Shown: one piece after another, positions 1 to 64,000 of the stretch
Numbering within the stretch: the first letter of the stretch is position 1
Layout of the letters: each line of letters begins with the position of its first letter
From: Apostichopus japonicus
Taxonomy: Eukaryota > Echinodermata > Holothuroidea > Aspidochirotida > Stichopodidae
Direction of reading: 5' to 3'
Length of the DNA: 64,000 bases
Assembly (NCBI RefSeq): GCF_037975245.1
Contig: NC_092564.1
Location: forward strand, 3,437,984 to 3,501,983
Notes under the pieces: generated by a model
Told to the model about the DNA's origin: nothing
Seen by the model: the letters and a program-made list of their open reading frames with translations, nothing else
Databases searched by the model: none
Position numbers and translations under genes: made by a program

Positions 1-445
1 AGTGACAAAATATTAGCTTTAAACCATGCTGCTACAGAGCTTAATTTATGCAAGACAAGATGACAAAACTAGACATTTAAAACAACACCTGGATCAGGAT
101 TCAAGGTTTGGTATATTATATACCTTGCTAATATGCTGGCATTAATTTTGTATAAATTGTGCTTTTGTCATGTACAGCTCTTATGTTTATTAATTATGCA
201 TTAATTCAGCATTGCTTAATAAAACAATCCTCCCCACGGTATGATAAGTCCTGTATATTGCAGACACTCTCTATGAAATCTTAATGTGTATATAACTGCA
301 CTTGTCTTGAAGTTGTTGTCAACATATAATCCAGATTTGTAGCATTGATATCATTGTTGATCAATGTGTTAGTTCAAGAAGAGTAAACAACCTTTATTAT
401 TTTAATTTTGTTTTTAAATTTTGTTTTTATTCAATCCATTCCTAG
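1..445. other. Intronic DNA upstream of the first visible exon
   Basis: AT-rich, with no exon that I can support; it is the 3' end of an intron of the THSD7-like gene. A pyrimidine-rich stretch leads to the acceptor at 445. Confidence 0.5.
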
Positions 446-610
446 AACACCTGCCAATGCCTAGCAACCTCTGTGACATCTCGTTACTACCGGATACCAT
501 TCAGCCATGTGCTGTCCATTGTCCTGTGGACTGTGTAGTTTCATCTTGGGGTCCATGGGATCATTGCAGAGCTAATGAGTGTGATCAACTTGGAGTCAAA
601 AAAGCAAAAG
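446..610 (+). CDS. THSD7-like exon 1 of window
   Basis: Acceptor ctag at 442-445 and donor gtag at 611. It encodes residues 1-54 and contains the canonical TSP1 start SSWGPWDHC preceded by the CPVDC spacer typical of THSD7. The exon ends one base into a glycine codon. Confidence 0.8.
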
Positions 611-3600
611 GTAGTTTTCTTTTCTCAGAGTTCTTATTAACATTGATATTGACTGAGATTACCCTTAATCAGACATTACCTGCTATAGGAAACAACTGAA
701 TAATGGACCAACCCAGATTCCAAGGCTGGATTCTCATTCAAGCTGTAGAGGTTTGTGTTTTCTGGGAAGGGGGGGGGGGGGTTGGGTGGGGGCAGGAGGG
801 CAGTAGTCAGACCAGTGTTCTGTCATGACACCAAGGCTGTCTGACACTGGAGCCCTGAGTAGACAGCTGAATCCCCTGAAGAATTGATGACACACTTACA
901 TATCTCAGGAAATGAAGTTGTAATTGTTGGTTTTCTAGGATATTTCTTGATAAACTATGGGTATAAGAATGCCATCACTGTACCAGACCCACCAAGGCTC
1001 TGAGATTGATGGCCCCCCTTGGCCCGGGAAGGGGGGAGGCGGGGGATCCAGGATTTAGACCAATGGGTGTGACACTGGAAAATTATTAGACATGATGTCC
1101 TACCCTCTCAAATCCAACAAAGAGACAAAATGACAAAGGTTGTTTTGCTCATCTAAAAGTTTTAACGTTACAACAACCACAGTATATATATCAGTTATAT
1201 AATTTAATTATAATTATATATATATCATGGGTGACCATCATGTGACTTACTAGCATATTTTGGGGGGAGGTTGGTTGGGGAGGGGGAGGGGTAAATTCCT
1301 TCTGTTCTAGAAAGTTTCATATAGCTAATGAATTGGAATCACAACATTTTTCGGGTACAGCATTGCGAGATGGAAAAGTGATCAAGAGTTTGTTTCTGTC
1401 TGAAAGATTTTCTTATTGATAAACTGATAGGATAATTTGGAAAAAGATTACATTTTTAAAGCCAGAGTTTCACAGTCCTGTCCTCTTGTTATTATTATCC
1501 TTATTCTTGGAAGCCCCTTCTTTGACCCCCTCATTCAGACAGAGATCACATTCGATTAAAGATTTTATCCTGCAAAATGAATTTCTCAAAGGTTAGTGAA
1601 ATCTACCGAAAATTTTGGCAGAGAGGGGGGAAATTGTTAGCGGTTAATTACCAGAATCCTTTCATCTGCATGTTTCTGAGGCTTGGCGGATTGGAATATG
1701 TCAAAAGCCATGTAAAAAAAAATAGAAAACATAATGTCCGCATAGAAGGTGAAAGGGTTATATAGCCAAAAGAAAAAAAATTGTAAACAAATGTGTTTCA
1801 TGATACCGATCTTGGTGTCATACTTGTCATTTTTGAAGCAAAGCAGTTTTTAGCGGGATACAAGAAAACTGATTGTGAAAGCAATTTATATCTTAAATTT
1901 CAAAAATCAGAATTGACGTAGGCAAGTGTGCAGAAATGTAACCATAGATATGAAGTGACATGGTGCTGTAAATGTCAAATAGAAAGAATTCTGCCATGAT
2001 TGAGAGCAGACCCTCAGAAGGTCTATCCGTCACTGATGTACAATGCATGAAATTCTAATTATTATTATTATTTTTATGATTCAAAATAAAATAAAACTGT
2101 TAGCAAACTGCTTATCCACTAGAGAGCCTGTGTAAGAGAATGTGTAAAAGTAAGTTGGCCTGACGTTTCGATCCTAGCAGGATCTTCTTCAAAGGCTAAA
2201 TGACAAGTAACAGTAACAGAAGGGACAAAAACATGCACAGAATACAGACAGGTTAATGAGCATGGTGAACACAAAGAGATAGATATTATTGAAATACTCA
2301 AGATGTTATTAACGAAATACTCAAGAGTTGTATGGAGCTGTTAGTAACTTTTACAAACTTGCTAATTCTGCAAAATATATTTCAATATGTACTGGTATAT
2401 TTCCCTGCTTCAAGAGCTTTTAAGAGTTTCCTCGGACTTCAAATTGCACTTCCCGTGCCTGGGTGATAGAAAAGTTGCTATCCTTGCTTGAAGACTTAAA
2501 ACTCCAATCTCCAGCAAAGTCACCCTTGACTCAGAATGTGCTACACTTTTTTTTATTGTTGTGCTGGGACTTTGATGTTTTAGCTACGTAGTGGTTTTAT
2601 CCTGGATTAGGAATATCAAACAATTTCCAACTATAATATTCACTATTAATAACTGCTATCCCCTTCGTAGTAGGAGGTGAAACTATACATAAGATTACAG
2701 TAGGACGCATCTTTGAGAATCGACTGAAGAAAAGCATTTAAAGGCATTGAAGAATCGCCCCAAATCTGAAAAAGTTAACTTTCTGTTGCTTGCAAGTGAC
2801 ATTTTGTTCATGTCGCTTCAAAATGCAGACAGTAATGGAACGTGATACCTTGTTATCTTTAGCTGGACCTGAGATGTCCATCGCTGTATCGCTTGTACAC
2901 TGTGCTGTGGGTATTAACCGCAGCAGTATGTACTGTGACTGTACACTAGTGTCTAATTACCGACGGTAGCAAGCTGTGTGTGTATTTTCTGGGATCGATG
3001 GTGGTGTCTAACACTTCTGTTACACCTCATTCGGCATTAGACGTTTCTTTTTGCGCGAGTCTTCACACCTTTAAAGCTGGCTTTGAAATTCTCTCAGTCA
3101 GTTTCATGGTAACGAAATGCGTGCCAACCTGTGTCAGTTTAAATTACGGTCATTACTGTTTTGACCAGGCATTTTCATTTGGGAATTAGGTTATATCTAG
3201 GTTTGTGGCAAGCCACGTTGACTGCTTTAATACAGATTTACGATTCAGTTAATTTGTGAAGGTTCAGATTACTGCGATTACCTAACGTTGCTGTTATTTG
3301 CGATTTTGTATGATCCATGATTGAGTTCTACATTTCAGTACTTTCCCATAAATTGGCTAAATTGTGTTTTATGTTCCCATATGGTTAACTGAACATTTGC
3401 GTCCAGATTGGGAAGAGGTGTCGGCCTTGACATTTAAAATTTATTATTTTATCGTCAGCATCCAAAGTGGACACTACTGATAGATTCCTTTTAATTTATG
3501 CTTTTCCTATCGAGTGGGAGAAGTAACTTGTTCCTCTCTCTTTAGACATCTTTCATTTCAGTTTCATTTTTTTTTCCATTTCATTTATTGAAACCAGTAT

Positions 3601-6600
3601 AAATATAGCATATTTATAAAAAGGAGTACACATGTCAAACTCAAAATAAATAAATATGACAACCATGATAGATAAGATGTTCAAATGATTGCACAACAAG
3701 AAAGTGTTAAAACTATGTACATTACTAGAACTTTACACAGTTGCCTGTCTTAACTGGATCTTTGCATTTTAATATGAGATTATCCTTGTCTACATTCTTT
3801 ACTGTTGACATAGGATATGTCTTAATATGTACTATTGCAAGCCCTTTCGAAATATAAAGTGAATTCTTACAGATGTACACCATCGCTTCCTCTTTAGGGA
3901 AAGTTTGATAGTTTTATAGTAGGTACAGTAACATCACGCTCATCCATAAATAGCTTTCAATCATTTGATCTATACCCTACCGTTCAAAGAAATCTTTGTA
4001 TGGGACGTCTTTCATGAATATGATTAAACGGTTTCAGTTATGGCTTCTTACACAGTGTTTATCCCATGGTCATGAACATGGCGTCACACTGACTTTACAC
4101 AGTTTTAAAAACATCATTCACCTTTTCTCAGAAACCGGGCATTTCTCTAAACAGATTCGACCAATAGCTGATATTTGACTGTAATTTAACTGCAAATAAG
4201 CAGCAAAAGGAAACCCCAAGTTGTGTGTCACCATGTTTAAAATTTACAAAAGTTGATCAAACCTGCATTGAATATGATTCAATATGGCACACTGTACGTC
4301 ACTGATTATCAACAAGAATGAACTCTTCACTGAATGATATCCACCATAGGAGCATGAATGGACAACATGATAAATGAGTAGAACCACACTCAACATGACT
4401 CTCATGACCGTAGCAAAGACCGTAGGTAAGAAAGGACCGTAGCAAAGACCGTAGGTAAGAAAGGACCGTAGCAAAGACTGTAGGTAAGAAAGGACCGTAG
4501 CTAAGACCGTAGGTAAGAAAGGACCGTAGCTAAGACCGTAGGTAAGAAAGGACCGTAGCTAAGACCATAGGTAAGAAAGAACCGTAGCTAAGACCATAGG
4601 TAAGAAAGAACCGTAGCTAATACTCCGCTTGAGGGGGGGCGATGGGGGGGGCTGGTGATGCCATCTGGACAGAATTGCCTGAATGTATCGAAGAGTGAGC
4701 CATCTTTGTCCTGAATGCAGGAATTGAGGCTTGTGCTCACAGTGGGGAGACAATCTGTGAGACGTAAATGGAGAAATGGCCAATATATCAAATAAAAGCG
4801 TATGGCAATGAAACAAGTTTTGCCAAGTAATCTGTGAAAAATACACTACATTTAATGGAGATACAACAATGCAATTACTGCAGTATTACTTTTATGTAGG
4901 GACAAGAATTGATAAAATTGACAAAGGAGAATATCCCCCTCTTCCCCTCCCCCCTCCCCTCCTTCCCCTCAGATTTGTTCTAATCAAATATGTTTTTAAT
5001 TAAAGTGAAAGAAACTTATGATGTTTCCTTACGTCAGATGTTGCAAAAAAGTCTCCTTGCCTTTCCTCCCCTCCCCTCACCAATACAAAATCACAAAAGG
5101 AAAAATTAGAACTACAAACTGCCTTATTCCTGCCTTAAGCTTAAAGGAAACAATTTGAGTGTAAAACCATAAAATCCTAAAATAATCTTATGAAAACTGT
5201 TATTTCTGCTTTTTAAATTTATCATCTGACATCAGACTTCTGATCAAGTCCAGCTGTATTTTAGCATGATCAACCAAGTTTATCGACGACCTATCAAAAA
5301 GAAGAAGAATAAAATAAACTATGGTAAACAAGTGTCAGCCATTAAGTACCATCCAAATTTCATGTAGTGTGACAAAGTACTAGGCTTTTCTAAAGCTAAT
5401 GACCCAGGCAGTTGAGAAAAGACGCAGTTTGTGAAATGTCACAGGAATTTATAGACCGTGAGAAGTACCTTCAATCCTAGATATCCTTACATGTTCTTGA
5501 AGTACTTAAAGTTATATTGTTAGGTTGTTAGTAGTTTCGTCCAGAAGAACAGCAGGTGCTGGGGTGGTGGGTGTCTTTTTTGGGGGGTGGAATAAATGGA
5601 GGGCATGGTATAAACATCAAGAGGCAAGAGGATGAGGAGCAAGAACTTAGGCTGTGTAAAATTTTAAAAACAACATTTTAATAATTGATTCTGTTATAAG
5701 CAACTTTCTGCCAAGAAGCTGATTCTATTTCGATATCTTCAAATATTACTTGTATCATTTTCTATACTTGAGCCATACGTTTTTATTGACTGCTTTTAAT
5801 ATCCCCATTTCTTGGTCCCTGACTACAAATAATACCTCTATTCTGCTCTGGTTTAAATGCAAAATGATGCCTTATTTACAATGTTGTCACCACAACTACC
5901 AGGAGATAATGATAAATAGATTTGGCCAATTGTTTTAGCATACTTTAATTTCTTTGCTTTCTTAAATAGAGTTTTAATATCTCTCTCCTTAATTACAATA
6001 ACTTCAGCACAATTTAACTACTCTAAGGTTAACACTAATAAGATGGTCAATTTGATCCCTGTGACAATTAAGGGCTGCATTTTATATTTGAAATAAAGCT
6101 AGCAAGAATAAATTTGTTTTTAAACAGGTTACCGCACACGGGAAAGGAGTGTCATTGTTGGTGAGAGCCATGGAGGGGAAGCCTGCCCTCATCTTTATGA
6201 ACATGCACCCTGCACGGCCACTGAATGTTACTCATGGAAAGTCGGAAGAGTTGGAAAATGTCGACCAACCAATGTAGAGCAAAACTGTGGAGAAGGGTTG
6301 TTGACACAAGACATACAGTGCCTAAATTTTAATCAGGTATTAATGAAACTTTTTTTTCAGTTTTTATGATAATGTGTAATTACTTCATTAAATAATATTC
6401 TGCAATCAAGCCCCACCCCCCAGTACCTTCCCCACTTCCACTATCATACATGTGTGTCTCTATGTTTGCTTTTTAAGATTATTCAACCGTTACAAGCATT
6501 CGTAATATTTGCAAGATGTGAATGAAATACAAAGATTATAATGCTTGCTAAGGAATAAATTATGATTTAGTTTGAGGATATAGGAGCTTGTTATTTTCAT

Positions 6601-9600
6601 AAAACAGTTAACTAATGCCCTGAAGTATGTGAACAGCATGAAGATCTGTATGTTCATTCAAATAGATAACTCTCTTGCCAGTGTGTGTGCATGAAATCTA
6701 ATGGATCTGGAAACATGTTGATAAAATCTTCATGAACTTGCCTTTTGTATGATTTTTATGATAGCTCAACATCATATTTAATATTATTACATCATATGTG
6801 AACATAGATGAATATGAAAGGTTATGAGTATGATAGACACATTGCTGAAAGGTAACTTACAGTGACGGTCTAAATTGTCTCTTTGTGTTCTGCTCAAGGA
6901 CTGACTTCTTTTTCTTGTTTCTGCAAGATGGGGTTGGGGATGGGGTGGGGGTGGGGGTGGGTGAATGTTCCCTATTGCAGCATGATAGTGATTGGTGCAG
7001 GGTGTGTATAATAGAATCCATAGTCAGATTTATAATGTGTCATTAATTGTGAGGTATTCTTAGTATTTAGTCAGCGGCTGATTCACATTTACTCTATATT
7101 GGTGTACGTAGTTTGATGTTTTTAAGCATGTAAACAATAACCAACAGATATAAAAGGAGATTAAATTGACATTCCCCCAGCAAAAAAGGCAAAGATGAAA
7201 AATATAAGGATAAAAGCCTCAATTGCCTAACCACACCACTGTGGATGATTCATCATCAAAATTCTGTCTTCAAATATGCTACAAGGAATGAACAAAAAAT
7301 TGTCCTAAAATGTCCACCATTTTTTTTTTACACCCGTAACTTTCTCTAACATAGCAACCAGTTGAGTCAAGGTGGTGTGAATCGATAGCAGAAATGCCGC
7401 AATGGGAGGAACCGTGCTACCATCCATGCCCAGATGACTGTGTCACCAGCGATTGGGGTAACTGGAGCCCATGCTCCCTGACCTGCACAGGCAAAAACCA
7501 GGGTGGCATGCAAGTCAGATACAAAAGGATCCTAGCTCAACCTGAACGAGGTAAAGTGTCATATTGTGTATGTATGCATGTATTTTAGATCCTCCTGCAA
7601 GCAGGAACTCACGAAGAAGCCTCATTGGCTTATCAAAGCCGCAAGCTGACCGAAGTCAGCTCTTACATTCATATTTAACGTCCATGATTATGAATTGTTG
7701 ATTGTCAACAACTCTGTAACTGGACGCCATACATTAATCTGGGAGTGACTCGAATTGGGGACCTTATGATTGAAAGGCACCGGCGTTAACCACTGAGCTA
7801 ACACTCCTAGCTAACACTCCCACTGAGCTAACGCTCCTATTGTATGTGTCATAATTCCTGATGCTAAAGCAGGGTGAATATATTTATTCCATTACCCATG
7901 TATGTTATCCTAGGAATTTCCTGATTTATCTTTGCATCATTTACTATGTATAACAGTTTTGTATTTGGTGATTGGGGCTCTATAATCTTGTTGGAATGGA
8001 AAACTCCTTCTCTTTAATGTTTAGATATTCTTGAAACATAAAACATGGTGAGTGGTCGACAGGGTCAATCCTAGCTAATATGGCTCAACATTAATCATTT
8101 TAGAGAAATTTCTAAATTGGGAAGATGACTCATTCTTTTTTTTTCTTTTTTTTTTGGGGGGGGGAGGCAATGATGTAATAATTTAAATCATTAGAAAAAC
8201 ATCTGTTTTCAATAATCACAATGTCAGTTGACATATTAAACTCAAGAGGATTGACTGATAATATCTGTAGAAAAAAAAAGATCCTTCAAACAGAATGTTT
8301 ATTTGTAAGATAATAGGGTGAACAAGTTGATGATGTGTTGCTCATCAACTCATTTGTGAAACTGACACTTCCCTAGAATTTAATTTAAGAAATAGTGATT
8401 GAGTCAAAACATGATATTGAATAACAAGTTGAGAGTGTTTTGCTACTAACAGTCATGTTTTGTCACCTTGGACCTAATTCAAGTCTTGTTTCATAGTTGT
8501 AAGAAGAAAAGCAATCAGTATGATGATGCAGCAATAGGAGTTCAATAATTTTCCTTTTACCCTATGATTCATAAATTTTATCCCTCTTGCTTTTTGAAAT
8601 TTTTTAGTTTCTTTCATACATAAAACTTTCAAGATCTTATTTGCGTCACCGGATGTCAAAAATTTTGCGTCTGGGATGCAGAATTCTGTGTTCGTTAGAA
8701 TGGTCGTGCTCTGTTAAGCGTATACTTGTTGGATATTGTACCAAAATAAAGAAGGAATATTCCTGATTCTCCCAAAGAGAAGATATGAATTTCCAAAAGC
8801 CTGGCTACCTGTGAAATGAAACAGAGTCGAAGGTTGCTCTATTACGATGCCAGCCCAAGGATGGCATACATAGTTTTCTTTTGATGGTTATGCGTTTTTA
8901 ATCATGTTGAATTAATCAGTCATACAGCTTCTAGCGGAATGGTCTACCGTTTGATTTCCAGAGGCATGCTCCTGGAGAGATCAATAAAATATGAAGATTT
9001 AGAAATATAGAACCAGTATATCAGACTCTTGAGGATCATAAGCTCTAAGTATGCAATTAACCAGAAATTCACAGGGGTATGCATTGTGGGAGAACTATCA
9101 CATGTCTAAACCAGATGATTATGTCGATGACGACAATGATGATAATTATGATGATGCAGAGCTCATCTGAGTCGATTAGTTTCTCATATCAGTAATGAGC
9201 TAGTAATTAATCACTCGCTACCGACATCAAATTTGGTCTATTGTCCAGTTTGTATGGTAAAATGAGGCTTTGGTTTTGTTGTAGCGTTTGATCTAATTCG
9301 TGGAATCGTATCTTGTCTTGTTCTCACATTTTGTAATTTGAAACATATTCAGATTTAAGGAGAAGCAAAAATCCAGCGACCATCATCATATAAGATGAAG
9401 ATGCTGATGATGAACAACTCCCAAAAAACAGCTATTAAATATGATATTCCAGATTTGTAATTGGAAGATGTATATATATATATATATGGTTTTTTATGTC
9501 AAGATGAAACTTGAGCAAGTTCAAATTTCACATCATCAAGCCACTTGAGCTTGAGTTTTTGACTTTTTTGGGGGCTTTTTTACAGAATATTGAATTTTGT

Positions 9601-12600
9601 TTACACAATCTTATGTCTGTGCATTTTTCATGCAAAACACAGACCTTGAAAATATGAAAAAAAAACACAAACCGGCATGTAAAAGATTACACGTCGTAGT
9701 TGCTCTACGACATTGACAAAATGGCAGCTATATAGGCCACTGACATGAATTTTAAGTAGGATTTTCTTGAAATATTTATAACTTCTATCATCACACTAAT
9801 ATACCTATGTTTCTTCAATTTCATATTTGAAGGTGGGAGACCTTGTCCACCGGAGTCAGAGCTGAGAGACACCAGGCCATGCAATGATCATAGCTGTGCA
9901 CTCTTTGCCTGGCAGACGGAGCAGTGGGGAGAATGTATCTTGGATACCAGTGTCATGCTTCAAGGATGTGGCAGGGGAACGCAACAGAGAATAGTGAAAT
10001 GTGATCGAGTCATGCCCAGGAAAGATGCACCAGAACAGAGGTATGAGAGCTGTTTAATGTGTCTGTCACCTAAATCTGTTTGTTACTTGCAACTGACCGT
10101 GCCCCTCCACATATCCGCCCTCCAAAAAACCATCTCGCCCACTGAACCACCCCCTTCTACTCCCTTATTAAATAACCTTTTAATGATTACAGTACGGACA
10201 CTAATTGTTCTTGTGCTTAAATATCTACCTCCCAGGCCTCTGTGTCCACCTTTCATGTTTAAATAAGAAATTATTCAGTTCCCACTTGGTCTTCTCAACC
10301 TTGATCCTGTAGTGCCTGTCTTATGTGAATTAATTGTAACTATGGAGATGGAAACACCAAAATGTTCCATATTAATTTTCATGCTGATGGATCCAACCTG
10401 TAATATATGTACATAATGCCTTTCTCACCATCCATATGGCCATCTGTAAGAAGTCTTTTAATAAAACCTACTGCAGCCGTTTATTAGTTTGCATACACAC
10501 CCCTTCCTTATAGTGGATTTGTTAATCTACTGCTCCTTATCCCTCAAATAAAGCAGTAAGATAATTTAATAGTCAATACTTTTTGCTACTTTTCATCTCC
10601 CTTTCTAAGTGGTCATTATCTTTCACATTTCACATATGGTCCCTTTTGTTTATTATACCAATCTATTTTTAGATGTAAGCCAGAGGTCAAACCTGCAGGC
10701 AGGAGGTCCTGTACTGTTCCCTGTCCTGTACCCTGCCATACCTCTCGGTTCACAGCCTGGTCGGAGTGTCCCACACAGTGCTATGGAAGTAAGCAGTTTT
10801 TCCTTCAAAAGCATTTCAATTTACGTGATTGCTAGTTTGCATCCATGTCACCATAGGAACCAAACTGAATATTCAAAAACACATTCCCTCTTGATCAAAC
10901 TAAAGACTTTTTCATAACTTTATCTGTTTGAATTCATGAATAATAAGAAAGTACTCCCAACATCCAATGAACAAATGTTCGTTCTGTTGGTTCTTTATAT
11001 TTGCTTTTCTTCTCTCTCATCGTAATAAATACCTTCTGAAACATAACACACCTCGGATGCCCAGGAATTTGACCAAAGGAAACAGCATTTTACAGTTTGA
11101 CATTTAATACTTTTAATTAAGGTATGATTATTTTACAACGTGTTATATTTCTATGTTAGAAAACTGAACTGCAGCTTTCCATATTATAGATTGCACACTG
11201 TAATTCATTCGTTACTTGACATTTGGACAGTCGTTTTTTTTTTTCGATCCGAGGAAGAGACATTTTCAATAGAGCATGCTCTGTCTCTTCGCCACATTAA
11301 TTTTATTTCTTTTCACAGACGTAAAACTCATCCGAAGGCAAGCTTCTTCCCCGTAATAAATTTTATTTGCCTAAGTGGGTTTTCGTGCAGTGTCCAGAAT
11401 CAATTTTCTGGCTGGAAACTTGTCAACTAGATTTGGTTAATTTAATCTAAACTCAGTCTGATCAAGGTTGTAAGAAGTGACAGTTTGCCTGGATATGTTT
11501 CTCACTTTCATAACTAAGAAAACATCTGTAGGGACAAAAAATCTTTGTAGTTGTTCAAATTTAAATTTAAATTATTAAACACATAATAACTAATTCATTT
11601 TAGAGTCATTTGAAGATACGCTCTGTTAACGGCAACAACTTTTACATATGGACACGTAACATTCTGTCTCTCTTCCTATTCTTTCGTCTTTGATCCTGTT
11701 AAAGAAATTGTCATAACTCATAAATTTTTGTAAAAAAACCTATGACACCTCATCAGGTTTGGTCTCCAAATCTGTGTGATAACTGTCATTGGAAAGTGTT
11801 GCATTTCACTCTACAGTCTACATGGTCGTATTTATTTAGCACCGTCATTTCAACCAGTAATTTTAAGATGTTAAGTAAGCTTAATTGGCAGGCAGAAAAA
11901 AAACTGGAATCTTTGTTGTTGGTTGAAGGTCACAGAAAAACTTTCCATTATCTGTTCTAAGGAAAAAGCAAAATTTCAATGAAAAACATTGTTAGAACTT
12001 TTTCATTGATATAACTTCTAAAAAGTTTTTTTTTCAATTACCTAAATTTGTTTTTCTTTTGGCATGTTCAAGCTGTTCAAATTATTGGGTAAGATTTGAG
12101 GAGTTTGGGGAACAAGACCAAATGATAGTAGTACCTGCTGGAGGACCAACCCCAAATGGGTGTGAATGTGTGTTTATATCAAGGGTGTAACTGGGAGTTA
12201 ATATGTCTAGATTTGTTGATCATAGGTATTAACTATTCTGATGTATCAATCATTTTTAGGTGGTTTTCTCTGTCATCTTTGATATGAATTTGCAACGTTG
12301 GTTTTTTCTTTTCTTCTCATTTTGTAGGTGGATCGACGCTCTTTACGCAGGTCAGATCTCGATACATACTGCAGCACCCTCAGAATACCGCCCAGTCCTG
12401 TCCATCAGGGTTTCATGAGGAGAGGGTCTGTGCTGGCCCGGAGTCCTGTCATACCTACAAATGGGTGGTCAGCTCCTGGAGCACCGAGTGTCAAATTGGG
12501 AATAACCGTGGGCCTGGGATCACCTGTGGAGATGGATTGAACACAAGAGGTAAATTATGTGAAGCAATCGATCCCCATATCGTCATGCAGAATGGTGACA

Positions 12601-15600
12601 AGAGTAGAGTGATTGTACTATCTTATGGATATGACATTGAATAGTATAAATGTATGCAACTGGGCTTAATGGTACCTCCTCAAACAAACTTTTATGTTAT
12701 TTGGCATCCCTCATTTCTCCTCCTCATGTCCTTCCTGTCTGAACAGCCCTCACCTCCTCTCACAACCCTAAGCATCCAGACTTTAACAATGCACTTATAA
12801 AAAGTCACTTTATGATTCTTATATTGCTTCATCACCCCTCTCCCCTCCCCTTTGCTCCACTTCACCTTGCTTTCCCTTTCCTCCTCCTCCTCCTCCTCCT
12901 CCTCCTCCTCCTCCTCCTCCTCCTCCTCCTCCACCACCCCCCCACCTCTCCCTCCTCACCCCTTTCCCTCCTTCAATTCAGTTGTTAATCCATTCTTTGA
13001 CCTTCCTACCTCAGAGGTACAATGTCACAGAGGAGATGACCAGCCAGTGAATATAGATCTTTGTCTGAAGTATGGCCCCATCCAACCACCGACTACTAAA
13101 CCCTGTAACATACCCTGTGAGGATGATTGCCAGTTTAATCCATGGTCCCTTTGGAGCCAGTGTCTCAACTGTGACTCTACACAGACTAGAACCAGAACTC
13201 TACATGGTAAAGTTTAAAATATCCTTTTTTTCTTTCAGAAAAGGCATCTCTCACTCAGTTGCAAAATATTCCATATTTATTTTTTCAGTTACTCATTTAT
13301 TCATATACATTTATTCATTTATTCATACTTGAATCCAGGTTTTACTGCCATGTTGAAATAGTAGCTCAATAAGTCTATATGTTTATGCTAATCTGTCGGT
13401 ACATCAAACAGGGTTCTTACGAAGCTCTTAAATTTAGAGATGGAAAAAGACTACATTGAACTAATTGAGTTGGTACATACTACTACAAAATAAGAACTGT
13501 TTCACACCAGGTGGTCCAACGAAAAAGGCAACAACATTCACACCATTACGAGACAATAGCTTACAATGAGAGAATTTTTTTAATTGCAAAATGGATATTA
13601 CAATAGATATTACATTGTTAGTCTTTGCACAGAGGTAAAAAGAATAGAAAATGCTAGTAACATCATACCGAGACTTGACAAAGTTTGGAAAATGCATGGT
13701 TGATGATTAGTCGGACCAACTTCCCTGGTGTTAAAGTTACCACCTGTGATGGTACTAGACCTGTGTAGAATCTGAAAAATTAATTGGTGAGAGTAGGAAT
13801 GGCCTTAGCCCCTCCCCCTGCCAACCTTCACCTGACTGGTGTTAGGGGGCCCTGACATTTATCTGCTGAAGTGTAGAAATTCCTAGTCGTCGCAAAAATT
13901 ACTGAACTTTCTTTATTCAGGTCAGAGCTGCACACTGTGATAGGATATGTGTGAAATTTACAGCTGGCCAATTTCAATATTTTGTTATAACCATTCATAA
14001 ATATTTTTGGTTTTGACTGTTATGACATTCAGTTTTTATGTTCTTTCTTTATGATACTATAAGAAACATATTTTACCTGCGAAGGTTTCTGCTTGCTGTA
14101 TGACAAAGAAAAAATAAATATAAGACAAAAGTGACGAAATCAGAGTAAAATTTGATTTAGTAGGCGAGTCATAAATTTTCCCAAGCTCTTGCCCGCAAGC
14201 AAGTGAATTTAACATTTGTACATGATATATATGTATAGTTACTACTAGCATAGAGAGAAACAATCAATCACTTAACACAGTAATAGCATACAGTGTTTCA
14301 TGTGATATCCTCTTCAAAGAAAATTGATATGTTGAGTTGATGTCTATGTATACGTATATGGAAATGTGGAGAGGCAAGGTTACACTTTGCAATAAAAAAA
14401 AATGATTATAAGAAAATATATATAACTCAATATGAAAACGATTTATGTATTTATTTAATTTTTTTTTAAATTTTGTTATTTATGTTAATGTATCATCATA
14501 AAGCCATAGTTTCATTTTCTCAGATTCCCTTATAAACAAAGACAAAGCTTGTAAAAAAAAGGAAGTCTACCCCCCCCCAAAACAAAAATAAATGAAAGAA
14601 GAAAGGGTTATATAATGTAATAAAGGAAGAAAGAAAGAAATGGCAAAGAGTAGATTATGGACAACTAAGGATAAGAAGAGATATGGTTTTAAGAAAATTG
14701 ACAAAATTAACTTACCTTAATCAGTATAAGACAATAGGACAGCATAGGCAAATGTAATTAATGTGACTAAATTAAAATAGGGTTATTTTAAGTTAAAATA
14801 TAAAGAATGTTGCACTGTAACTGTCACACATAAAATATTATACTACAACTGTACGTAGAGATGGAACACAACAAAACATTTCAGTTCAATCTTGTTTAAG
14901 CTGTTCATCATATTATCAGTGTTTGGCCAAGTCATATTGCCTTTGTTGTTTCCTTATGTAGGTTGACACCATTTTCGCCCCTTTTCTCTCGGTAGTTGCC
15001 AGCAGACAGAATAAGAAGTGCACTAACAAGGTTCTCTACCCAACCACCCAATACATGATGTGCACTTGCCCGGTCTATCGCCCTCGTTTTATAGGCAGTC
15101 AGTCGGAGTGCATCATCAGCGAGTTGGATGAATCGTTAGAGACGGGCGTCTCCGGGATGGAGATGGATTGTGGACGTGGCTACCAGTATCAAGCGGTCCA
15201 ATGCATGGATGGTAATGATGTGGTTGTACCTTTGTCATTCTGCGGTGAAGATGCAGGTAAGGGACCCTTCGTTGAAATTCTTGAGTAAGTCTGCACATAG
15301 GCTTACCGTCAGGCTGCACGGTCTACATTACAAATTAACTCACATCGGATGTGGCTCCTCATTTGCAAGTAAATAATGTAACATCTTTTAAGATATGCAC
15401 AAAAAATTGGGCATCAAAATATCAGATAGTTTGCTTTAATTTCAAATGGAATTATTTTGTTTGGCAATATAAATAGATTGATAAGATTTTTTTTCACATT
15501 CTTCATGTAAGCACTTGTCTTGAACAGTTTGGTAGGTTTGCACTTAACATGATGGGAGTATGTGCTATTCAAACTGATTAACACATGCTATGTACAGGTG

Positions 15601-18600
15601 GATGGACTGAAACTAGTTATATCATATAGAATCAAGATTTGCTATGAATCTGTTTCATTCTGAAGCCATCAAGTAAAGACAGTTCAGTCTTGTTTATGTA
15701 GGGTATGTATAACAAATGCATCCTTCTTGTATTGTGTAGGATCATGAATATGAACATTCAAATAATGCTAATTTGTCTTTACTATAGCCTTTAAAGGCAT
15801 TGAAGACTCGCCCCAAACCGCGTGCGGCCATCTGAAAAAGTTAACTTTCTGTGGCTTGCAAGTGAAGTTTTGTTCGTGTCGCTACAAAATGCAGACAGTA
15901 CAGTAATGAAGCGTGATACCTTGTTATCTTTAGCTTGACCGGAGATGTCCATCGCTGTTTTGTTTGTACACTGTGCTGTGGGTATTGACCGCAGCTGTAT
16001 GTACTGACTGTACACTAGTGTCTAATTACCGATGGTAGCAAGCTGTGTGTGTATTTCTGGGATCGATGGTGGTTTCTAACACTTCTGTTACACTTCATTC
16101 GAAACTAGGTCAGATTACCGGCATTGGACGTTTCTTTTTGCGCGAGTCTTCACACCCTTTAAACAGTCAATAATAAAACAGTCAATGTCACTTTCTATCT
16201 CTATCTGTTTTTTTACACCTCCAAACCTTAACACGATCTCTATTTTATTTGTGTTTGTTCCTTTGTACTCATCACTTCTCTCACTGCTTCCCATATTTAT
16301 ACTCCAACCGCAATCCCATCAAATGTTCCCCCATGCTCATTTATGTTTTTACAGCTGTCAAGAAGCAACCCTGTGGTTTGCCCTGTCCGACTGACTGCCA
16401 GATAAGCGAGTGGTCACCATGGAGTCCCTGCGAATCAGATAATGGAACCAAACAGGGTCGTCAGACCAGGAGAAGGGAACTGATGCCTCCTCAGTTTGGA
16501 GGGCGTCCTTGCCCCTTAGAAACTGGTGACTCATTGTTCGAGGTATAGTTCATGCTGTTCATTCTAGTAGAAGTTACTATTGAAGGTTTAGATTTCTAGA
16601 GTTTGTCTCGTCCAGATAGGTAAAATCCTCAACATGTGCAATCACTACCCTCCCCCCCCAAAAAAAATAAAAAAATAACTAGGGTTATATTAGCAAGTCT
16701 GCTAAATCAAGCCTGGATTGACCTTTTAATTGGATGACATTTGGATCAAGTTTCTGCATTAATGAAATGAAACTCTATGGGATTAATACAGTATGTAGTT
16801 TTATGTAATCTCCCTTAGCCTAGACAGCATAAAAAAGTTGTGAATTTAATTAACAATCTCTTTATGAGTCACTTCAAAGGTCAAAAGGTTCCCTAGGGTG
16901 GCTATCTCCATGGAGATCTTTTTGAAAACTTGTTCAGCTATATTCACCTTATGAAATTTTGTCCTAAAATCAAAATTGCAAAACTGCTACTGTATAAAAA
17001 ATTGAGCATTAGGCCATCCTATCAATTCGTTATTAAGCTTAATGCTAACTACTGTAAGTCTGTATATAACATTCCACAGCAGCTGCAATGCACATTTTGT
17101 GTAATGATTTTTCATGGCTTAACAGTTAAAAAAAAATTACAGAAATACACGCATGGAAATACTCTTCACATCTGATTCGTCATGGTTCTATTTAGCTTCA
17201 GAAGTGTTTTTATAACTCTTTTGTGTATCAGAATCTATAGGTAAACTTTGAAGAATATGTTAGGTTATATTTGGATGGGATTGATTAGTTTGATTAGTAA
17301 ACATGTACCTCCTTACCCCCCCCCCCCCTCCCACCACCCTCTTCAATACATGCAATGCTTCCAGGTAAGGGTTTGAGCTTTCAGCAACTAAATTTAAATA
17401 AACACAGCTCCATGGAGGCTTTGTTTAATCAACTCACACATTTGATCAAACACCAACAGATTTCTAGAAAATTTTTGGTTTGTTTGTTTGTATGTGTGCG
17501 TGCGCGTGTTGTGTATGTATTTTTTAAATTTATCTTGCCTCAATAACTGCTGACTCTTTTGTATGTGAACTGCTACATCATCTAAATTTTGGATTACTCA
17601 AATTAAAATTTACCTGTTATGGCAGTCTTTCAACATATACCTTAACCATGGAAGTCCTTTGCGATATTTTCACCTCTGCAGTTTTTAACAATCTTTTCAT
17701 ATCTTGAAATTTGATGATTGTGAGTACCAATAAAATAATTCGATCATTCCTAAAGAAAGAATATCTCTAGGGGAGGGAGTCCACTTTAAATTATCACCAG
17801 ATTATAGGGTCCCTCGGTCCACAATTTAGAATCAATTAATGTCACTTTGAAATTAAACGTAATGAAGTTAAATAATTAACGTTTGCTCTTCCACCTAAAG
17901 AATTTTGAAAGAAGAAATATTGGAAGCTTTTCTAACCTCTTTGATACATGAACAGTAATTATTGAATTAGCCAATATAATAATGTGTCACTCACCCAAAT
18001 GTTAGTGGGAAGAATTTACTTTCTCAGATTTCCTTGAAATGAAGTCATGTCATTGAGGATGAAGGTTTATAGTTACATAATCCTCCTCATCAATCAGTAT
18101 TTTGTGGAACACTTCATGAAGCGCCTTAAATTAAGAGAAAGGTTTTAAGTCAATGCATATTTTTCAAGAAGGTGTATACTCCACGTAATGAGGCTGCAGA
18201 TGTACTTTCTGGAATATTTGGCAGTTACACCTGCAAAATTGACAGTCAGTTTTCACAGATCAGAATCATCAGCAGTGGCGGAGCTAGGGGTATTGGTCAG
18301 GGGGGGCAAGAATGGTCTGTAGGGGTGCTTTCGACACTATCTAAGCGGAGCGCCACCACAGGTTGGCGCGGAGCGTACAGAAAATTTTTGAGTAAAGATA
18401 CTCCCTAGAACGCTGGAAATGACCCTTTCCGGGCCTTGCTAATTTGTAGATAAACGAAGAATAAATAGGTGTCGTCGCCAAATTACACCAACAAAATGTG
18501 ACAAATGTCAATAAGTAGATGAGAGCGCAATAAAAAGTCAATAATCGCGAATAAGTAAAAGTAGTAAAAAGCTGAAAAGGGCACCAGTAGTCCATTTGAG

Positions 18601-21600
18601 TCCGTCAGGGGGGCATCCGCCCCCCCTGACTGTATGGACGCTCCGCCACTGATCATCAACTGGCTGACAATATAGTTGACTGGTTACATTTATATCAAAT
18701 ATTTCAGATAATCATTATTGTGTGGAATTACTTGTGATGAAATCTTTGAGGTTTTAATTGATGTGCTAACTGAAATGATTTTGGTCAATTTTGACAGGTA
18801 CAGACGAGACCTTGCTGGACAAACTCAGATTATGACTTGGTGAGATGGCATGCAGGAGATTGGGGGGAATGTTTGGTCCGAAGCTTATCCCCAGGGGCGA
18901 GTCCGTGCGGTGTAGGAATGAGACAGAGAGTTGTCAGGTAAGTAATGACCTACACTGGTCCACATTTATCTAATTCAGAGATCCGTGTAGTGTAGTAATG
19001 AGCCAGAGAGATGTCAGGTAAGTAATAAGCTACGAAGGTCTACATTTATCTAATTCAGAGATCCGTGTAGTGTAGTAATGAGACAGAGAGATGTCAGGTA
19101 AGTAAGAACCTACGCAGGATCACAGACATTTATCTGACTAATTCAGAGATCCGTGTGGTGTAGGAATGAGACAGAGAGATGTCAGGTAAGTCATAACCTT
19201 CGCAGGTCCACATTAATCTAATTCAGAGATCCGTGTGAGGTAGTAATAAGACCGAGAGATGTCAGGTAAGTAAGAACCTACGCAGATCCACATTTATCTG
19301 ACTAGTTGAGAGATCCTATATTTATTGCAAAATTTTCCTCTGTCATGTTTTGTTACCATGTGCGCCCAAATGATAGGTGTTTTTCAACAGCCACCTGTGG
19401 TTTGTTAATTCCAACTCATAAATAATAATTTCTTCTACTGAATCGAAGAGATTTTTAAACAGGATGCATTATTTCCGCACTCTGCCCGCAACGGAACCGT
19501 CAGATAGTGTGAAACGTTAAAATCCATCTCAATCAGTCATGTTAATAGGAGGTAACTTGTCACTGGATATTTCTTCTACCTGAGAAAATAAATCTGTTGA
19601 CAAACTCTTCTACATACGTAGTAGGAATGACTGATGATAACATCATCTCACAGACATCTCGTGTTCAACAAGCTCTCTTGCCCAGGTAAATAAGTTTCTG
19701 ACAGGAATTGGGAATTTCTTGTTTACGAGCTAAATGAAGCAAAGGTAAGCGATAAGTGATATGGACAGTTCAAACCAAGCAGATCATTGGTGCCTCCGTC
19801 AGAAACGCCTTGTAAATTATGGCATTTCTTGTTTTCCCATCATTGGTGAGAAGTCATGTTCTGTTAAAACCCTGAAACCCCATCAGGTGTGAAAATTAAA
19901 TTATGTCGAGGTCTTTTAATGCAAAGAGAAATATGTTAGGTGATATAGGTTCGGTCTCTAATGGTTTGATTTGTTGGGAGTGCGTCATAAAATGCTCGCC
20001 TCTCGGGAGCAATAAGTAGTAAAAGGGATAATAAAGTCCAGAGTTTTTCAAGACAGCTGTGCATAATTAGAGCTCGTCAAATCCAGTACATTGGTCCAAC
20101 TCCAAGCTTCTTTAGCTTGTTCCAAGGTTGGAATACAAAACATTTGCTCTCTATACGTGTTATTTGGATGATTGCATTGTATAATAATCTGTCTTTGCAT
20201 AGATGGACAACACCAATAATTGCCTTTGTCTTTCTTTTAAGGTTAAAACAATTACATAACCTTAGAAAAGGATTCAAATATGAGATGGGATGTTAATACT
20301 TCACATTTGAATTCATCAAAAAATTAAACAGTGATTCGGTTAATACTGAGAGGTCCTAATTACAGTTTTGGTCCTGTATGACATTACAATCTATTGCACA
20401 ATTTACTTCATCCTGAATAAAAGTCAATAAGTTTAGCAATTGAACAAGCCATCAAGGTCGTAAGGAGGAGTATCTGTTCACTGGCTATGTCTTATAAACA
20501 TTCCTTACACTTGTCTTATCTCTTTAATATCATCCTTAAAGCAGCAAATTGGATTCCCAGCTTCCAGTGACATCAGAGTTTTTCCACATCATGTTGGATT
20601 ACATCTGCTTTAAATCAAATAGTAGGCTCTTGCATTTTGACCTGGGTTTATCATGACAGGCTTGGAATAGATCATTTTGTTAATAACTAATTCTGTCAGG
20701 GATCTAAAGCTGTCATCCTTGCAATTATGAACAACCCACCATCCCCACCCCCCTCTCATCCCCACCCCATAAACAGCCCAACCTTCCTTACAGTCATATT
20801 TCAGAGATTTGAATGGTATCATGGAACCATAAGTTTTTTAAGGTTTTGATCTTTCTTACTGTTTACAGCTGTCTGAAGATTGATGAAGGTGGTTTCACAA
20901 CAATTGCCAATTCCAGCTTATGTCCCTCTGAGTCTACCCCAGCTATTCGAGAAGTCTGTTCCAAACCTTGTTTTGGTCAGTGTGTGGTCAGCCAGTGGAC
21001 AGAGTGGTCTGCATGTCCAAAGGTACTGTAATTTTATAAATGAAAAAGTAATAAAAAATAGAAAACAGGCAGCTAAAACATGGTAAACTGCCGAGATTAT
21101 AAGGTTGATGAAACGTATCTGAAGTTCAATGATATAATGTATCATTGTGACCATCTTGAGAGCAAACAGAAGCAGTGGAGAGAGAGAGAGAGAGGAGAGG
21201 TGTGGAGAGAGGGAGCCGAATACTGTTATTATGTAATGAACTGATCAATGAGTAGTAGAACAAGAGTGGGTGAAAGCATCATGTCAGTAGTAAAACAGTA
21301 TAATAAATACATAATAAATATAATGCTTGATATAGCGCTATTCCAAATATGATCATAGCCCTTCACAACAAAAGAAAACAAAAACACAATGGCAGATACA
21401 TGGCAGACAATGAATACACAGTACAAATGCAAAGATCAAAATGACCCAAAATGACAAAAGGAGTAAACAGAATGTTGGATGTGAGTTAAGACACATAGCC
21501 CATGAATATTTTTCATTCACTTATTATATTAATTTATTACATTTTCATTTTCAATTCCTAGCTGTGTTCCCAATCACAGAATAAAAAAAACAGAAAAAAA

Positions 21601-24600
21601 AACATGACACCAAAGGAGATGCAATTTTCACCATTGACTAAATTCCATTTTGTCTCTTTTTGTCGATGAAAGTGACTTAGATTTTTAATATCTACATATT
21701 TTGTTCCCTTCTGCCAGAATTGTTCCTCGCTCTTCTTCAGGAAGAGATACAGGGACATTCTGCGCCATGCATCTCAGGACATCGAAGACTGCCCTTACCT
21801 GACGGAATCTCAACCCTGCAGGATCAACCTGAACTGCTTCCAGTATTTCTGGAATGCCTCCGGTTGGAGCAGTTGCATGCTGGGAGAAAACGCTGAATGC
21901 GGCCACGGCAGGAAGACCAGACTGCTGACCTGTGCTTCGGTCACAGGAGCTCTAGTGGACAACCAGCTCTGCAAAAAGGTGACCATTGCTAAGCAAACAA
22001 AATGATTAAAGGAGAAGACGAAAATTAATGTCTATATAATATGATAATAATTATTGTTATTGATCAAGACTTGCAGAAGAATAATTGTGATATGAATTTG
22101 TAATATTTGAGCAGTTTGTAGAGTTGTGAAGAGTGTATTACTAGCAGTGTTTTAATACATGAATAGGAAATAGTTTCATTGAGGAAGGTCTGTCATTTTC
22201 TTTCCACCCACCCACCTCCCACCACCCCCTCACAACCTCCCACCTCTTTACCTCCACTCCTTTTTAAAAATAAACGGCAACAGATATGGTAATTTGTTGT
22301 ACTATTGGTGTATGAAATGTGTTCTCTTGTCAACATCTTTCCGGAATTCCATTTTGGTTTATGGAAAAAATTAACCTCCGAACCTCACCATGGGCCCAGA
22401 TGAGTGAATATGCTTCCTGCTCAATGCAGTATAGTTTAGCTCATTATCAATAGGTGTACACAATCTGCAAGTAGAAATTGGTGACATCACAATGTCTCGA
22501 ATCCTTAGTATGGATATTCATGGAAATAATTACTTGTTGTTGATATTTCTAGAGTTTGGAATACGCAGATTGTGCATGGTATGATCATTAATTCTTTGAT
22601 TAATTTTTGCAGCTAAAGCTAAATGAAATTGAAGATTTCATTTCAGCATTTGATATTTCTTCCTTCCTTCCCAAGCAGTTTGCTTTCAATGCCATGCCAG
22701 AGATCACCAATGTCTGCTCTGTTGAGTGTCCATTGGACTGTAAGATGTCCGTATGGTCAGAATGGTCAACCTGTCCCCAGACCTGCGGAACACATCGTAA
22801 GAAACAAACAGTTATTTTGTTATAGTTTATCCACTGAATGACATACATTTAAAGGGTGCTGCATGATAATGTACAAGTAAGATCATATTTCAGTTTAATT
22901 CTGTGCATTATGGTTTACTATCAGTTCATATATGAAACAATTTAATACAATTAATCATGTACATACTACAAAGAAACAACCTCTGATATACTCTTTACTT
23001 ATTTAGTTATACCAGATGGTTCACCAAAAATTACCAATAAAATATTTCAGAAACTTCCATGTTGTGCAATAGGAGAGAGAGTTAATATAAGAAACAGTGT
23101 CCTAACTTGGGCTATTATCTCTGAAACTAAATCAACAAAGACACAGAATAGCATTATAGTGTATGAATAATGAACCATGATAGATTGTACAAGTCACTCA
23201 TATTCTATTGTTAGGGTAATACAATGGACCTTTGCTGTCAGTGAAACAGAGAACAATGTGTGTACTCTGAGGCCTTATAAGCATGATATATTAACAATTG
23301 AGGCTTCAGGGTACTAGATTCCTAAACAATACAGCTACTTACATCATCAAAATCTTGAGGCATTCTGTTCGATCCTTTAATAATACCAAGAGGCAGAATT
23401 TTCATCATCTTCACCGCAATAACATGATTTTTCAGGTTTGCAGACACGCTCAAGAACCATCATACAAAATCCAAATGAACGGGGGCGCCCTTGCCCATCA
23501 TCTCTAGTCCAGTCCAGGCCCTGTGAAGCTGTGCCTTGCTATACCTTCCGCCATTCAGACTGGGGGCCGTGCACAGCTCAGGTAATATGGTTTATTACAT
23601 TTTTATTGTCCTTTCTTTTATTCCATTTAACAAGACAAGGAAAACAATTTACAGATACATTATACAGTTCTGCATATCATTAATTATTATTCCAGTGTCC
23701 AACGTCTGTTGCCTTTCCACTGGTATAGGTTCTATAACTATGTAAATTGAGCTTTGCTATACCTTTGTTATTCTCTACCCCAAGTTACTGGGCTGGCTTG
23801 TCCTCTGATATTGCTTTGACAACTTCTATTCCCCACAGAGTGAGTTATTAAAGTGTAACGATAATCCTTTCCTTGTCCAGGGTAAAAGGACGAATGTAGA
23901 AGTCTTGCAATTTTAACCCGATAATGTTTTCTGGTTCATGTTGACAGGGTGAATGTGGAAGTGGTCTCCGCCACCGTAATGTGACATGTCACCAGCCAGA
24001 GGGCCAACAGGTGGACTTTGATTTGTGTCTTAAATTCCGCAGTTCTTTATACCACAGCAATATGAACATTTCTCAGAGGGGACATGAGCTCTTACAAGTA
24101 AGTATTGCAACTACCTAGCTCTCTACTGCAGCTGCATAGTAATAATGACACTACTACAGGCTGCTACCCCCCCCCCCCTAGCAGCTTCATACTAGTAGGG
24201 GCACTACTACAGACTTCCACCCCCCCTTCAGCAGCTTCATACTAATAGTGACACTACTATACTACAGACTGCTACCCCCCCCCCCCTACAGCAGCTTCAT
24301 ACTAGGATTGACACTACTACAGACCGTTACCCCTCTATGGCACCCAAACACCCCAGTCATAAGCAAAACAGAGGATTCCTGACCAGACTCAGTTGCAATT
24401 GGTATTAGATGACAGTTAACTTAAGTAATAACATGAAAAAAATAGAAGAAAAGGGAAAAGAAACACAAAAAAGCAATAAGATTGGTGTATATTACTCATT
24501 TGTGGAACCCGGTTTAGATGTTGTTGCTGCTGGTTATTAAAATATCCTAGTGGTCAATTCAGGAGGAATCAGTTTGCCAAGTATTAACAACACCGTCCTT

Positions 24601-27600
24601 ATAAATCTCTATTGAAATTTTACTATTTTACAGGGAAAAGCAATGGAGATATTTTACTGTTGGTGTATCTGTCAAGGTTCTCCAGCTGTATGTAACATCC
24701 ATGCAGCTGTATCTTTGACATGCATGCTTTTTGGAATTGAATGAAATCATTTATTTTTAAGCATATTTTACTACAATCCTCCTTGACAGATGAAGTCTGT
24801 TATATTTTGATAGTTAATGCTATTCTTTAGACTGACACAGACTTAGGTAGGTACTGCAGTAGATGACTTTTGCTTTATATTGAACAATCTATGATTGTTT
24901 GAATTTTTCAGACCGTAGAAGAATGTCAGGTTCCCTGCCCTGGGGAGTGTCAGAGAGGGGACTGGAGCCAGTGGAGTGACTGTAACATACATTGTTCTGA
25001 TGGTAGACATTTAGGTGAATATCTCATATTCTTTTTCTTTCTTTTTTTAGCCAGCTATATGTTAATTGAACATATGGCGTGTCATTAATGTATAATGAAT
25101 GACATATTTTTGTTATCTTATTCTAACATTCTCTGTGGAAAGTTAGATATTTGCTTACAAACATGCACTGATTTCAGACGTTTCAAATGACACATTTCAT
25201 ATCTTGTTTTGGTGTTCTCTGTGTGTTAAATTATACAGCTTTCATGCTCTGTGCTGGTCATAACTCATTATGCTGCCATGAGGTGGAACTAAGTGCCTAC
25301 ACCTTCCCTAGCTTTGGACTGGTTTGTTGAGGACTGTAAAACAAGCAACTTGTTATAAATGAATTTCACATCTTTGACTAATAAATTTCACCCATTTATG
25401 GAAAATTTTAAATGAGATATCTGTGCAAACAAAGTTAGTCTCCTAAGATATCAGTTGAGAAGTTATTGTCATAAGCTATCATCCTGTAATTAAAATATAT
25501 TCCTTAAAATGTTTCAGACACACAGGGTACTCAGGTTCGTTCTCGTGCCTCCTTGACCCTGAGAGAAGACTGCCCAGGTGACGAGGTGGAGACCAGGAGC
25601 TGCCGAGGTGAGATTTTACGTCATCTATCATGAATGAAATTATGTAATCATAAACACATTTACTGACTTGGTGAGTTTATGTACCCAAAATATTGTCCAA
25701 TATTAGAATTTCTCTTCACAGATATCCTGAGGATGACAACTTGTCTCTAGAAATTGTCTCTAGAAATGTGTATTTGTGGCTTTCCATGCATTTAACACTT
25801 AAAGTAACATGCCAAGCATAAATAAAGCCATTAAGATTGTCATGTACATATGTGAATCAAATTCAGTCTTCAATCTTCAATCACATTTTGAATGCAACTC
25901 GTTGAATACAGACCAGGGAAATAATTTTCTACATTTTTAGACTTTTTTTTACGGCAAATGGTATGAAAGGTGGATAGTCTAGACGTAAGGCATATATGCC
26001 AACGAAGTGTGTGCAAAGGGTGTTGACAAAGTTGTTTCTTTTAGCAAAGAACAGAAGTTCATCAGGGTATGTTTAAGTAAGTTTGGGTGTGATACTCATA
26101 CAGTGTTATGCTGTTGTTGTATGCATGTGTTGAGAGGTGTTAGCTTATAACAATGCCCCACTCTTTTAATATAAATCCAAAAGATACAGATTAGTTCAAT
26201 TTTATATTGACCAGTTTGTTCCTTTTCTGTCTGATAACAGGAACTGTCTGCTATGAATTTACGTGGAAGACCGATGAATGGAACCTTGGTAGTCGCAACG
26301 TCTGGTGTGAACGATCGGACGGAATGGTTGTAACAGGTTAACTCACATTTAACTACATTTATGATTCATTTATTCCAGTGGTGTAACCAGACTTGTTCAT
26401 CTGGTGGGGGGTGGTTGGGGGTAGGGCTGAGGGGGCAAAGAGTTTGAGTGAGGGGGCAAGTTTCGGGCCCGCAACCAGTTCGGTCCTTTTAGGTACTTTT
26501 GCAATTTTTTCCCATTCCCAAACACTTGAAAACCATGGTGACGGTACTGTTATGAATGTTTCTTTACCCAAATTGAACAGTTTATTCCTGAGTTTCATCC
26601 ACTAAAAGGTTGAAGGGATATAGTCCAATTAAAAATATGAACTTGGTATATTGTGGAGAAAGTCATTGTGCATTGTCAGGATTCATCTTAGGAGGTGGGG
26701 TGGACTCAATTTATTGACCTGTTAACGAGAATGCTTAGCGCTATCTGCGTTGGGCCAGGGGCCAACCATAATGCCCCTGGATGCTGTATGATATGGTGGA
26801 CTTTAGAGGCTCCAGAACTTTCAAATTTTATACAATTGGCTGAGATTTTAGCCATTTGATATGATACTAAAGTGTTGAAACATACTGAATATGATATTGG
26901 TTGATATAATATTGATTAGTTGGGTATATTATTCAAGAAGGTGATAAATCACTCAAAATAGAAGCTAATTCTAGGGTGTCCTAGTCAAATGTTTAGCACT
27001 GTGGTAGAAGCCAGTAATACTGTACAAACAATACGATAGTGTAACTGTGTGATACCTTGAAGTGTACAGCCTATTGCAGTGTTGCCAGTTTTTCTGCATC
27101 ATAACTGATCCAATTTAGAGAATTTACCGGCCAAATCGAGTGAATAAAGCCCAGAATTTTTTTTAAAATTTCTGCCCCTGTATACATAGCCTACAATTTG
27201 ATAGTTGCATTCCTTTTCGATAGGGTGAATCTATGTGGGCTGTCAGAATAGATCGCTTTTCAAAGTTTGGGTTACAAAGGGCTTAAATATACCGCTTTAC
27301 CTATGAAATCTATTTTTAGTCATAAATGGGAATGAGATGTTCCAATTTCCCCACTTCTGAAACTTTGTGTGAGATCTTTTTTTTGGGGGGAGGGGGGCAG
27401 GGGGATTTGAGAGACATGCTTCATATTTCCACAGTGGTTTTTGGTCATAACATTGAGCTATCCATGACTTTGAATATCAAAAGCAAAGTCAAATCTTTTG
27501 GAAATAGGAATTCAGAAGAACAAGACTTTATGTTGAGAATGATCATAGTTTACTCTGGATCAAATTTTGTGACTTCATTTGTTAGGACGATCATAAATAT

Positions 27601-30164
27601 CACCACGACTGCACAATTTGACAATGTGGAACTGTAATTCTCTGTTTCAGGCGGTTGCTCAGAAAAGTTGAAACCCAATGTGAATGCAGTCTGCAGCAAG
27701 GGATGTCCTGTTCAAAACTCATTTTGTTCAGAAAATGAACTCTGTTCGTGCATGAAGAAGTTCAAGCCCATGTACAGGTTAGATATATATTCTTCTTTTG
27801 TTAACAATGATCAAGCAACCTATCAGCTGTACCATCACAAAACATCAACTGTACCATCAAACCCCATTAGCTGTACCATTAGAACCCATCAGCTGTCCAT
27901 GACAACCCATTAGCTGTACAACTACAACCCATCAACTACCATTACAACCAACGAGCTGTACCATTACAACCCATCAACTGTACAATTACAACCCATAAAC
28001 TGTTCAATTACAACCCATCAGCTGCACCATTACAACCAATGAGCTGTACCATCACAACCCATCAGCTGTACCATCACAAACAGCTGTTCACACCATTACA
28101 AGCCATAAACTGTTCAATTACAACCCATCAGCTATACCATTACAACCAATTAGCTGTACAATTACAACCTATCAACTGTACCATTACAACCCATAAACTG
28201 TTCAATTACAACCCATCAGCTGCACCAACTACAACCAATGAGCTGTACCACTACAACCCATCAATTTCTTCATTACCACCCATCAGTTGTGCCTATACAA
28301 CCCATCAGCTGTACTGTTACCACCCATCATATGTGTATCATTACAATCTATCAGCCATATAACATTATAAACCATTAGCTGTACCATCATAACCAATCAA
28401 CTGTACAACCCATCATATTTGTATCATTACAATCTATCAGCCATATATCATCATACACCATTAGCTGTACCATCACATCCAATCAGCTGACCATATTTTA
28501 GTTGTCAGTGTTCAGTTGTACATATGCATGCTGAAACTTTACCTTACCATTTCATCAGATTTGGAAATGAAGTCAGTAGTCTTGTATACCATGTACGTTG
28601 AAAGAAAGAGTAAATTGATACAGTGATTTACCAGATAGGAGATAAACAAGTTGACGTAACAGCCTCACCTTTAATCCTTCTCATTAACAGCCAGGAAAGT
28701 GGAATGTTGGCAGAATGTGTGGATGCAAAATGGAAAGAGTCCCAGGGAGCAGATTTGATATCTGTAATCTCTACCAAGTCACCAGATATGACAAAAGACT
28801 CCAATGCTGGTCAACTTGGCGATGATATGTTTGGATTTGGTGAGTGAAATTTTCTTTGGTAAAAGCTAATTAAGTCACTAACGACCTATAAAAGACCTTA
28901 TAATTGAAAGGCACCGGCGTTAACCACTGAGCTAACACTCCCTTAAATATTTAAATGACCCAGTCAAGCCGTCACATGATACCTGAAGTACAGGATATAT
29001 GCTTCAGTTAATCAATGTGATACAGGAAATATCATCACACCCCCTCAACTCTCCTTTGACAGAGGGTTTACCATTTATCTACATTGTATTCATAGCATAT
29101 TGCAGACCTCCATGCACTTAATGTTGGCATGGGGACAAAACTTAAAGAAGGCCGTCTCAGTTTGTACTATAGGTAACATCTAGGAAGGCTTCACGTTGAT
29201 TTTCTCTCGAGTCTCCCATTAAGTCAGTGATTGACCAACTTGGACTAAAATGAATTGGCCAATCATACGTCTGTATTATATCATCGGGCCAGATATGACC
29301 AAACTCATGTTCTAGAAAGAAACGTAATTCAATTCACATGTGAGTCAGTTCACGAATCATTTGAAAAGTAAAAGTTCTGCAAGATATTTCAGTAATACCA
29401 CTAATAATAATAATATAAGTCTGCTCAATTCCTTTCCTCATTCCAGATTTCTTGACTCTTCTTGTTCTGGGGACAGCAGCCATTGTGATAATTGTAATGA
29501 TCTTCATCGTCTGTGCAATATGTTGCTGCTGTACAAAGTAAGGATTGCTTTGTTTCTTAGAAGTTTCTCAAGACATTCTTTGTTTCCTTGTTGTGAAGAG
29601 AATGGGGAGGAGTAGTGAACATTTTAAGCTCTTAATTTTCATACATCCATTCCTCGATCTGGTATAAAAACATTCCTGACAAATGGTCTCCATTTGTCAC
29701 ATTTCTTATTTTTGTTGCTTCATTTCTTAATCATTTTCAAGGCAATACTTTTTTCCCTTTTGTGGGGGAGAGAATGGGAGGCGTAGTGAACCTCTTCAGC
29801 CATTAAAGGATGTTTCTTCCAATGAAAGAAAGAAAAAACACTGTTAATAAGTGTTTGTTTTATACCTTCTTTGACAAGTTTGGTTCTTTTTAGTGTTCCA
29901 AATTTGTGAAAGACTACAGGAGTTATCAGTCTTACACAATAACAATGTGGTATTTATATTTTCATAACTTCCACTCCCAGAAACATGTCATAAGGCATTT
30001 CTAACAATGGTGTTGTGTTTTTTCTCACAATTTCTTGATCTTTTAGGAAGAAGACCAACAAGAAAAGCGACGACAAACTACCGCAGCCGCAATATCGTGA
30101 CTACCAGAATAGTTTCTGGGACGAAAGTGCGAAGATGAAATACACGGGAGAAATTGACCTTTGA
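446..30164 (+). CDS. THSD7A/THSD7B-like thrombospondin type-1 repeat transmembrane protein (3' part, 22 exons)
   Basis: This is a single-pass membrane protein with an extracellular array of TSP1 repeats. In vertebrates THSD7A is endothelial and podocyte-expressed; the role here is inferred only from family. Exons joined: 446-610, 6128-6336, 7355-7550, 9833-10040, 10673-10788, 12328-12549, 13015-13206, 14996-15256, 16355-16542, 18798-18937, 20869-21022, 21718-21978, 22679-22796, 23436-23581, 23948-24097, 24912-25014, 25518-25607, 26241-26336, 27651-27777, 28691-28839, 29447-29537, 30047-30164. They total 3500 bp and translate without a break into 1165 residues. Canonical WxxWxxC repeats (exons 1, 3, 5, 7, 9, 11, 13, 16) alternate with divergent ones, as in THSD7. 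A hydrophobic helix lies near residues 1098-1121, followed by a Cys cluster and a 40-residue tail. THSD7A is about 1650 aa, so roughly 490 residues lie upstream of the window. Choice between 7A and 7B cannot be made here. Confidence 0.88.
768..801 (+). other. G-rich tract with G-quadruplex potential, intron 1
   Basis: A run of 13 G followed by further GGG blocks, about 160 bp after the exon-1 donor, on the transcribed-sense strand. Confidence 0.5.
1261..1294 (+). other. G-rich tract with G-quadruplex potential, intron 1
   Basis: Four or more G-runs of 3-6 bases separated by short A/T spacers on the sense strand. Confidence 0.5.
2155..2300 (-). repeat. Dispersed repeat fragment with GATCC-loop-GGATC hairpin
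   Basis: On the minus strand it reads GAAGAAGATCC-TGCTA-GGATCGAAACGTC. A degenerate relative lies at 55362-55416, where the hairpin part is internally duplicated. The pattern resembles 3' ends of Penelope-like elements and hammerhead-type cores, but no coding part is present. Confidence 0.4.
2737..3075. mobile_element. MITE copy 1 with TTTAAA termini (339 bp)
   Basis: Ends are inverted: TTTAAAGGCATTGAAGA on the left, and TTTAAAGGTGTGAAGA when the right end is reverse-complemented. The interior is closely matched by 15790-16163 apart from two indels. No duplication is seen outside TTTAAA, so the target site duplication is probably TTAA or TTTAAA itself. No transposase. Confidence 0.65.
4406..4618 (+). 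repeat. 29-bp minisatellite, about 7.4 copies
   Basis: Unit contains GACCGTAGCAAAGACCGTAG then GTAAGAAAG. Every complete unit carries TAG|GTAAGA, a strong 5' splice-site match, in the sense orientation of the host intron. The units drift in steps (caaag to ctaag, then ccgtag to ccatag) along the array. Confidence 0.8.
6128..6336 (+). CDS. THSD7-like exon 2 of window
   Basis: Acceptor acag before 6128, donor gtat at 6337. It encodes residues 55-124, a divergent TSP1 repeat with CYSWKVGRVGKC, then CGEGLLTQDIQC. It ends in phase 0 after a glutamine codon. Confidence 0.85.
6927..6963 (+). other. G-rich tract with G-quadruplex potential, intron 2
   Basis: Six runs of three to five G with one- or two-base spacers; the best G-quadruplex candidate of the window. 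Confidence 0.6.
7355..7550 (+). CDS. THSD7-like exon 3 of window
   Basis: Acceptor atag, donor gtaaag at 7551. It encodes residues 125-189 with CPDDC followed by SDWGNWSPCSLTC, a canonical TSP1 repeat carrying a C-mannosylation-type WxxW and a CSxTC stretch like O-fucosylated repeats. A SINE begins about 15 bp beyond the donor. Confidence 0.88.
7564..7840 (-). mobile_element. tRNA-derived SINE, copy 1
   Basis: Minus-orientation copy of the family at 31228. The tRNA-like head (box A TTAGCTCAGTGG) is at the high-coordinate end and is partly duplicated (7787-7840). The ATACAT-type tail ends about 15 bp from the donor of exon 3. Confidence 0.7.
7841..9832 (+). other. Remainder of intron 3
   Basis: AT-rich intron sequence after the SINE copy. 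A short (AT)n lies at 9471-9486 and a G-run at 8155-8163. No exon or recognisable element seen. Confidence 0.5.
9833..10040 (+). CDS. THSD7-like exon 4 of window
   Basis: Acceptor gaag before 9833, donor gtatga at 10041. It encodes residues 190-258, finishing one repeat (GGRPCPP) and carrying a divergent repeat with FAWQTEQWGEC and CGRGTQQRIVKC. Confidence 0.87.
10673..10788 (+). CDS. THSD7-like exon 5 of window
   Basis: Acceptor ttttag, donor gtaagc at 10789. It encodes residues 259-297 with CTVPCPVPC and the canonical repeat start FTAWSECPTQC. Both split codons agree with the neighbouring exons. Confidence 0.85.
10789..12327 (+). other. Intron 5
   Basis: AT-rich, with short spurious open frames only. 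I see no conserved protein pattern, repeat array or mobile element in it. Confidence 0.5.
12328..12549 (+). CDS. THSD7-like exon 6 of window
   Basis: Acceptor tttgtag, donor gtaaat at 12550. In the phase required by exon 5 it encodes residues 298-371, with SRYILQHPQN, a repeat end with CAGPESC, and a divergent repeat start YKWVVSSWSTEC. Another open frame over the same bases is spurious. Confidence 0.86.
12880..12931 (+). repeat. (CCT)n microsatellite
   Basis: About 17 CCT units inside a longer homopyrimidine stretch (12830-12965), which leads to the acceptor of exon 7. Confidence 0.9.
13015..13206 (+). CDS. THSD7-like exon 7 of window
   Basis: Acceptor ctcag, donor gtaaag at 13207. It encodes residues 372-435: end of a divergent repeat (VQCHRGDDQPVNIDLC), then CEDDC and canonical NPWSLWSQC. 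A long CCT microsatellite lies about 85 bp before the acceptor. Confidence 0.88.
13207..14995 (+). other. Intron 7
   Basis: AT-rich with A-rich low-complexity patches around 14395-14470 and 14550-14640. No exon or mobile element recognised. Confidence 0.5.
14996..15256 (+). CDS. THSD7-like exon 8 of window
   Basis: Acceptor ggtag, donor gtaagg at 15257. It encodes residues 436-522, a cysteine-rich segment with CTCPVYRPRF and CGRGYQYQAVQC, the divergent repeat following exon 7. Confidence 0.85.
15790..16163. mobile_element. MITE copy 2 with TTTAAA termini (374 bp)
   Basis: Second copy of the element at 2737-3075 in the same orientation. It carries two extra segments, a GC-rich block near 15820 and about 20 bp near 16102, that copy 1 lacks. 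It sits in intron 8, ending about 190 bp before the exon-9 acceptor. Confidence 0.65.
16355..16542 (+). CDS. THSD7-like exon 9 of window
   Basis: Acceptor tttacag. It encodes residues 523-585 with CPTDC and canonical SEWSPWSPC. I place the donor at 16543 (gag|gtatag) rather than at the earlier ctg|gtgact (16526), because only the later one keeps frame into exon 10 (VQTRPC). Confidence 0.8.
18273..18651. mobile_element. hAT-like MITE (379 bp)
   Basis: Terminal inverted repeats CAGTGGCGGAGC / GCTCCGCCACTG, flanked by a near-perfect 8-bp direct repeat (atcatcag at 18265-18272, atcatcaa at 18652-18659). Length, ends and 8-bp duplication fit a non-autonomous hAT element. The inner arms are C- and G-rich. 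No transposase. Confidence 0.7.
18798..18937 (+). CDS. THSD7-like exon 10 of window
   Basis: Acceptor ttgacag, donor gtaagt at 18938. It encodes residues 586-631 with VRWHAGDWGEC and CGVGMRQRVV. Its last 35 or so bases and its donor are repeated four more times in the intron that follows. Reading past the donor meets an immediate in-frame stop. Confidence 0.82.
18890..19315 (+). repeat. About 80-bp minisatellite made from an exon end and its splice donor, five copies
   Basis: Copy 1 is the end of exon 10 plus the start of its intron. Four more copies follow, each with GATCCGTGTxxxGTAGxAAT, then GAGATGTCAG|GTAAGT. The GT donors are at 18938, 19018, 19098, 19186 and 19266. A sixth copy starts and breaks off near 19310. 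Confidence 0.85.
20869..21022 (+). CDS. THSD7-like exon 11 of window
   Basis: Acceptor tttacag, donor gtactg at 21023. It encodes residues 632-683, with CSKPCFGQC and canonical SQWTEWSACPK. The phase-2 junction makes a serine codon with exon 10. Confidence 0.87.
21170..21210 (+). repeat. (GA)n microsatellite
   Basis: Imperfect GA/GAGA repeat in intron 11 between exons 11 and 12. Confidence 0.8.
21718..21978 (+). CDS. THSD7-like exon 12 of window
   Basis: Acceptor ctgccag, donor gtgacc at 21979. It encodes residues 684-770, a repeat end with ESQPC and a divergent repeat with YFWNASGWSSC and CGHGRKTRLLTC. An N-glycosylation site (NAS) lies inside. Confidence 0.87.
22679..22796 (+). CDS. THSD7-like exon 13 of window
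   Basis: Acceptor aagcag, donor gtaaga at 22797. It encodes residues 771-809 with CPLDC and canonical SVWSEWSTCPQTCG. The reading frame is open for another 70 bases upstream, so an earlier acceptor is possible, but spacing favours this one. Confidence 0.82.
23436..23581 (+). CDS. THSD7-like exon 14 of window
   Basis: Acceptor tttcag, donor gtaata at 23582. It encodes residues 810-858: RPCPSS, SRPCEAVPC and the divergent repeat start FRHSDWGPC. Confidence 0.86.
23948..24097 (+). CDS. THSD7-like exon 15 of window
   Basis: Acceptor ttgacag, donor gtaagt at 24098. It encodes residues 859-908, with CGSGLRHRNVTC and the VDFDLC motif that closes THSD7 divergent repeats. N-glycosylation sites NVT and NIS are present. 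Confidence 0.86.
24127..24335 (+). repeat. Minisatellite with poly-C cores, about 3.5 copies
   Basis: Units of about 50-65 bp containing GCAGCTTCATACTA, CACTACTACAGA and a run of 7-13 C. Located 30 bp after the donor of exon 15. Confidence 0.75.
24912..25014 (+). CDS. THSD7-like exon 16 of window
   Basis: Acceptor tttcag, donor gtgaat at 25015. It encodes residues 909-942, with CQVPCPGEC and canonical GDWSQWSDCNIHC, the last typical WxxW repeat. Confidence 0.86.
25518..25607 (+). CDS. THSD7-like exon 17 of window
   Basis: Acceptor tttcag, donor gtgaga at 25608. Short exon for residues 943-972 (TQVRSRASL, DCPGDEVETRSC), the end of the repeat begun in exon 16. Confidence 0.83.
26241..26336 (+). 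CDS. THSD7-like exon 18 of window
   Basis: Acceptor aacag, donor gttaac at 26337, the weakest donor of the gene. It encodes residues 973-1004 with CYEFTWKTDEWNLGSRNVWC, the last divergent repeat, continued as RSDGMVV. Confidence 0.83.
26376..26510. other. G-rich patch resembling a MITE end
   Basis: Starts CCAGTGGTGTAACCAG and continues with G-runs and GGGCCCGCAACC, like the edge of many non-autonomous DNA elements. I could not find the matching second end. Confidence 0.25.
27651..27777 (+). CDS. THSD7-like exon 19 of window
   Basis: Acceptor tttcag, donor gttaga at 27778. It encodes residues 1005-1046: GGCSEKLKP, CSKGCPVQNSFC, CSCMKKFKPM. This matches the cysteine-rich membrane-proximal segment of the THSD7 family. 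Confidence 0.84.
27822..28497 (+). repeat. About 20-22 bp minisatellite in intron 19
   Basis: Roughly 30 degenerate units of CCCATCAGCTGTACCATTAC type. It fills most of the intron between exons 19 and 20, and creates a repetitive open frame that is not a gene. Confidence 0.85.
28691..28839 (+). CDS. THSD7-like exon 20 of window
   Basis: Acceptor attaacag, donor gtgagt at 28840. It encodes residues 1047-1096, a polar juxtamembrane stalk with one cysteine. The frame and phase fit, but the sequence itself is not strongly conserved. Confidence 0.78.
28886..28943 (-). mobile_element. tRNA-derived SINE, copy 2 (head-only fragment)
   Basis: Only the tRNA-like head is left (GCTCAGTGGTTAACGCCGGT on the minus strand, plus the bases that follow). 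The body and tail are absent. It lies 46 bp downstream of exon 20. Confidence 0.6.
29447..29537 (+). CDS. THSD7-like exon 21 of window, transmembrane helix
   Basis: Acceptor ttccag, donor gtaagg at 29538. It encodes residues 1097-1126: FLTLLVLGTAAIVIIVMIF, then a cluster of four cysteines (CCCC) likely to be palmitoylated at the cytoplasmic face. Confidence 0.85.
30047..30164 (+). CDS. THSD7-like exon 22 of window, cytoplasmic tail and stop
   Basis: Acceptor ttttag. It encodes the last 38 residues, a lysine-rich start (KKTNKKSDD) and the end SFWDESAKMKYTGEIDL, then TGA at 30162-30164. A short tail ending in a KY(T/I)..DL-like motif is typical of THSD7 proteins. Confidence 0.85.
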
Positions 30165-30352
30165 CCTGTGCATTTGCCAGGAGAGACATGTTCTGTTCTT
30201 CTCAATGAATAATGATGTTGTTGTGTATATTACATTAATATACTGGATGATAGTCATCTGTGCGTGGCCCCCGACCGGGGAGTGGACGTCCCTTCCTGTT
30301 CGGACCAAGTTTGAACATGAAGATGACGTCTCTTCCTGTCCGGAACGTGTTT

Positions 30353-30381
30353 GGACAGGAAGGGGGCGCCCCTTCCTGTCC
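30353..30381 (+). other. Perfect 13-bp inverted repeat, 3' UTR hairpin
   Basis: GGACAGGAAGGGG, loop GCG, CCCCTTCCTGTCC. It would fold into a very stable hairpin in the THSD7-like mRNA 190 bp after the stop. Related TTCCTGTCCGGA words occur nearby in direct orientation. Confidence 0.7.
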
Positions 30382-30681
30382 GGACGTTCGGACGAATCAA
30401 CTTGGAATTTTGTATCCCGCTTTGTGGACCGATCACCCGCAGTGTTCTTTCAGCAAAGACTGTTGTAGAATAATTTACCTACAGTACGAATGGAATGATC
30501 CATTATGGTGCTATCAAACGTCATCCATCAATGGACAATAACGATTTCTAGTTTCATCTTGAAAAGCAACTTTTAGAATGTCAAGACCTTTTTCTAATGA
30601 CCCTTGCCTTTTTAAAATTAAAATTAAAAAACTGGAAAAAAAAATATTAAGTGAAAAAGAGAAATTTTCTCTTTTTTTTTA

Positions 30682-30687
30682 AATAAA
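30682..30687 (+). terminator. Candidate poly(A) signal AATAAA, THSD7-like gene
   Basis: AATAAA lies 518 bp after the stop, preceded by a T-run. It is the first canonical hexamer downstream of the tail exon in sense orientation that I noticed. Confidence 0.45.
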
Positions 30688-31227
30688 GAAACATAGGAAT
30701 GATTTTTCTTTGGTAATTTAGCTGTTGTAAAAAGAGGGACAATCGCTTTCCAGTGTATTACCTAATATGAAAACAACTGATGGATGGTTTAGGTAAAGTG
30801 AAACCAACACAAGTTATTGGAAAACTTTCTTTCCAAAGGTGAATTCTTAAATCCTTAGTGGAATGTGAATGAAGATTGACAGCAAAATGAAACTGTTTTT
30901 GTAGTTTTAACAGCAATAGCATGTCTAATAAAGACAGTTTCTTCATCTCTTCCAAGAACATTTTCTAAAGGTTATTTCTTTCTTTCGTAACGAGTATAAC
31001 CATAAAAGAGGCTGTTTTTTATAGGTATTTGTACCCAATCATATAATGAGTCATCATTAATATTATCATTCTTAAATTATTTGTTTGACTTTGGTAACCA
31101 TCTCTATCATTTATTATAAGATGGGATACAAACTTGAGCTAACGTAGGATAATAATTTGATTTAATGAAAAAATGGATTATCTTGCCATTTGTTGGTGAT
31201 AAAATCACAACAATATTTAGTATGATC

Positions 31228-31480
31228 TCTAGTTAGCTCAGTGGTTAACGCCGTTGCCTTTCAATCATAAGGTCCCCAGTTCGAATCACTCCAAAATTAA
31301 TGTATGTAATCCAGTTACAGAGTTGTTGACAATTCATAATCATGGCCGTTAAATATGAATCTAAGAGACTGACTTCGGTCAGCTTGCGGCTTTGGTAAGC
31401 CAATGATGGCTTCTTCGTGAGTTCCTGCTTGCAGGAGGATCTAAAATACATACATATAATACATACATACATACATAAAT
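31228..31480 (+). mobile_element. tRNA-derived SINE, copy 3
   Basis: Full-length. Box A-like TTAGCTCAGTGG, box B-like AGTTCGAATC, a body with TTCGGTCAGCTTGCGGCTTT, a short hairpin CCTGCTTGCAGG and a tail of ATACAT repeats. These are hallmarks of a pol III SINE. An open frame seen on the other strand is spurious. Confidence 0.75.
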
Positions 31481-31734
31481 CACAGAAGTAAAGGGTACCC
31501 TGGATTAGAAGTTGTCACTTTTTTTGGAGGAGAACTGGTGTCTGTAAGTAATAGAAGTAAAGTGCTCTGCTTTGCTTGATGTATTTTACCTTTATAAAAT
31601 CATTGATGCTTGTTTACTCTCAGTTATAGAATAAAGTACTGACCTCTTTTTATAGTGATAGTCAATTTAGGAAATCAATGACATCTAATTCTGTATGTTG
31701 TACTATTGTGTGGTAATAGATCACAAAAGCTGGT

Positions 31735-32115
31735 TTCAGAAGTAAGAGAACTCTGGACTAATAGTAGAAAAATTTGGTAGGAAGTCACTGTCTGCTTGGA
31801 GCAATAATATGTTTATTGGGACATCAAGTAACAGCTAACTTCTCCTGGTAACAGAAGTATCCAGTTTTGTACAACTAGTAGTAATATTTGGTAGCTAGTC
31901 ACTGTCAGCTTGGAGCAATATTAATCTGTTTGTTGGAACATCAATTAACAGCCAACTCCTCCTGGTAACAGAAGTACCCAGTTCTGTACTACTAGTAGTA
32001 TTATTAGGTAGTAAGTCACTGTTAGTTTGGTTCTGTGGTCATTTTTACTTTATAGTTGAGACATCAATTAACAACTAACTCCTCTCAGTAACAGAGGTAT
32101 CCAGCTCTGTAATCC
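31735..32115 (+). repeat. Degenerate tandem repeat of about 120 bp, three copies
   Basis: Successive copies share AACAGAAGTAxCCAGTT, ACTAGTAGTA, TTTGGTAG and AGTCACTGT, with GGGACATCAAGTAACAGC-like ends. Confidence 0.65.
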
Positions 32116-33719
32116 TCAATGATAGATTGTTTCACACAGTAACCAAAGTATTACTATTTAACAGTTAATCATTTCTTTTATGAAATGCATTTCACAAACA
32201 CTTTTACGTGTTTCTATTGTAATTGAAAAGATGAAACTTGCTGGTTTGTATGTTGAATGTGGTTTTGGGAAGTTTTTCTTCTTTTTCTAGAGAGCTAATG
32301 TTCTGTTAGACAAACTGAATGCTAGTTCTGCAATGAATTTCTTAACATTAAATATTGTAGATATTCAAAGTCATTGTTGAGGTACTTTTTGCAGATTATC
32401 CACTTTTCATAAAATATACATTACATTCTTTGATTAAAATAACAATTAGATAACATTAGACTTCAGTGTTTAGTATGTTTGGTGGAATGTCACCCAGTTT
32501 TAATGGGGGAGAGTTTGAAGAATATTCTTAAAAATGTGCTGTCCACACCCCCCCCAATCCCTCCCCTGCATAGTGTATACTTACATGTGTTATCACATTT
32601 CCAAGCTTTGAAAGTTCATCACTATCCATTGTCAATTAATTTCAGAAAATGATAAGCGTGGCACAAAGTGAAAAATATCTGTAAATAGTTGTTTCCGTTG
32701 AAATATTTCAAAGGGAAATGTTATGTCGTTACTGACTACAAGTTAAGAAAAAGCCTGCTGCATGCCACTTCAGAAATAAAAAAACATAATTGATTTATGA
32801 TCTGTTTAATTTGAACCCCCCCCCCCAATGTACAGAATACATTAATTGAATATGTAATTTATCATGTTAAATTCATGACATTTTTGTTTTGGATTTCATT
32901 TTTGTATAAAAAAACAAGTGTTTGTGAGAAGTCTTTTTCTTCTCAGTTTGAATGTTTCCAGAAAAGAAAGATGTTGACTTTATTATATTTGTGGGCACTA
33001 TTGGTGAAAATAACATTTTAAAACATGTGTCTGTTTGTGATTGGCTTGTTGTCAGATCAGGTGACATTGCTTTCAGTGCAAAGCGTTGTTACTCTGTCTG
33101 TATCTTGATGTATGTCTTCGGGAAATATTGCTGTAGAGTACGTAGTGAATTGAACATAGTACTGGTTTCAAAGGAATTATGAAAAAGCCTTGTTTCTTTA
33201 TGTCCTATTGTAAAATTTTATTTGACTACCTGTGTGAAATTTAGACAAATTTGTGTGTTCCTTGATCTTCCTAGAGATTTCTTGTCGGGTTAGTGTCAGA
33301 GAGGTTATTTATGTGATAGCATATCAGTTTTTCACTTGATTTTATCATATTATCACAATTTATTATCATCATCCTTCATTATTTACCCACATTCTTTCAA
33401 TTTACTGACTTTTTCGTCTGATAAACTATGCTATTATCCATCTTTAAATTTCAGTTTCCTACTACTTACTATTCACAAAGAAGAAAAGTATCTGAGTTCC
33501 TAGTTAATTTTTACTTTCCAATAAATTCAGAGTAAAGAAAAATGAATTATTTAAAAGCAGAAATTGATATCAGCTATTAGATTAACCAAGATTTGTTAGC
33601 AATGAAAGAAAAAAGGTAATAGGCGGACAAGATTATATATTGAAAAATACTGGATGTTTTCTTCAACACTGAACAACATGATGTAGTAATTGTAATCCTG
33701 TAATGACTCTCTATGCTAT

Positions 33720-33971
33720 ATGAATAATAGTACGGGAATATTAACAATACCATCAGCGTATAGTGAGGAAAGTCTTGTTCATATAAAATGTTTTGTTAAA
33801 AGGGAATCGAATCAGTTCAGCAAAAGGATAAAGAAACTGCTAGTTTTAAATATAGGACTAGAAGAAAACGATGAAGTTATGGTTATTGATGCTAATGAAA
33901 CTGATTACATAACCACAAAATTATGGAAGAATCTTATTCCGAACTGTTCTATTAATGTTAGAGTTATTTAA
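33720..33971 (+). other. Unrecognised 83-codon open reading frame
   Basis: ATG to TAA open frame in AT-rich intergenic DNA, with balanced amino-acid use and mixed charge (for example KLWKNLIPNCSINVRVI at the end). There is no flanking splice evidence, no recognised motif and no paralogue here. It could be chance, or a decayed fragment of an insertion. Confidence 0.15.
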
Positions 33972-34920
33972 AATTTAAAAAGCAAAAATACAATTTATTT
34001 AACATAGATGGGAAGAAATTTAATATGCTGAATAGTAGAAATAATGTTGAAAAACATCCTTCCTTATTTGAAAGAAGAACCACCATTTATCAATAACAAT
34101 AGTACTTCAGATTTGTAATATTTAATTCAGTTATCGTTTCATTACTTTGATACAGAGTAAATTTTAAAATTAGTTAAACGTAGAAAATTAGTTGAATTGA
34201 TAATTTTCAATATTTATTAGAGCGTAGTATTTAAAGTGTGTAGAAAGTATACAATTGTTCCTGTTATATCATAGAATTAATTTTAATTGAAATTCTGATG
34301 TCAAATGTTTGCTTCAATGTCCCAATCTCATAACACAACCAACAAGTGGACCCCATAATGTGTTGGAAATTTGGGCAATGCAAACAAAATTTTCTCCACC
34401 AGATTTTATTTTGAACTTTTCTAATTTATTAGTTGATTATAGAGGATTATGTATTACCAAAATTCCTGTGTTTTGTTGGCAATTTGAGCCATAATGTGAT
34501 GACTGACATATCTCTCAACTTTGTAGAAATTCTTGTTATGTAAGATTTTACTATCATGGAAGATTCTTTGCTCTTGTAAGATATTTGCAGTTGTCTGAGA
34601 GGACAATTTGAGGTTCTGTAATGTTGTGTATTATGAGGGTACCTCATGAGGTATTCAATAGCTACACTTTATTGTTACAATAGTTATTTGCTTTATGCAT
34701 CTGTAATCCTAACGAAAAAACAGGTCAACAGATATGAAGCTGTATCATACACAAGTTTTTATCTCCCTTCCCCTCAGCCCCCGATCCCTTTTTAAGATTC
34801 TACCACATTGCCCCTTCCTATAGAGTGTAAACTCAGATAAACATGTACCTCTTTGTGATTCGTGGTTTATCCTAACAAAGGTCAGAGTATTTTCCTCATC
34901 TGTTTTGCTGTTCATTGATT

Positions 34921-35628
34921 ACAGTGTCCAATGTTTGGTGATAACCTATTAATTGAGCTGTTTATTATTTACAGTGTCCAATGTTTGGTGATAACCTATT
35001 AATTTAGCTGTTTATTGATAACAGTGTCCAATGTTTGGTGATAACCTATTAATTTAGCTGTTTATTAATAACAGTGTCCAATGTTTAGTGATAACTTATT
35101 AATTTAGCTGTTTATTAATTACAGTGTCCAATGTTTGGTGATAACCTATTAATGTAGCTGTTTATTAAATAAAGTGTCCAATGTTTGGTGATAACCTATT
35201 AATTTAGCTGTTTATTAATTACACTGTCCAATGTTTGGTGATAACCTATTAATTTAGCTGTTTATTAATTATACTGTCCAATGTTTGGTGATAACCTATT
35301 AATTTAGCTGTTTATTAATTACAGTGTCCAATGTTTGGTGATAACCTATTAATGTAGCTGTTTATTAATTACAGTGTCCAATGTTTGGTGATAACCTATT
35401 AATTTAGCTGTTTATTAATTACAGTGTCCAATGTTTGGTGATAACCTATTAATGTAGCTGTTTATTAAATAAAGTGTCCAATGTTTGGTGATAACCTATT
35501 AATTTAGCTGTTCATTAATTACATTAGTGTCCAAGGATTGGTGATAACCTAATAATTTAGCTGTTCATTAATTACAGTGTCCAATGTTTGGTGATAACCT
35601 ATTAATTAAGCTGCTCATTAAACCAACA
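34921..35628 (+). repeat. 50-bp satellite, 14 copies
   Basis: Unit ACAGTGTCCAATGTTTGGTG followed by ATAACCTATTAATTTAGCTG and TTTATTAATT. Period is exactly 50 bp until an insertion near 35521. A variant pair (AATGTAGCTG then AAAGTGTCCA) recurs 300 bp apart (35121-35220 and 35421-35520), indicating block duplication. Confidence 0.92.
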
Positions 35629-37368
35629 CAGTGGGCAGTTCTTGGCTTGGCTTGTACAACATGTAATATTTGTAAATACAATTTCCAAAAAAGTTTGAAT
35701 TTTTTATCAATCTTGCTTTAAAATTGCCTCCTTTGGCTTAAACGTGAATACAGTTATCTCACCTTTAGCATTAGAAATTTACTTAAACTTCTCTTTATAT
35801 TATCCTCTCGTGTGTATCGCTCGATTAATATAGTTGGCATTTCTATGTGTGATGTTGTTTTAGTGATGTCATTCTCTAGTGCACTGGTCTATATACAATT
35901 CACTTCATATGTGCGTGTGACAATGTTTTATCCTTCCTTCCTCCTTCCTTTATGAATATTCATATTTGATCAGCTCTGCCATGCATGAATTTATGCAGCT
36001 CTTAGTGTAAATAAAACTACGCATACTTACGTAATGTGCTCACATATTGGGTATGCTGTTATGATAATATATAACTCTGTTTTCGTGTTTACATGAACAT
36101 TATTTTCGTTAAAACTTTAGTTTTCCTTCTAGTTTTTCAGGCAATTTGGCGTACAGTTTGAGATGCAAAGTCCACTGGAGTGTATTTCTCATTGTATTAC
36201 TTGACTGTTCTAATAATTAAGTCCTATTGTTTTGTCTTATGTTACTTGCAATTTTGAGTTACCCTGCCTCTTGCCATTTATTTTCCTTTCTTCTGTTATA
36301 TTTGTACATTTCATTTTTGTTTTCATTTGATTTGTTTTTTTTATTTGATTGTGTAATCTTTTCCACTGTTCAATATTTGCTAGTCCTGTAAAGTGTGTAC
36401 ATGGCAACACGACTTGATTGCAATCGGTCTCCATGGTAACTGGAGTTTGTTCACAATACTGCAATGTTTTACAACTTGATGATGTAGGATAAATTAAAAA
36501 TGATTCTTTCTTTTCATATGTTGTTTTTTCTTCATCTTTGCTTCCTTTTTGTAGTCACTGAAAGTTTTTTTTATGTAGATCAGGATTCAATAAAAACTTT
36601 AGAAGTACTCAAGTGGAACACCAAGGAGGACCAGATGGGGGTGGGGGGGGGTGAGGGAGGCAGAGGGATGGAGATATGTGTATGCTATTAATTCAAAAAC
36701 TTGTTTTCTTACAAGGAACTATCCACACATTGACATAGAGGTAATGGGGTTGCTTAGATGGCTAGTTTGAGTGATGCAATAGGTAGTCACCATTCTTGCC
36801 TAGCTAACATTGAGCATAAAAAACATTAACACATGAATATACAAGTTCAGTTTATTTTGAGATCATTAATAACTGTCTTGACATTAGCAGACGTTATGTC
36901 GAAATTAACATTGATATACAAATGTTCATACTCTGTCAAATAACATAGACGTTTACACCATATCACAATGACATACATACAGTTCTTGGACATTCAGTAA
37001 AATATACATACATTTCATAATAATAACCATATTCATATGTCTGGTAATAAGTATTAAACAATAATATCCACCTGACCTTACATATAAGGGGTCTATTAAG
37101 ACTGGATTTGGATCTGATCCGGATGGAAAGAAACAGGGTCTGCTTGTGTAGACTACTACTTCTCCCTAATACATGGCATGCTGTGACATCCATAGTGCAT
37201 TTACCACTAATCTTAATACATCATGAACTCTATGCTGAAATTGTAGGACGTCTGCTCGGACTCAGTTTGATCTGAATCAAAATGGGTTAACATAAGACTT
37301 GATCGGAATTCCTCTGTTGGGATCCATATCTGGTGTTAACAGAACCTGATCAACATTTACATGCAGAT

Positions 37369-37935
37369 GGTCTGTGTTCAGTTACATTACTCTATGTGGC
37401 CTCATAGGGGTACACATATAACATTTACATACATATGGTCTGTGTTCAGTTACATGACTCTATGTGGCCTCATAGGAGTATACTTATAACATTTACATAC
37501 ATATGGTCTGTGCTCAGTTACATGACTCTATATGGCCTCATAGGAGTATACTTTTAACATTAACATACAGATGGTCTGTGTTCAGTTACATTACTCTATG
37601 TGGCTTCATAGGAGTATACTTATAACATTTACATACAGATGGTCTGTGTTCAGTTACATTACTCTATGTGGCCTCATAGGAGTATACTTTTAACATTAAC
37701 ATACAGATGGTCTGTGTTCAGTTACATTACTCTATGTGGCTTCATAGGAGTATACTTATAACATTTACATACAGATGGTCTGTGTTCAGTTACATGACTC
37801 TATATGGCCTCATAGGAGTATACTTATAACATTTATACACAGATGGTCTGTGTTAAGTTACATTACTCTATGTGGCCTCATAGAGGTAAACTTATCCCAT
37901 TAACTTACATATGGTCTGTGTTCAGTTACATTACT
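37369..37935 (+). repeat. 68-bp satellite, about 8.4 copies
   Basis: Unit starts GGTCTGTGTTCAGTTACATT, followed by ACTCTATGTGGCCTCATAGG and AGTATACTTATAACATTTAC. Starts are at 37369, 37437, 37505 and on to 37913. Confidence 0.92.
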
Positions 37936-38089
37936 CACTTTAAAATAACGCCCTCATTTGGATCGGATTTGTAAGATTTCAAATCAAATATTGTTTAACA
38001 ATCAAGGAATGTTCAAAACTAAAATATTTACATATGTCAATAACATCTCGTGTCAATGACACCAAACAGTAAATCATCCAACGTAAAAG

Positions 38090-38095
38090 TTTATT
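38090..38095 (-). terminator. Candidate poly(A) signal AATAAA, LRR receptor gene 1
   Basis: Minus-strand AATAAA 345 bp after the stop codon. No nearer canonical hexamer was noticed. Confidence 0.4.
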
Positions 38096-38439
38096 ATTAA
38101 AAGTTAAAGATATGAAACTGAAATGACTCCCTTCCCCCACTCACCCACCCTTACCCAAAGAAAAATACAAATGTTAAAAAATATCACTATTATACTACCG
38201 TAATTACTCTGATTAATCTTCAGATATAAGACTCATAATATGTAGCACATAATCTGATCATAATATTTACAAGAAGGGTTACTGAGTTTGAAAACAAATC
38301 TTTAACAGAATGACCATCTTCAATCAAAAGTGAATTCCCCCCCCCCCCCCCCCGTATTACAATGATATCCACGGTTTACCTTTCTGCATGTCTCATGTAC
38401 TGGTCCAACCTCTTTAACCGTTTCATGCATGTTCAGGAT

Positions 38440-38570
38440 TCACACAATATTTTCACCACGCCGCCTATATCGTCGATGAAAGAGATAATACCAGCCCGCA
38501 GAGAAGAACAGAGTTACTTTCTTGGGAAATCTCTTCTTGATATTGACAATGGTTCGGAACACCAATTCAC
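38440..38570 (-). CDS. LRR receptor exon 15, C-terminal tail
   Basis: Acceptor cccag. It encodes GELVFRTIVNIKKRFPKK, then LFFSAGWYYLFHRRYRRR and TGA. The close match to the paralogue exon at 61130 supports frame and acceptor. Confidence 0.8.
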
Positions 38571-41500
38571 CTGGGAACGATATGATAAATATGATATGAT
38601 ATGATATTATCTATAGATGAATTATACATATAGGCCTCACTGTAGATTTAAATAATTTCATATCGATAAATTTGTAATAATATTCGTGTCTTCTAATATT
38701 CGTGATACAAGGCAGTTACGACCATGTGGCCATAGGCGTATGAGCCCAAATTGATTCGGGGGGGGGGGGGAGGGGCTGTAACGACTTGCCCGCAAAACAT
38801 AATCAAAATTGTTAGCGCGCTCCGCGCGCGTTCGACATGCTAATGTACGTATCATATAGGCTTTTACATGAGTAATGGCGAATAAGTCGGGCAAGCTTAG
38901 AACTCAGTTATTTTAATGTCCAAGGAGATTTTTGTTAAACTATTGATTTCCTTTAGCTACATCATTTTAATTTATTTTCTTTCAGTAGGTGCCCAAAAAA
39001 ATTATCAGAATATTGCTGGAATTTTCACAAAAATATTTGGCTGGGGGGGGGGGGGCTGTAGGCCCCCAGCCCCCGCCTCCTACGTCTATGCCTGTGACCC
39101 CAATTAAATCGAGAGTGCATTAATGTTTTATCACTCTGATAAGTGATGAGCCTATAATGCCTATGAGGAAGCTATGCCGTATGCTATAATAATCAACTCA
39201 ACATGTTAATATGGTTCTTAAAGTCACGTGACTTGCAGTCCAATGTTCTGGCCTTCAGAGTCTTTGTGTGTCGTCATAACTTCATGACTTTCCATGTTAC
39301 GATCAGTCAAATATAAAAATGTTACAACAAGCAAACCATGACAGGTGGTACATAAATGTTCTAAAACGAAAAATGTGAAATTTATTTGATGGATATTCTG
39401 CAGTATAGAGTACTCAGCATATACTTGCCAACGATCAGGAGTAAGACGGCAATATTTAATATGATTAAAATGCCGCCTTGGTTATGCTTTTTCCGAACAT
39501 CTGTCTTGATTGACATTATCACAACATTGGTGAAAATCACTGCAAGAGAGAAGAGCTGAAGAAAGAAAACAATAAAGAGGTCATTATGTAGATTAGTTGG
39601 TGTTGTGTTCGTGAGGAGGTTGGGCTTTTTCAGCCAAGCCCACTGTTTCCTTCGCTACGTGCCGCTCTCATCAAATCATTAAATCTGACTGGTTTCCCTA
39701 TTATATCCCATCAATTGGTCTATCAAATACAAATATTACACACAGAGAGGTCCCGTGATGTTGATGGGGAGCGTGCGTAGCCAGCTAGACAATGTATGTA
39801 GTTTAGATCCTCCTGCCAGCAGGAACTCGCGAAGAAGCCTCATTGGCTTATATCAAAGCCGCAAGCTGACCGAAGTCAGTCTCTTAGATTCATATTAAAC
39901 GTCCATGATTATGAATTGTCAATTGTCAACAACTCTGTAACTGGACGACATACTTTAATCTTGGAGTGACTCGAACTGGGGATCTTATGATTGAAAGGCA
40001 CCGGCGTTAACCACTGAGCTAACACTTCTTAACTTACACTCCAGTTAACACTCCACACGATCTCTGGCTGTAATATAGTGACAGAGGATTTAAACGGAAC
40101 TGTCAAGGAGGGAATTGTGGGAGAAGGGCTTAAGAGGATCCAGAGTGTATAGGGTACCTGATAAGGTGCATCGAGACTTACCGTCTGTGTGTAATTCAGT
40201 CCTACAAACTTACCGGTAATATCACAAGGAAAACAGTATCTCTTGCTCCTTCGGTTTGCCACATTAATGATTGAACATTTCTTGCTTTAAGTAACCAAGG
40301 ACGCGCGTTTGGAGGCTAAACTCGCTATGCGGGACCCATCGGCGAGGGACACATCATTATTAAGATGTGGACGGTCATTAAACCCTCGGCAGCTATGATT
40401 TTATTTTTGTTGTTGTTGAGAAGTGGATAAAACATTTGATTTTTGCTGTTCCTTGTTTTTAAATCGAGTACAACTTCTCAGCATGAAGAGCCAGTTTCGA
40501 TTCATTACAAGCGGAAACTTTTAATTTCACCACAGGGACATGATAACAACCTAAGACGCATGTGCAGCTAGTCTTATCAAGATGAATATAGTAGCAACAC
40601 ATGGTTAAAATACAGATAATCAAAGGGTTGATTTATCAGTCATTATTCCAATAAGGGTGTGGAACGTGTTAGAGAAATGGCAACTTGTGAGTTTCTTAAT
40701 TACATATACACCTCGTGTGATACTTTTTAAGAAAAAGTCACCCAGGAAAGAACCTGGGCACGAAAACCAAACTACCAAACGACTGATCCGCTCTCAACCC
40801 CAGTCCCCTTGCATCGGGACTGTGACTATGGATCATCGTCAGGTGTGCATCACCATTCCCGAAGGGAACAGATACACCTCGTGTGATTCAAAGAGCTGGT
40901 AATTGTCGCTTGCAGCGAGGTATGGTTATTCTTCAAGGTAATGCTGAAGCTTTGACAATCTAGATACTCTATGGTCAGACAATGACACGATATAAACAAT
41001 ACTTTGAATTGACTCTGTGTTTAGCTGACAACATTAAGCCTGTAACTAGCTCACTTTCGACATTAGGAACGACTGGAAAATCAAATCTATAGACAGTATA
41101 ACAAATCATATAGCATTGTACGAGTCTTGGGGTGATCATGAGCAAATACTATGAATATGTCTGTAACTTTCTACATATTTTAAAACAATTTCCTCAGTGA
41201 AAAGAGGTCTGAAAGAAAAATGTTATCAAAACTTCATCTGGGATGATATGCGTTTGCTATAGAACTTCCCGGTCGTTGCAAATACATAAAATTCACTCCC
41301 TTTAATCGTTTAAAACCTTACCAGGAATTCCACAATGACATTCCAGAAGTTATGCAAATGTACCATAGTAATTGAATGTACTGGTTGGCCACTGCGTTGC
41401 AATAGACATTATGTATACAGGCGGCCATATTGTTATATATATCGTGTCGTACACGTAACAGCTGTCAATTTGTTCGGGAGACACAGCGGGTCAGACTCGT

Positions 41501-44500
41501 ACAGTGGTTTTGTTTGTAACTAACATTATGTATGATTGTTGAATCCTATCTGTTCCCTTTGAAATGGAATGGTCATACACATCTGACTATGATCACATAG
41601 TAACATTCTCTATATGCAAGTGGAATGGGATTGAGAGTGGATCGGTAGTTTGGTTTTCTAGCCCATCATTTCTTTTAAGGGTAACTACACAGTACGATGA
41701 ATCTACTATAATATTCATCAGGCATAGGCTATACCACATCGCTGCCGAATGTTATATGGTGGACTGCATGTCCAGTTCTATGGATTATGTACGCAGATAT
41801 CGAGAACGTTAACATAGTATCCGGAACTTCAACAACGTTGTTATTGAGGTAAATACGTAAAACAAGTAAATCCGCGCTTCGTAACTTCGCTATGTGGAGA
41901 GAAACTAACAATATCAGGGCTTAGCATTCATTCTTAGGCATAGGCTACGTATAGTGTGATATACGCGCTCTTTTAGGGTTTTCCTGACCAACCAGACTTT
42001 TACTATTTAGACGTATAATAACGCGCCATTGTACGATCAGTTGGGAATAGTCAAATGATTCAAAATATTAAACGAATAACATTTGTCTCGGTCTGGTTCA
42101 TCATGTTTCTACTTACACTGCCAGCCTTTAGTGTAAGAAATGGTTTCAGTCAGACTATATATACCTAACTTTATTGCTTACAATGGATACTACATGACGT
42201 CACAAATGGAACATTATTGCTTTACCTGTAGTCGCTGATCATAGGGACACTTCATTGGCATGTACCTAGCATGCAGGGTTAGGAACAAAACGGACACACA
42301 GATGGTCAGCGGAACAATTCGATAGTCCCATCCGTAAATAGTCAACAAAATGGTCTGTGAACACTTCCGTATCAGCTCTAGGATTTCCCAATACCAGAAT
42401 TGACTTTTGTAGTTTTCACAAAGAAAATTGAGCCAAGTCGGAAAAGCAGGTGGGACATCACTGTAATCAACAACAAGCGGCATGTCCTCTTCAGTACCTG
42501 ATTCTTCTGCTTCTGTAGAATTGTTATCATCAGTTAGTCGACGTTGAGTAGACCAACGCGAACAATGTTTCCACAAGAAACAAAAAAGTGTTGCTGGAAA
42601 TGCGATGACGTATAACAGTGTAAAACAATACGCTGCTATATTGTACGAATGAAACGCTGATGTTTTACAGTCAATCCCATAGTCAGATCGTAGAAGACGT
42701 CTAGTTTCATTCTCTGTGGCATTGTCATGCAATGGAAATTCCTGGCATGCACTTGGATACATGTTGAAAATAACGGTGGATATACCCGGATACATGCAAA
42801 AGAAGAGTACAGTTACATACGTAAGAAGACGGTCCTTTAACTTCCTCAGTTTGGTAGATACCAATTGGGTTTCAGAAGGAAGATAGTTATACTTCAGGTA
42901 AGCTCGCTTAGCTTGATAGATAAGAGATGCGGAGCAAATGATGAAAATTGGCATAATTATACCAATAACGAATCGACCTTCAGGGTTTAATTCCAGATTT
43001 TCGAATAAGCACCTGGCGCCTGAAACGTCACGTATTATATTCAGTTCCATCAAAGATATCACAGTTCCCAAGGGTACGAGTGGGTCGGCCCAGCTGACGT
43101 CATGTAATGATTCTAGTAACTTTCCAACGATTTGATAGAATCCTAACAGGATTTTAGTCCTAGATATCAACACATTTACCACAGAACGCTTTTTGGTTGT
43201 GTTCTTTCGTTCCTTTTCAAATTGCCATGACAACAGCAAGAGCAGAGAAACACAAAGGAACACAAATACACTGGTCATAGCAATTAACATGATTTTCTTC
43301 GGGCAAGGTACGCAGAGATTGAGCGCACCATAGTAATTATTCTGACATTTAGCGCATAACCAGCCTTTATACCCTTTTTCACATCTGGTCGTTACATTCT
43401 GAAAGCCGTCGTTGATGCAACTTCTCTTTCTCAGACAAGGAAAAGCTTTCGGTATTATCCCATCATAACTATTGCTTGTCCCCTTGAACGAATGATCCAG
43501 CTTCTTCATATTGATCACGAAATGTCTGTAGTTACTCCTGCTAGCGTTGGCAAATTCCCAACTCCAGAAATAGCCAGGTAGAGGAAGTTTCACATCATGG
43601 GAGCAATTATATATGTTGTTGTCACAAGGAAAGCATTTCCCAAATCGATGTGTTCTTGTATGGTTAACTTTACAAAAGCAAGCCCTGTAACTGGCTGGGC
43701 GGCTTTTGTCGGTACCCTCTGGACATACTTCACACTGATCACTAGATACTCCTGCACCATTGCTCACCCATGTACCGCTGTTACATACTTTGCAAGCAAT
43801 TTCACCGGGATTTCGAGCCGATACTCCAAAGTCATCCTGATAAAAGCCACCTATAATAAAAGAAATGTGAAGTTATCAGATATTACGCACGCAAATGAGT
43901 TTAATTTCAAAGAAAAGATCATAATTGTACTTCACTGATACTTTTGTCCGTTAAGGTAATCAAATATGCCACAAAGTCAAAGAATAGTCACAATATATAG
44001 CCTACCACAACTTCAACAAGCGTTCGCTGCCAACCCTCCAAATTATTTCTCCTAAGTGGGATATCGAACTGTCTATTTTAAGTTAATCGCAATGTCTTGA
44101 AATCATTTGAACATTTAGAATCACCAGTGAAGAATTTTTCATACCTGATAACAATTTTTAGCTGGCCGAAAGTTGGGGCCAATACTAGCTGATAGCTTGA
44201 AACATATAGAATGAAATTCAAACCACTGATCGCAATTGCCTAAATTGTTAAAATATATGTTTAAGATACCCCGCAATGCAAAAACATTAAAACACATATG
44301 GGTTTTTTATCCATCTTTAATTAGCTTTCATGTTACACATGTTCGCAAAACGTATTTCCTTTGGATAAAGCTTTTTTTCTGTAACTTTGACTAACCCATT
44401 TCAAATGTTTATACAATTTAGAGAATCTTCGCGGGCATTTGCAAATATTTTTCATATTCCGTTGATAACTATTAATGTGTTCTCATCGAGCAAAATATAG

Positions 44501-47500
44501 TTCAGGGAGAAATGTTGTTTTTGACATGTCAAAAGGAGCATAGTTTATGAAATTTGCATTAAATTTCTACTTGCCGTTGAATTGTACACGTTTATACTGT
44601 ATGACACTTTGAGTAATAACAATTAATATAAAACCAACATATATCTTCTAAGTTTGAAATAATGTACGAATCTGCATGCATTATGATATATATATATCAC
44701 GTGTGGAACTTCCATTTCTTCCTGACTCTGTCATTCTACATAAGCGTTCTCGGCTTTGTGAACCACCACCGAGTTACACGTGCAACAATGTGCGCCAATT
44801 ATAAAATGATGCGGCCCCATATCTCTATACCTCAATAGTGAGACTCAATTCACAATACGATTATAAGTGTAGCAGTTATATTCTGATAGGTGTACAATTC
44901 TCAAAAGAGCAGACAAAATTACAGGTTTTACCAATTCATTATCGAAGAGAAATGTTTGATGCCATCGTCTATCTTTCCCTTGATAGAGGGCGTGCGTGTT
45001 TAAAGATAGGCAATCCTACTTATCATCATTTAATGTGAGCCCATGTGTGACTTTGTAACAACATACTTTATCTTATAAAAGTTCAAGCGTAATCAAATAG
45101 TGCTGTGAATATTTGATAGTTGGCCTATTTAAAGTGGATGTAACCTTTTACCTGCTGGACATTTCTGGCATCCCTGTTTACCTGTATATATAACCTATTA
45201 CTTGCTGGACAATTCTGGCATCCCTGTTTACCTTTAACCTACTACCTATAACCTATTACCTGCTTGACAATTCTGGCATCCCTGCATACCTATAACCTGT
45301 TACGTATAGCCTATTACCTGCTGGACATTTCTGGCATCCTTGTTTACCTATATAACCTATTACTTGCTGGACAATGCTGGCATCCCTGTTTACCTTTAAC
45401 CTGCTACCTATAACCTATTACCTGCTTGACAAGTTCTGGCAACCCTGTATACCTTTAACCTATTACCTATAACCTATTACCTGCTTGACAATTCTGGCAT
45501 CCCTGTTTACCTATATAAGGCTATTACTTGCTTGACAATTCTGGCATCCCTGTTTACCTTTAACCTGCTACCTATTACCTGCTTGACAATTCTGGCATCC
45601 CTGTTTACCTTTAACCTATAACATACAACCTATTACTTGCTTGACAAGTTCTGGCATCCCTGTATACCTATAACCTGTTACGTATAGCCTATTACCTTCT
45701 GGACATTGCTGGCATCCTTGTTTACCGTCGGCATAGAATCCTTTACTGCATGTTGTACAACTACTGTTGCTGCAATTGAAACCTTCCTTTTTCAAAATAT
45801 CGAGTATGTCTATCTCTTTCGGAGTATTATATGAACGGAGGTCCGATGCATCCAGTTTAATGGTTGGAAGAAGCTCATTGGAACATATGCTAGATGGAGT
45901 AAACAAAGGAAATAACCATGCTCTATAAATTAATATCAAATATTTATTACATCGTCATGCAGTGTCCACAATTTGAGCATTGTTAGTTGGCAGGAATTCA
46001 AAGCTGTACACAATTGTAGGCTGATATCCATCATTCAGTCATGCGCCCACCTCATTAAAACATAAAATAAAAAAGCCCTAACCTCTTGGTACACTAGCAT
46101 ACACTTAACACGTGTTCACAAATCACAACCAAACCTGGATTTCATTCAAAAGAGTTCTCAACGTATAGGCTGTGACCGAGAATGACCATAGTCAATGATA
46201 TGCATCTCCAAACTATATGGTATATATACTAATGATGCAATCAACGATAGTATAACCCTTCGTACTATGTTTGCCTTCCGTAGCTCTTATACGAACTTAC
46301 CATTTCAATATATTACTTACACACTGACCAAGTGGTTGCTCGAATCCTCTCACATATATTCTTTTAGAATCTGCGGGAAGCACAATCCAGGCTTCACCTG
46401 TCAACTGACATTCCAATATATACAGGCACGCGCAAATCGACACAGGCGCATGACCACTGTCGAAAATCCTATCCACTATGGAGCGGTGCTGGGAGAGGGG
46501 GTGGGGGGGGGGGTAATAGAGGGAGATAAACTTACATGTGTATTTTCTTGTTATCTATTAGAGGAAGAGTGTCTAAGAATTCGCAATTGAGAACACTGTG
46601 GAAGTGAAATAAATAAAAACTATGGTAACAATACGTTTAGTTTAAATTATTAGTTATGCAACAATCAGTAAAGATATATCACAACTAATACGCGATAGAA
46701 GGGAAGGCAAGGTAGAGGGGATGTTTTCCTTTTCGAATTGGTTATTTTACCGTCAGTAAATTTCATTTCATATCCCCCAGTCCGCCGATTGATACAATAC
46801 AGATTTTATATTGTTGAAAGGTTTGTATTCTTATCTGATTTAAAACCCTTTGCGAGCACATTCTTTGCTCTGGCAAACTTCTTTATAATTTTCATCCAGT
46901 TTTTTTTTCTCTTAATGAGTTTCTTTTCTATATATATTTGCCTTTGAGTAATGGTTTTACAATGTTTAATATGTATTGCTAGATGAATGAACTAACCAAT
47001 ATGAGTGGGTTTAAAATAGCAAACATTATGTGCGTATCCTAATTGACAACATATAACGAACAAATTAAACGAAACAAATGTTACATATGGGCTAATGAAA
47101 TAAACTTAAGAATTTAACAATAAGAAAGCTTGCATTTACATTTCTGCTTGCAATAAACCGTCAAATATTGTGCCGCTTAAATTCTTTATCTTGTTGTCAT
47201 GGAGATATCTGAAATGAAAATCAATATACACATTTCATACATATAATTCAGATCAACCACATAAAGCTAAAGTAAGCTCGCAGGAGTTGTAGAAAGTTTT
47301 CAAAATGATAACCTTTTTTTTTTCACAATGTCTATTTTCAGAGACTATTCAGAGACTAAGTGACAAGTAACAGCAACATATTTTGAATTAAATTATCACA
47401 TCCAACAAATGTAGTGAATATGGGGCAAATTACCTATGTGTCCGTAGGGAGTGCTTTAAAGGGATATTCCAGACATATTGCAAATCGTGAAGGCAAAATT

Positions 47501-50500
47501 ATCTCCAAGCTAAGTTTTGTGAACACATATCAAGGCTAGAATTATTACTGTAGCTATCCTCCAACACAATTACGACTTACAATTCTCTAGCAGATTTTGG
47601 AAACGGTGAACCATTCAGATGAGTAAGATTGTTGCCAAAAAGGAATCTGCGAAAGCACAATTCAGAAATAATATGAATACATTTGCCGGGCTGAACTTTC
47701 GATCCACATTTATATTTAAATGTCGTTCGAAAGATATATTCCATATCGACATTTATTATTTAAAAAACTGAACGTACTTAAGATGGAAATGTCCCAACAG
47801 CATATCTATGCAAAATTTGCTTTATGATAAATAGTTCTGGGAGCACGTTGTTAAATGGTGTCACAGATATTTAACAAACACGTTCTTACATGTATGGAAC
47901 CGATATGTTGTGGCGAACTCAACACAAGGTGTGGCTTAACTCCATTACCGAGACAAGAAAATCTTTGCATTAGTGATTAATATTTCAACAACTTCATAGA
48001 TGCAAACGTTTTCATGGAATTAAGCCTTCCGTGCGCAATGAGGGTAGGCCTGTAACCCTATTAATAAGGAAAGAAAAGCTAAATAATGTAAGGACAAGCG
48101 AATTAAAGAACGGAACAAACAGAGTACTAAAACGAGAAAAAAGGCAAGAGAGTTAAAGTTTACGATGTCAAGTAAACAATATCAAGATCGACAGAAGAAT
48201 AAATGTTATTTTGGTAAAATTCCTTACATGCTGATATTCTTCAATCCAACAAAAGCGAAGTTCTGTAGAGTACTTATGCGATTGTTGAACAAACATCTGT
48301 GAATTATATAATCATAGCTCATTAGTTAGTTGGTTAGTGAAAGTAACTTTTAATATTTAAGTCCCTGAACATTTACAGAATGACGTGTAATATCATTTAC
48401 GTTGAAAAGTTGCAGCGCACTACTGACTTTGGAGTACAGTCCTGCTTAGCGTAACGGTTATATTTTCACTTTGGGAACATTATTTACACTTCCTTAAAAA
48501 CGCTCATGAAATTGTTATCATACCTACTTTTTGGATGTTTATAAGCCTACAATATACACATAAGATTGATGCAGAGGAGAATATGCCTGACTCACAAGTA
48601 TCTAAGATTCTGAAGATAATCAAACGTGTTATTATAAATAACAGTGAGGTTATTTCTCTGTAGAAGTAATATCTTTAATTTGTGTTGAAGAGATCCATTT
48701 CCAAATGATTGCTGATGAATGTTGCTGATATTGTTTCGCGATAAATCCCTGCAAAAAGAATAAATGAAACATTGAGAGGCGTATTCAAAATATGTAAACT
48801 GTGTCTAAGTTTCATGTTTGAAGAAGACGTACATTACATTGCGGTACCGTCTAAGTAGACTGATTGCAATTTAAAATTTAAAACATCACATGGCTAATTG
48901 AAAAATGTTATTTTCTAAACTTGAAGTTTGTTTCAATGAGCATTTTCACCTTGATTCGCATTGTATCATTTGGCAGGTATTGGAATCTGTGATAACGCTT
49001 GCATAATGGTATTCTATTGAATATAAAGTGAGATTTTGAATATGAAATACACCGAATAAATGTGAACTGCATTAATATTCTATAGTTTGCTCTCTACAAG
49101 ACTGGTACGAATAGATTTATCACAATTGACCGTATATTTATTTCAAGTCGTATTTCACTCGGAATTTTAAGATGTTTAGTCATTTGTTTCATATCTGCTA
49201 TCCGTTAACTTGGCATGATATTCAATATTTTTGTCCAGACGGAGATATATCGTTAGTTTATAGAACATATACGTGATATGTAAACAAACAAATAATACAT
49301 ATCCTTGTTTTAAAGTGGCTGTTGTCAGTAATTCATGTATTCTCTGTTACTCAGAACGTTCACACGGTGTTATGCTACATTACTTGATACTTACAGGGCG
49401 TAGTCTATTTGCAAGTTGCTGAATAAGTCTGGTTGAAGCTCAGTAATGTTATTTTGGGAGAGCAATCTGAACGAGAAAATGAATTAAGCTCTCAAGGTAA
49501 GCTCAAAAGGTGACGTAAATTTAAAAAGAATACATTGAATAACGTGAATCGTATTAAATCAAATTTTAATAGTTTAAATATTAGAAAGTGTCACATTTTG
49601 TCGCATTTAACTACGACTTTTGAAGCTGTTATGAGTATGATACATTCGGAAAGATTCATTTAACGAAATACGATTTGTTTATTAGTACTGTATACTCACA
49701 GGTAACGAACAACCTTCAAACTTCCAAAAGAGGCTGGGTTGATTGATGTCAATCCAGTTTTGGAAAGACCCCTGAAATGTAAGACAGATATCGTTACTTT
49801 CCATTAAAATACAAAACTGGGTATTCATTGTGGATGACCAACTTGTATTTATCCGAATCCACCATATTGTTTTGCTCATAAATGTAAGTAAACGTCAACA
49901 TAAACAAACACACAAGGATCTAAATGTATGCAAATTTCGAGTTCGTTACTTACTCAACCTATAACTTTAGGTAAAATCGGCAGCATAGTTAATTGGGCGG
50001 AATTATTCCAACAACAAATCAGTCTTAGTAAGTAATGGATATAAAATGAAACGTCGTTAAATTAAAAGTGTACTTACAGAAGTGTTAAGTTTGGCAATAC
50101 ATGACTCAATGTATTTAATAACAACAGGTTCTTGTTGAAGCTGAACATTCTGTCCAAAAGATTCAAAGGAGCAACATTGAAAACTTATTTCGCTCGATTA
50201 AATTATCTAGTAGTTAAAGTAAAGCCCTTTCTACAATTATCAACGTGAGATAATGGAATGTACAGATTGTGATAGGCCTACGTTTAACGACAAAGTAAGG
50301 CACTGAATGTGTGACAAGGCACCCAAGCCGAAAAGGTGTGAGCTTATATTTGTTCTTAACGTGTAGCATATTATGCATTTATATGCCAGGGTGTTATAAC
50401 ACACTAACACGTGTTATGTTTTGGGAGCATGCGAGAGCTAGATATGTTAAAGATACAATACAGTAAATCGTCTTATATATATATATATTTTTTTTTTTAT

Positions 50501-51672
50501 AATTTTTTTTTATATATTTTTTTATATTTTTATATAATATAAAATATTTTTATATTTTATATTTTTTATATTTTTTATATTTTTTATATTTTTTATATTT
50601 TTATATATTAACACAGGCCGCAATAAAATGTGCCCCTAGCATAACACGTGTTATCATGTTATAACACAGATGCATATAAATGCGCAATATATTCAAGTCG
50701 AAAACGCTATTATAAGCAACTGTACAATTCGGTTCGGGTGCACATGGAGAAGAGGGTAATCCTTCTTGGACACAGATGATGAGACGAGAGGACGATGGTC
50801 GTCACGGTCGTTTTTTATGATAAAATATACTTTACTATTCTTTCCAAAAATTGTGTTCTTTGGGATACAATAACTCAACTAGAAAGGGATTTAAAAGTGA
50901 ACAAAATAAACAGCAACATACATTTTATCATAACATAGTGCTTAATCTTTACCTAATTTTGATGCAAATTTTTAGAATGTTACTGGTATGGTTCTGTGTA
51001 TAGCTAAACCACCAATTATATGACACAAAGGTGAATCTATTTCTGTGGAATGATCTTGGTGCGAAAAGGTATTTCGTACTACACCTAAATATATGTTGAA
51101 ATGTGAAGATTCCAGTTGGTTATCTAAAGGGGAATATTCTTTTATAAAACAACGTGAAGACATCCTACTGGGACTGTGAAACTGACGGTATCTTTTATTT
51201 GACCATTTTTATTATATTTCTTCTTGTGGTAGCTGGACTTTCCTGCGTGTACACTTATAGGCCATAAAAAAGAACTCTAGTGTTATATTAATAATAAAAG
51301 ATTATTATTATTATTTTATAAAAGATTATTATTATTATTTTATATACGTAACGTAACTGCTCTCTAAATATGGCGTCAAGAAACCTAACGGCCAATCAAA
51401 CAAATCAAAACAATTCTCATTACAATGTACTTACAACGTTGTGAGCTGAGGTTTATTGAAGACCAAGTCGCATGGAAGACACGTTATTTCATTGTGGGAA
51501 AGGTCTCTACATAGTTAATGATAAAAATTACCGGGAAAGTGTAAGTATGAAAACAATTTATCTATATCTATATTAAAACTAAACGATTTAAATCTATTAG
51601 ATCCACTCCTGAAGCTATATAGACTACGCCATAAAGGTCTACATTATATTGCATTTACACTAATGCTAATTA

Positions 51673-51732
<60 letters not shown>

Positions 51733-54006
51733 TTATGGATTTTTAAGCTGAATATCAAATGTTGAAATCACGTACTCCGATCTACCTAATTTGTATTCTT
51801 CAAACCAGATAAAACTCTCTCTCTAATTTAATCTTATTATGAAACTTTTAATGATCCGATGGAATATTAAATACAGAAGCAATTCAGCGATATACTTACA
51901 GTGTTCTGAGCCGATTCTTTCCGAAGAATAAGAGGCTAGGAATACTACTTATGTTATTGTGGGAAAGGTCCCTGCACGGAAAATGATGGAAGGAACGTAA
52001 ATGAATAATTATAAAACATTTCAATTTATATCTTTATTAAAACTACATGGTAACAAGATGAATAGAAATTACCTAAGGACTTGGCAGAATAAAAATGTTA
52101 CCACAAATTATGTTTCCATATATGATATGGTTACGATCTTTAGCCTTCTATTTTCGTAAACGTGAAAACTTGTTATCCAAATTTAAATTGAAAACAAATG
52201 ACCTTTTTATACAAACAATCAGTATCTACAATAAGTCCAGTGTATATGTCGCGTATCAAAGAACTCGCACTGAATGGTTGGTACATCAACTACTGTTCAT
52301 GTCCCATAACCGTGCATCAGTAAGTACTACTTTGTGTTCCTAACATGAGAAACATGTGTTACAGGACATGAACAGTACTTAATGTTCGAGCCATGAGTAT
52401 TGGGTAGTTTACAAATTATAGGCTAGACCCGGACGCAAAAGGGAAACGAGTCACAAAACTACAACTTTCCCATTCCCATTTTGAACGAGCTATCATCACT
52501 TCGCGCGTTATACCATCGTTCTAACATTGTGCGGCACGTAAACATATAAGCCGGTCAAAAAAGTCACCTTCGCAAAAGAGTAGAATACATCAGAAGTCAC
52601 ATGATCAAAGGAGTTCAAGGTTAACTTGGCCAACCGATGTACGTAATAAAATGACCTAAATACTTGGTCAACTTGTATCAAGTTTCACGCCAAGGATATT
52701 CCGTTAACCAAAGTTAATTGATTAACATTAAGTAACAATTAGTACAAACAAATTGTTCTTTTGGGTCTTTTCATGATAAAGATAGCTGAAACTGTTTTAC
52801 CCACGATGAAGTACAAAGAAGATGAATTAAACAAGTGAATATCTTGCAATGGATACTTACAATGAAGTCATATTGGATATATTAGGCAGGAAGGAGGGAC
52901 ATTCCTGCAAGTTCCGATATGAACAATTCACCATAATGTTGCTTCCCTCGTATGTATAATGACATATGTTGAGATCATCTAGTGAGAAAAACAACATGTT
53001 CAATGATATTAAACTGATGAAATACAGTAAACAAATGGTTACGGTATAAATCGTACTGATAAATAAAAGGAAAGGACCGTTATATTAAGTAATATCCGAG
53101 CAATCCCTTCAAAATCCCGCCAGTTTTCCCTCCCTCGTATAAACGTTATTATCAGGAGTGTTAGCTCAGTTAACGCCGGTACCTTTCAATCAAAAGGTCC
53201 CGAGTTCGAGTCACTTCAAGATTAATGTATGTCGTCCAGTTACAAGAGTTGTCGACAATTGACAATTCATAGTCATGGACGTTAAATATAAATCTAAGAG
53301 ACTGACTTAGGTCTGCTTGCGGCTTTGATTAGCCAATGATGGCTTCTTCGCGAGTTCCTGTTAGCAGGGGCATCTAAAATACAATATACAAATACATATC
53401 AGAATCCATCTTTTGGGGTGGATCGAACGAGAACTACATAGATTTTCAGACTTAAAATTGTGTCAGAATTACGCACTATATGTATTCGATACCCTACCAA
53501 AATATCGACAATGTACCAAAACATATTGAACATCTAAAGACACAATCTACTGATATAATTACTACGCTTTAACTTTGAACATGTCAAGTACAATATCCTG
53601 AGAGAAAGTACCTTGTAATGTGTAAAATGTACAAATTCATTGGCGGCTACAAAGTATAACCATTACATAAACGGTGATCACAGAGACGATGAAATACCAA
53701 CAGTAACAACACTTACAATGTCAGAAGCAAATGTTATTCATACACAATATAAAATAGTGACATTTCTAAAAATAATTAATACCCAATAAACTTGCAATGT
53801 CCACAAAATCTGCAAATCGTTAACCGATATAGAACTCATCATGGTCGTATATGGGTCAATAGCTTTGCCTTATAATTGAAATGATACATATTTGATTTGC
53901 TCATTAATGAATCAACTATATCGTTTTAATTACCTTCCTTGTATCCTGAGAAAGCTGCTGCTGCTGAAATTAGTAACGAAATCGCTAAGAACACCAAAAG
54001 ACGCAT
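38440..54006 (-). CDS. LRR / cysteine-rich / multi-pass transmembrane receptor (15 exons, 994 aa)
   Basis: Exons from 5' to 3' on the minus strand: 54006-53934, 52978-52861, 51971-51900, 51506-51435, 50149-50078, 49771-49700, 49466-49395, 48748-48596, 48296-48228, 47646-47581, 47208-47140, 45889-45696, 43850-42226, 39555-39429, 38570-38440. They sum to 2985 bp with all phases agreeing. The order is signal peptide (1-20), LRR N-cap (about 30-60), ten LRRs (64-302), cysteine-rich GCC2/GCC3-like region (about 315-550), then hydrophobic segments near 555-576, 661-680, 710-731, 773-793, 879-898, 910-928 and 937-951, with weaker ones at 593-615 and 854-873, and a basic tail. N-glycosylation sites between the 710-731 and 773-793 helices suggest that loop is outside. 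A cell-surface recognition receptor is inferred; I do not recognise the gene. The WEILELIRK motif recalls TRP-like orphan membrane proteins. Confidence 0.82.
38731..39090. mobile_element. Candidate MITE with CATAGRCGTA ends (360 bp)
   Basis: Left end CATAGGCGTATGAGCC; right end, reverse-complemented, CATAGACGTAGGAGGC (12 of 16 alike). The interior has long G-runs just inside both ends. It lies in the last intron of the receptor gene. No clear target duplication. Confidence 0.4.
39427..39428 (-). other. GC 5' splice site, LRR receptor intron 14
   Basis: The minus strand reads GTTG|GCAAGT, the usual context of GC-AG introns. The GT two codon positions further (GGCAA|GTAT) would place TGA directly after the junction. 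Confidence 0.7.
39429..39555 (-). CDS. LRR receptor exon 14, membrane segments
   Basis: Acceptor tcttcag. It encodes LFSLAVIFTNVVIMSI and ILIILNIAVLLLIV. The donor is GC (GTTG|GCAAGT), supported by the same arrangement in the paralogue and by the conserved frame of the next exon. Confidence 0.78.
39793..40056 (-). mobile_element. tRNA-derived SINE, copy 4
   Basis: Same family, minus orientation, inside intron 13 of the minus-strand receptor gene and hence in sense with it. The head region around 40010-40056 has a partial duplication (three TAACACTCC-like words), as in copy 1. Confidence 0.7.
40057..42225. other. Rest of intron 13 of the LRR receptor gene
   Basis: No exon, array or mobile element recognised beyond the SINE just below it. 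Short open frames here show no conserved pattern. Confidence 0.5.
42226..43850 (-). CDS. LRR receptor exon 13, cysteine-rich region and membrane domain
   Basis: Large 1625-bp exon (residues 368-909). It begins GFYQDDFG with ephrin-receptor-like CxxC...CPEGT modules and CEKGYKGWLCAKC, then the first hydrophobic segment, a conserved RTKILLGFYQIVGKLLESL stretch, further helices, an acidic loop (SEE/EED-rich, about 813-825), and WEILELIRK before the last helix in this exon. Nearly identical to the exon at 62998. Confidence 0.88.
43851..45139. other. Distal part of intron 12 of the LRR receptor gene
   Basis: AT-rich, with a short (TA)n near 44688; no coding signal seen. Confidence 0.5.
45140..45730 (-). 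repeat. Minisatellite made from an exon end and its splice donor, about ten extra copies
   Basis: Each unit (about 43-63 bp) carries on the minus strand GGTAAACAGGGATGCCAG, then TGTCCAGCA or TGTCAAGCAG, then GTAATAGG. That is a copy of the end of exon 12 (GGTAAACAAGGATGCCAGCA ... CCAGAAG|GTAATAGG). Spacers are CTATAACC-type repeats. Confidence 0.82.
45696..45889 (-). CDS. LRR receptor exon 12, LRR C-flank and first cysteine-rich module
   Basis: Acceptor catctag, donor gtaata. It encodes residues 303-367, with ICSNELLPTIKL and then CSNSSCTTCSKGF and GCQQCPEG, a GCC2/GCC3-type module. The 3' end of this exon and its donor are repeated about ten times in the following intron. Confidence 0.78.
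45890..47139. other. Intron 11 of the LRR receptor gene
   Basis: Contains a G-run at about 46501-46513 and no exon that fits the LRR phase pattern. A 131-codon plus-strand open frame at 46195-46590 shows no protein-like conservation and is treated as chance. Confidence 0.5.
47140..47208 (-). CDS. LRR receptor exon 11, last LRR (69 bp)
   Basis: Acceptor tttcag, donor gtaaat. It encodes LYLHDNKIKNLSGTIFDGLL. Its phase-2 end joins exon 12 as an isoleucine codon. Confidence 0.8.
47581..47646 (-). CDS. LRR receptor exon 10, one LRR (66 bp)
   Basis: Acceptor cgcag, donor gtaagt. It encodes IFLFGNNLTHLNGSPFPK, 22 codons. Confidence 0.82.
48228..48296 (-). CDS. LRR receptor exon 9, one LRR (69 bp)
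   Basis: Acceptor ttcacag, donor gtaagg. It encodes LCLFNNRISTLQNFAFVGLK, 23 codons. Confidence 0.83.
48596..48748 (-). CDS. LRR receptor exon 8, two LRRs (153 bp)
   Basis: Acceptor ttgcag, donor gtgagt. It encodes LDLSRNNISNIHQQSF and LLLQRNNLTVIYNNTF repeats in one exon, so one LRR intron is missing here. Confidence 0.85.
49395..49466 (-). CDS. LRR receptor exon 7, one LRR (72 bp)
   Basis: Acceptor gttcag, donor gtaagt. It encodes LLLSQNNITELQPDLFSNLQ. Confidence 0.85.
49700..49771 (-). CDS. LRR receptor exon 6, one LRR (72 bp)
   Basis: Acceptor tttcag, donor gtgagt. It encodes LGLSKTGLTSINPASFGSLK. Confidence 0.85.
50078..50149 (-). CDS. LRR receptor exon 5, divergent LRR (72 bp)
   Basis: Acceptor ggacag, donor gtaagt. 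It encodes LMFSFNKNLLLLNTLSHVL, the least canonical repeat of the set; length and phase still fit. Confidence 0.72.
50473..50610. repeat. AT-only low-complexity tract
   Basis: About 140 bp of T/A only (TATATTTTT-type), in intron 4 of the receptor gene. It is bracketed by ATAACACGTGTTAT-like palindromic words at about 50396-50416 and 50640-50665. Confidence 0.85.
51435..51506 (-). CDS. LRR receptor exon 4, one LRR (72 bp)
   Basis: Acceptor atgtag, donor gtaagt. It encodes LDLSHNEITCLPCDLVF, one 24-residue repeat. Confidence 0.85.
51673..51729. repeat. (AT)n microsatellite
   Basis: About 28 AT dinucleotides in intron 3 of the receptor gene. Confidence 0.95.
51900..51971 (-). CDS. LRR receptor exon 3, one LRR (72 bp)
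   Basis: Acceptor gtgcag, donor gtaagt, phase 2 at both ends. It encodes LDLSHNNISSIPSLLFFG and so on, matching LxLSxNxIxxIPxxxF. Confidence 0.85.
52861..52978 (-). CDS. LRR receptor exon 2, LRR N-terminal cap
   Basis: Acceptor cactag, donor gtaagt. It encodes residues 25-63, with CHYTYEGSNIMVNCSYRNLQEC and then CPSFLPNISNMTS, a cysteine cap leading into the first LRR. Several N-glycosylation sites. Confidence 0.78.
53154..53396 (+). mobile_element. tRNA-derived SINE, copy 5
   Basis: Same family, plus orientation, in intron 1 of the receptor gene. Box A has lost four bases (GCTCAGTTAACG), but box B (GAGTTCGAGTC) is intact. Tail is short. Confidence 0.7.
53934..54006 (-). CDS. LRR receptor exon 1, signal peptide
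   Basis: Starts at ATG (54004-54006 on plus) and encodes MRLLVFLAISLLISAAAAFS, a textbook signal peptide, then GYKE. Donor gtaatt follows. A non-coding 5' exon may exist upstream. Confidence 0.75.
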
Positions 54007-54106
54007 CTTAAGCTTCACAAAAACAAGAAGAGAAGGATAAAAATTACTCATGTTCCGTATACCACGCAGCAGACATGAGTATTCATATCATAAAAGATAA
54101 AAAATT

Positions 54107-54118
54107 ATATATATAAAT
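54107..54118 (-). promoter_or_regulatory. Possible TATA element of the LRR receptor gene
   Basis: Minus-strand TATTTATATATA about 105 bp upstream of the ATG. In AT-rich DNA such a word is common by chance, and no initiator is defined. Confidence 0.2.
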
Positions 54119-55361
54119 ATGAACTATTCATTTGCTTTATCCTATTTCCCACTTTCTATACCTTTGCTGGTAAAGTGCAATAAGTGATATACCATGGTTT
54201 GATTGCCACAACTGCCAAATATTAACAAGCCCTTAGAATCGAACGTGGACTGAATGATTCGATTCGTATACGCATTAAACAACATAAACGTTTTAATCTT
54301 TTTTCATCCTAGCCTCAAATGCCTCCTTTATTTGTGATGTTATTCACGATCAGTGAACTTTGATCATATTTCTATAGTATCAACATAACCTTCCTGAAGT
54401 ATATCGAAAGTAAATTTATATCAGTGCTACTGCAGGAAAGTTAAAAGTGATTGCACTTGGCTATGATCCAAATATTTGTATAATACAAGTCATTCCTATG
54501 CGTCACATCGAATTCTATAATGCATTATAGTTTTTTTTTCGAGTAAACAATCTTTGGTTTGGAGTTATGATTATTATTAAATTCGGCATTATAGGCAAAG
54601 CGAAATTTGGCTCACATCATGACGGTGTGAAAATTACGGCACCTATATCACATTTCCTGACCATTCGTGTCAACTCTATATCGACAAACCTGTCAATCAG
54701 TACTTGATATCTTTTGGTCAGTACTTTTTTATGATAATGGAAGTCCTGGAAAGTCCAGTATGCTCCCCCTGCTTTATAATATTTGATATTATAATTGCTT
54801 AGATGAGTTATTGTCACCAATAGATGTGACTATGATAAGAAAGCATAAACTAAAAATGACTTATATGATTATCTTTTTCAAATGTGTAAATGCAGTCTTC
54901 TAATCATGCTACTCATTCAATAAAGTTCAATTGAATACTAATATCGACTTAGTCAGTCTTAATCTTAACCTATTATTAGGTTCTGTTTATAACATCAAAA
55001 GTGGCCACGCAGCATATTAAGTGCTATATATTTATAATTATCACATTCATATAGTTGTCTATTTAATGATTACGACAACTTTAACAATTAATTTATTAAA
55101 CAATCCTCGATGAACTTTCGGTTAGAGACAATAAACTTACAGTTGTATCGAGGTCATTTTTAACTCAAATACTGTACATTGAACCTGCATGACGAATTGA
55201 CATTTTTCATAGTGAACTGATGTAACCAAATGCGATGAAATTGTAGCTTACTAATAATTATTCTGAAATAATGATTCGTAGCATAAAAGCAAAATACTAA
55301 CTTAAAGCTTTAACGAATTAATAGAACCCAATGAATGCTGCTTTACTATTTTATATACACA

Positions 55362-55416
55362 AATGGCCTGATGTTTCCTGGTAGGATGATCCTGGTAGGA
55401 TCTTGTTTAAGGCTTG
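55362..55416. repeat. Degenerate copy of the dispersed repeat at 2155
   Basis: Shares GGCCTGATGTTTCCTGGTAG and ...AGGATCTTGTTTAAGGCTT with 2158-2197 (GGCCTGACGTTTCGATCCTA...). The CCTGGTAGGAT part is duplicated inside. Confidence 0.4.
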
Positions 55417-57463
55417 AATCATTGAACAATTAATCGAAACGGAAAGGAATTAGAGGAAAGGAAGGAGGGAGGGGATAAACTTTGCAGAGGGTTCTGACAA
55501 CGAGAGTTAATTATTAATAGAGGTAATAAAGTGGTTGGGGAGGGGGGGGGGGTTGGTGAGGAAGACAGGCATACAACATGCAAGTATACACGGACATGGT
55601 ATAAGGAGGATAGCTGGTGTGAAAGGATATGGTTGGGCAGGGGAAGGGAGTGTGGGGAAGGGGGTTATACATTTCTTTCTTACGTGTTGAGACCATAGTT
55701 TTGAATTGTTCGATGTGGCTGCACCCACAATCGTTCCCTACTAAGGAAAACTGTACCAGGGCAATAACCTAAAACTTCAACGACTTGTAGAACAATGTTT
55801 AATATAGTGCGGTTTGGAAGGTGGCATACAATATGGTTTCTAAACAGATTTGTTTTCTCTCCATCGTTTATCTTTTGTTTGGCTTCATAATTATGAAAAC
55901 CATTAACTAACGATATAACTTTCCTTAAAAAATGGAAATAAGTTTGTGGCTCTTCATTTATGCATGACTTTACATAAGGGCCGGCCATCATATTTGCATG
56001 TGCAGCGTACATGGCCCTCTTAACAATACTGCAAGTAATATCAATAACTCGTTCAGTAAAACTGCGACCTATAATGATTATTGAAGTTCCATTCTGAGAA
56101 TCCGTTTGAAATCTATTAAACTAATTTCCACCCAATAATCTTGCATGTAATGCTGGTTTCTATAGTCGAATTTGGTACATATCTTGCGGTAAATCAATAT
56201 AAGTACGTGTAAAATAATAGCTTCCAGTTTGATAAATTTATTCCGAAGTTATTATATTCATTGAAACGGTGACCGAGAATGCTATCAAGACATGGAAATG
56301 ATGATTTCCAAATCATCTTATTGATAACATTTAGTGTTCGAAGATGAGGAGGGATGAGAGCACTAGCGCTCCATTGTAGTAACCTTTCACTTCTTTTGCT
56401 GCAAATGTATGTCTTTTCAATAATTAATCTTCAGTAACATGTACATACTCAATTACTTGTTAAAAATAACTTATTGCTGCCGACGTTTTCATTACGCACG
56501 AGGTCTACAGTTAGAAAGAAAAAAGCCGTAGCAACGCTTTAATCATTGTCCAAAGAAGATTAATTTTAAGCACAATAGGCCTTAACTAGTTATGTTCAGA
56601 CACGGACACACTTTTAAAGGGAAACGAACACAGTTTATGTGTTGTCGATACATGATGATTACATGCAACAGTGAAATGACTACATTAGTAAGAGGCAATA
56701 TTTATATACGTTTTAAGCGGAAGAAGTTGTGAAGTGTTCTCTGTGACCGATGGAGGTTCTTGGTTTCACAAGATCTTATGTGTGCTGGGACTTTGGAATG
56801 AGAGAGTTCGTTATACATAAAAGTCGTCTTTATATACATGTGCAAAGGCTGCAAGGTTAGGTAAAGTGGTATGACAGAAAGTCATACAACTAATTAGAAG
56901 ATATTAGAAACAGAATACATCCAAATAATTCTTTAAGCCTACCTCCTTTTGTGATCCGTTGTAAGTATCCAATTATTCCAGTCGCCTTTTGGTCATAAAT
57001 GATGGAATTTCTCTCTTTCTTCAAAGGTTGTTCTGATTTCCTATATAACCCATGAATAAGTATATAGGACGTATCGTCTATGATTTCACACTATAGTGTA
57101 ATTGCCTCCTGACAAGATGAAGGTTTATATTTCCGTCTATTTTACACTTGAAATGGGTCATCAGTAAACGAAACTGCAAGCTGCTTTCACAGGAGAGCAA
57201 ATGCAAGAGCTCTATTTATTTATCTAACTAATTGCCACGACTAATTGCCACTATTAAGTGCACCCTTGAAATCACAAAAGACTAGAATCACGTTTCGGTT
57301 AACATATATTGCCGTATCTAGGAACTCGTTTCTTAGTTGCTTTTTACAGACATATTGTATTGTTAAATAATATAACAATTGACAAGATGAAATATCTCAC
57401 TGTGTTAATAGAAAAACTCATATCATGTGTTCTTAACTTAACTGTTCATTGAATGTAATCAAG

Positions 57464-57797
57464 TTTGACTGTCTAACCCGTCGATTCTTCTGCGGAGTGG
57501 ATCATAATAGATGACCTCTGATATCATAAATTTTGACTGACTAATCCGTCGATTCTACGGCGGAGTGGATCATAATAGATCCCCTGTGATATCATCAATT
57601 TCGACTGACTAATCCGTCGATTCTTCTGCGGAGTGGATCATAACAGATGACCTGTGATATCATCAATTTTGACTGACTAATCCGTCGATTCTTCTGCGGA
57701 GTGGATCATTATAGATGACCTGTGATATCATCAATTTTGACTGACTAATCCGTCGATTCTTCTGCGGAGTGAGTCATAATTCATGACCTGTGATATC
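57464..57797. repeat. 68-bp satellite, five copies
   Basis: Units start TTGACTGACTAATCCGTCGA, followed by TTCTTCTGCGGAGTGGATCA and TAATAGATGACCTGTGATAT. Starts are at 57464, 57532, 57600, 57668 and 57736. Confidence 0.92.
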
Positions 57798-60700
57798 CTC
57801 ACGGTACAACGTGGCCAACTTTATTTTCTAGTTGATGTATTCTTGACAACATCGGATACATTTGGTATATTTACTTAGCTAAAATGGCTCTGCATACATT
57901 AAGTTTAACTCGCTTAATAGTACACCGGGCAGTTTCCCCGATTTGAGAGTGATCGGATTTAGACAATAAATTTGATTTACGTACCGACGCCTCAGATATT
58001 TGAATCGGAGTCGAGTTGATGCAAGGAGACAATGCCATAAAATATCCTCTCTGTTATGGAAGTAGTAACTTAATTGTCAAGAGAAGTCAACATTTTTAAA
58101 GGGCAGTAGAAAAGTTAAATTTTAACTTGAGACTGATCATCACCCACCTGGTTTATATAACAAAAAGCAGAATGAAGAACAATAAGAATTATGCGTTGGG
58201 CCTTCTGTCTTCCATATATAAAGGTTTGTAGTTAAGGCCATAAAAGGGTTCAGAAAATGATGGCGCTGACATTTGGAGCCGCTGCTCGTAGTGAAGTTTT
58301 AAATAACATATTATTTTGTTTGTAAAAGTTAAAAGAATATGATGCATCTTCTGAAGAAAGGGATTGTCACATTTAAGCGTTGTAAAGAATACGTGAAAAG
58401 AATTTACGAATCCCACGTAACTACATATAGACCCGGTAAATCGTCCCTACGACGAACTGCGACGAAAAAAATCAATCTAGTTTTACACCAAAGTACGAAC
58501 TACAACGGCTATGGAGACCAAGTTACCTCCAGGGTAAGCGATGGAGCGATTGCAACGCCTATTTCCTCCAACAAATATACTTAATATTATAGTGACCCGG
58601 TTACCTGACCTCACATACTATTCAGAACAACACTTGCCTGCTCAACATAACTTTACGCAGCTCAGTTTTTCGTGCATGGTTACTGGACAGTCGTGCTTTG
58701 TTTCGTTAAACATATTCAAATAGTAAGCATGCATATTTATTTGCAGTTAAGTTCGGCGTAAAATTTGTTCACGTATTATTTATAAGAATTTAAATGTTAC
58801 AAATATTATGAAGTCATTTGGAAGGTTCTTGTCTTCGCCATACAAAGTGCACTGAGGGAGGGATTTTGACCTAACGAATCAGGAAATAAACACTAAGTTT
58901 TGTCAGGCAACGAACTTCAGTGACAGGAATATCCATTCAATTAATATTTTACTATTTTACAACCTCTATCAATCCGCTAGTTTCATTTTTGGGTCTGCTT
59001 GGGCCAACATGGTGTCATGTGACACTTTATTTTTTTGCACTAACAAGGTATAGATTTCATATTTCGTATGCGCAAATCCCTTCAACACTCTTGTTGGGTG
59101 TAAACTAAGCCGGTGATGCCACGCAACATGGTTCAGTTTCAATTTCAAAGACACTGGCAAAAGATAGGAGCACGATGCTTTAAATTGAAAGTCAACACAC
59201 CTTTCCTATAGGCTATGCTGATATTGAGTATTAACATAATAATCCAAATGGATATTACATGCTTTCAATTTAACTTTGTGCCAGTCTATTGATAGTCATA
59301 CCGAAAGCAGATTGCTACACTTACTGAATAATGCAAGGCCACATTTCATTGAAAGAATAAAATGTCTCGCTGGTTTCTCCTTTCCCCCTCAGATATATCT
59401 TGTACCTAGCACTAAAACGATTACACACGAATAACAAATTAACACGGATGTTCCATTGCCAATATTTATCTTGAACTACAGATGTAATAGTATAATATAT
59501 TTTTCATACATCTATGTTCAATAACCACTAAAATTGGCATCAATGTAATTCGTTTCTAATTAAGAAGTCTCAATTAATATCCACATTTCCTAAATTACTA
59601 GCTTAGACTAGGGTCCCATTTTGCGTTCTGGTCCTCATTTATTACGCTGGAGAGCTTTGACACTAAGCCGATATACGTATGAGTCGGATTTAAAATCGGC
59701 GGGCTCGATTAAGCAACCTCTATAGGGTATACACTGAGTCAATGTGGATAGATATAATACATGTGAATATGTATTGTGTTAGTAACAGTAAAAAAAAAAT
59801 ACCAAATACCAAATATTACTATGATGTACCTTCCTAGTAAGGCTTTCAAATAGTTATTACATGGGTTATAAATTCGTTACTATGGATATGCAATAAATGC
59901 TAAATGTTTTTGTAAGGTTTGAAATAAAATACACTACATATTCGAGAAAAGTCCAATGAGGAAATATGAACATATTTACATATGACACTGAACAATTGCA
60001 ATCTTGTTCATGTAGCTCAGTTAATGATAATATTTACACTCTTCAAAAAAAAAAACGTTGCAATATTTACAGGATGAAAGTAAAATACAAAAAAAGAATA
60101 GAAAAGGAAGATGCCATTGATCACAGAAAACATTTGCATATTCTAAATCAAAAAGAAAATATTTACAACAATATCGTTGAGTATTATGGCTTAAAATCAT
60201 TTTAAGCAAGTTTGTAGTTGAGGTTTATGAATAGGTTTGTAACTGACATGTAGAAATGCGCATCATTTATCAACTTTCAATTAATACAAATCGCCAAATT
60301 TCCACAGTACTTATATACAGTATACTACAGTCTAAAATAATTTTTCTTACTTAGCAATTTTATCGCTAACTATTGCATCGTGTAACATTAATTTTTTTCA
60401 GGCATAATTGAAACATCAAGAATTGTAAAAACATCATACTTTCAGCTCTAATTGAGCCGTTGTTCATCCTTTTTGTCTAAATAGGAGCTTATATCAAGTA
60501 GATTAACGTTTGCTACGACTTTATACAATGGTGATATTTAAAACGTTTGAAAAAAAAAACTGCATAAAAAGTTGAGAATGATCCTCTTCTATTGACAAAA
60601 AGAATAATAAATATGATTATGTCTAACTGGAACTTTTTTGTCGTCTCACCCCTCTTCATATAACAATTGTTCGAAATTGCCAACGACTGGCTGCTTAGAG

Positions 60701-60889
60701 TGTAAAGTCCTTCGGTTTGTTACATTTACTGACCTGCTGTCTTGCATGGGAGCATTTGCTACTTGTGTAGTAAAGTATTTATAACTTCCAGCTTTCTCGA
60801 AGGAGAGAAATATTGTTACCTTATATAAGACTCTAGAAATAGACCCAGTTCTTTGATGGTGGAACACAATTTCTGATCGTAAAAGTACA

Positions 60890-60895
60890 TTTATT
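60890..60895 (-). terminator. Candidate poly(A) signal AATAAA, second receptor
   Basis: Minus-strand AATAAA 235 bp after the TAA. It lies just beyond the end of the in-frame downstream open frame (stop near 60905). Confidence 0.4.
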
Positions 60896-61129
60896 CTTAG
60901 GATATTAAGAACATGTTTCTGAAATCAAGTTACTTAACAATTTCCTCCTCAAAGTGTTGTTGTTGTTATAGTCGCAGGTACCATTTTCTTCTATGACCTT
61001 TGTTTCATTATCACAGTTGATGTCATCTTTATAACTCTTGCTATTGTAAATGTCATTGTTCAGTCTCCGATACCTCTTCAAAGTGTAAATTGAAACGTAT
61101 GAGAATAACATTGATATATTGTACAAGAT

Positions 61130-61257
61130 TTACACGATGCGTTCTCCATTCCTTGATTGTCGATCAAAAAGGTAATGCCATCCAGCAGAAAAGAACAGAA
61201 CCACTTTCTTGGGGAATCTTTTCTTGATGTAGACAATGGTTCTGAGTAATGCTTCAC
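61130..61257 (-). CDS. Second receptor, last exon
   Basis: Acceptor tcttag. It encodes the basic tail and stops at TAA (61130-61132). The reading frame stays open for another 74 codons after that stop. Confidence 0.78.
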
Positions 61258-64000
61258 CTAAGAACAAAAAATTGGTAAACAGGCATCGATGGTTTTGTTT
61301 GTTTATTTATTTATTAATGACTAAATCAATTCATAAATATGTATGTATAAAGCACCGTAATTTATTTGAAGTTGTTAATGGTGGGGGGGGGGGAGGATGT
61401 TAGTAGATGGTTGGTCTGTTACACATGGAAAATATGTGCTGTGTGCATCTGTAAAATTGTACATAAATTTAAGTTTTACAATAGTTTGTGACTCTTAGTT
61501 TTGAACTAAGGTCATATGTAGAGTATTTTTCATTTGGAGACTTTTGATATTATTATATCGTTTTAACATATATATATATCGATCGTGACATTAATGCGAC
61601 TCACACACCGTCATTAGTGTAAAGGGATTGGTACTGAGTCATTGAAAGTGGCATTCATTTTCTCAAGGTTAACATTGGTTTTCGTGTCCTGGTTCTTAAA
61701 TTGATGACTCTCCTCACAATTTTGTTAAATATTTCAGGTTACTGAGAACAGACAAAGCAAGTTAAACCATTGCGATTGTTGCCAATTGTCAAAGATATGA
61801 AAAATAAATATGAAAGTATCTACGTGTAGCTTTATAGCTATGAAACAAGGTAATCGGTTAACTTGCCTGCAATCAAGAATAAGACGGCTATATTTAAAAC
61901 TATGATGAAAATTGCCGTAGGGTGTTTTGTTCCCCGAATATCTGCCTTGGCTGAAGCTATCACAACATTGATGAAAATCGCAGCAAGTGAAAAAAGCTGA
62001 AGAAAGAGAGAGAAAGGAGAGAAACTTTGAACAATGATTATGAAGATCAGTTTATGTTACATTAGTGTATAAGAATGTCTACCCAGCCAATCCACACTCT
62101 TCTCAATAAATTTGGGTCTCGTCAAGAAAATCGGGGTTTGCTCCCCTTCTTTCTTTCCTCCTTTGATACTATAATGGTTTTTTAAGGTAGTAAGTACGCC
62201 CTTGCAAATGGTATTCACTTTTCTGACAACAATCTTGCTCAGCCTATTGCTGTATTAAGTGAGTTTGAATTCTTCAGTCATCTCGGATTAGGATATAACC
62301 CTATAACAGTTGCTCAGGGTAATTGCAATCGCACCCATTTGTAGCGTTATTGTGCTATTGTGTCAGTATTTTTTATGTGATTTTGCATATATTACATTTT
62401 TAACATCTTACTGATCATTCAAAGAAATATTGTTGATCCTTTCATGGATTCTGTTATTACATTTCAAAAGGCGAATTATCATCCTTTCTAGAAGCTCAAC
62501 CTCGCAGCTCGTCATGTATAGGACAATCCCCGACACGTGCTATTATCGGCGTACACCCTTGCCGTATAAACTTTCAAAAAACAATAAAATCTGCCTTTTT
62601 TGTTACTCTTTTTTCTCTCCTGGGAGTGTTATACTTTGTTACACCAAGATGTTTCTTTGATCACTTCCTTTCACAACTAATGAAACGAATGAAACGAATG
62701 AAACGAATGAAACGAATGGAACGAATGAGATGGAATGAGATGGAATGAGGTGGAATGAGATGGAATGAGATGGGATGGAATGAAATGGGATAAAATGGGA
62801 TGAGATGGAATGAGATGGGATGAGGTGAATGAGGTGGATGTGCTGGGTGAGGTGGATGAGATGGCATGAGATGGAATGATATGGAATGAGATGGAATGAG
62901 ATGGGATGAGGTGGATGCCATGGATGAGGTGAATTAGGTGAATGTGGTGGATGAGGTGGATGAGATGGATGAGATGAATGAAAGGTTATGGCTTTACCTG
63001 TAGTCGCTGATCACAGGGACACTTCATTGGCATGTACCTGGCATGCAGTGTTAGGAACAAAACGGATACACAGATGGTCGGAGGAACTGTCCGATCGTCC
63101 CATCCATAAATGGTCAACAAAATGGTCTGTGTACACTTCCGTATCAGCTCTAGGATTTCCCAAAACCAGAATTGACTTTTGTAGTTTTCACAAAGAAAAT
63201 TGAGCCAAGTCGGGATAACAGGCGGGACATCACTGTAATCAACAACAAGCGGTATGTCATCTTCAGAAGTTGAATTTTCTCCATTTAAATTGTTATCATC
63301 AGTTGGTCGACGATAAGTAGACCAACGCGAACAATGTTTCCACAAGAAGCAAAAGAGTGTTGCTGGAAACGCGATGACGTATAAAAGTGTAAAACAATAC
63401 GCTGCTATATTGTACGAATGAAACGCTGATGTTTTACAGTCTATCCCATAGTCAGATCGTAGAAGACGCCTAGTTTCATTCTCTGTGGCATTGTCATGCA
63501 ATGGAAATTCCTGGCATGCACTTGGATACATGTTGAAAATAACGGTGGATATACCCGGATACATGCAAAAGAAGAGTACAGTAACATACGTAAGAAGACG
63601 GTCCTTTAACTTCCTCAGTTTGGTAGACACCAATTGCGTTTCAGAAGGAAGATAGTTATACTTCAGGTAAGCTCGCTTAGCTTGATAGAAAAGAGATGCG
63701 GAGCAAATGATAAATATTGGCATAATTATACCAATAACGAATCGACCTTCAGGGTTTAATTCCTTATTTTCTAATAAGCACCTGGCGCCTGAAACGTCAC
63801 GTATAATGTTCAGTTCCATCAAAGATATCACAGTTCCCATGGGTACGAGTGGGTCGGCCCAGCTGACGTCATGTAATGATTCTAGTAACTTTCCAACGAT
63901 TTGATAGAATCCTAACAGGATTTTAGTCCTAGATATCAACACATTTATCACAGAACGCTTTTTGGTTGTGTTTTTTCGTTCCTTTTCAAATTGCCATGAC
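61130..64000 (-). CDS. Second LRR-type multi-pass receptor, 3' part (three exons, runs off the window)
   Basis: Tandem paralogue of the gene at 38440-54006. Exons 5' to 3': (beyond 64000)-62998, 61996-61867, 61257-61130. They encode the membrane domain from SWQFEKERKNTTKKRSVINV onward, the acidic loop, WEILELIRK, the last helices, and the tail GEALLRTIVYIKKRFPKK ... SAGWHYLF ending at TAA. Only about the last 420 codons are visible, so the LRR part is assumed from the paralogue. The large exon is about 92% identical in protein to its partner by eye, while the two last exons are only about 60-70% identical. Confidence 0.82.
61381..61396. repeat. G-run in the last intron of the second receptor
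   Basis: GGTGGGGGGGGGGG-type run on plus; C-run in the transcript. Confidence 0.6.
61865..61866 (-). other. GC 5' splice site, second receptor
   Basis: AG|GCAAGT, a perfect GC-AG donor context. Same place and phase as 39427-39428 in the paralogue. Confidence 0.72.
61867..61996 (-). CDS. Second receptor, penultimate exon
   Basis: Acceptor tcttcag. It encodes LFSLAAIFINVVIASAKADI and IFIIVLNIAVLFLIA. GC donor (GCAG|GCAAGT), as in the paralogue. One codon longer than the partner exon. Confidence 0.78.
62678..62985. repeat. ATGA/TGGAATGAGA satellite
   Basis: About 300 bp of AACGAATGA then TGGAATGAGATGGGATGAGG-like repeats. It starts 12 bp beyond the donor of the large exon of the second receptor and lies in its intron. 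The open frame across it is repetitive and not a gene. Confidence 0.9.
62998..64000 (-). CDS. Second receptor, large membrane exon (partial)
   Basis: Open in frame from the window end to donor gtaaag at 62997. It carries the same order of motifs as 42226-43850, with an acidic-loop replacement (NLNGENSTSEDDIP) as the main difference. Confidence 0.85.

Follow-up and report, generated by a model that had tools for sequence, protein, structure and literature searches.

The window, the whole 64,000-nucleotide stretch of Apostichopus japonicus DNA that we analysed, harbours two minisatellites that each start within the 3' end of a predicted coding exon and run on into the intron. An earlier note on this DNA had described them as two independent repeats of an exon end with its donor, in unrelated genes, and both were recovered from the sequence. 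Their features are listed in Table 1.

Table 1. Features of the two loci, with positions in the window (a slash between bases marks a splice junction)
Feature	Positions	Strand	Description
Coding exon (exon 12 of the earlier note)	45696..45889	-	encodes ...CSKGFYADGKQGCQQCPEG; ends in phase 1 at CCAGAAG/
Intron after the exon	43851..45695	-	1845 bp; the array is its first 555 bp
Next exon, open frame	42214..43850	-	GGFYQDDFG..., cysteine-rich then transmembrane-like; acceptor at 43850; joined in frame
Unit 1	45669..45726	-	last 31 nt of the exon (GGTAAACA...CCAGAAG) plus 27 nt of the intron
Units 2-11	45141..45668	-	intronic copies, 42-59 bp, a GTAATAGG-like junction in each
Starts of units 1-11	45726, 45668, 45609, 45558, 45511, 45453, 45394, 45348, 45290, 45232, 45182	-	
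Second array	18902..19316	+	units of ~80 bp; the first one includes the final 36 nt of a TSP1-like exon

Two exons with arrays at their 3' ends

In a Pfam scan, the minus-strand exon is weakly similar to TNFR_ELAPOR1_6th, a TNFR-like cysteine-rich domain (E 1.7e-5 for the exon alone, below the curated cut-off). Joined to the next exon, it gives a TNFR_ELAPOR1-like match at E 3e-4, also below the curated cut-off. The 5' boundary of the exon is predicted to be the acceptor CATCTAG/CATATG. The exon is supported by its in-phase join to the next one (CCAGAAG/GTAATAGG ... TTATTATAG/GTGGCTTTT), which yields ...CQQCPEGGFYQDDFG... within 608 open codons; the limit of the next exon at 42214 is the end of a stop codon and may lie past its true donor. 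Upstream on this strand, another reading frame matches LRR_8 (E 1e-7) and probably belongs to the same gene. The designation 'LRR receptor exon 12' is that of the earlier note. A tandem paralogue of the receptor gene is found on the minus strand at 62986-64000, with an open frame that by eye is nearly the same as that of 42214-43872; it leaves the window before its matching exon and intron. Besides the exon and the array units, a tblastn search of the window with the exon gave nothing better than E 0.4.

Read on the minus strand from 45726 to 45141, the array is composed of 11 head-to-tail units of 42 to 59 bp, and it is covered by a TRF row (45141-45726) with a score of 739. The earlier proposal that an exon end and its donor had been copied about ten times into the intron is thus borne out, with ten intronic units. 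The junction of unit 1, AAG/GTAATAGG, is the real donor, with its first intron base at 45695. A single base is inserted in the exon part of each of units 2 and 6, and unit 11, at the far edge, is the shortest, with 42 bp. Autocorrelation of the array peaks at 14, 51, 58 and 59 bp. The linkers are heptad-like (AGGTTAT, AGGTAAT, AGGTTAA), and GGTWA motifs occur 29 times in the array.

The unit appears to be private to this locus within the window. When up to 3 mismatches are allowed, the 18-mer GGTAAACARGGATGCCAG is found 11 times in the 64 kb, each time inside the array; shuffled sequences gave a mean of 0.06 matches, and 11 were reached in 0 of 100 shuffles. A blastn search with the exon and intron (E 1e-3) detected no match elsewhere in the window. 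As the unit is absent outside the array in both searches, an origin from a general satellite was rejected within the window. A 17-base junction pattern was found in 36 viral-contig stretches, with one exact match in each, as expected by chance.

All ten intronic units keep the GT at the junction, preceded by CAG in six and by CAA in four. The earlier note had given these junctions as CAG or CAA followed by GTAATAGG, which is exact for eight of the ten; units 4 and 11 depart from it, with CAA/GTAATAGC, which ends in C, and CAG/GTAAAAGG, respectively. An additional GTAATAGG lies at 45466 inside unit 5, beyond the ten copies at the unit ends. The same note had opposed degenerate exon parts to retained junctions, but we detected no such contrast: among the ten intronic copies, 9 of 32 columns vary in the exon part and 2 of 8 in the donor (Fisher p = 1.0). 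Mean pairwise differences are 0.095 in the exon part, 0.050 in the first 8 intron bases and 0.081 from positions -3 to +6. Decay of the exon parts around selected junctions was therefore discarded as undetectable.

The second array lies on the plus strand, and its exon encodes WHAGDWGECLV...CGVGMRQRVV. The donor of this exon, TGTCAG/GTAAGT, has its GT at 18938, and four intronic copies follow at 19018, 19098, 19186 and 19266, which makes five with the real donor. With an E value of 0.006, the match of the exon to TSP1_ADAMTS stays below the curated cut-off; thrombospondin type 1 domains are also matched by each of four further open frames in the region, in two cases above a curated cut-off. 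At the edge of this array, the exonic GAGTCCGTG corresponds to GAGATCCGTG before the units, and the array ends with GAGATCC. By eye, the short motif common to the exon edge and the array end is TCC preceded by GAG. A further array of 60-bp units (24152-24319) starts ~55 bp past the inferred donor at 24098 of the TSP1-like gene; it does not copy the exon edge, the best local match being 14 of 24.

Origin of the receptor array and related repeats

The homology of the receptor array ends at the exonic GGTAAACA, since the 14 nt that precede it agree with those before the other ten units at just 1-6 of 14 positions. The anatomy of the array and the relationships of its units can be read directly. 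Unit 8 (45348-45291) is 97% identical to unit 1, and the 21-mer CTATACGTAACAGGTTATAGG is found on the coding strand of the window only in these two units, seven units apart. Blocks of units are alike as well: units 1-2 are 92% identical to units 8-9, units 1-3 are 89% identical to units 8-10, and units 5-7 are 90% identical to units 8-10. The likeness of units 1 and 8, together with these similar blocks, argues for exchange of multi-unit blocks including the exon edge, and not for one-by-one copying of the exon.

Repeats of this type are known as mirages, the one in Adh3 reportedly having been first described in a separate original report. In amphioxus, mirages of Adh3 and of the globin genes BflGb6 and BflGb9 are presented as minisatellite-like tandem duplications of exon-intron boundaries, on both the donor and the acceptor sides, with units of 10-160 bp; RT-PCR of Adh3 and the globins suggests that normal splicing is undisturbed, as far as the consulted part of that report goes (PMC3087553). 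The receptor array can be classed with the mirages, a structure that has thus already been described, with a mechanism that the amphioxus authors call unclear in the same part of their report (PMC3087553). As in amphioxus, the boundary is duplicated, many copies keep AG/GT and one copy is the authentic exon edge (PMC3087553). The tandem repeats span the boundary with one copy in the true exon, which was itself predicted from sequence, and their 42-59 bp units carry splice signals (GT in 10/10, CAG in 6/10). The in-phase join at the real donor would be consistent with normal splicing. Unlike the amphioxus cases, the gene is an unrelated one and the edge unit 1 is very similar to an inner unit, whereas in BflGb6 the cluster boundaries are said to escape homogenization (PMC3087553). 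The turnover pattern of the receptor array combines blocks that are 89-92% alike, the near-identity of its edge unit with unit 8, and a short far-edge unit.

We therefore favour, with a probability of about 0.8, a mirage-type minisatellite that arose when a short GGTA repeat gave rise to a duplication across the exon boundary, and that was then expanded by slippage or unequal exchange. We infer the following mechanism and time order. The founding tandem duplication would have happened to span the 3' boundary of the exon, including its last 31 nt, the donor and the first stretch of the intron. Its left breakpoint would be the exonic GGTAAACA and its right breakpoint a GGTA motif ~58 bp downstream in the intron, the start of which, with its own 7-bp AGGTTAT- or AGGTAAT-like subrepeats, may have carried the latter. 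Growth to 11 units would have followed by slippage or unequal exchange, partly as blocks of several units. Intronic copies would have been free to acquire frameshifts and altered linker lengths, while the exon copy would be kept because the coding role is limited to the 5'-most copy; the donor copies would be donor-like passengers. The first event may have proceeded from exon to intron, but as the exonic unit is so close to an inner one, exchange with the array may since have replaced the sequence of the exon end. A duplication of whole small exons was rejected as the main reading, because the units have no usable acceptors.

Several other systems resemble this array in part, and our comparisons refer to the consulted portions of the reports cited. 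The VNTR of intron 18 of human ABCA7 likewise begins at the donor of an exon and repeats the donor GT in its units, the next of which, when used, leads to a frameshift and a premature stop; it differs in its C-rich, polymorphic 25-bp unit, which starts at the GT itself, and in having been tested at the RNA level (PMC5954066). The minisatellite of human IFI6 (6-16) also supplies multiple splice donor sites, but in that gene two downstream units of the repeat serve as donors, giving three mRNA species, whereas the donors of the receptor array are predicted only (PMC4526556). Judging by its name, the human CBS VNTR c.1444_1467+7(16_21) has a unit made of an exon end and the first 7 intron bases; unlike our array, it has a fixed 31-bp unit in 16-21 copies and is polymorphic (PMC2630376). 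Human internal tandem repeats are similarly minisatellite-sized and located at exon-intron boundaries, but they belong to recent paralogues and were selected for copy-number differences between paralogues (PMC2812944). Lastly, intron gain by tandem duplication (the Rogers model) also multiplies AGGT-containing or boundary sequences, as exemplified by 24-bp AGGT repeats in fission yeast and by the potato RdRp; in contrast, the copies described here sit in an existing intron (PMC4974935). Nothing on point was present among the matches listed for the Amphimedon-directed literature, and four further papers, in the portions consulted, leave our reading unchanged (PMC4039745, PMC3039753, PMC3618361, PMC2572611).

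Coding consequences and strength of the donor copies

The frame consequences of the repeated donors are directly visible. Sites of the form GTAATAG or GTAAAAG number 12, and only the real donor keeps the frame open across the join to the next exon. All 11 downstream sites lead to a premature stop: for ten of them an in-frame stop lies ahead of the site, and the other one, at 45636, causes a frameshift, with an end after 111 codons. Reading through the real donor gives an in-frame extension and then a stop, as the earlier note had stated. As for splicing behaviour, the original donor probably remains the principal one, being the sole site of the 12 from which the next exon is reached in an open frame. 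If used, the donor copies would terminate the frame prematurely and probably expose the mRNA to decay.

Donor scores were computed with a generic matrix and are purely descriptive. The real donor scores 6.3; the unit-end junctions score 7.2-7.4 in six of the ten cases and 3.2 in the other four, and GTs at the unit starts reach 7.2-8.1 in six of ten. By this crude measure many copies look as usable as the real site. One may ask whether selection maintains the copies as decoys, or whether they regulate splicing and so adjust expression via decay-inducing isoforms. The stronger junctions would fit such a role, as would the 12 GTs scoring at least 6 in the array (real donor excluded), compared with 3 in the other 1289 bp of this intron. 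In the consulted part of the ABCA7 report, moreover, VNTR length is associated with exon 19 skipping and not with retention of VNTR units (PMC5954066). Nevertheless, the junction columns are not detectably more conserved than those of the exon part, A replaces G at position -1 in four of ten junctions, and three GTs elsewhere in the intron, outside the array, equal or exceed the copies in score (up to 8.9), on a scale that is itself descriptive. Such a regulatory role is very unlikely in our view.

A cryptic donor, ACG/GTAAAC, was also observed within the exon at 45725 on the minus strand, 30 nt before the real donor, with a score of 5.8 as against 6.3. Its use would drop 10 residues without a frameshift.

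The units might alternatively represent in-frame cassettes, such that splicing could extend the receptor by 10-residue cysteine pairs. All ten intronic units do have AG/GT at their start and GT at their end, eight of them harbour a 30-nt open in-phase segment with both cysteines (G(K/M)QGCQxCxA), and mirage units have been proposed as recruited exons of amphioxus globins in the consulted part of that work (PMC3087553). Nevertheless, the AGs of the units are devoid of a pyrimidine tract, with pyrimidine fractions of 0.35-0.53 compared with 0.76 at the real acceptor 43850. The introns between adjoining cassettes would measure 16-28 nt, and introns of that size are too short for usual splicing. 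In addition, two of the ten units carry a frameshifting insertion, and the high identity of the units by itself would keep the frame open. We consider this proposal extremely improbable, and regard the copies as passengers of a mirage-type expansion.

Arrays and splice donors across the window

From the presence of two cases in 64 kb, the earlier note had raised the idea of a shared mechanism that starts repeats at 5' splice sites. Copies of at least 20 of 24 bases within 1 kb were present for 2 of the 11 donors that we inferred and for 17 of 300 random positions, but for none of the 11 inferred acceptors. An excess at donors is not demonstrable (binomial p = 0.13), and the 11 donors include both cases that prompted the test. 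This set of sites is partial, with one donor and one acceptor from 10 of 11 candidate exons, to which the donor at 45695 and the next exon's acceptor were added, the latter one base off (43849 instead of 43850); the candidate exon row 46595-46536 was left out as doubtful.

Random placement was simulated for the minisatellites of the window. Fourteen arrays were hand-merged from TRF rows scoring at least 100, including one neighbouring row that scored 94; after removal of those with units shorter than 10 bp (12879-12957 and 51675-51729), the 12 remaining minisatellites, which amount to 4515 bp, were simulated with this single cut-off. Positions of donors and arrays were drawn uniformly, irrespective of gene structure. 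For 12, 30 and 60 donors, the expected numbers of arrays touching any donor are 0.8, 1.9 and 3.4. When the donor has to lie in the first unit at either end, they fall to 0.24, 0.58 and 1.10, with probabilities of at least two such arrays of 0.02, 0.11 and 0.30. With one given end, the expectations are 0.11, 0.29 and 0.57 and the probabilities 0.005, 0.03 and 0.11. As the strict rules are post hoc and the donor numbers are assumed values, the window neither shows nor excludes an excess at donors. Other sizeable minisatellites of the window, with 90-92% matches, are located at 34903-35621 (50-bp unit), 37352-37936 (68 bp) and 57458-57801 (68 bp).

These analyses bear on the idea that a process acting at 5' splice sites, such as R-loops, U1 binding with stalled transcription or replication conflict, seeds repeats preferentially at donors. 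The low probabilities obtained under the strict rules for one given end (0.005-0.11) or either end (0.02-0.30) would be consistent with it, and so would two donor-spanning arrays in unrelated genes, set against none at the inferred acceptors. The coding-strand G skew is 0.39 for the receptor array (45141-45695) and 0.18 for the TSP1 case, compared with 0.05 in the rest of the receptor intron and 0.03 in the sequence adjoining the TSP1 array. Strand GC skew is often linked to R-loops; nevertheless, GGTA-rich units would be G-skewed under any mechanism, so the skew speaks neither for nor against R-loops. Furthermore, the looser tests give no excess, with 0.8-3.4 arrays expected to touch a donor and a p value of 0.13, and the edges of the two arrays are not on the GT but 31-36 nt upstream of it. 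Both types of boundary are affected in amphioxus, according to the part of the report consulted (PMC3087553). Preferential seeding at donors is thus unlikely, and the need for a new mechanism finds no support, the phenomenon having been published as mirages on both donor and acceptor sides. It is similarly improbable that donor-seeded repeats form a genome-wide class of donor mirages from which decoy donors and new introns steadily arise.

Taken alone, the receptor array is an ordinary case. Minisatellites that span exon boundaries multiply cryptic donors, and they are a proposed route to new introns. With two donor arrays in 64 kb, this genome would be a reasonable one in which to test whether such repeats are seeded by splice sites or tolerated at them.
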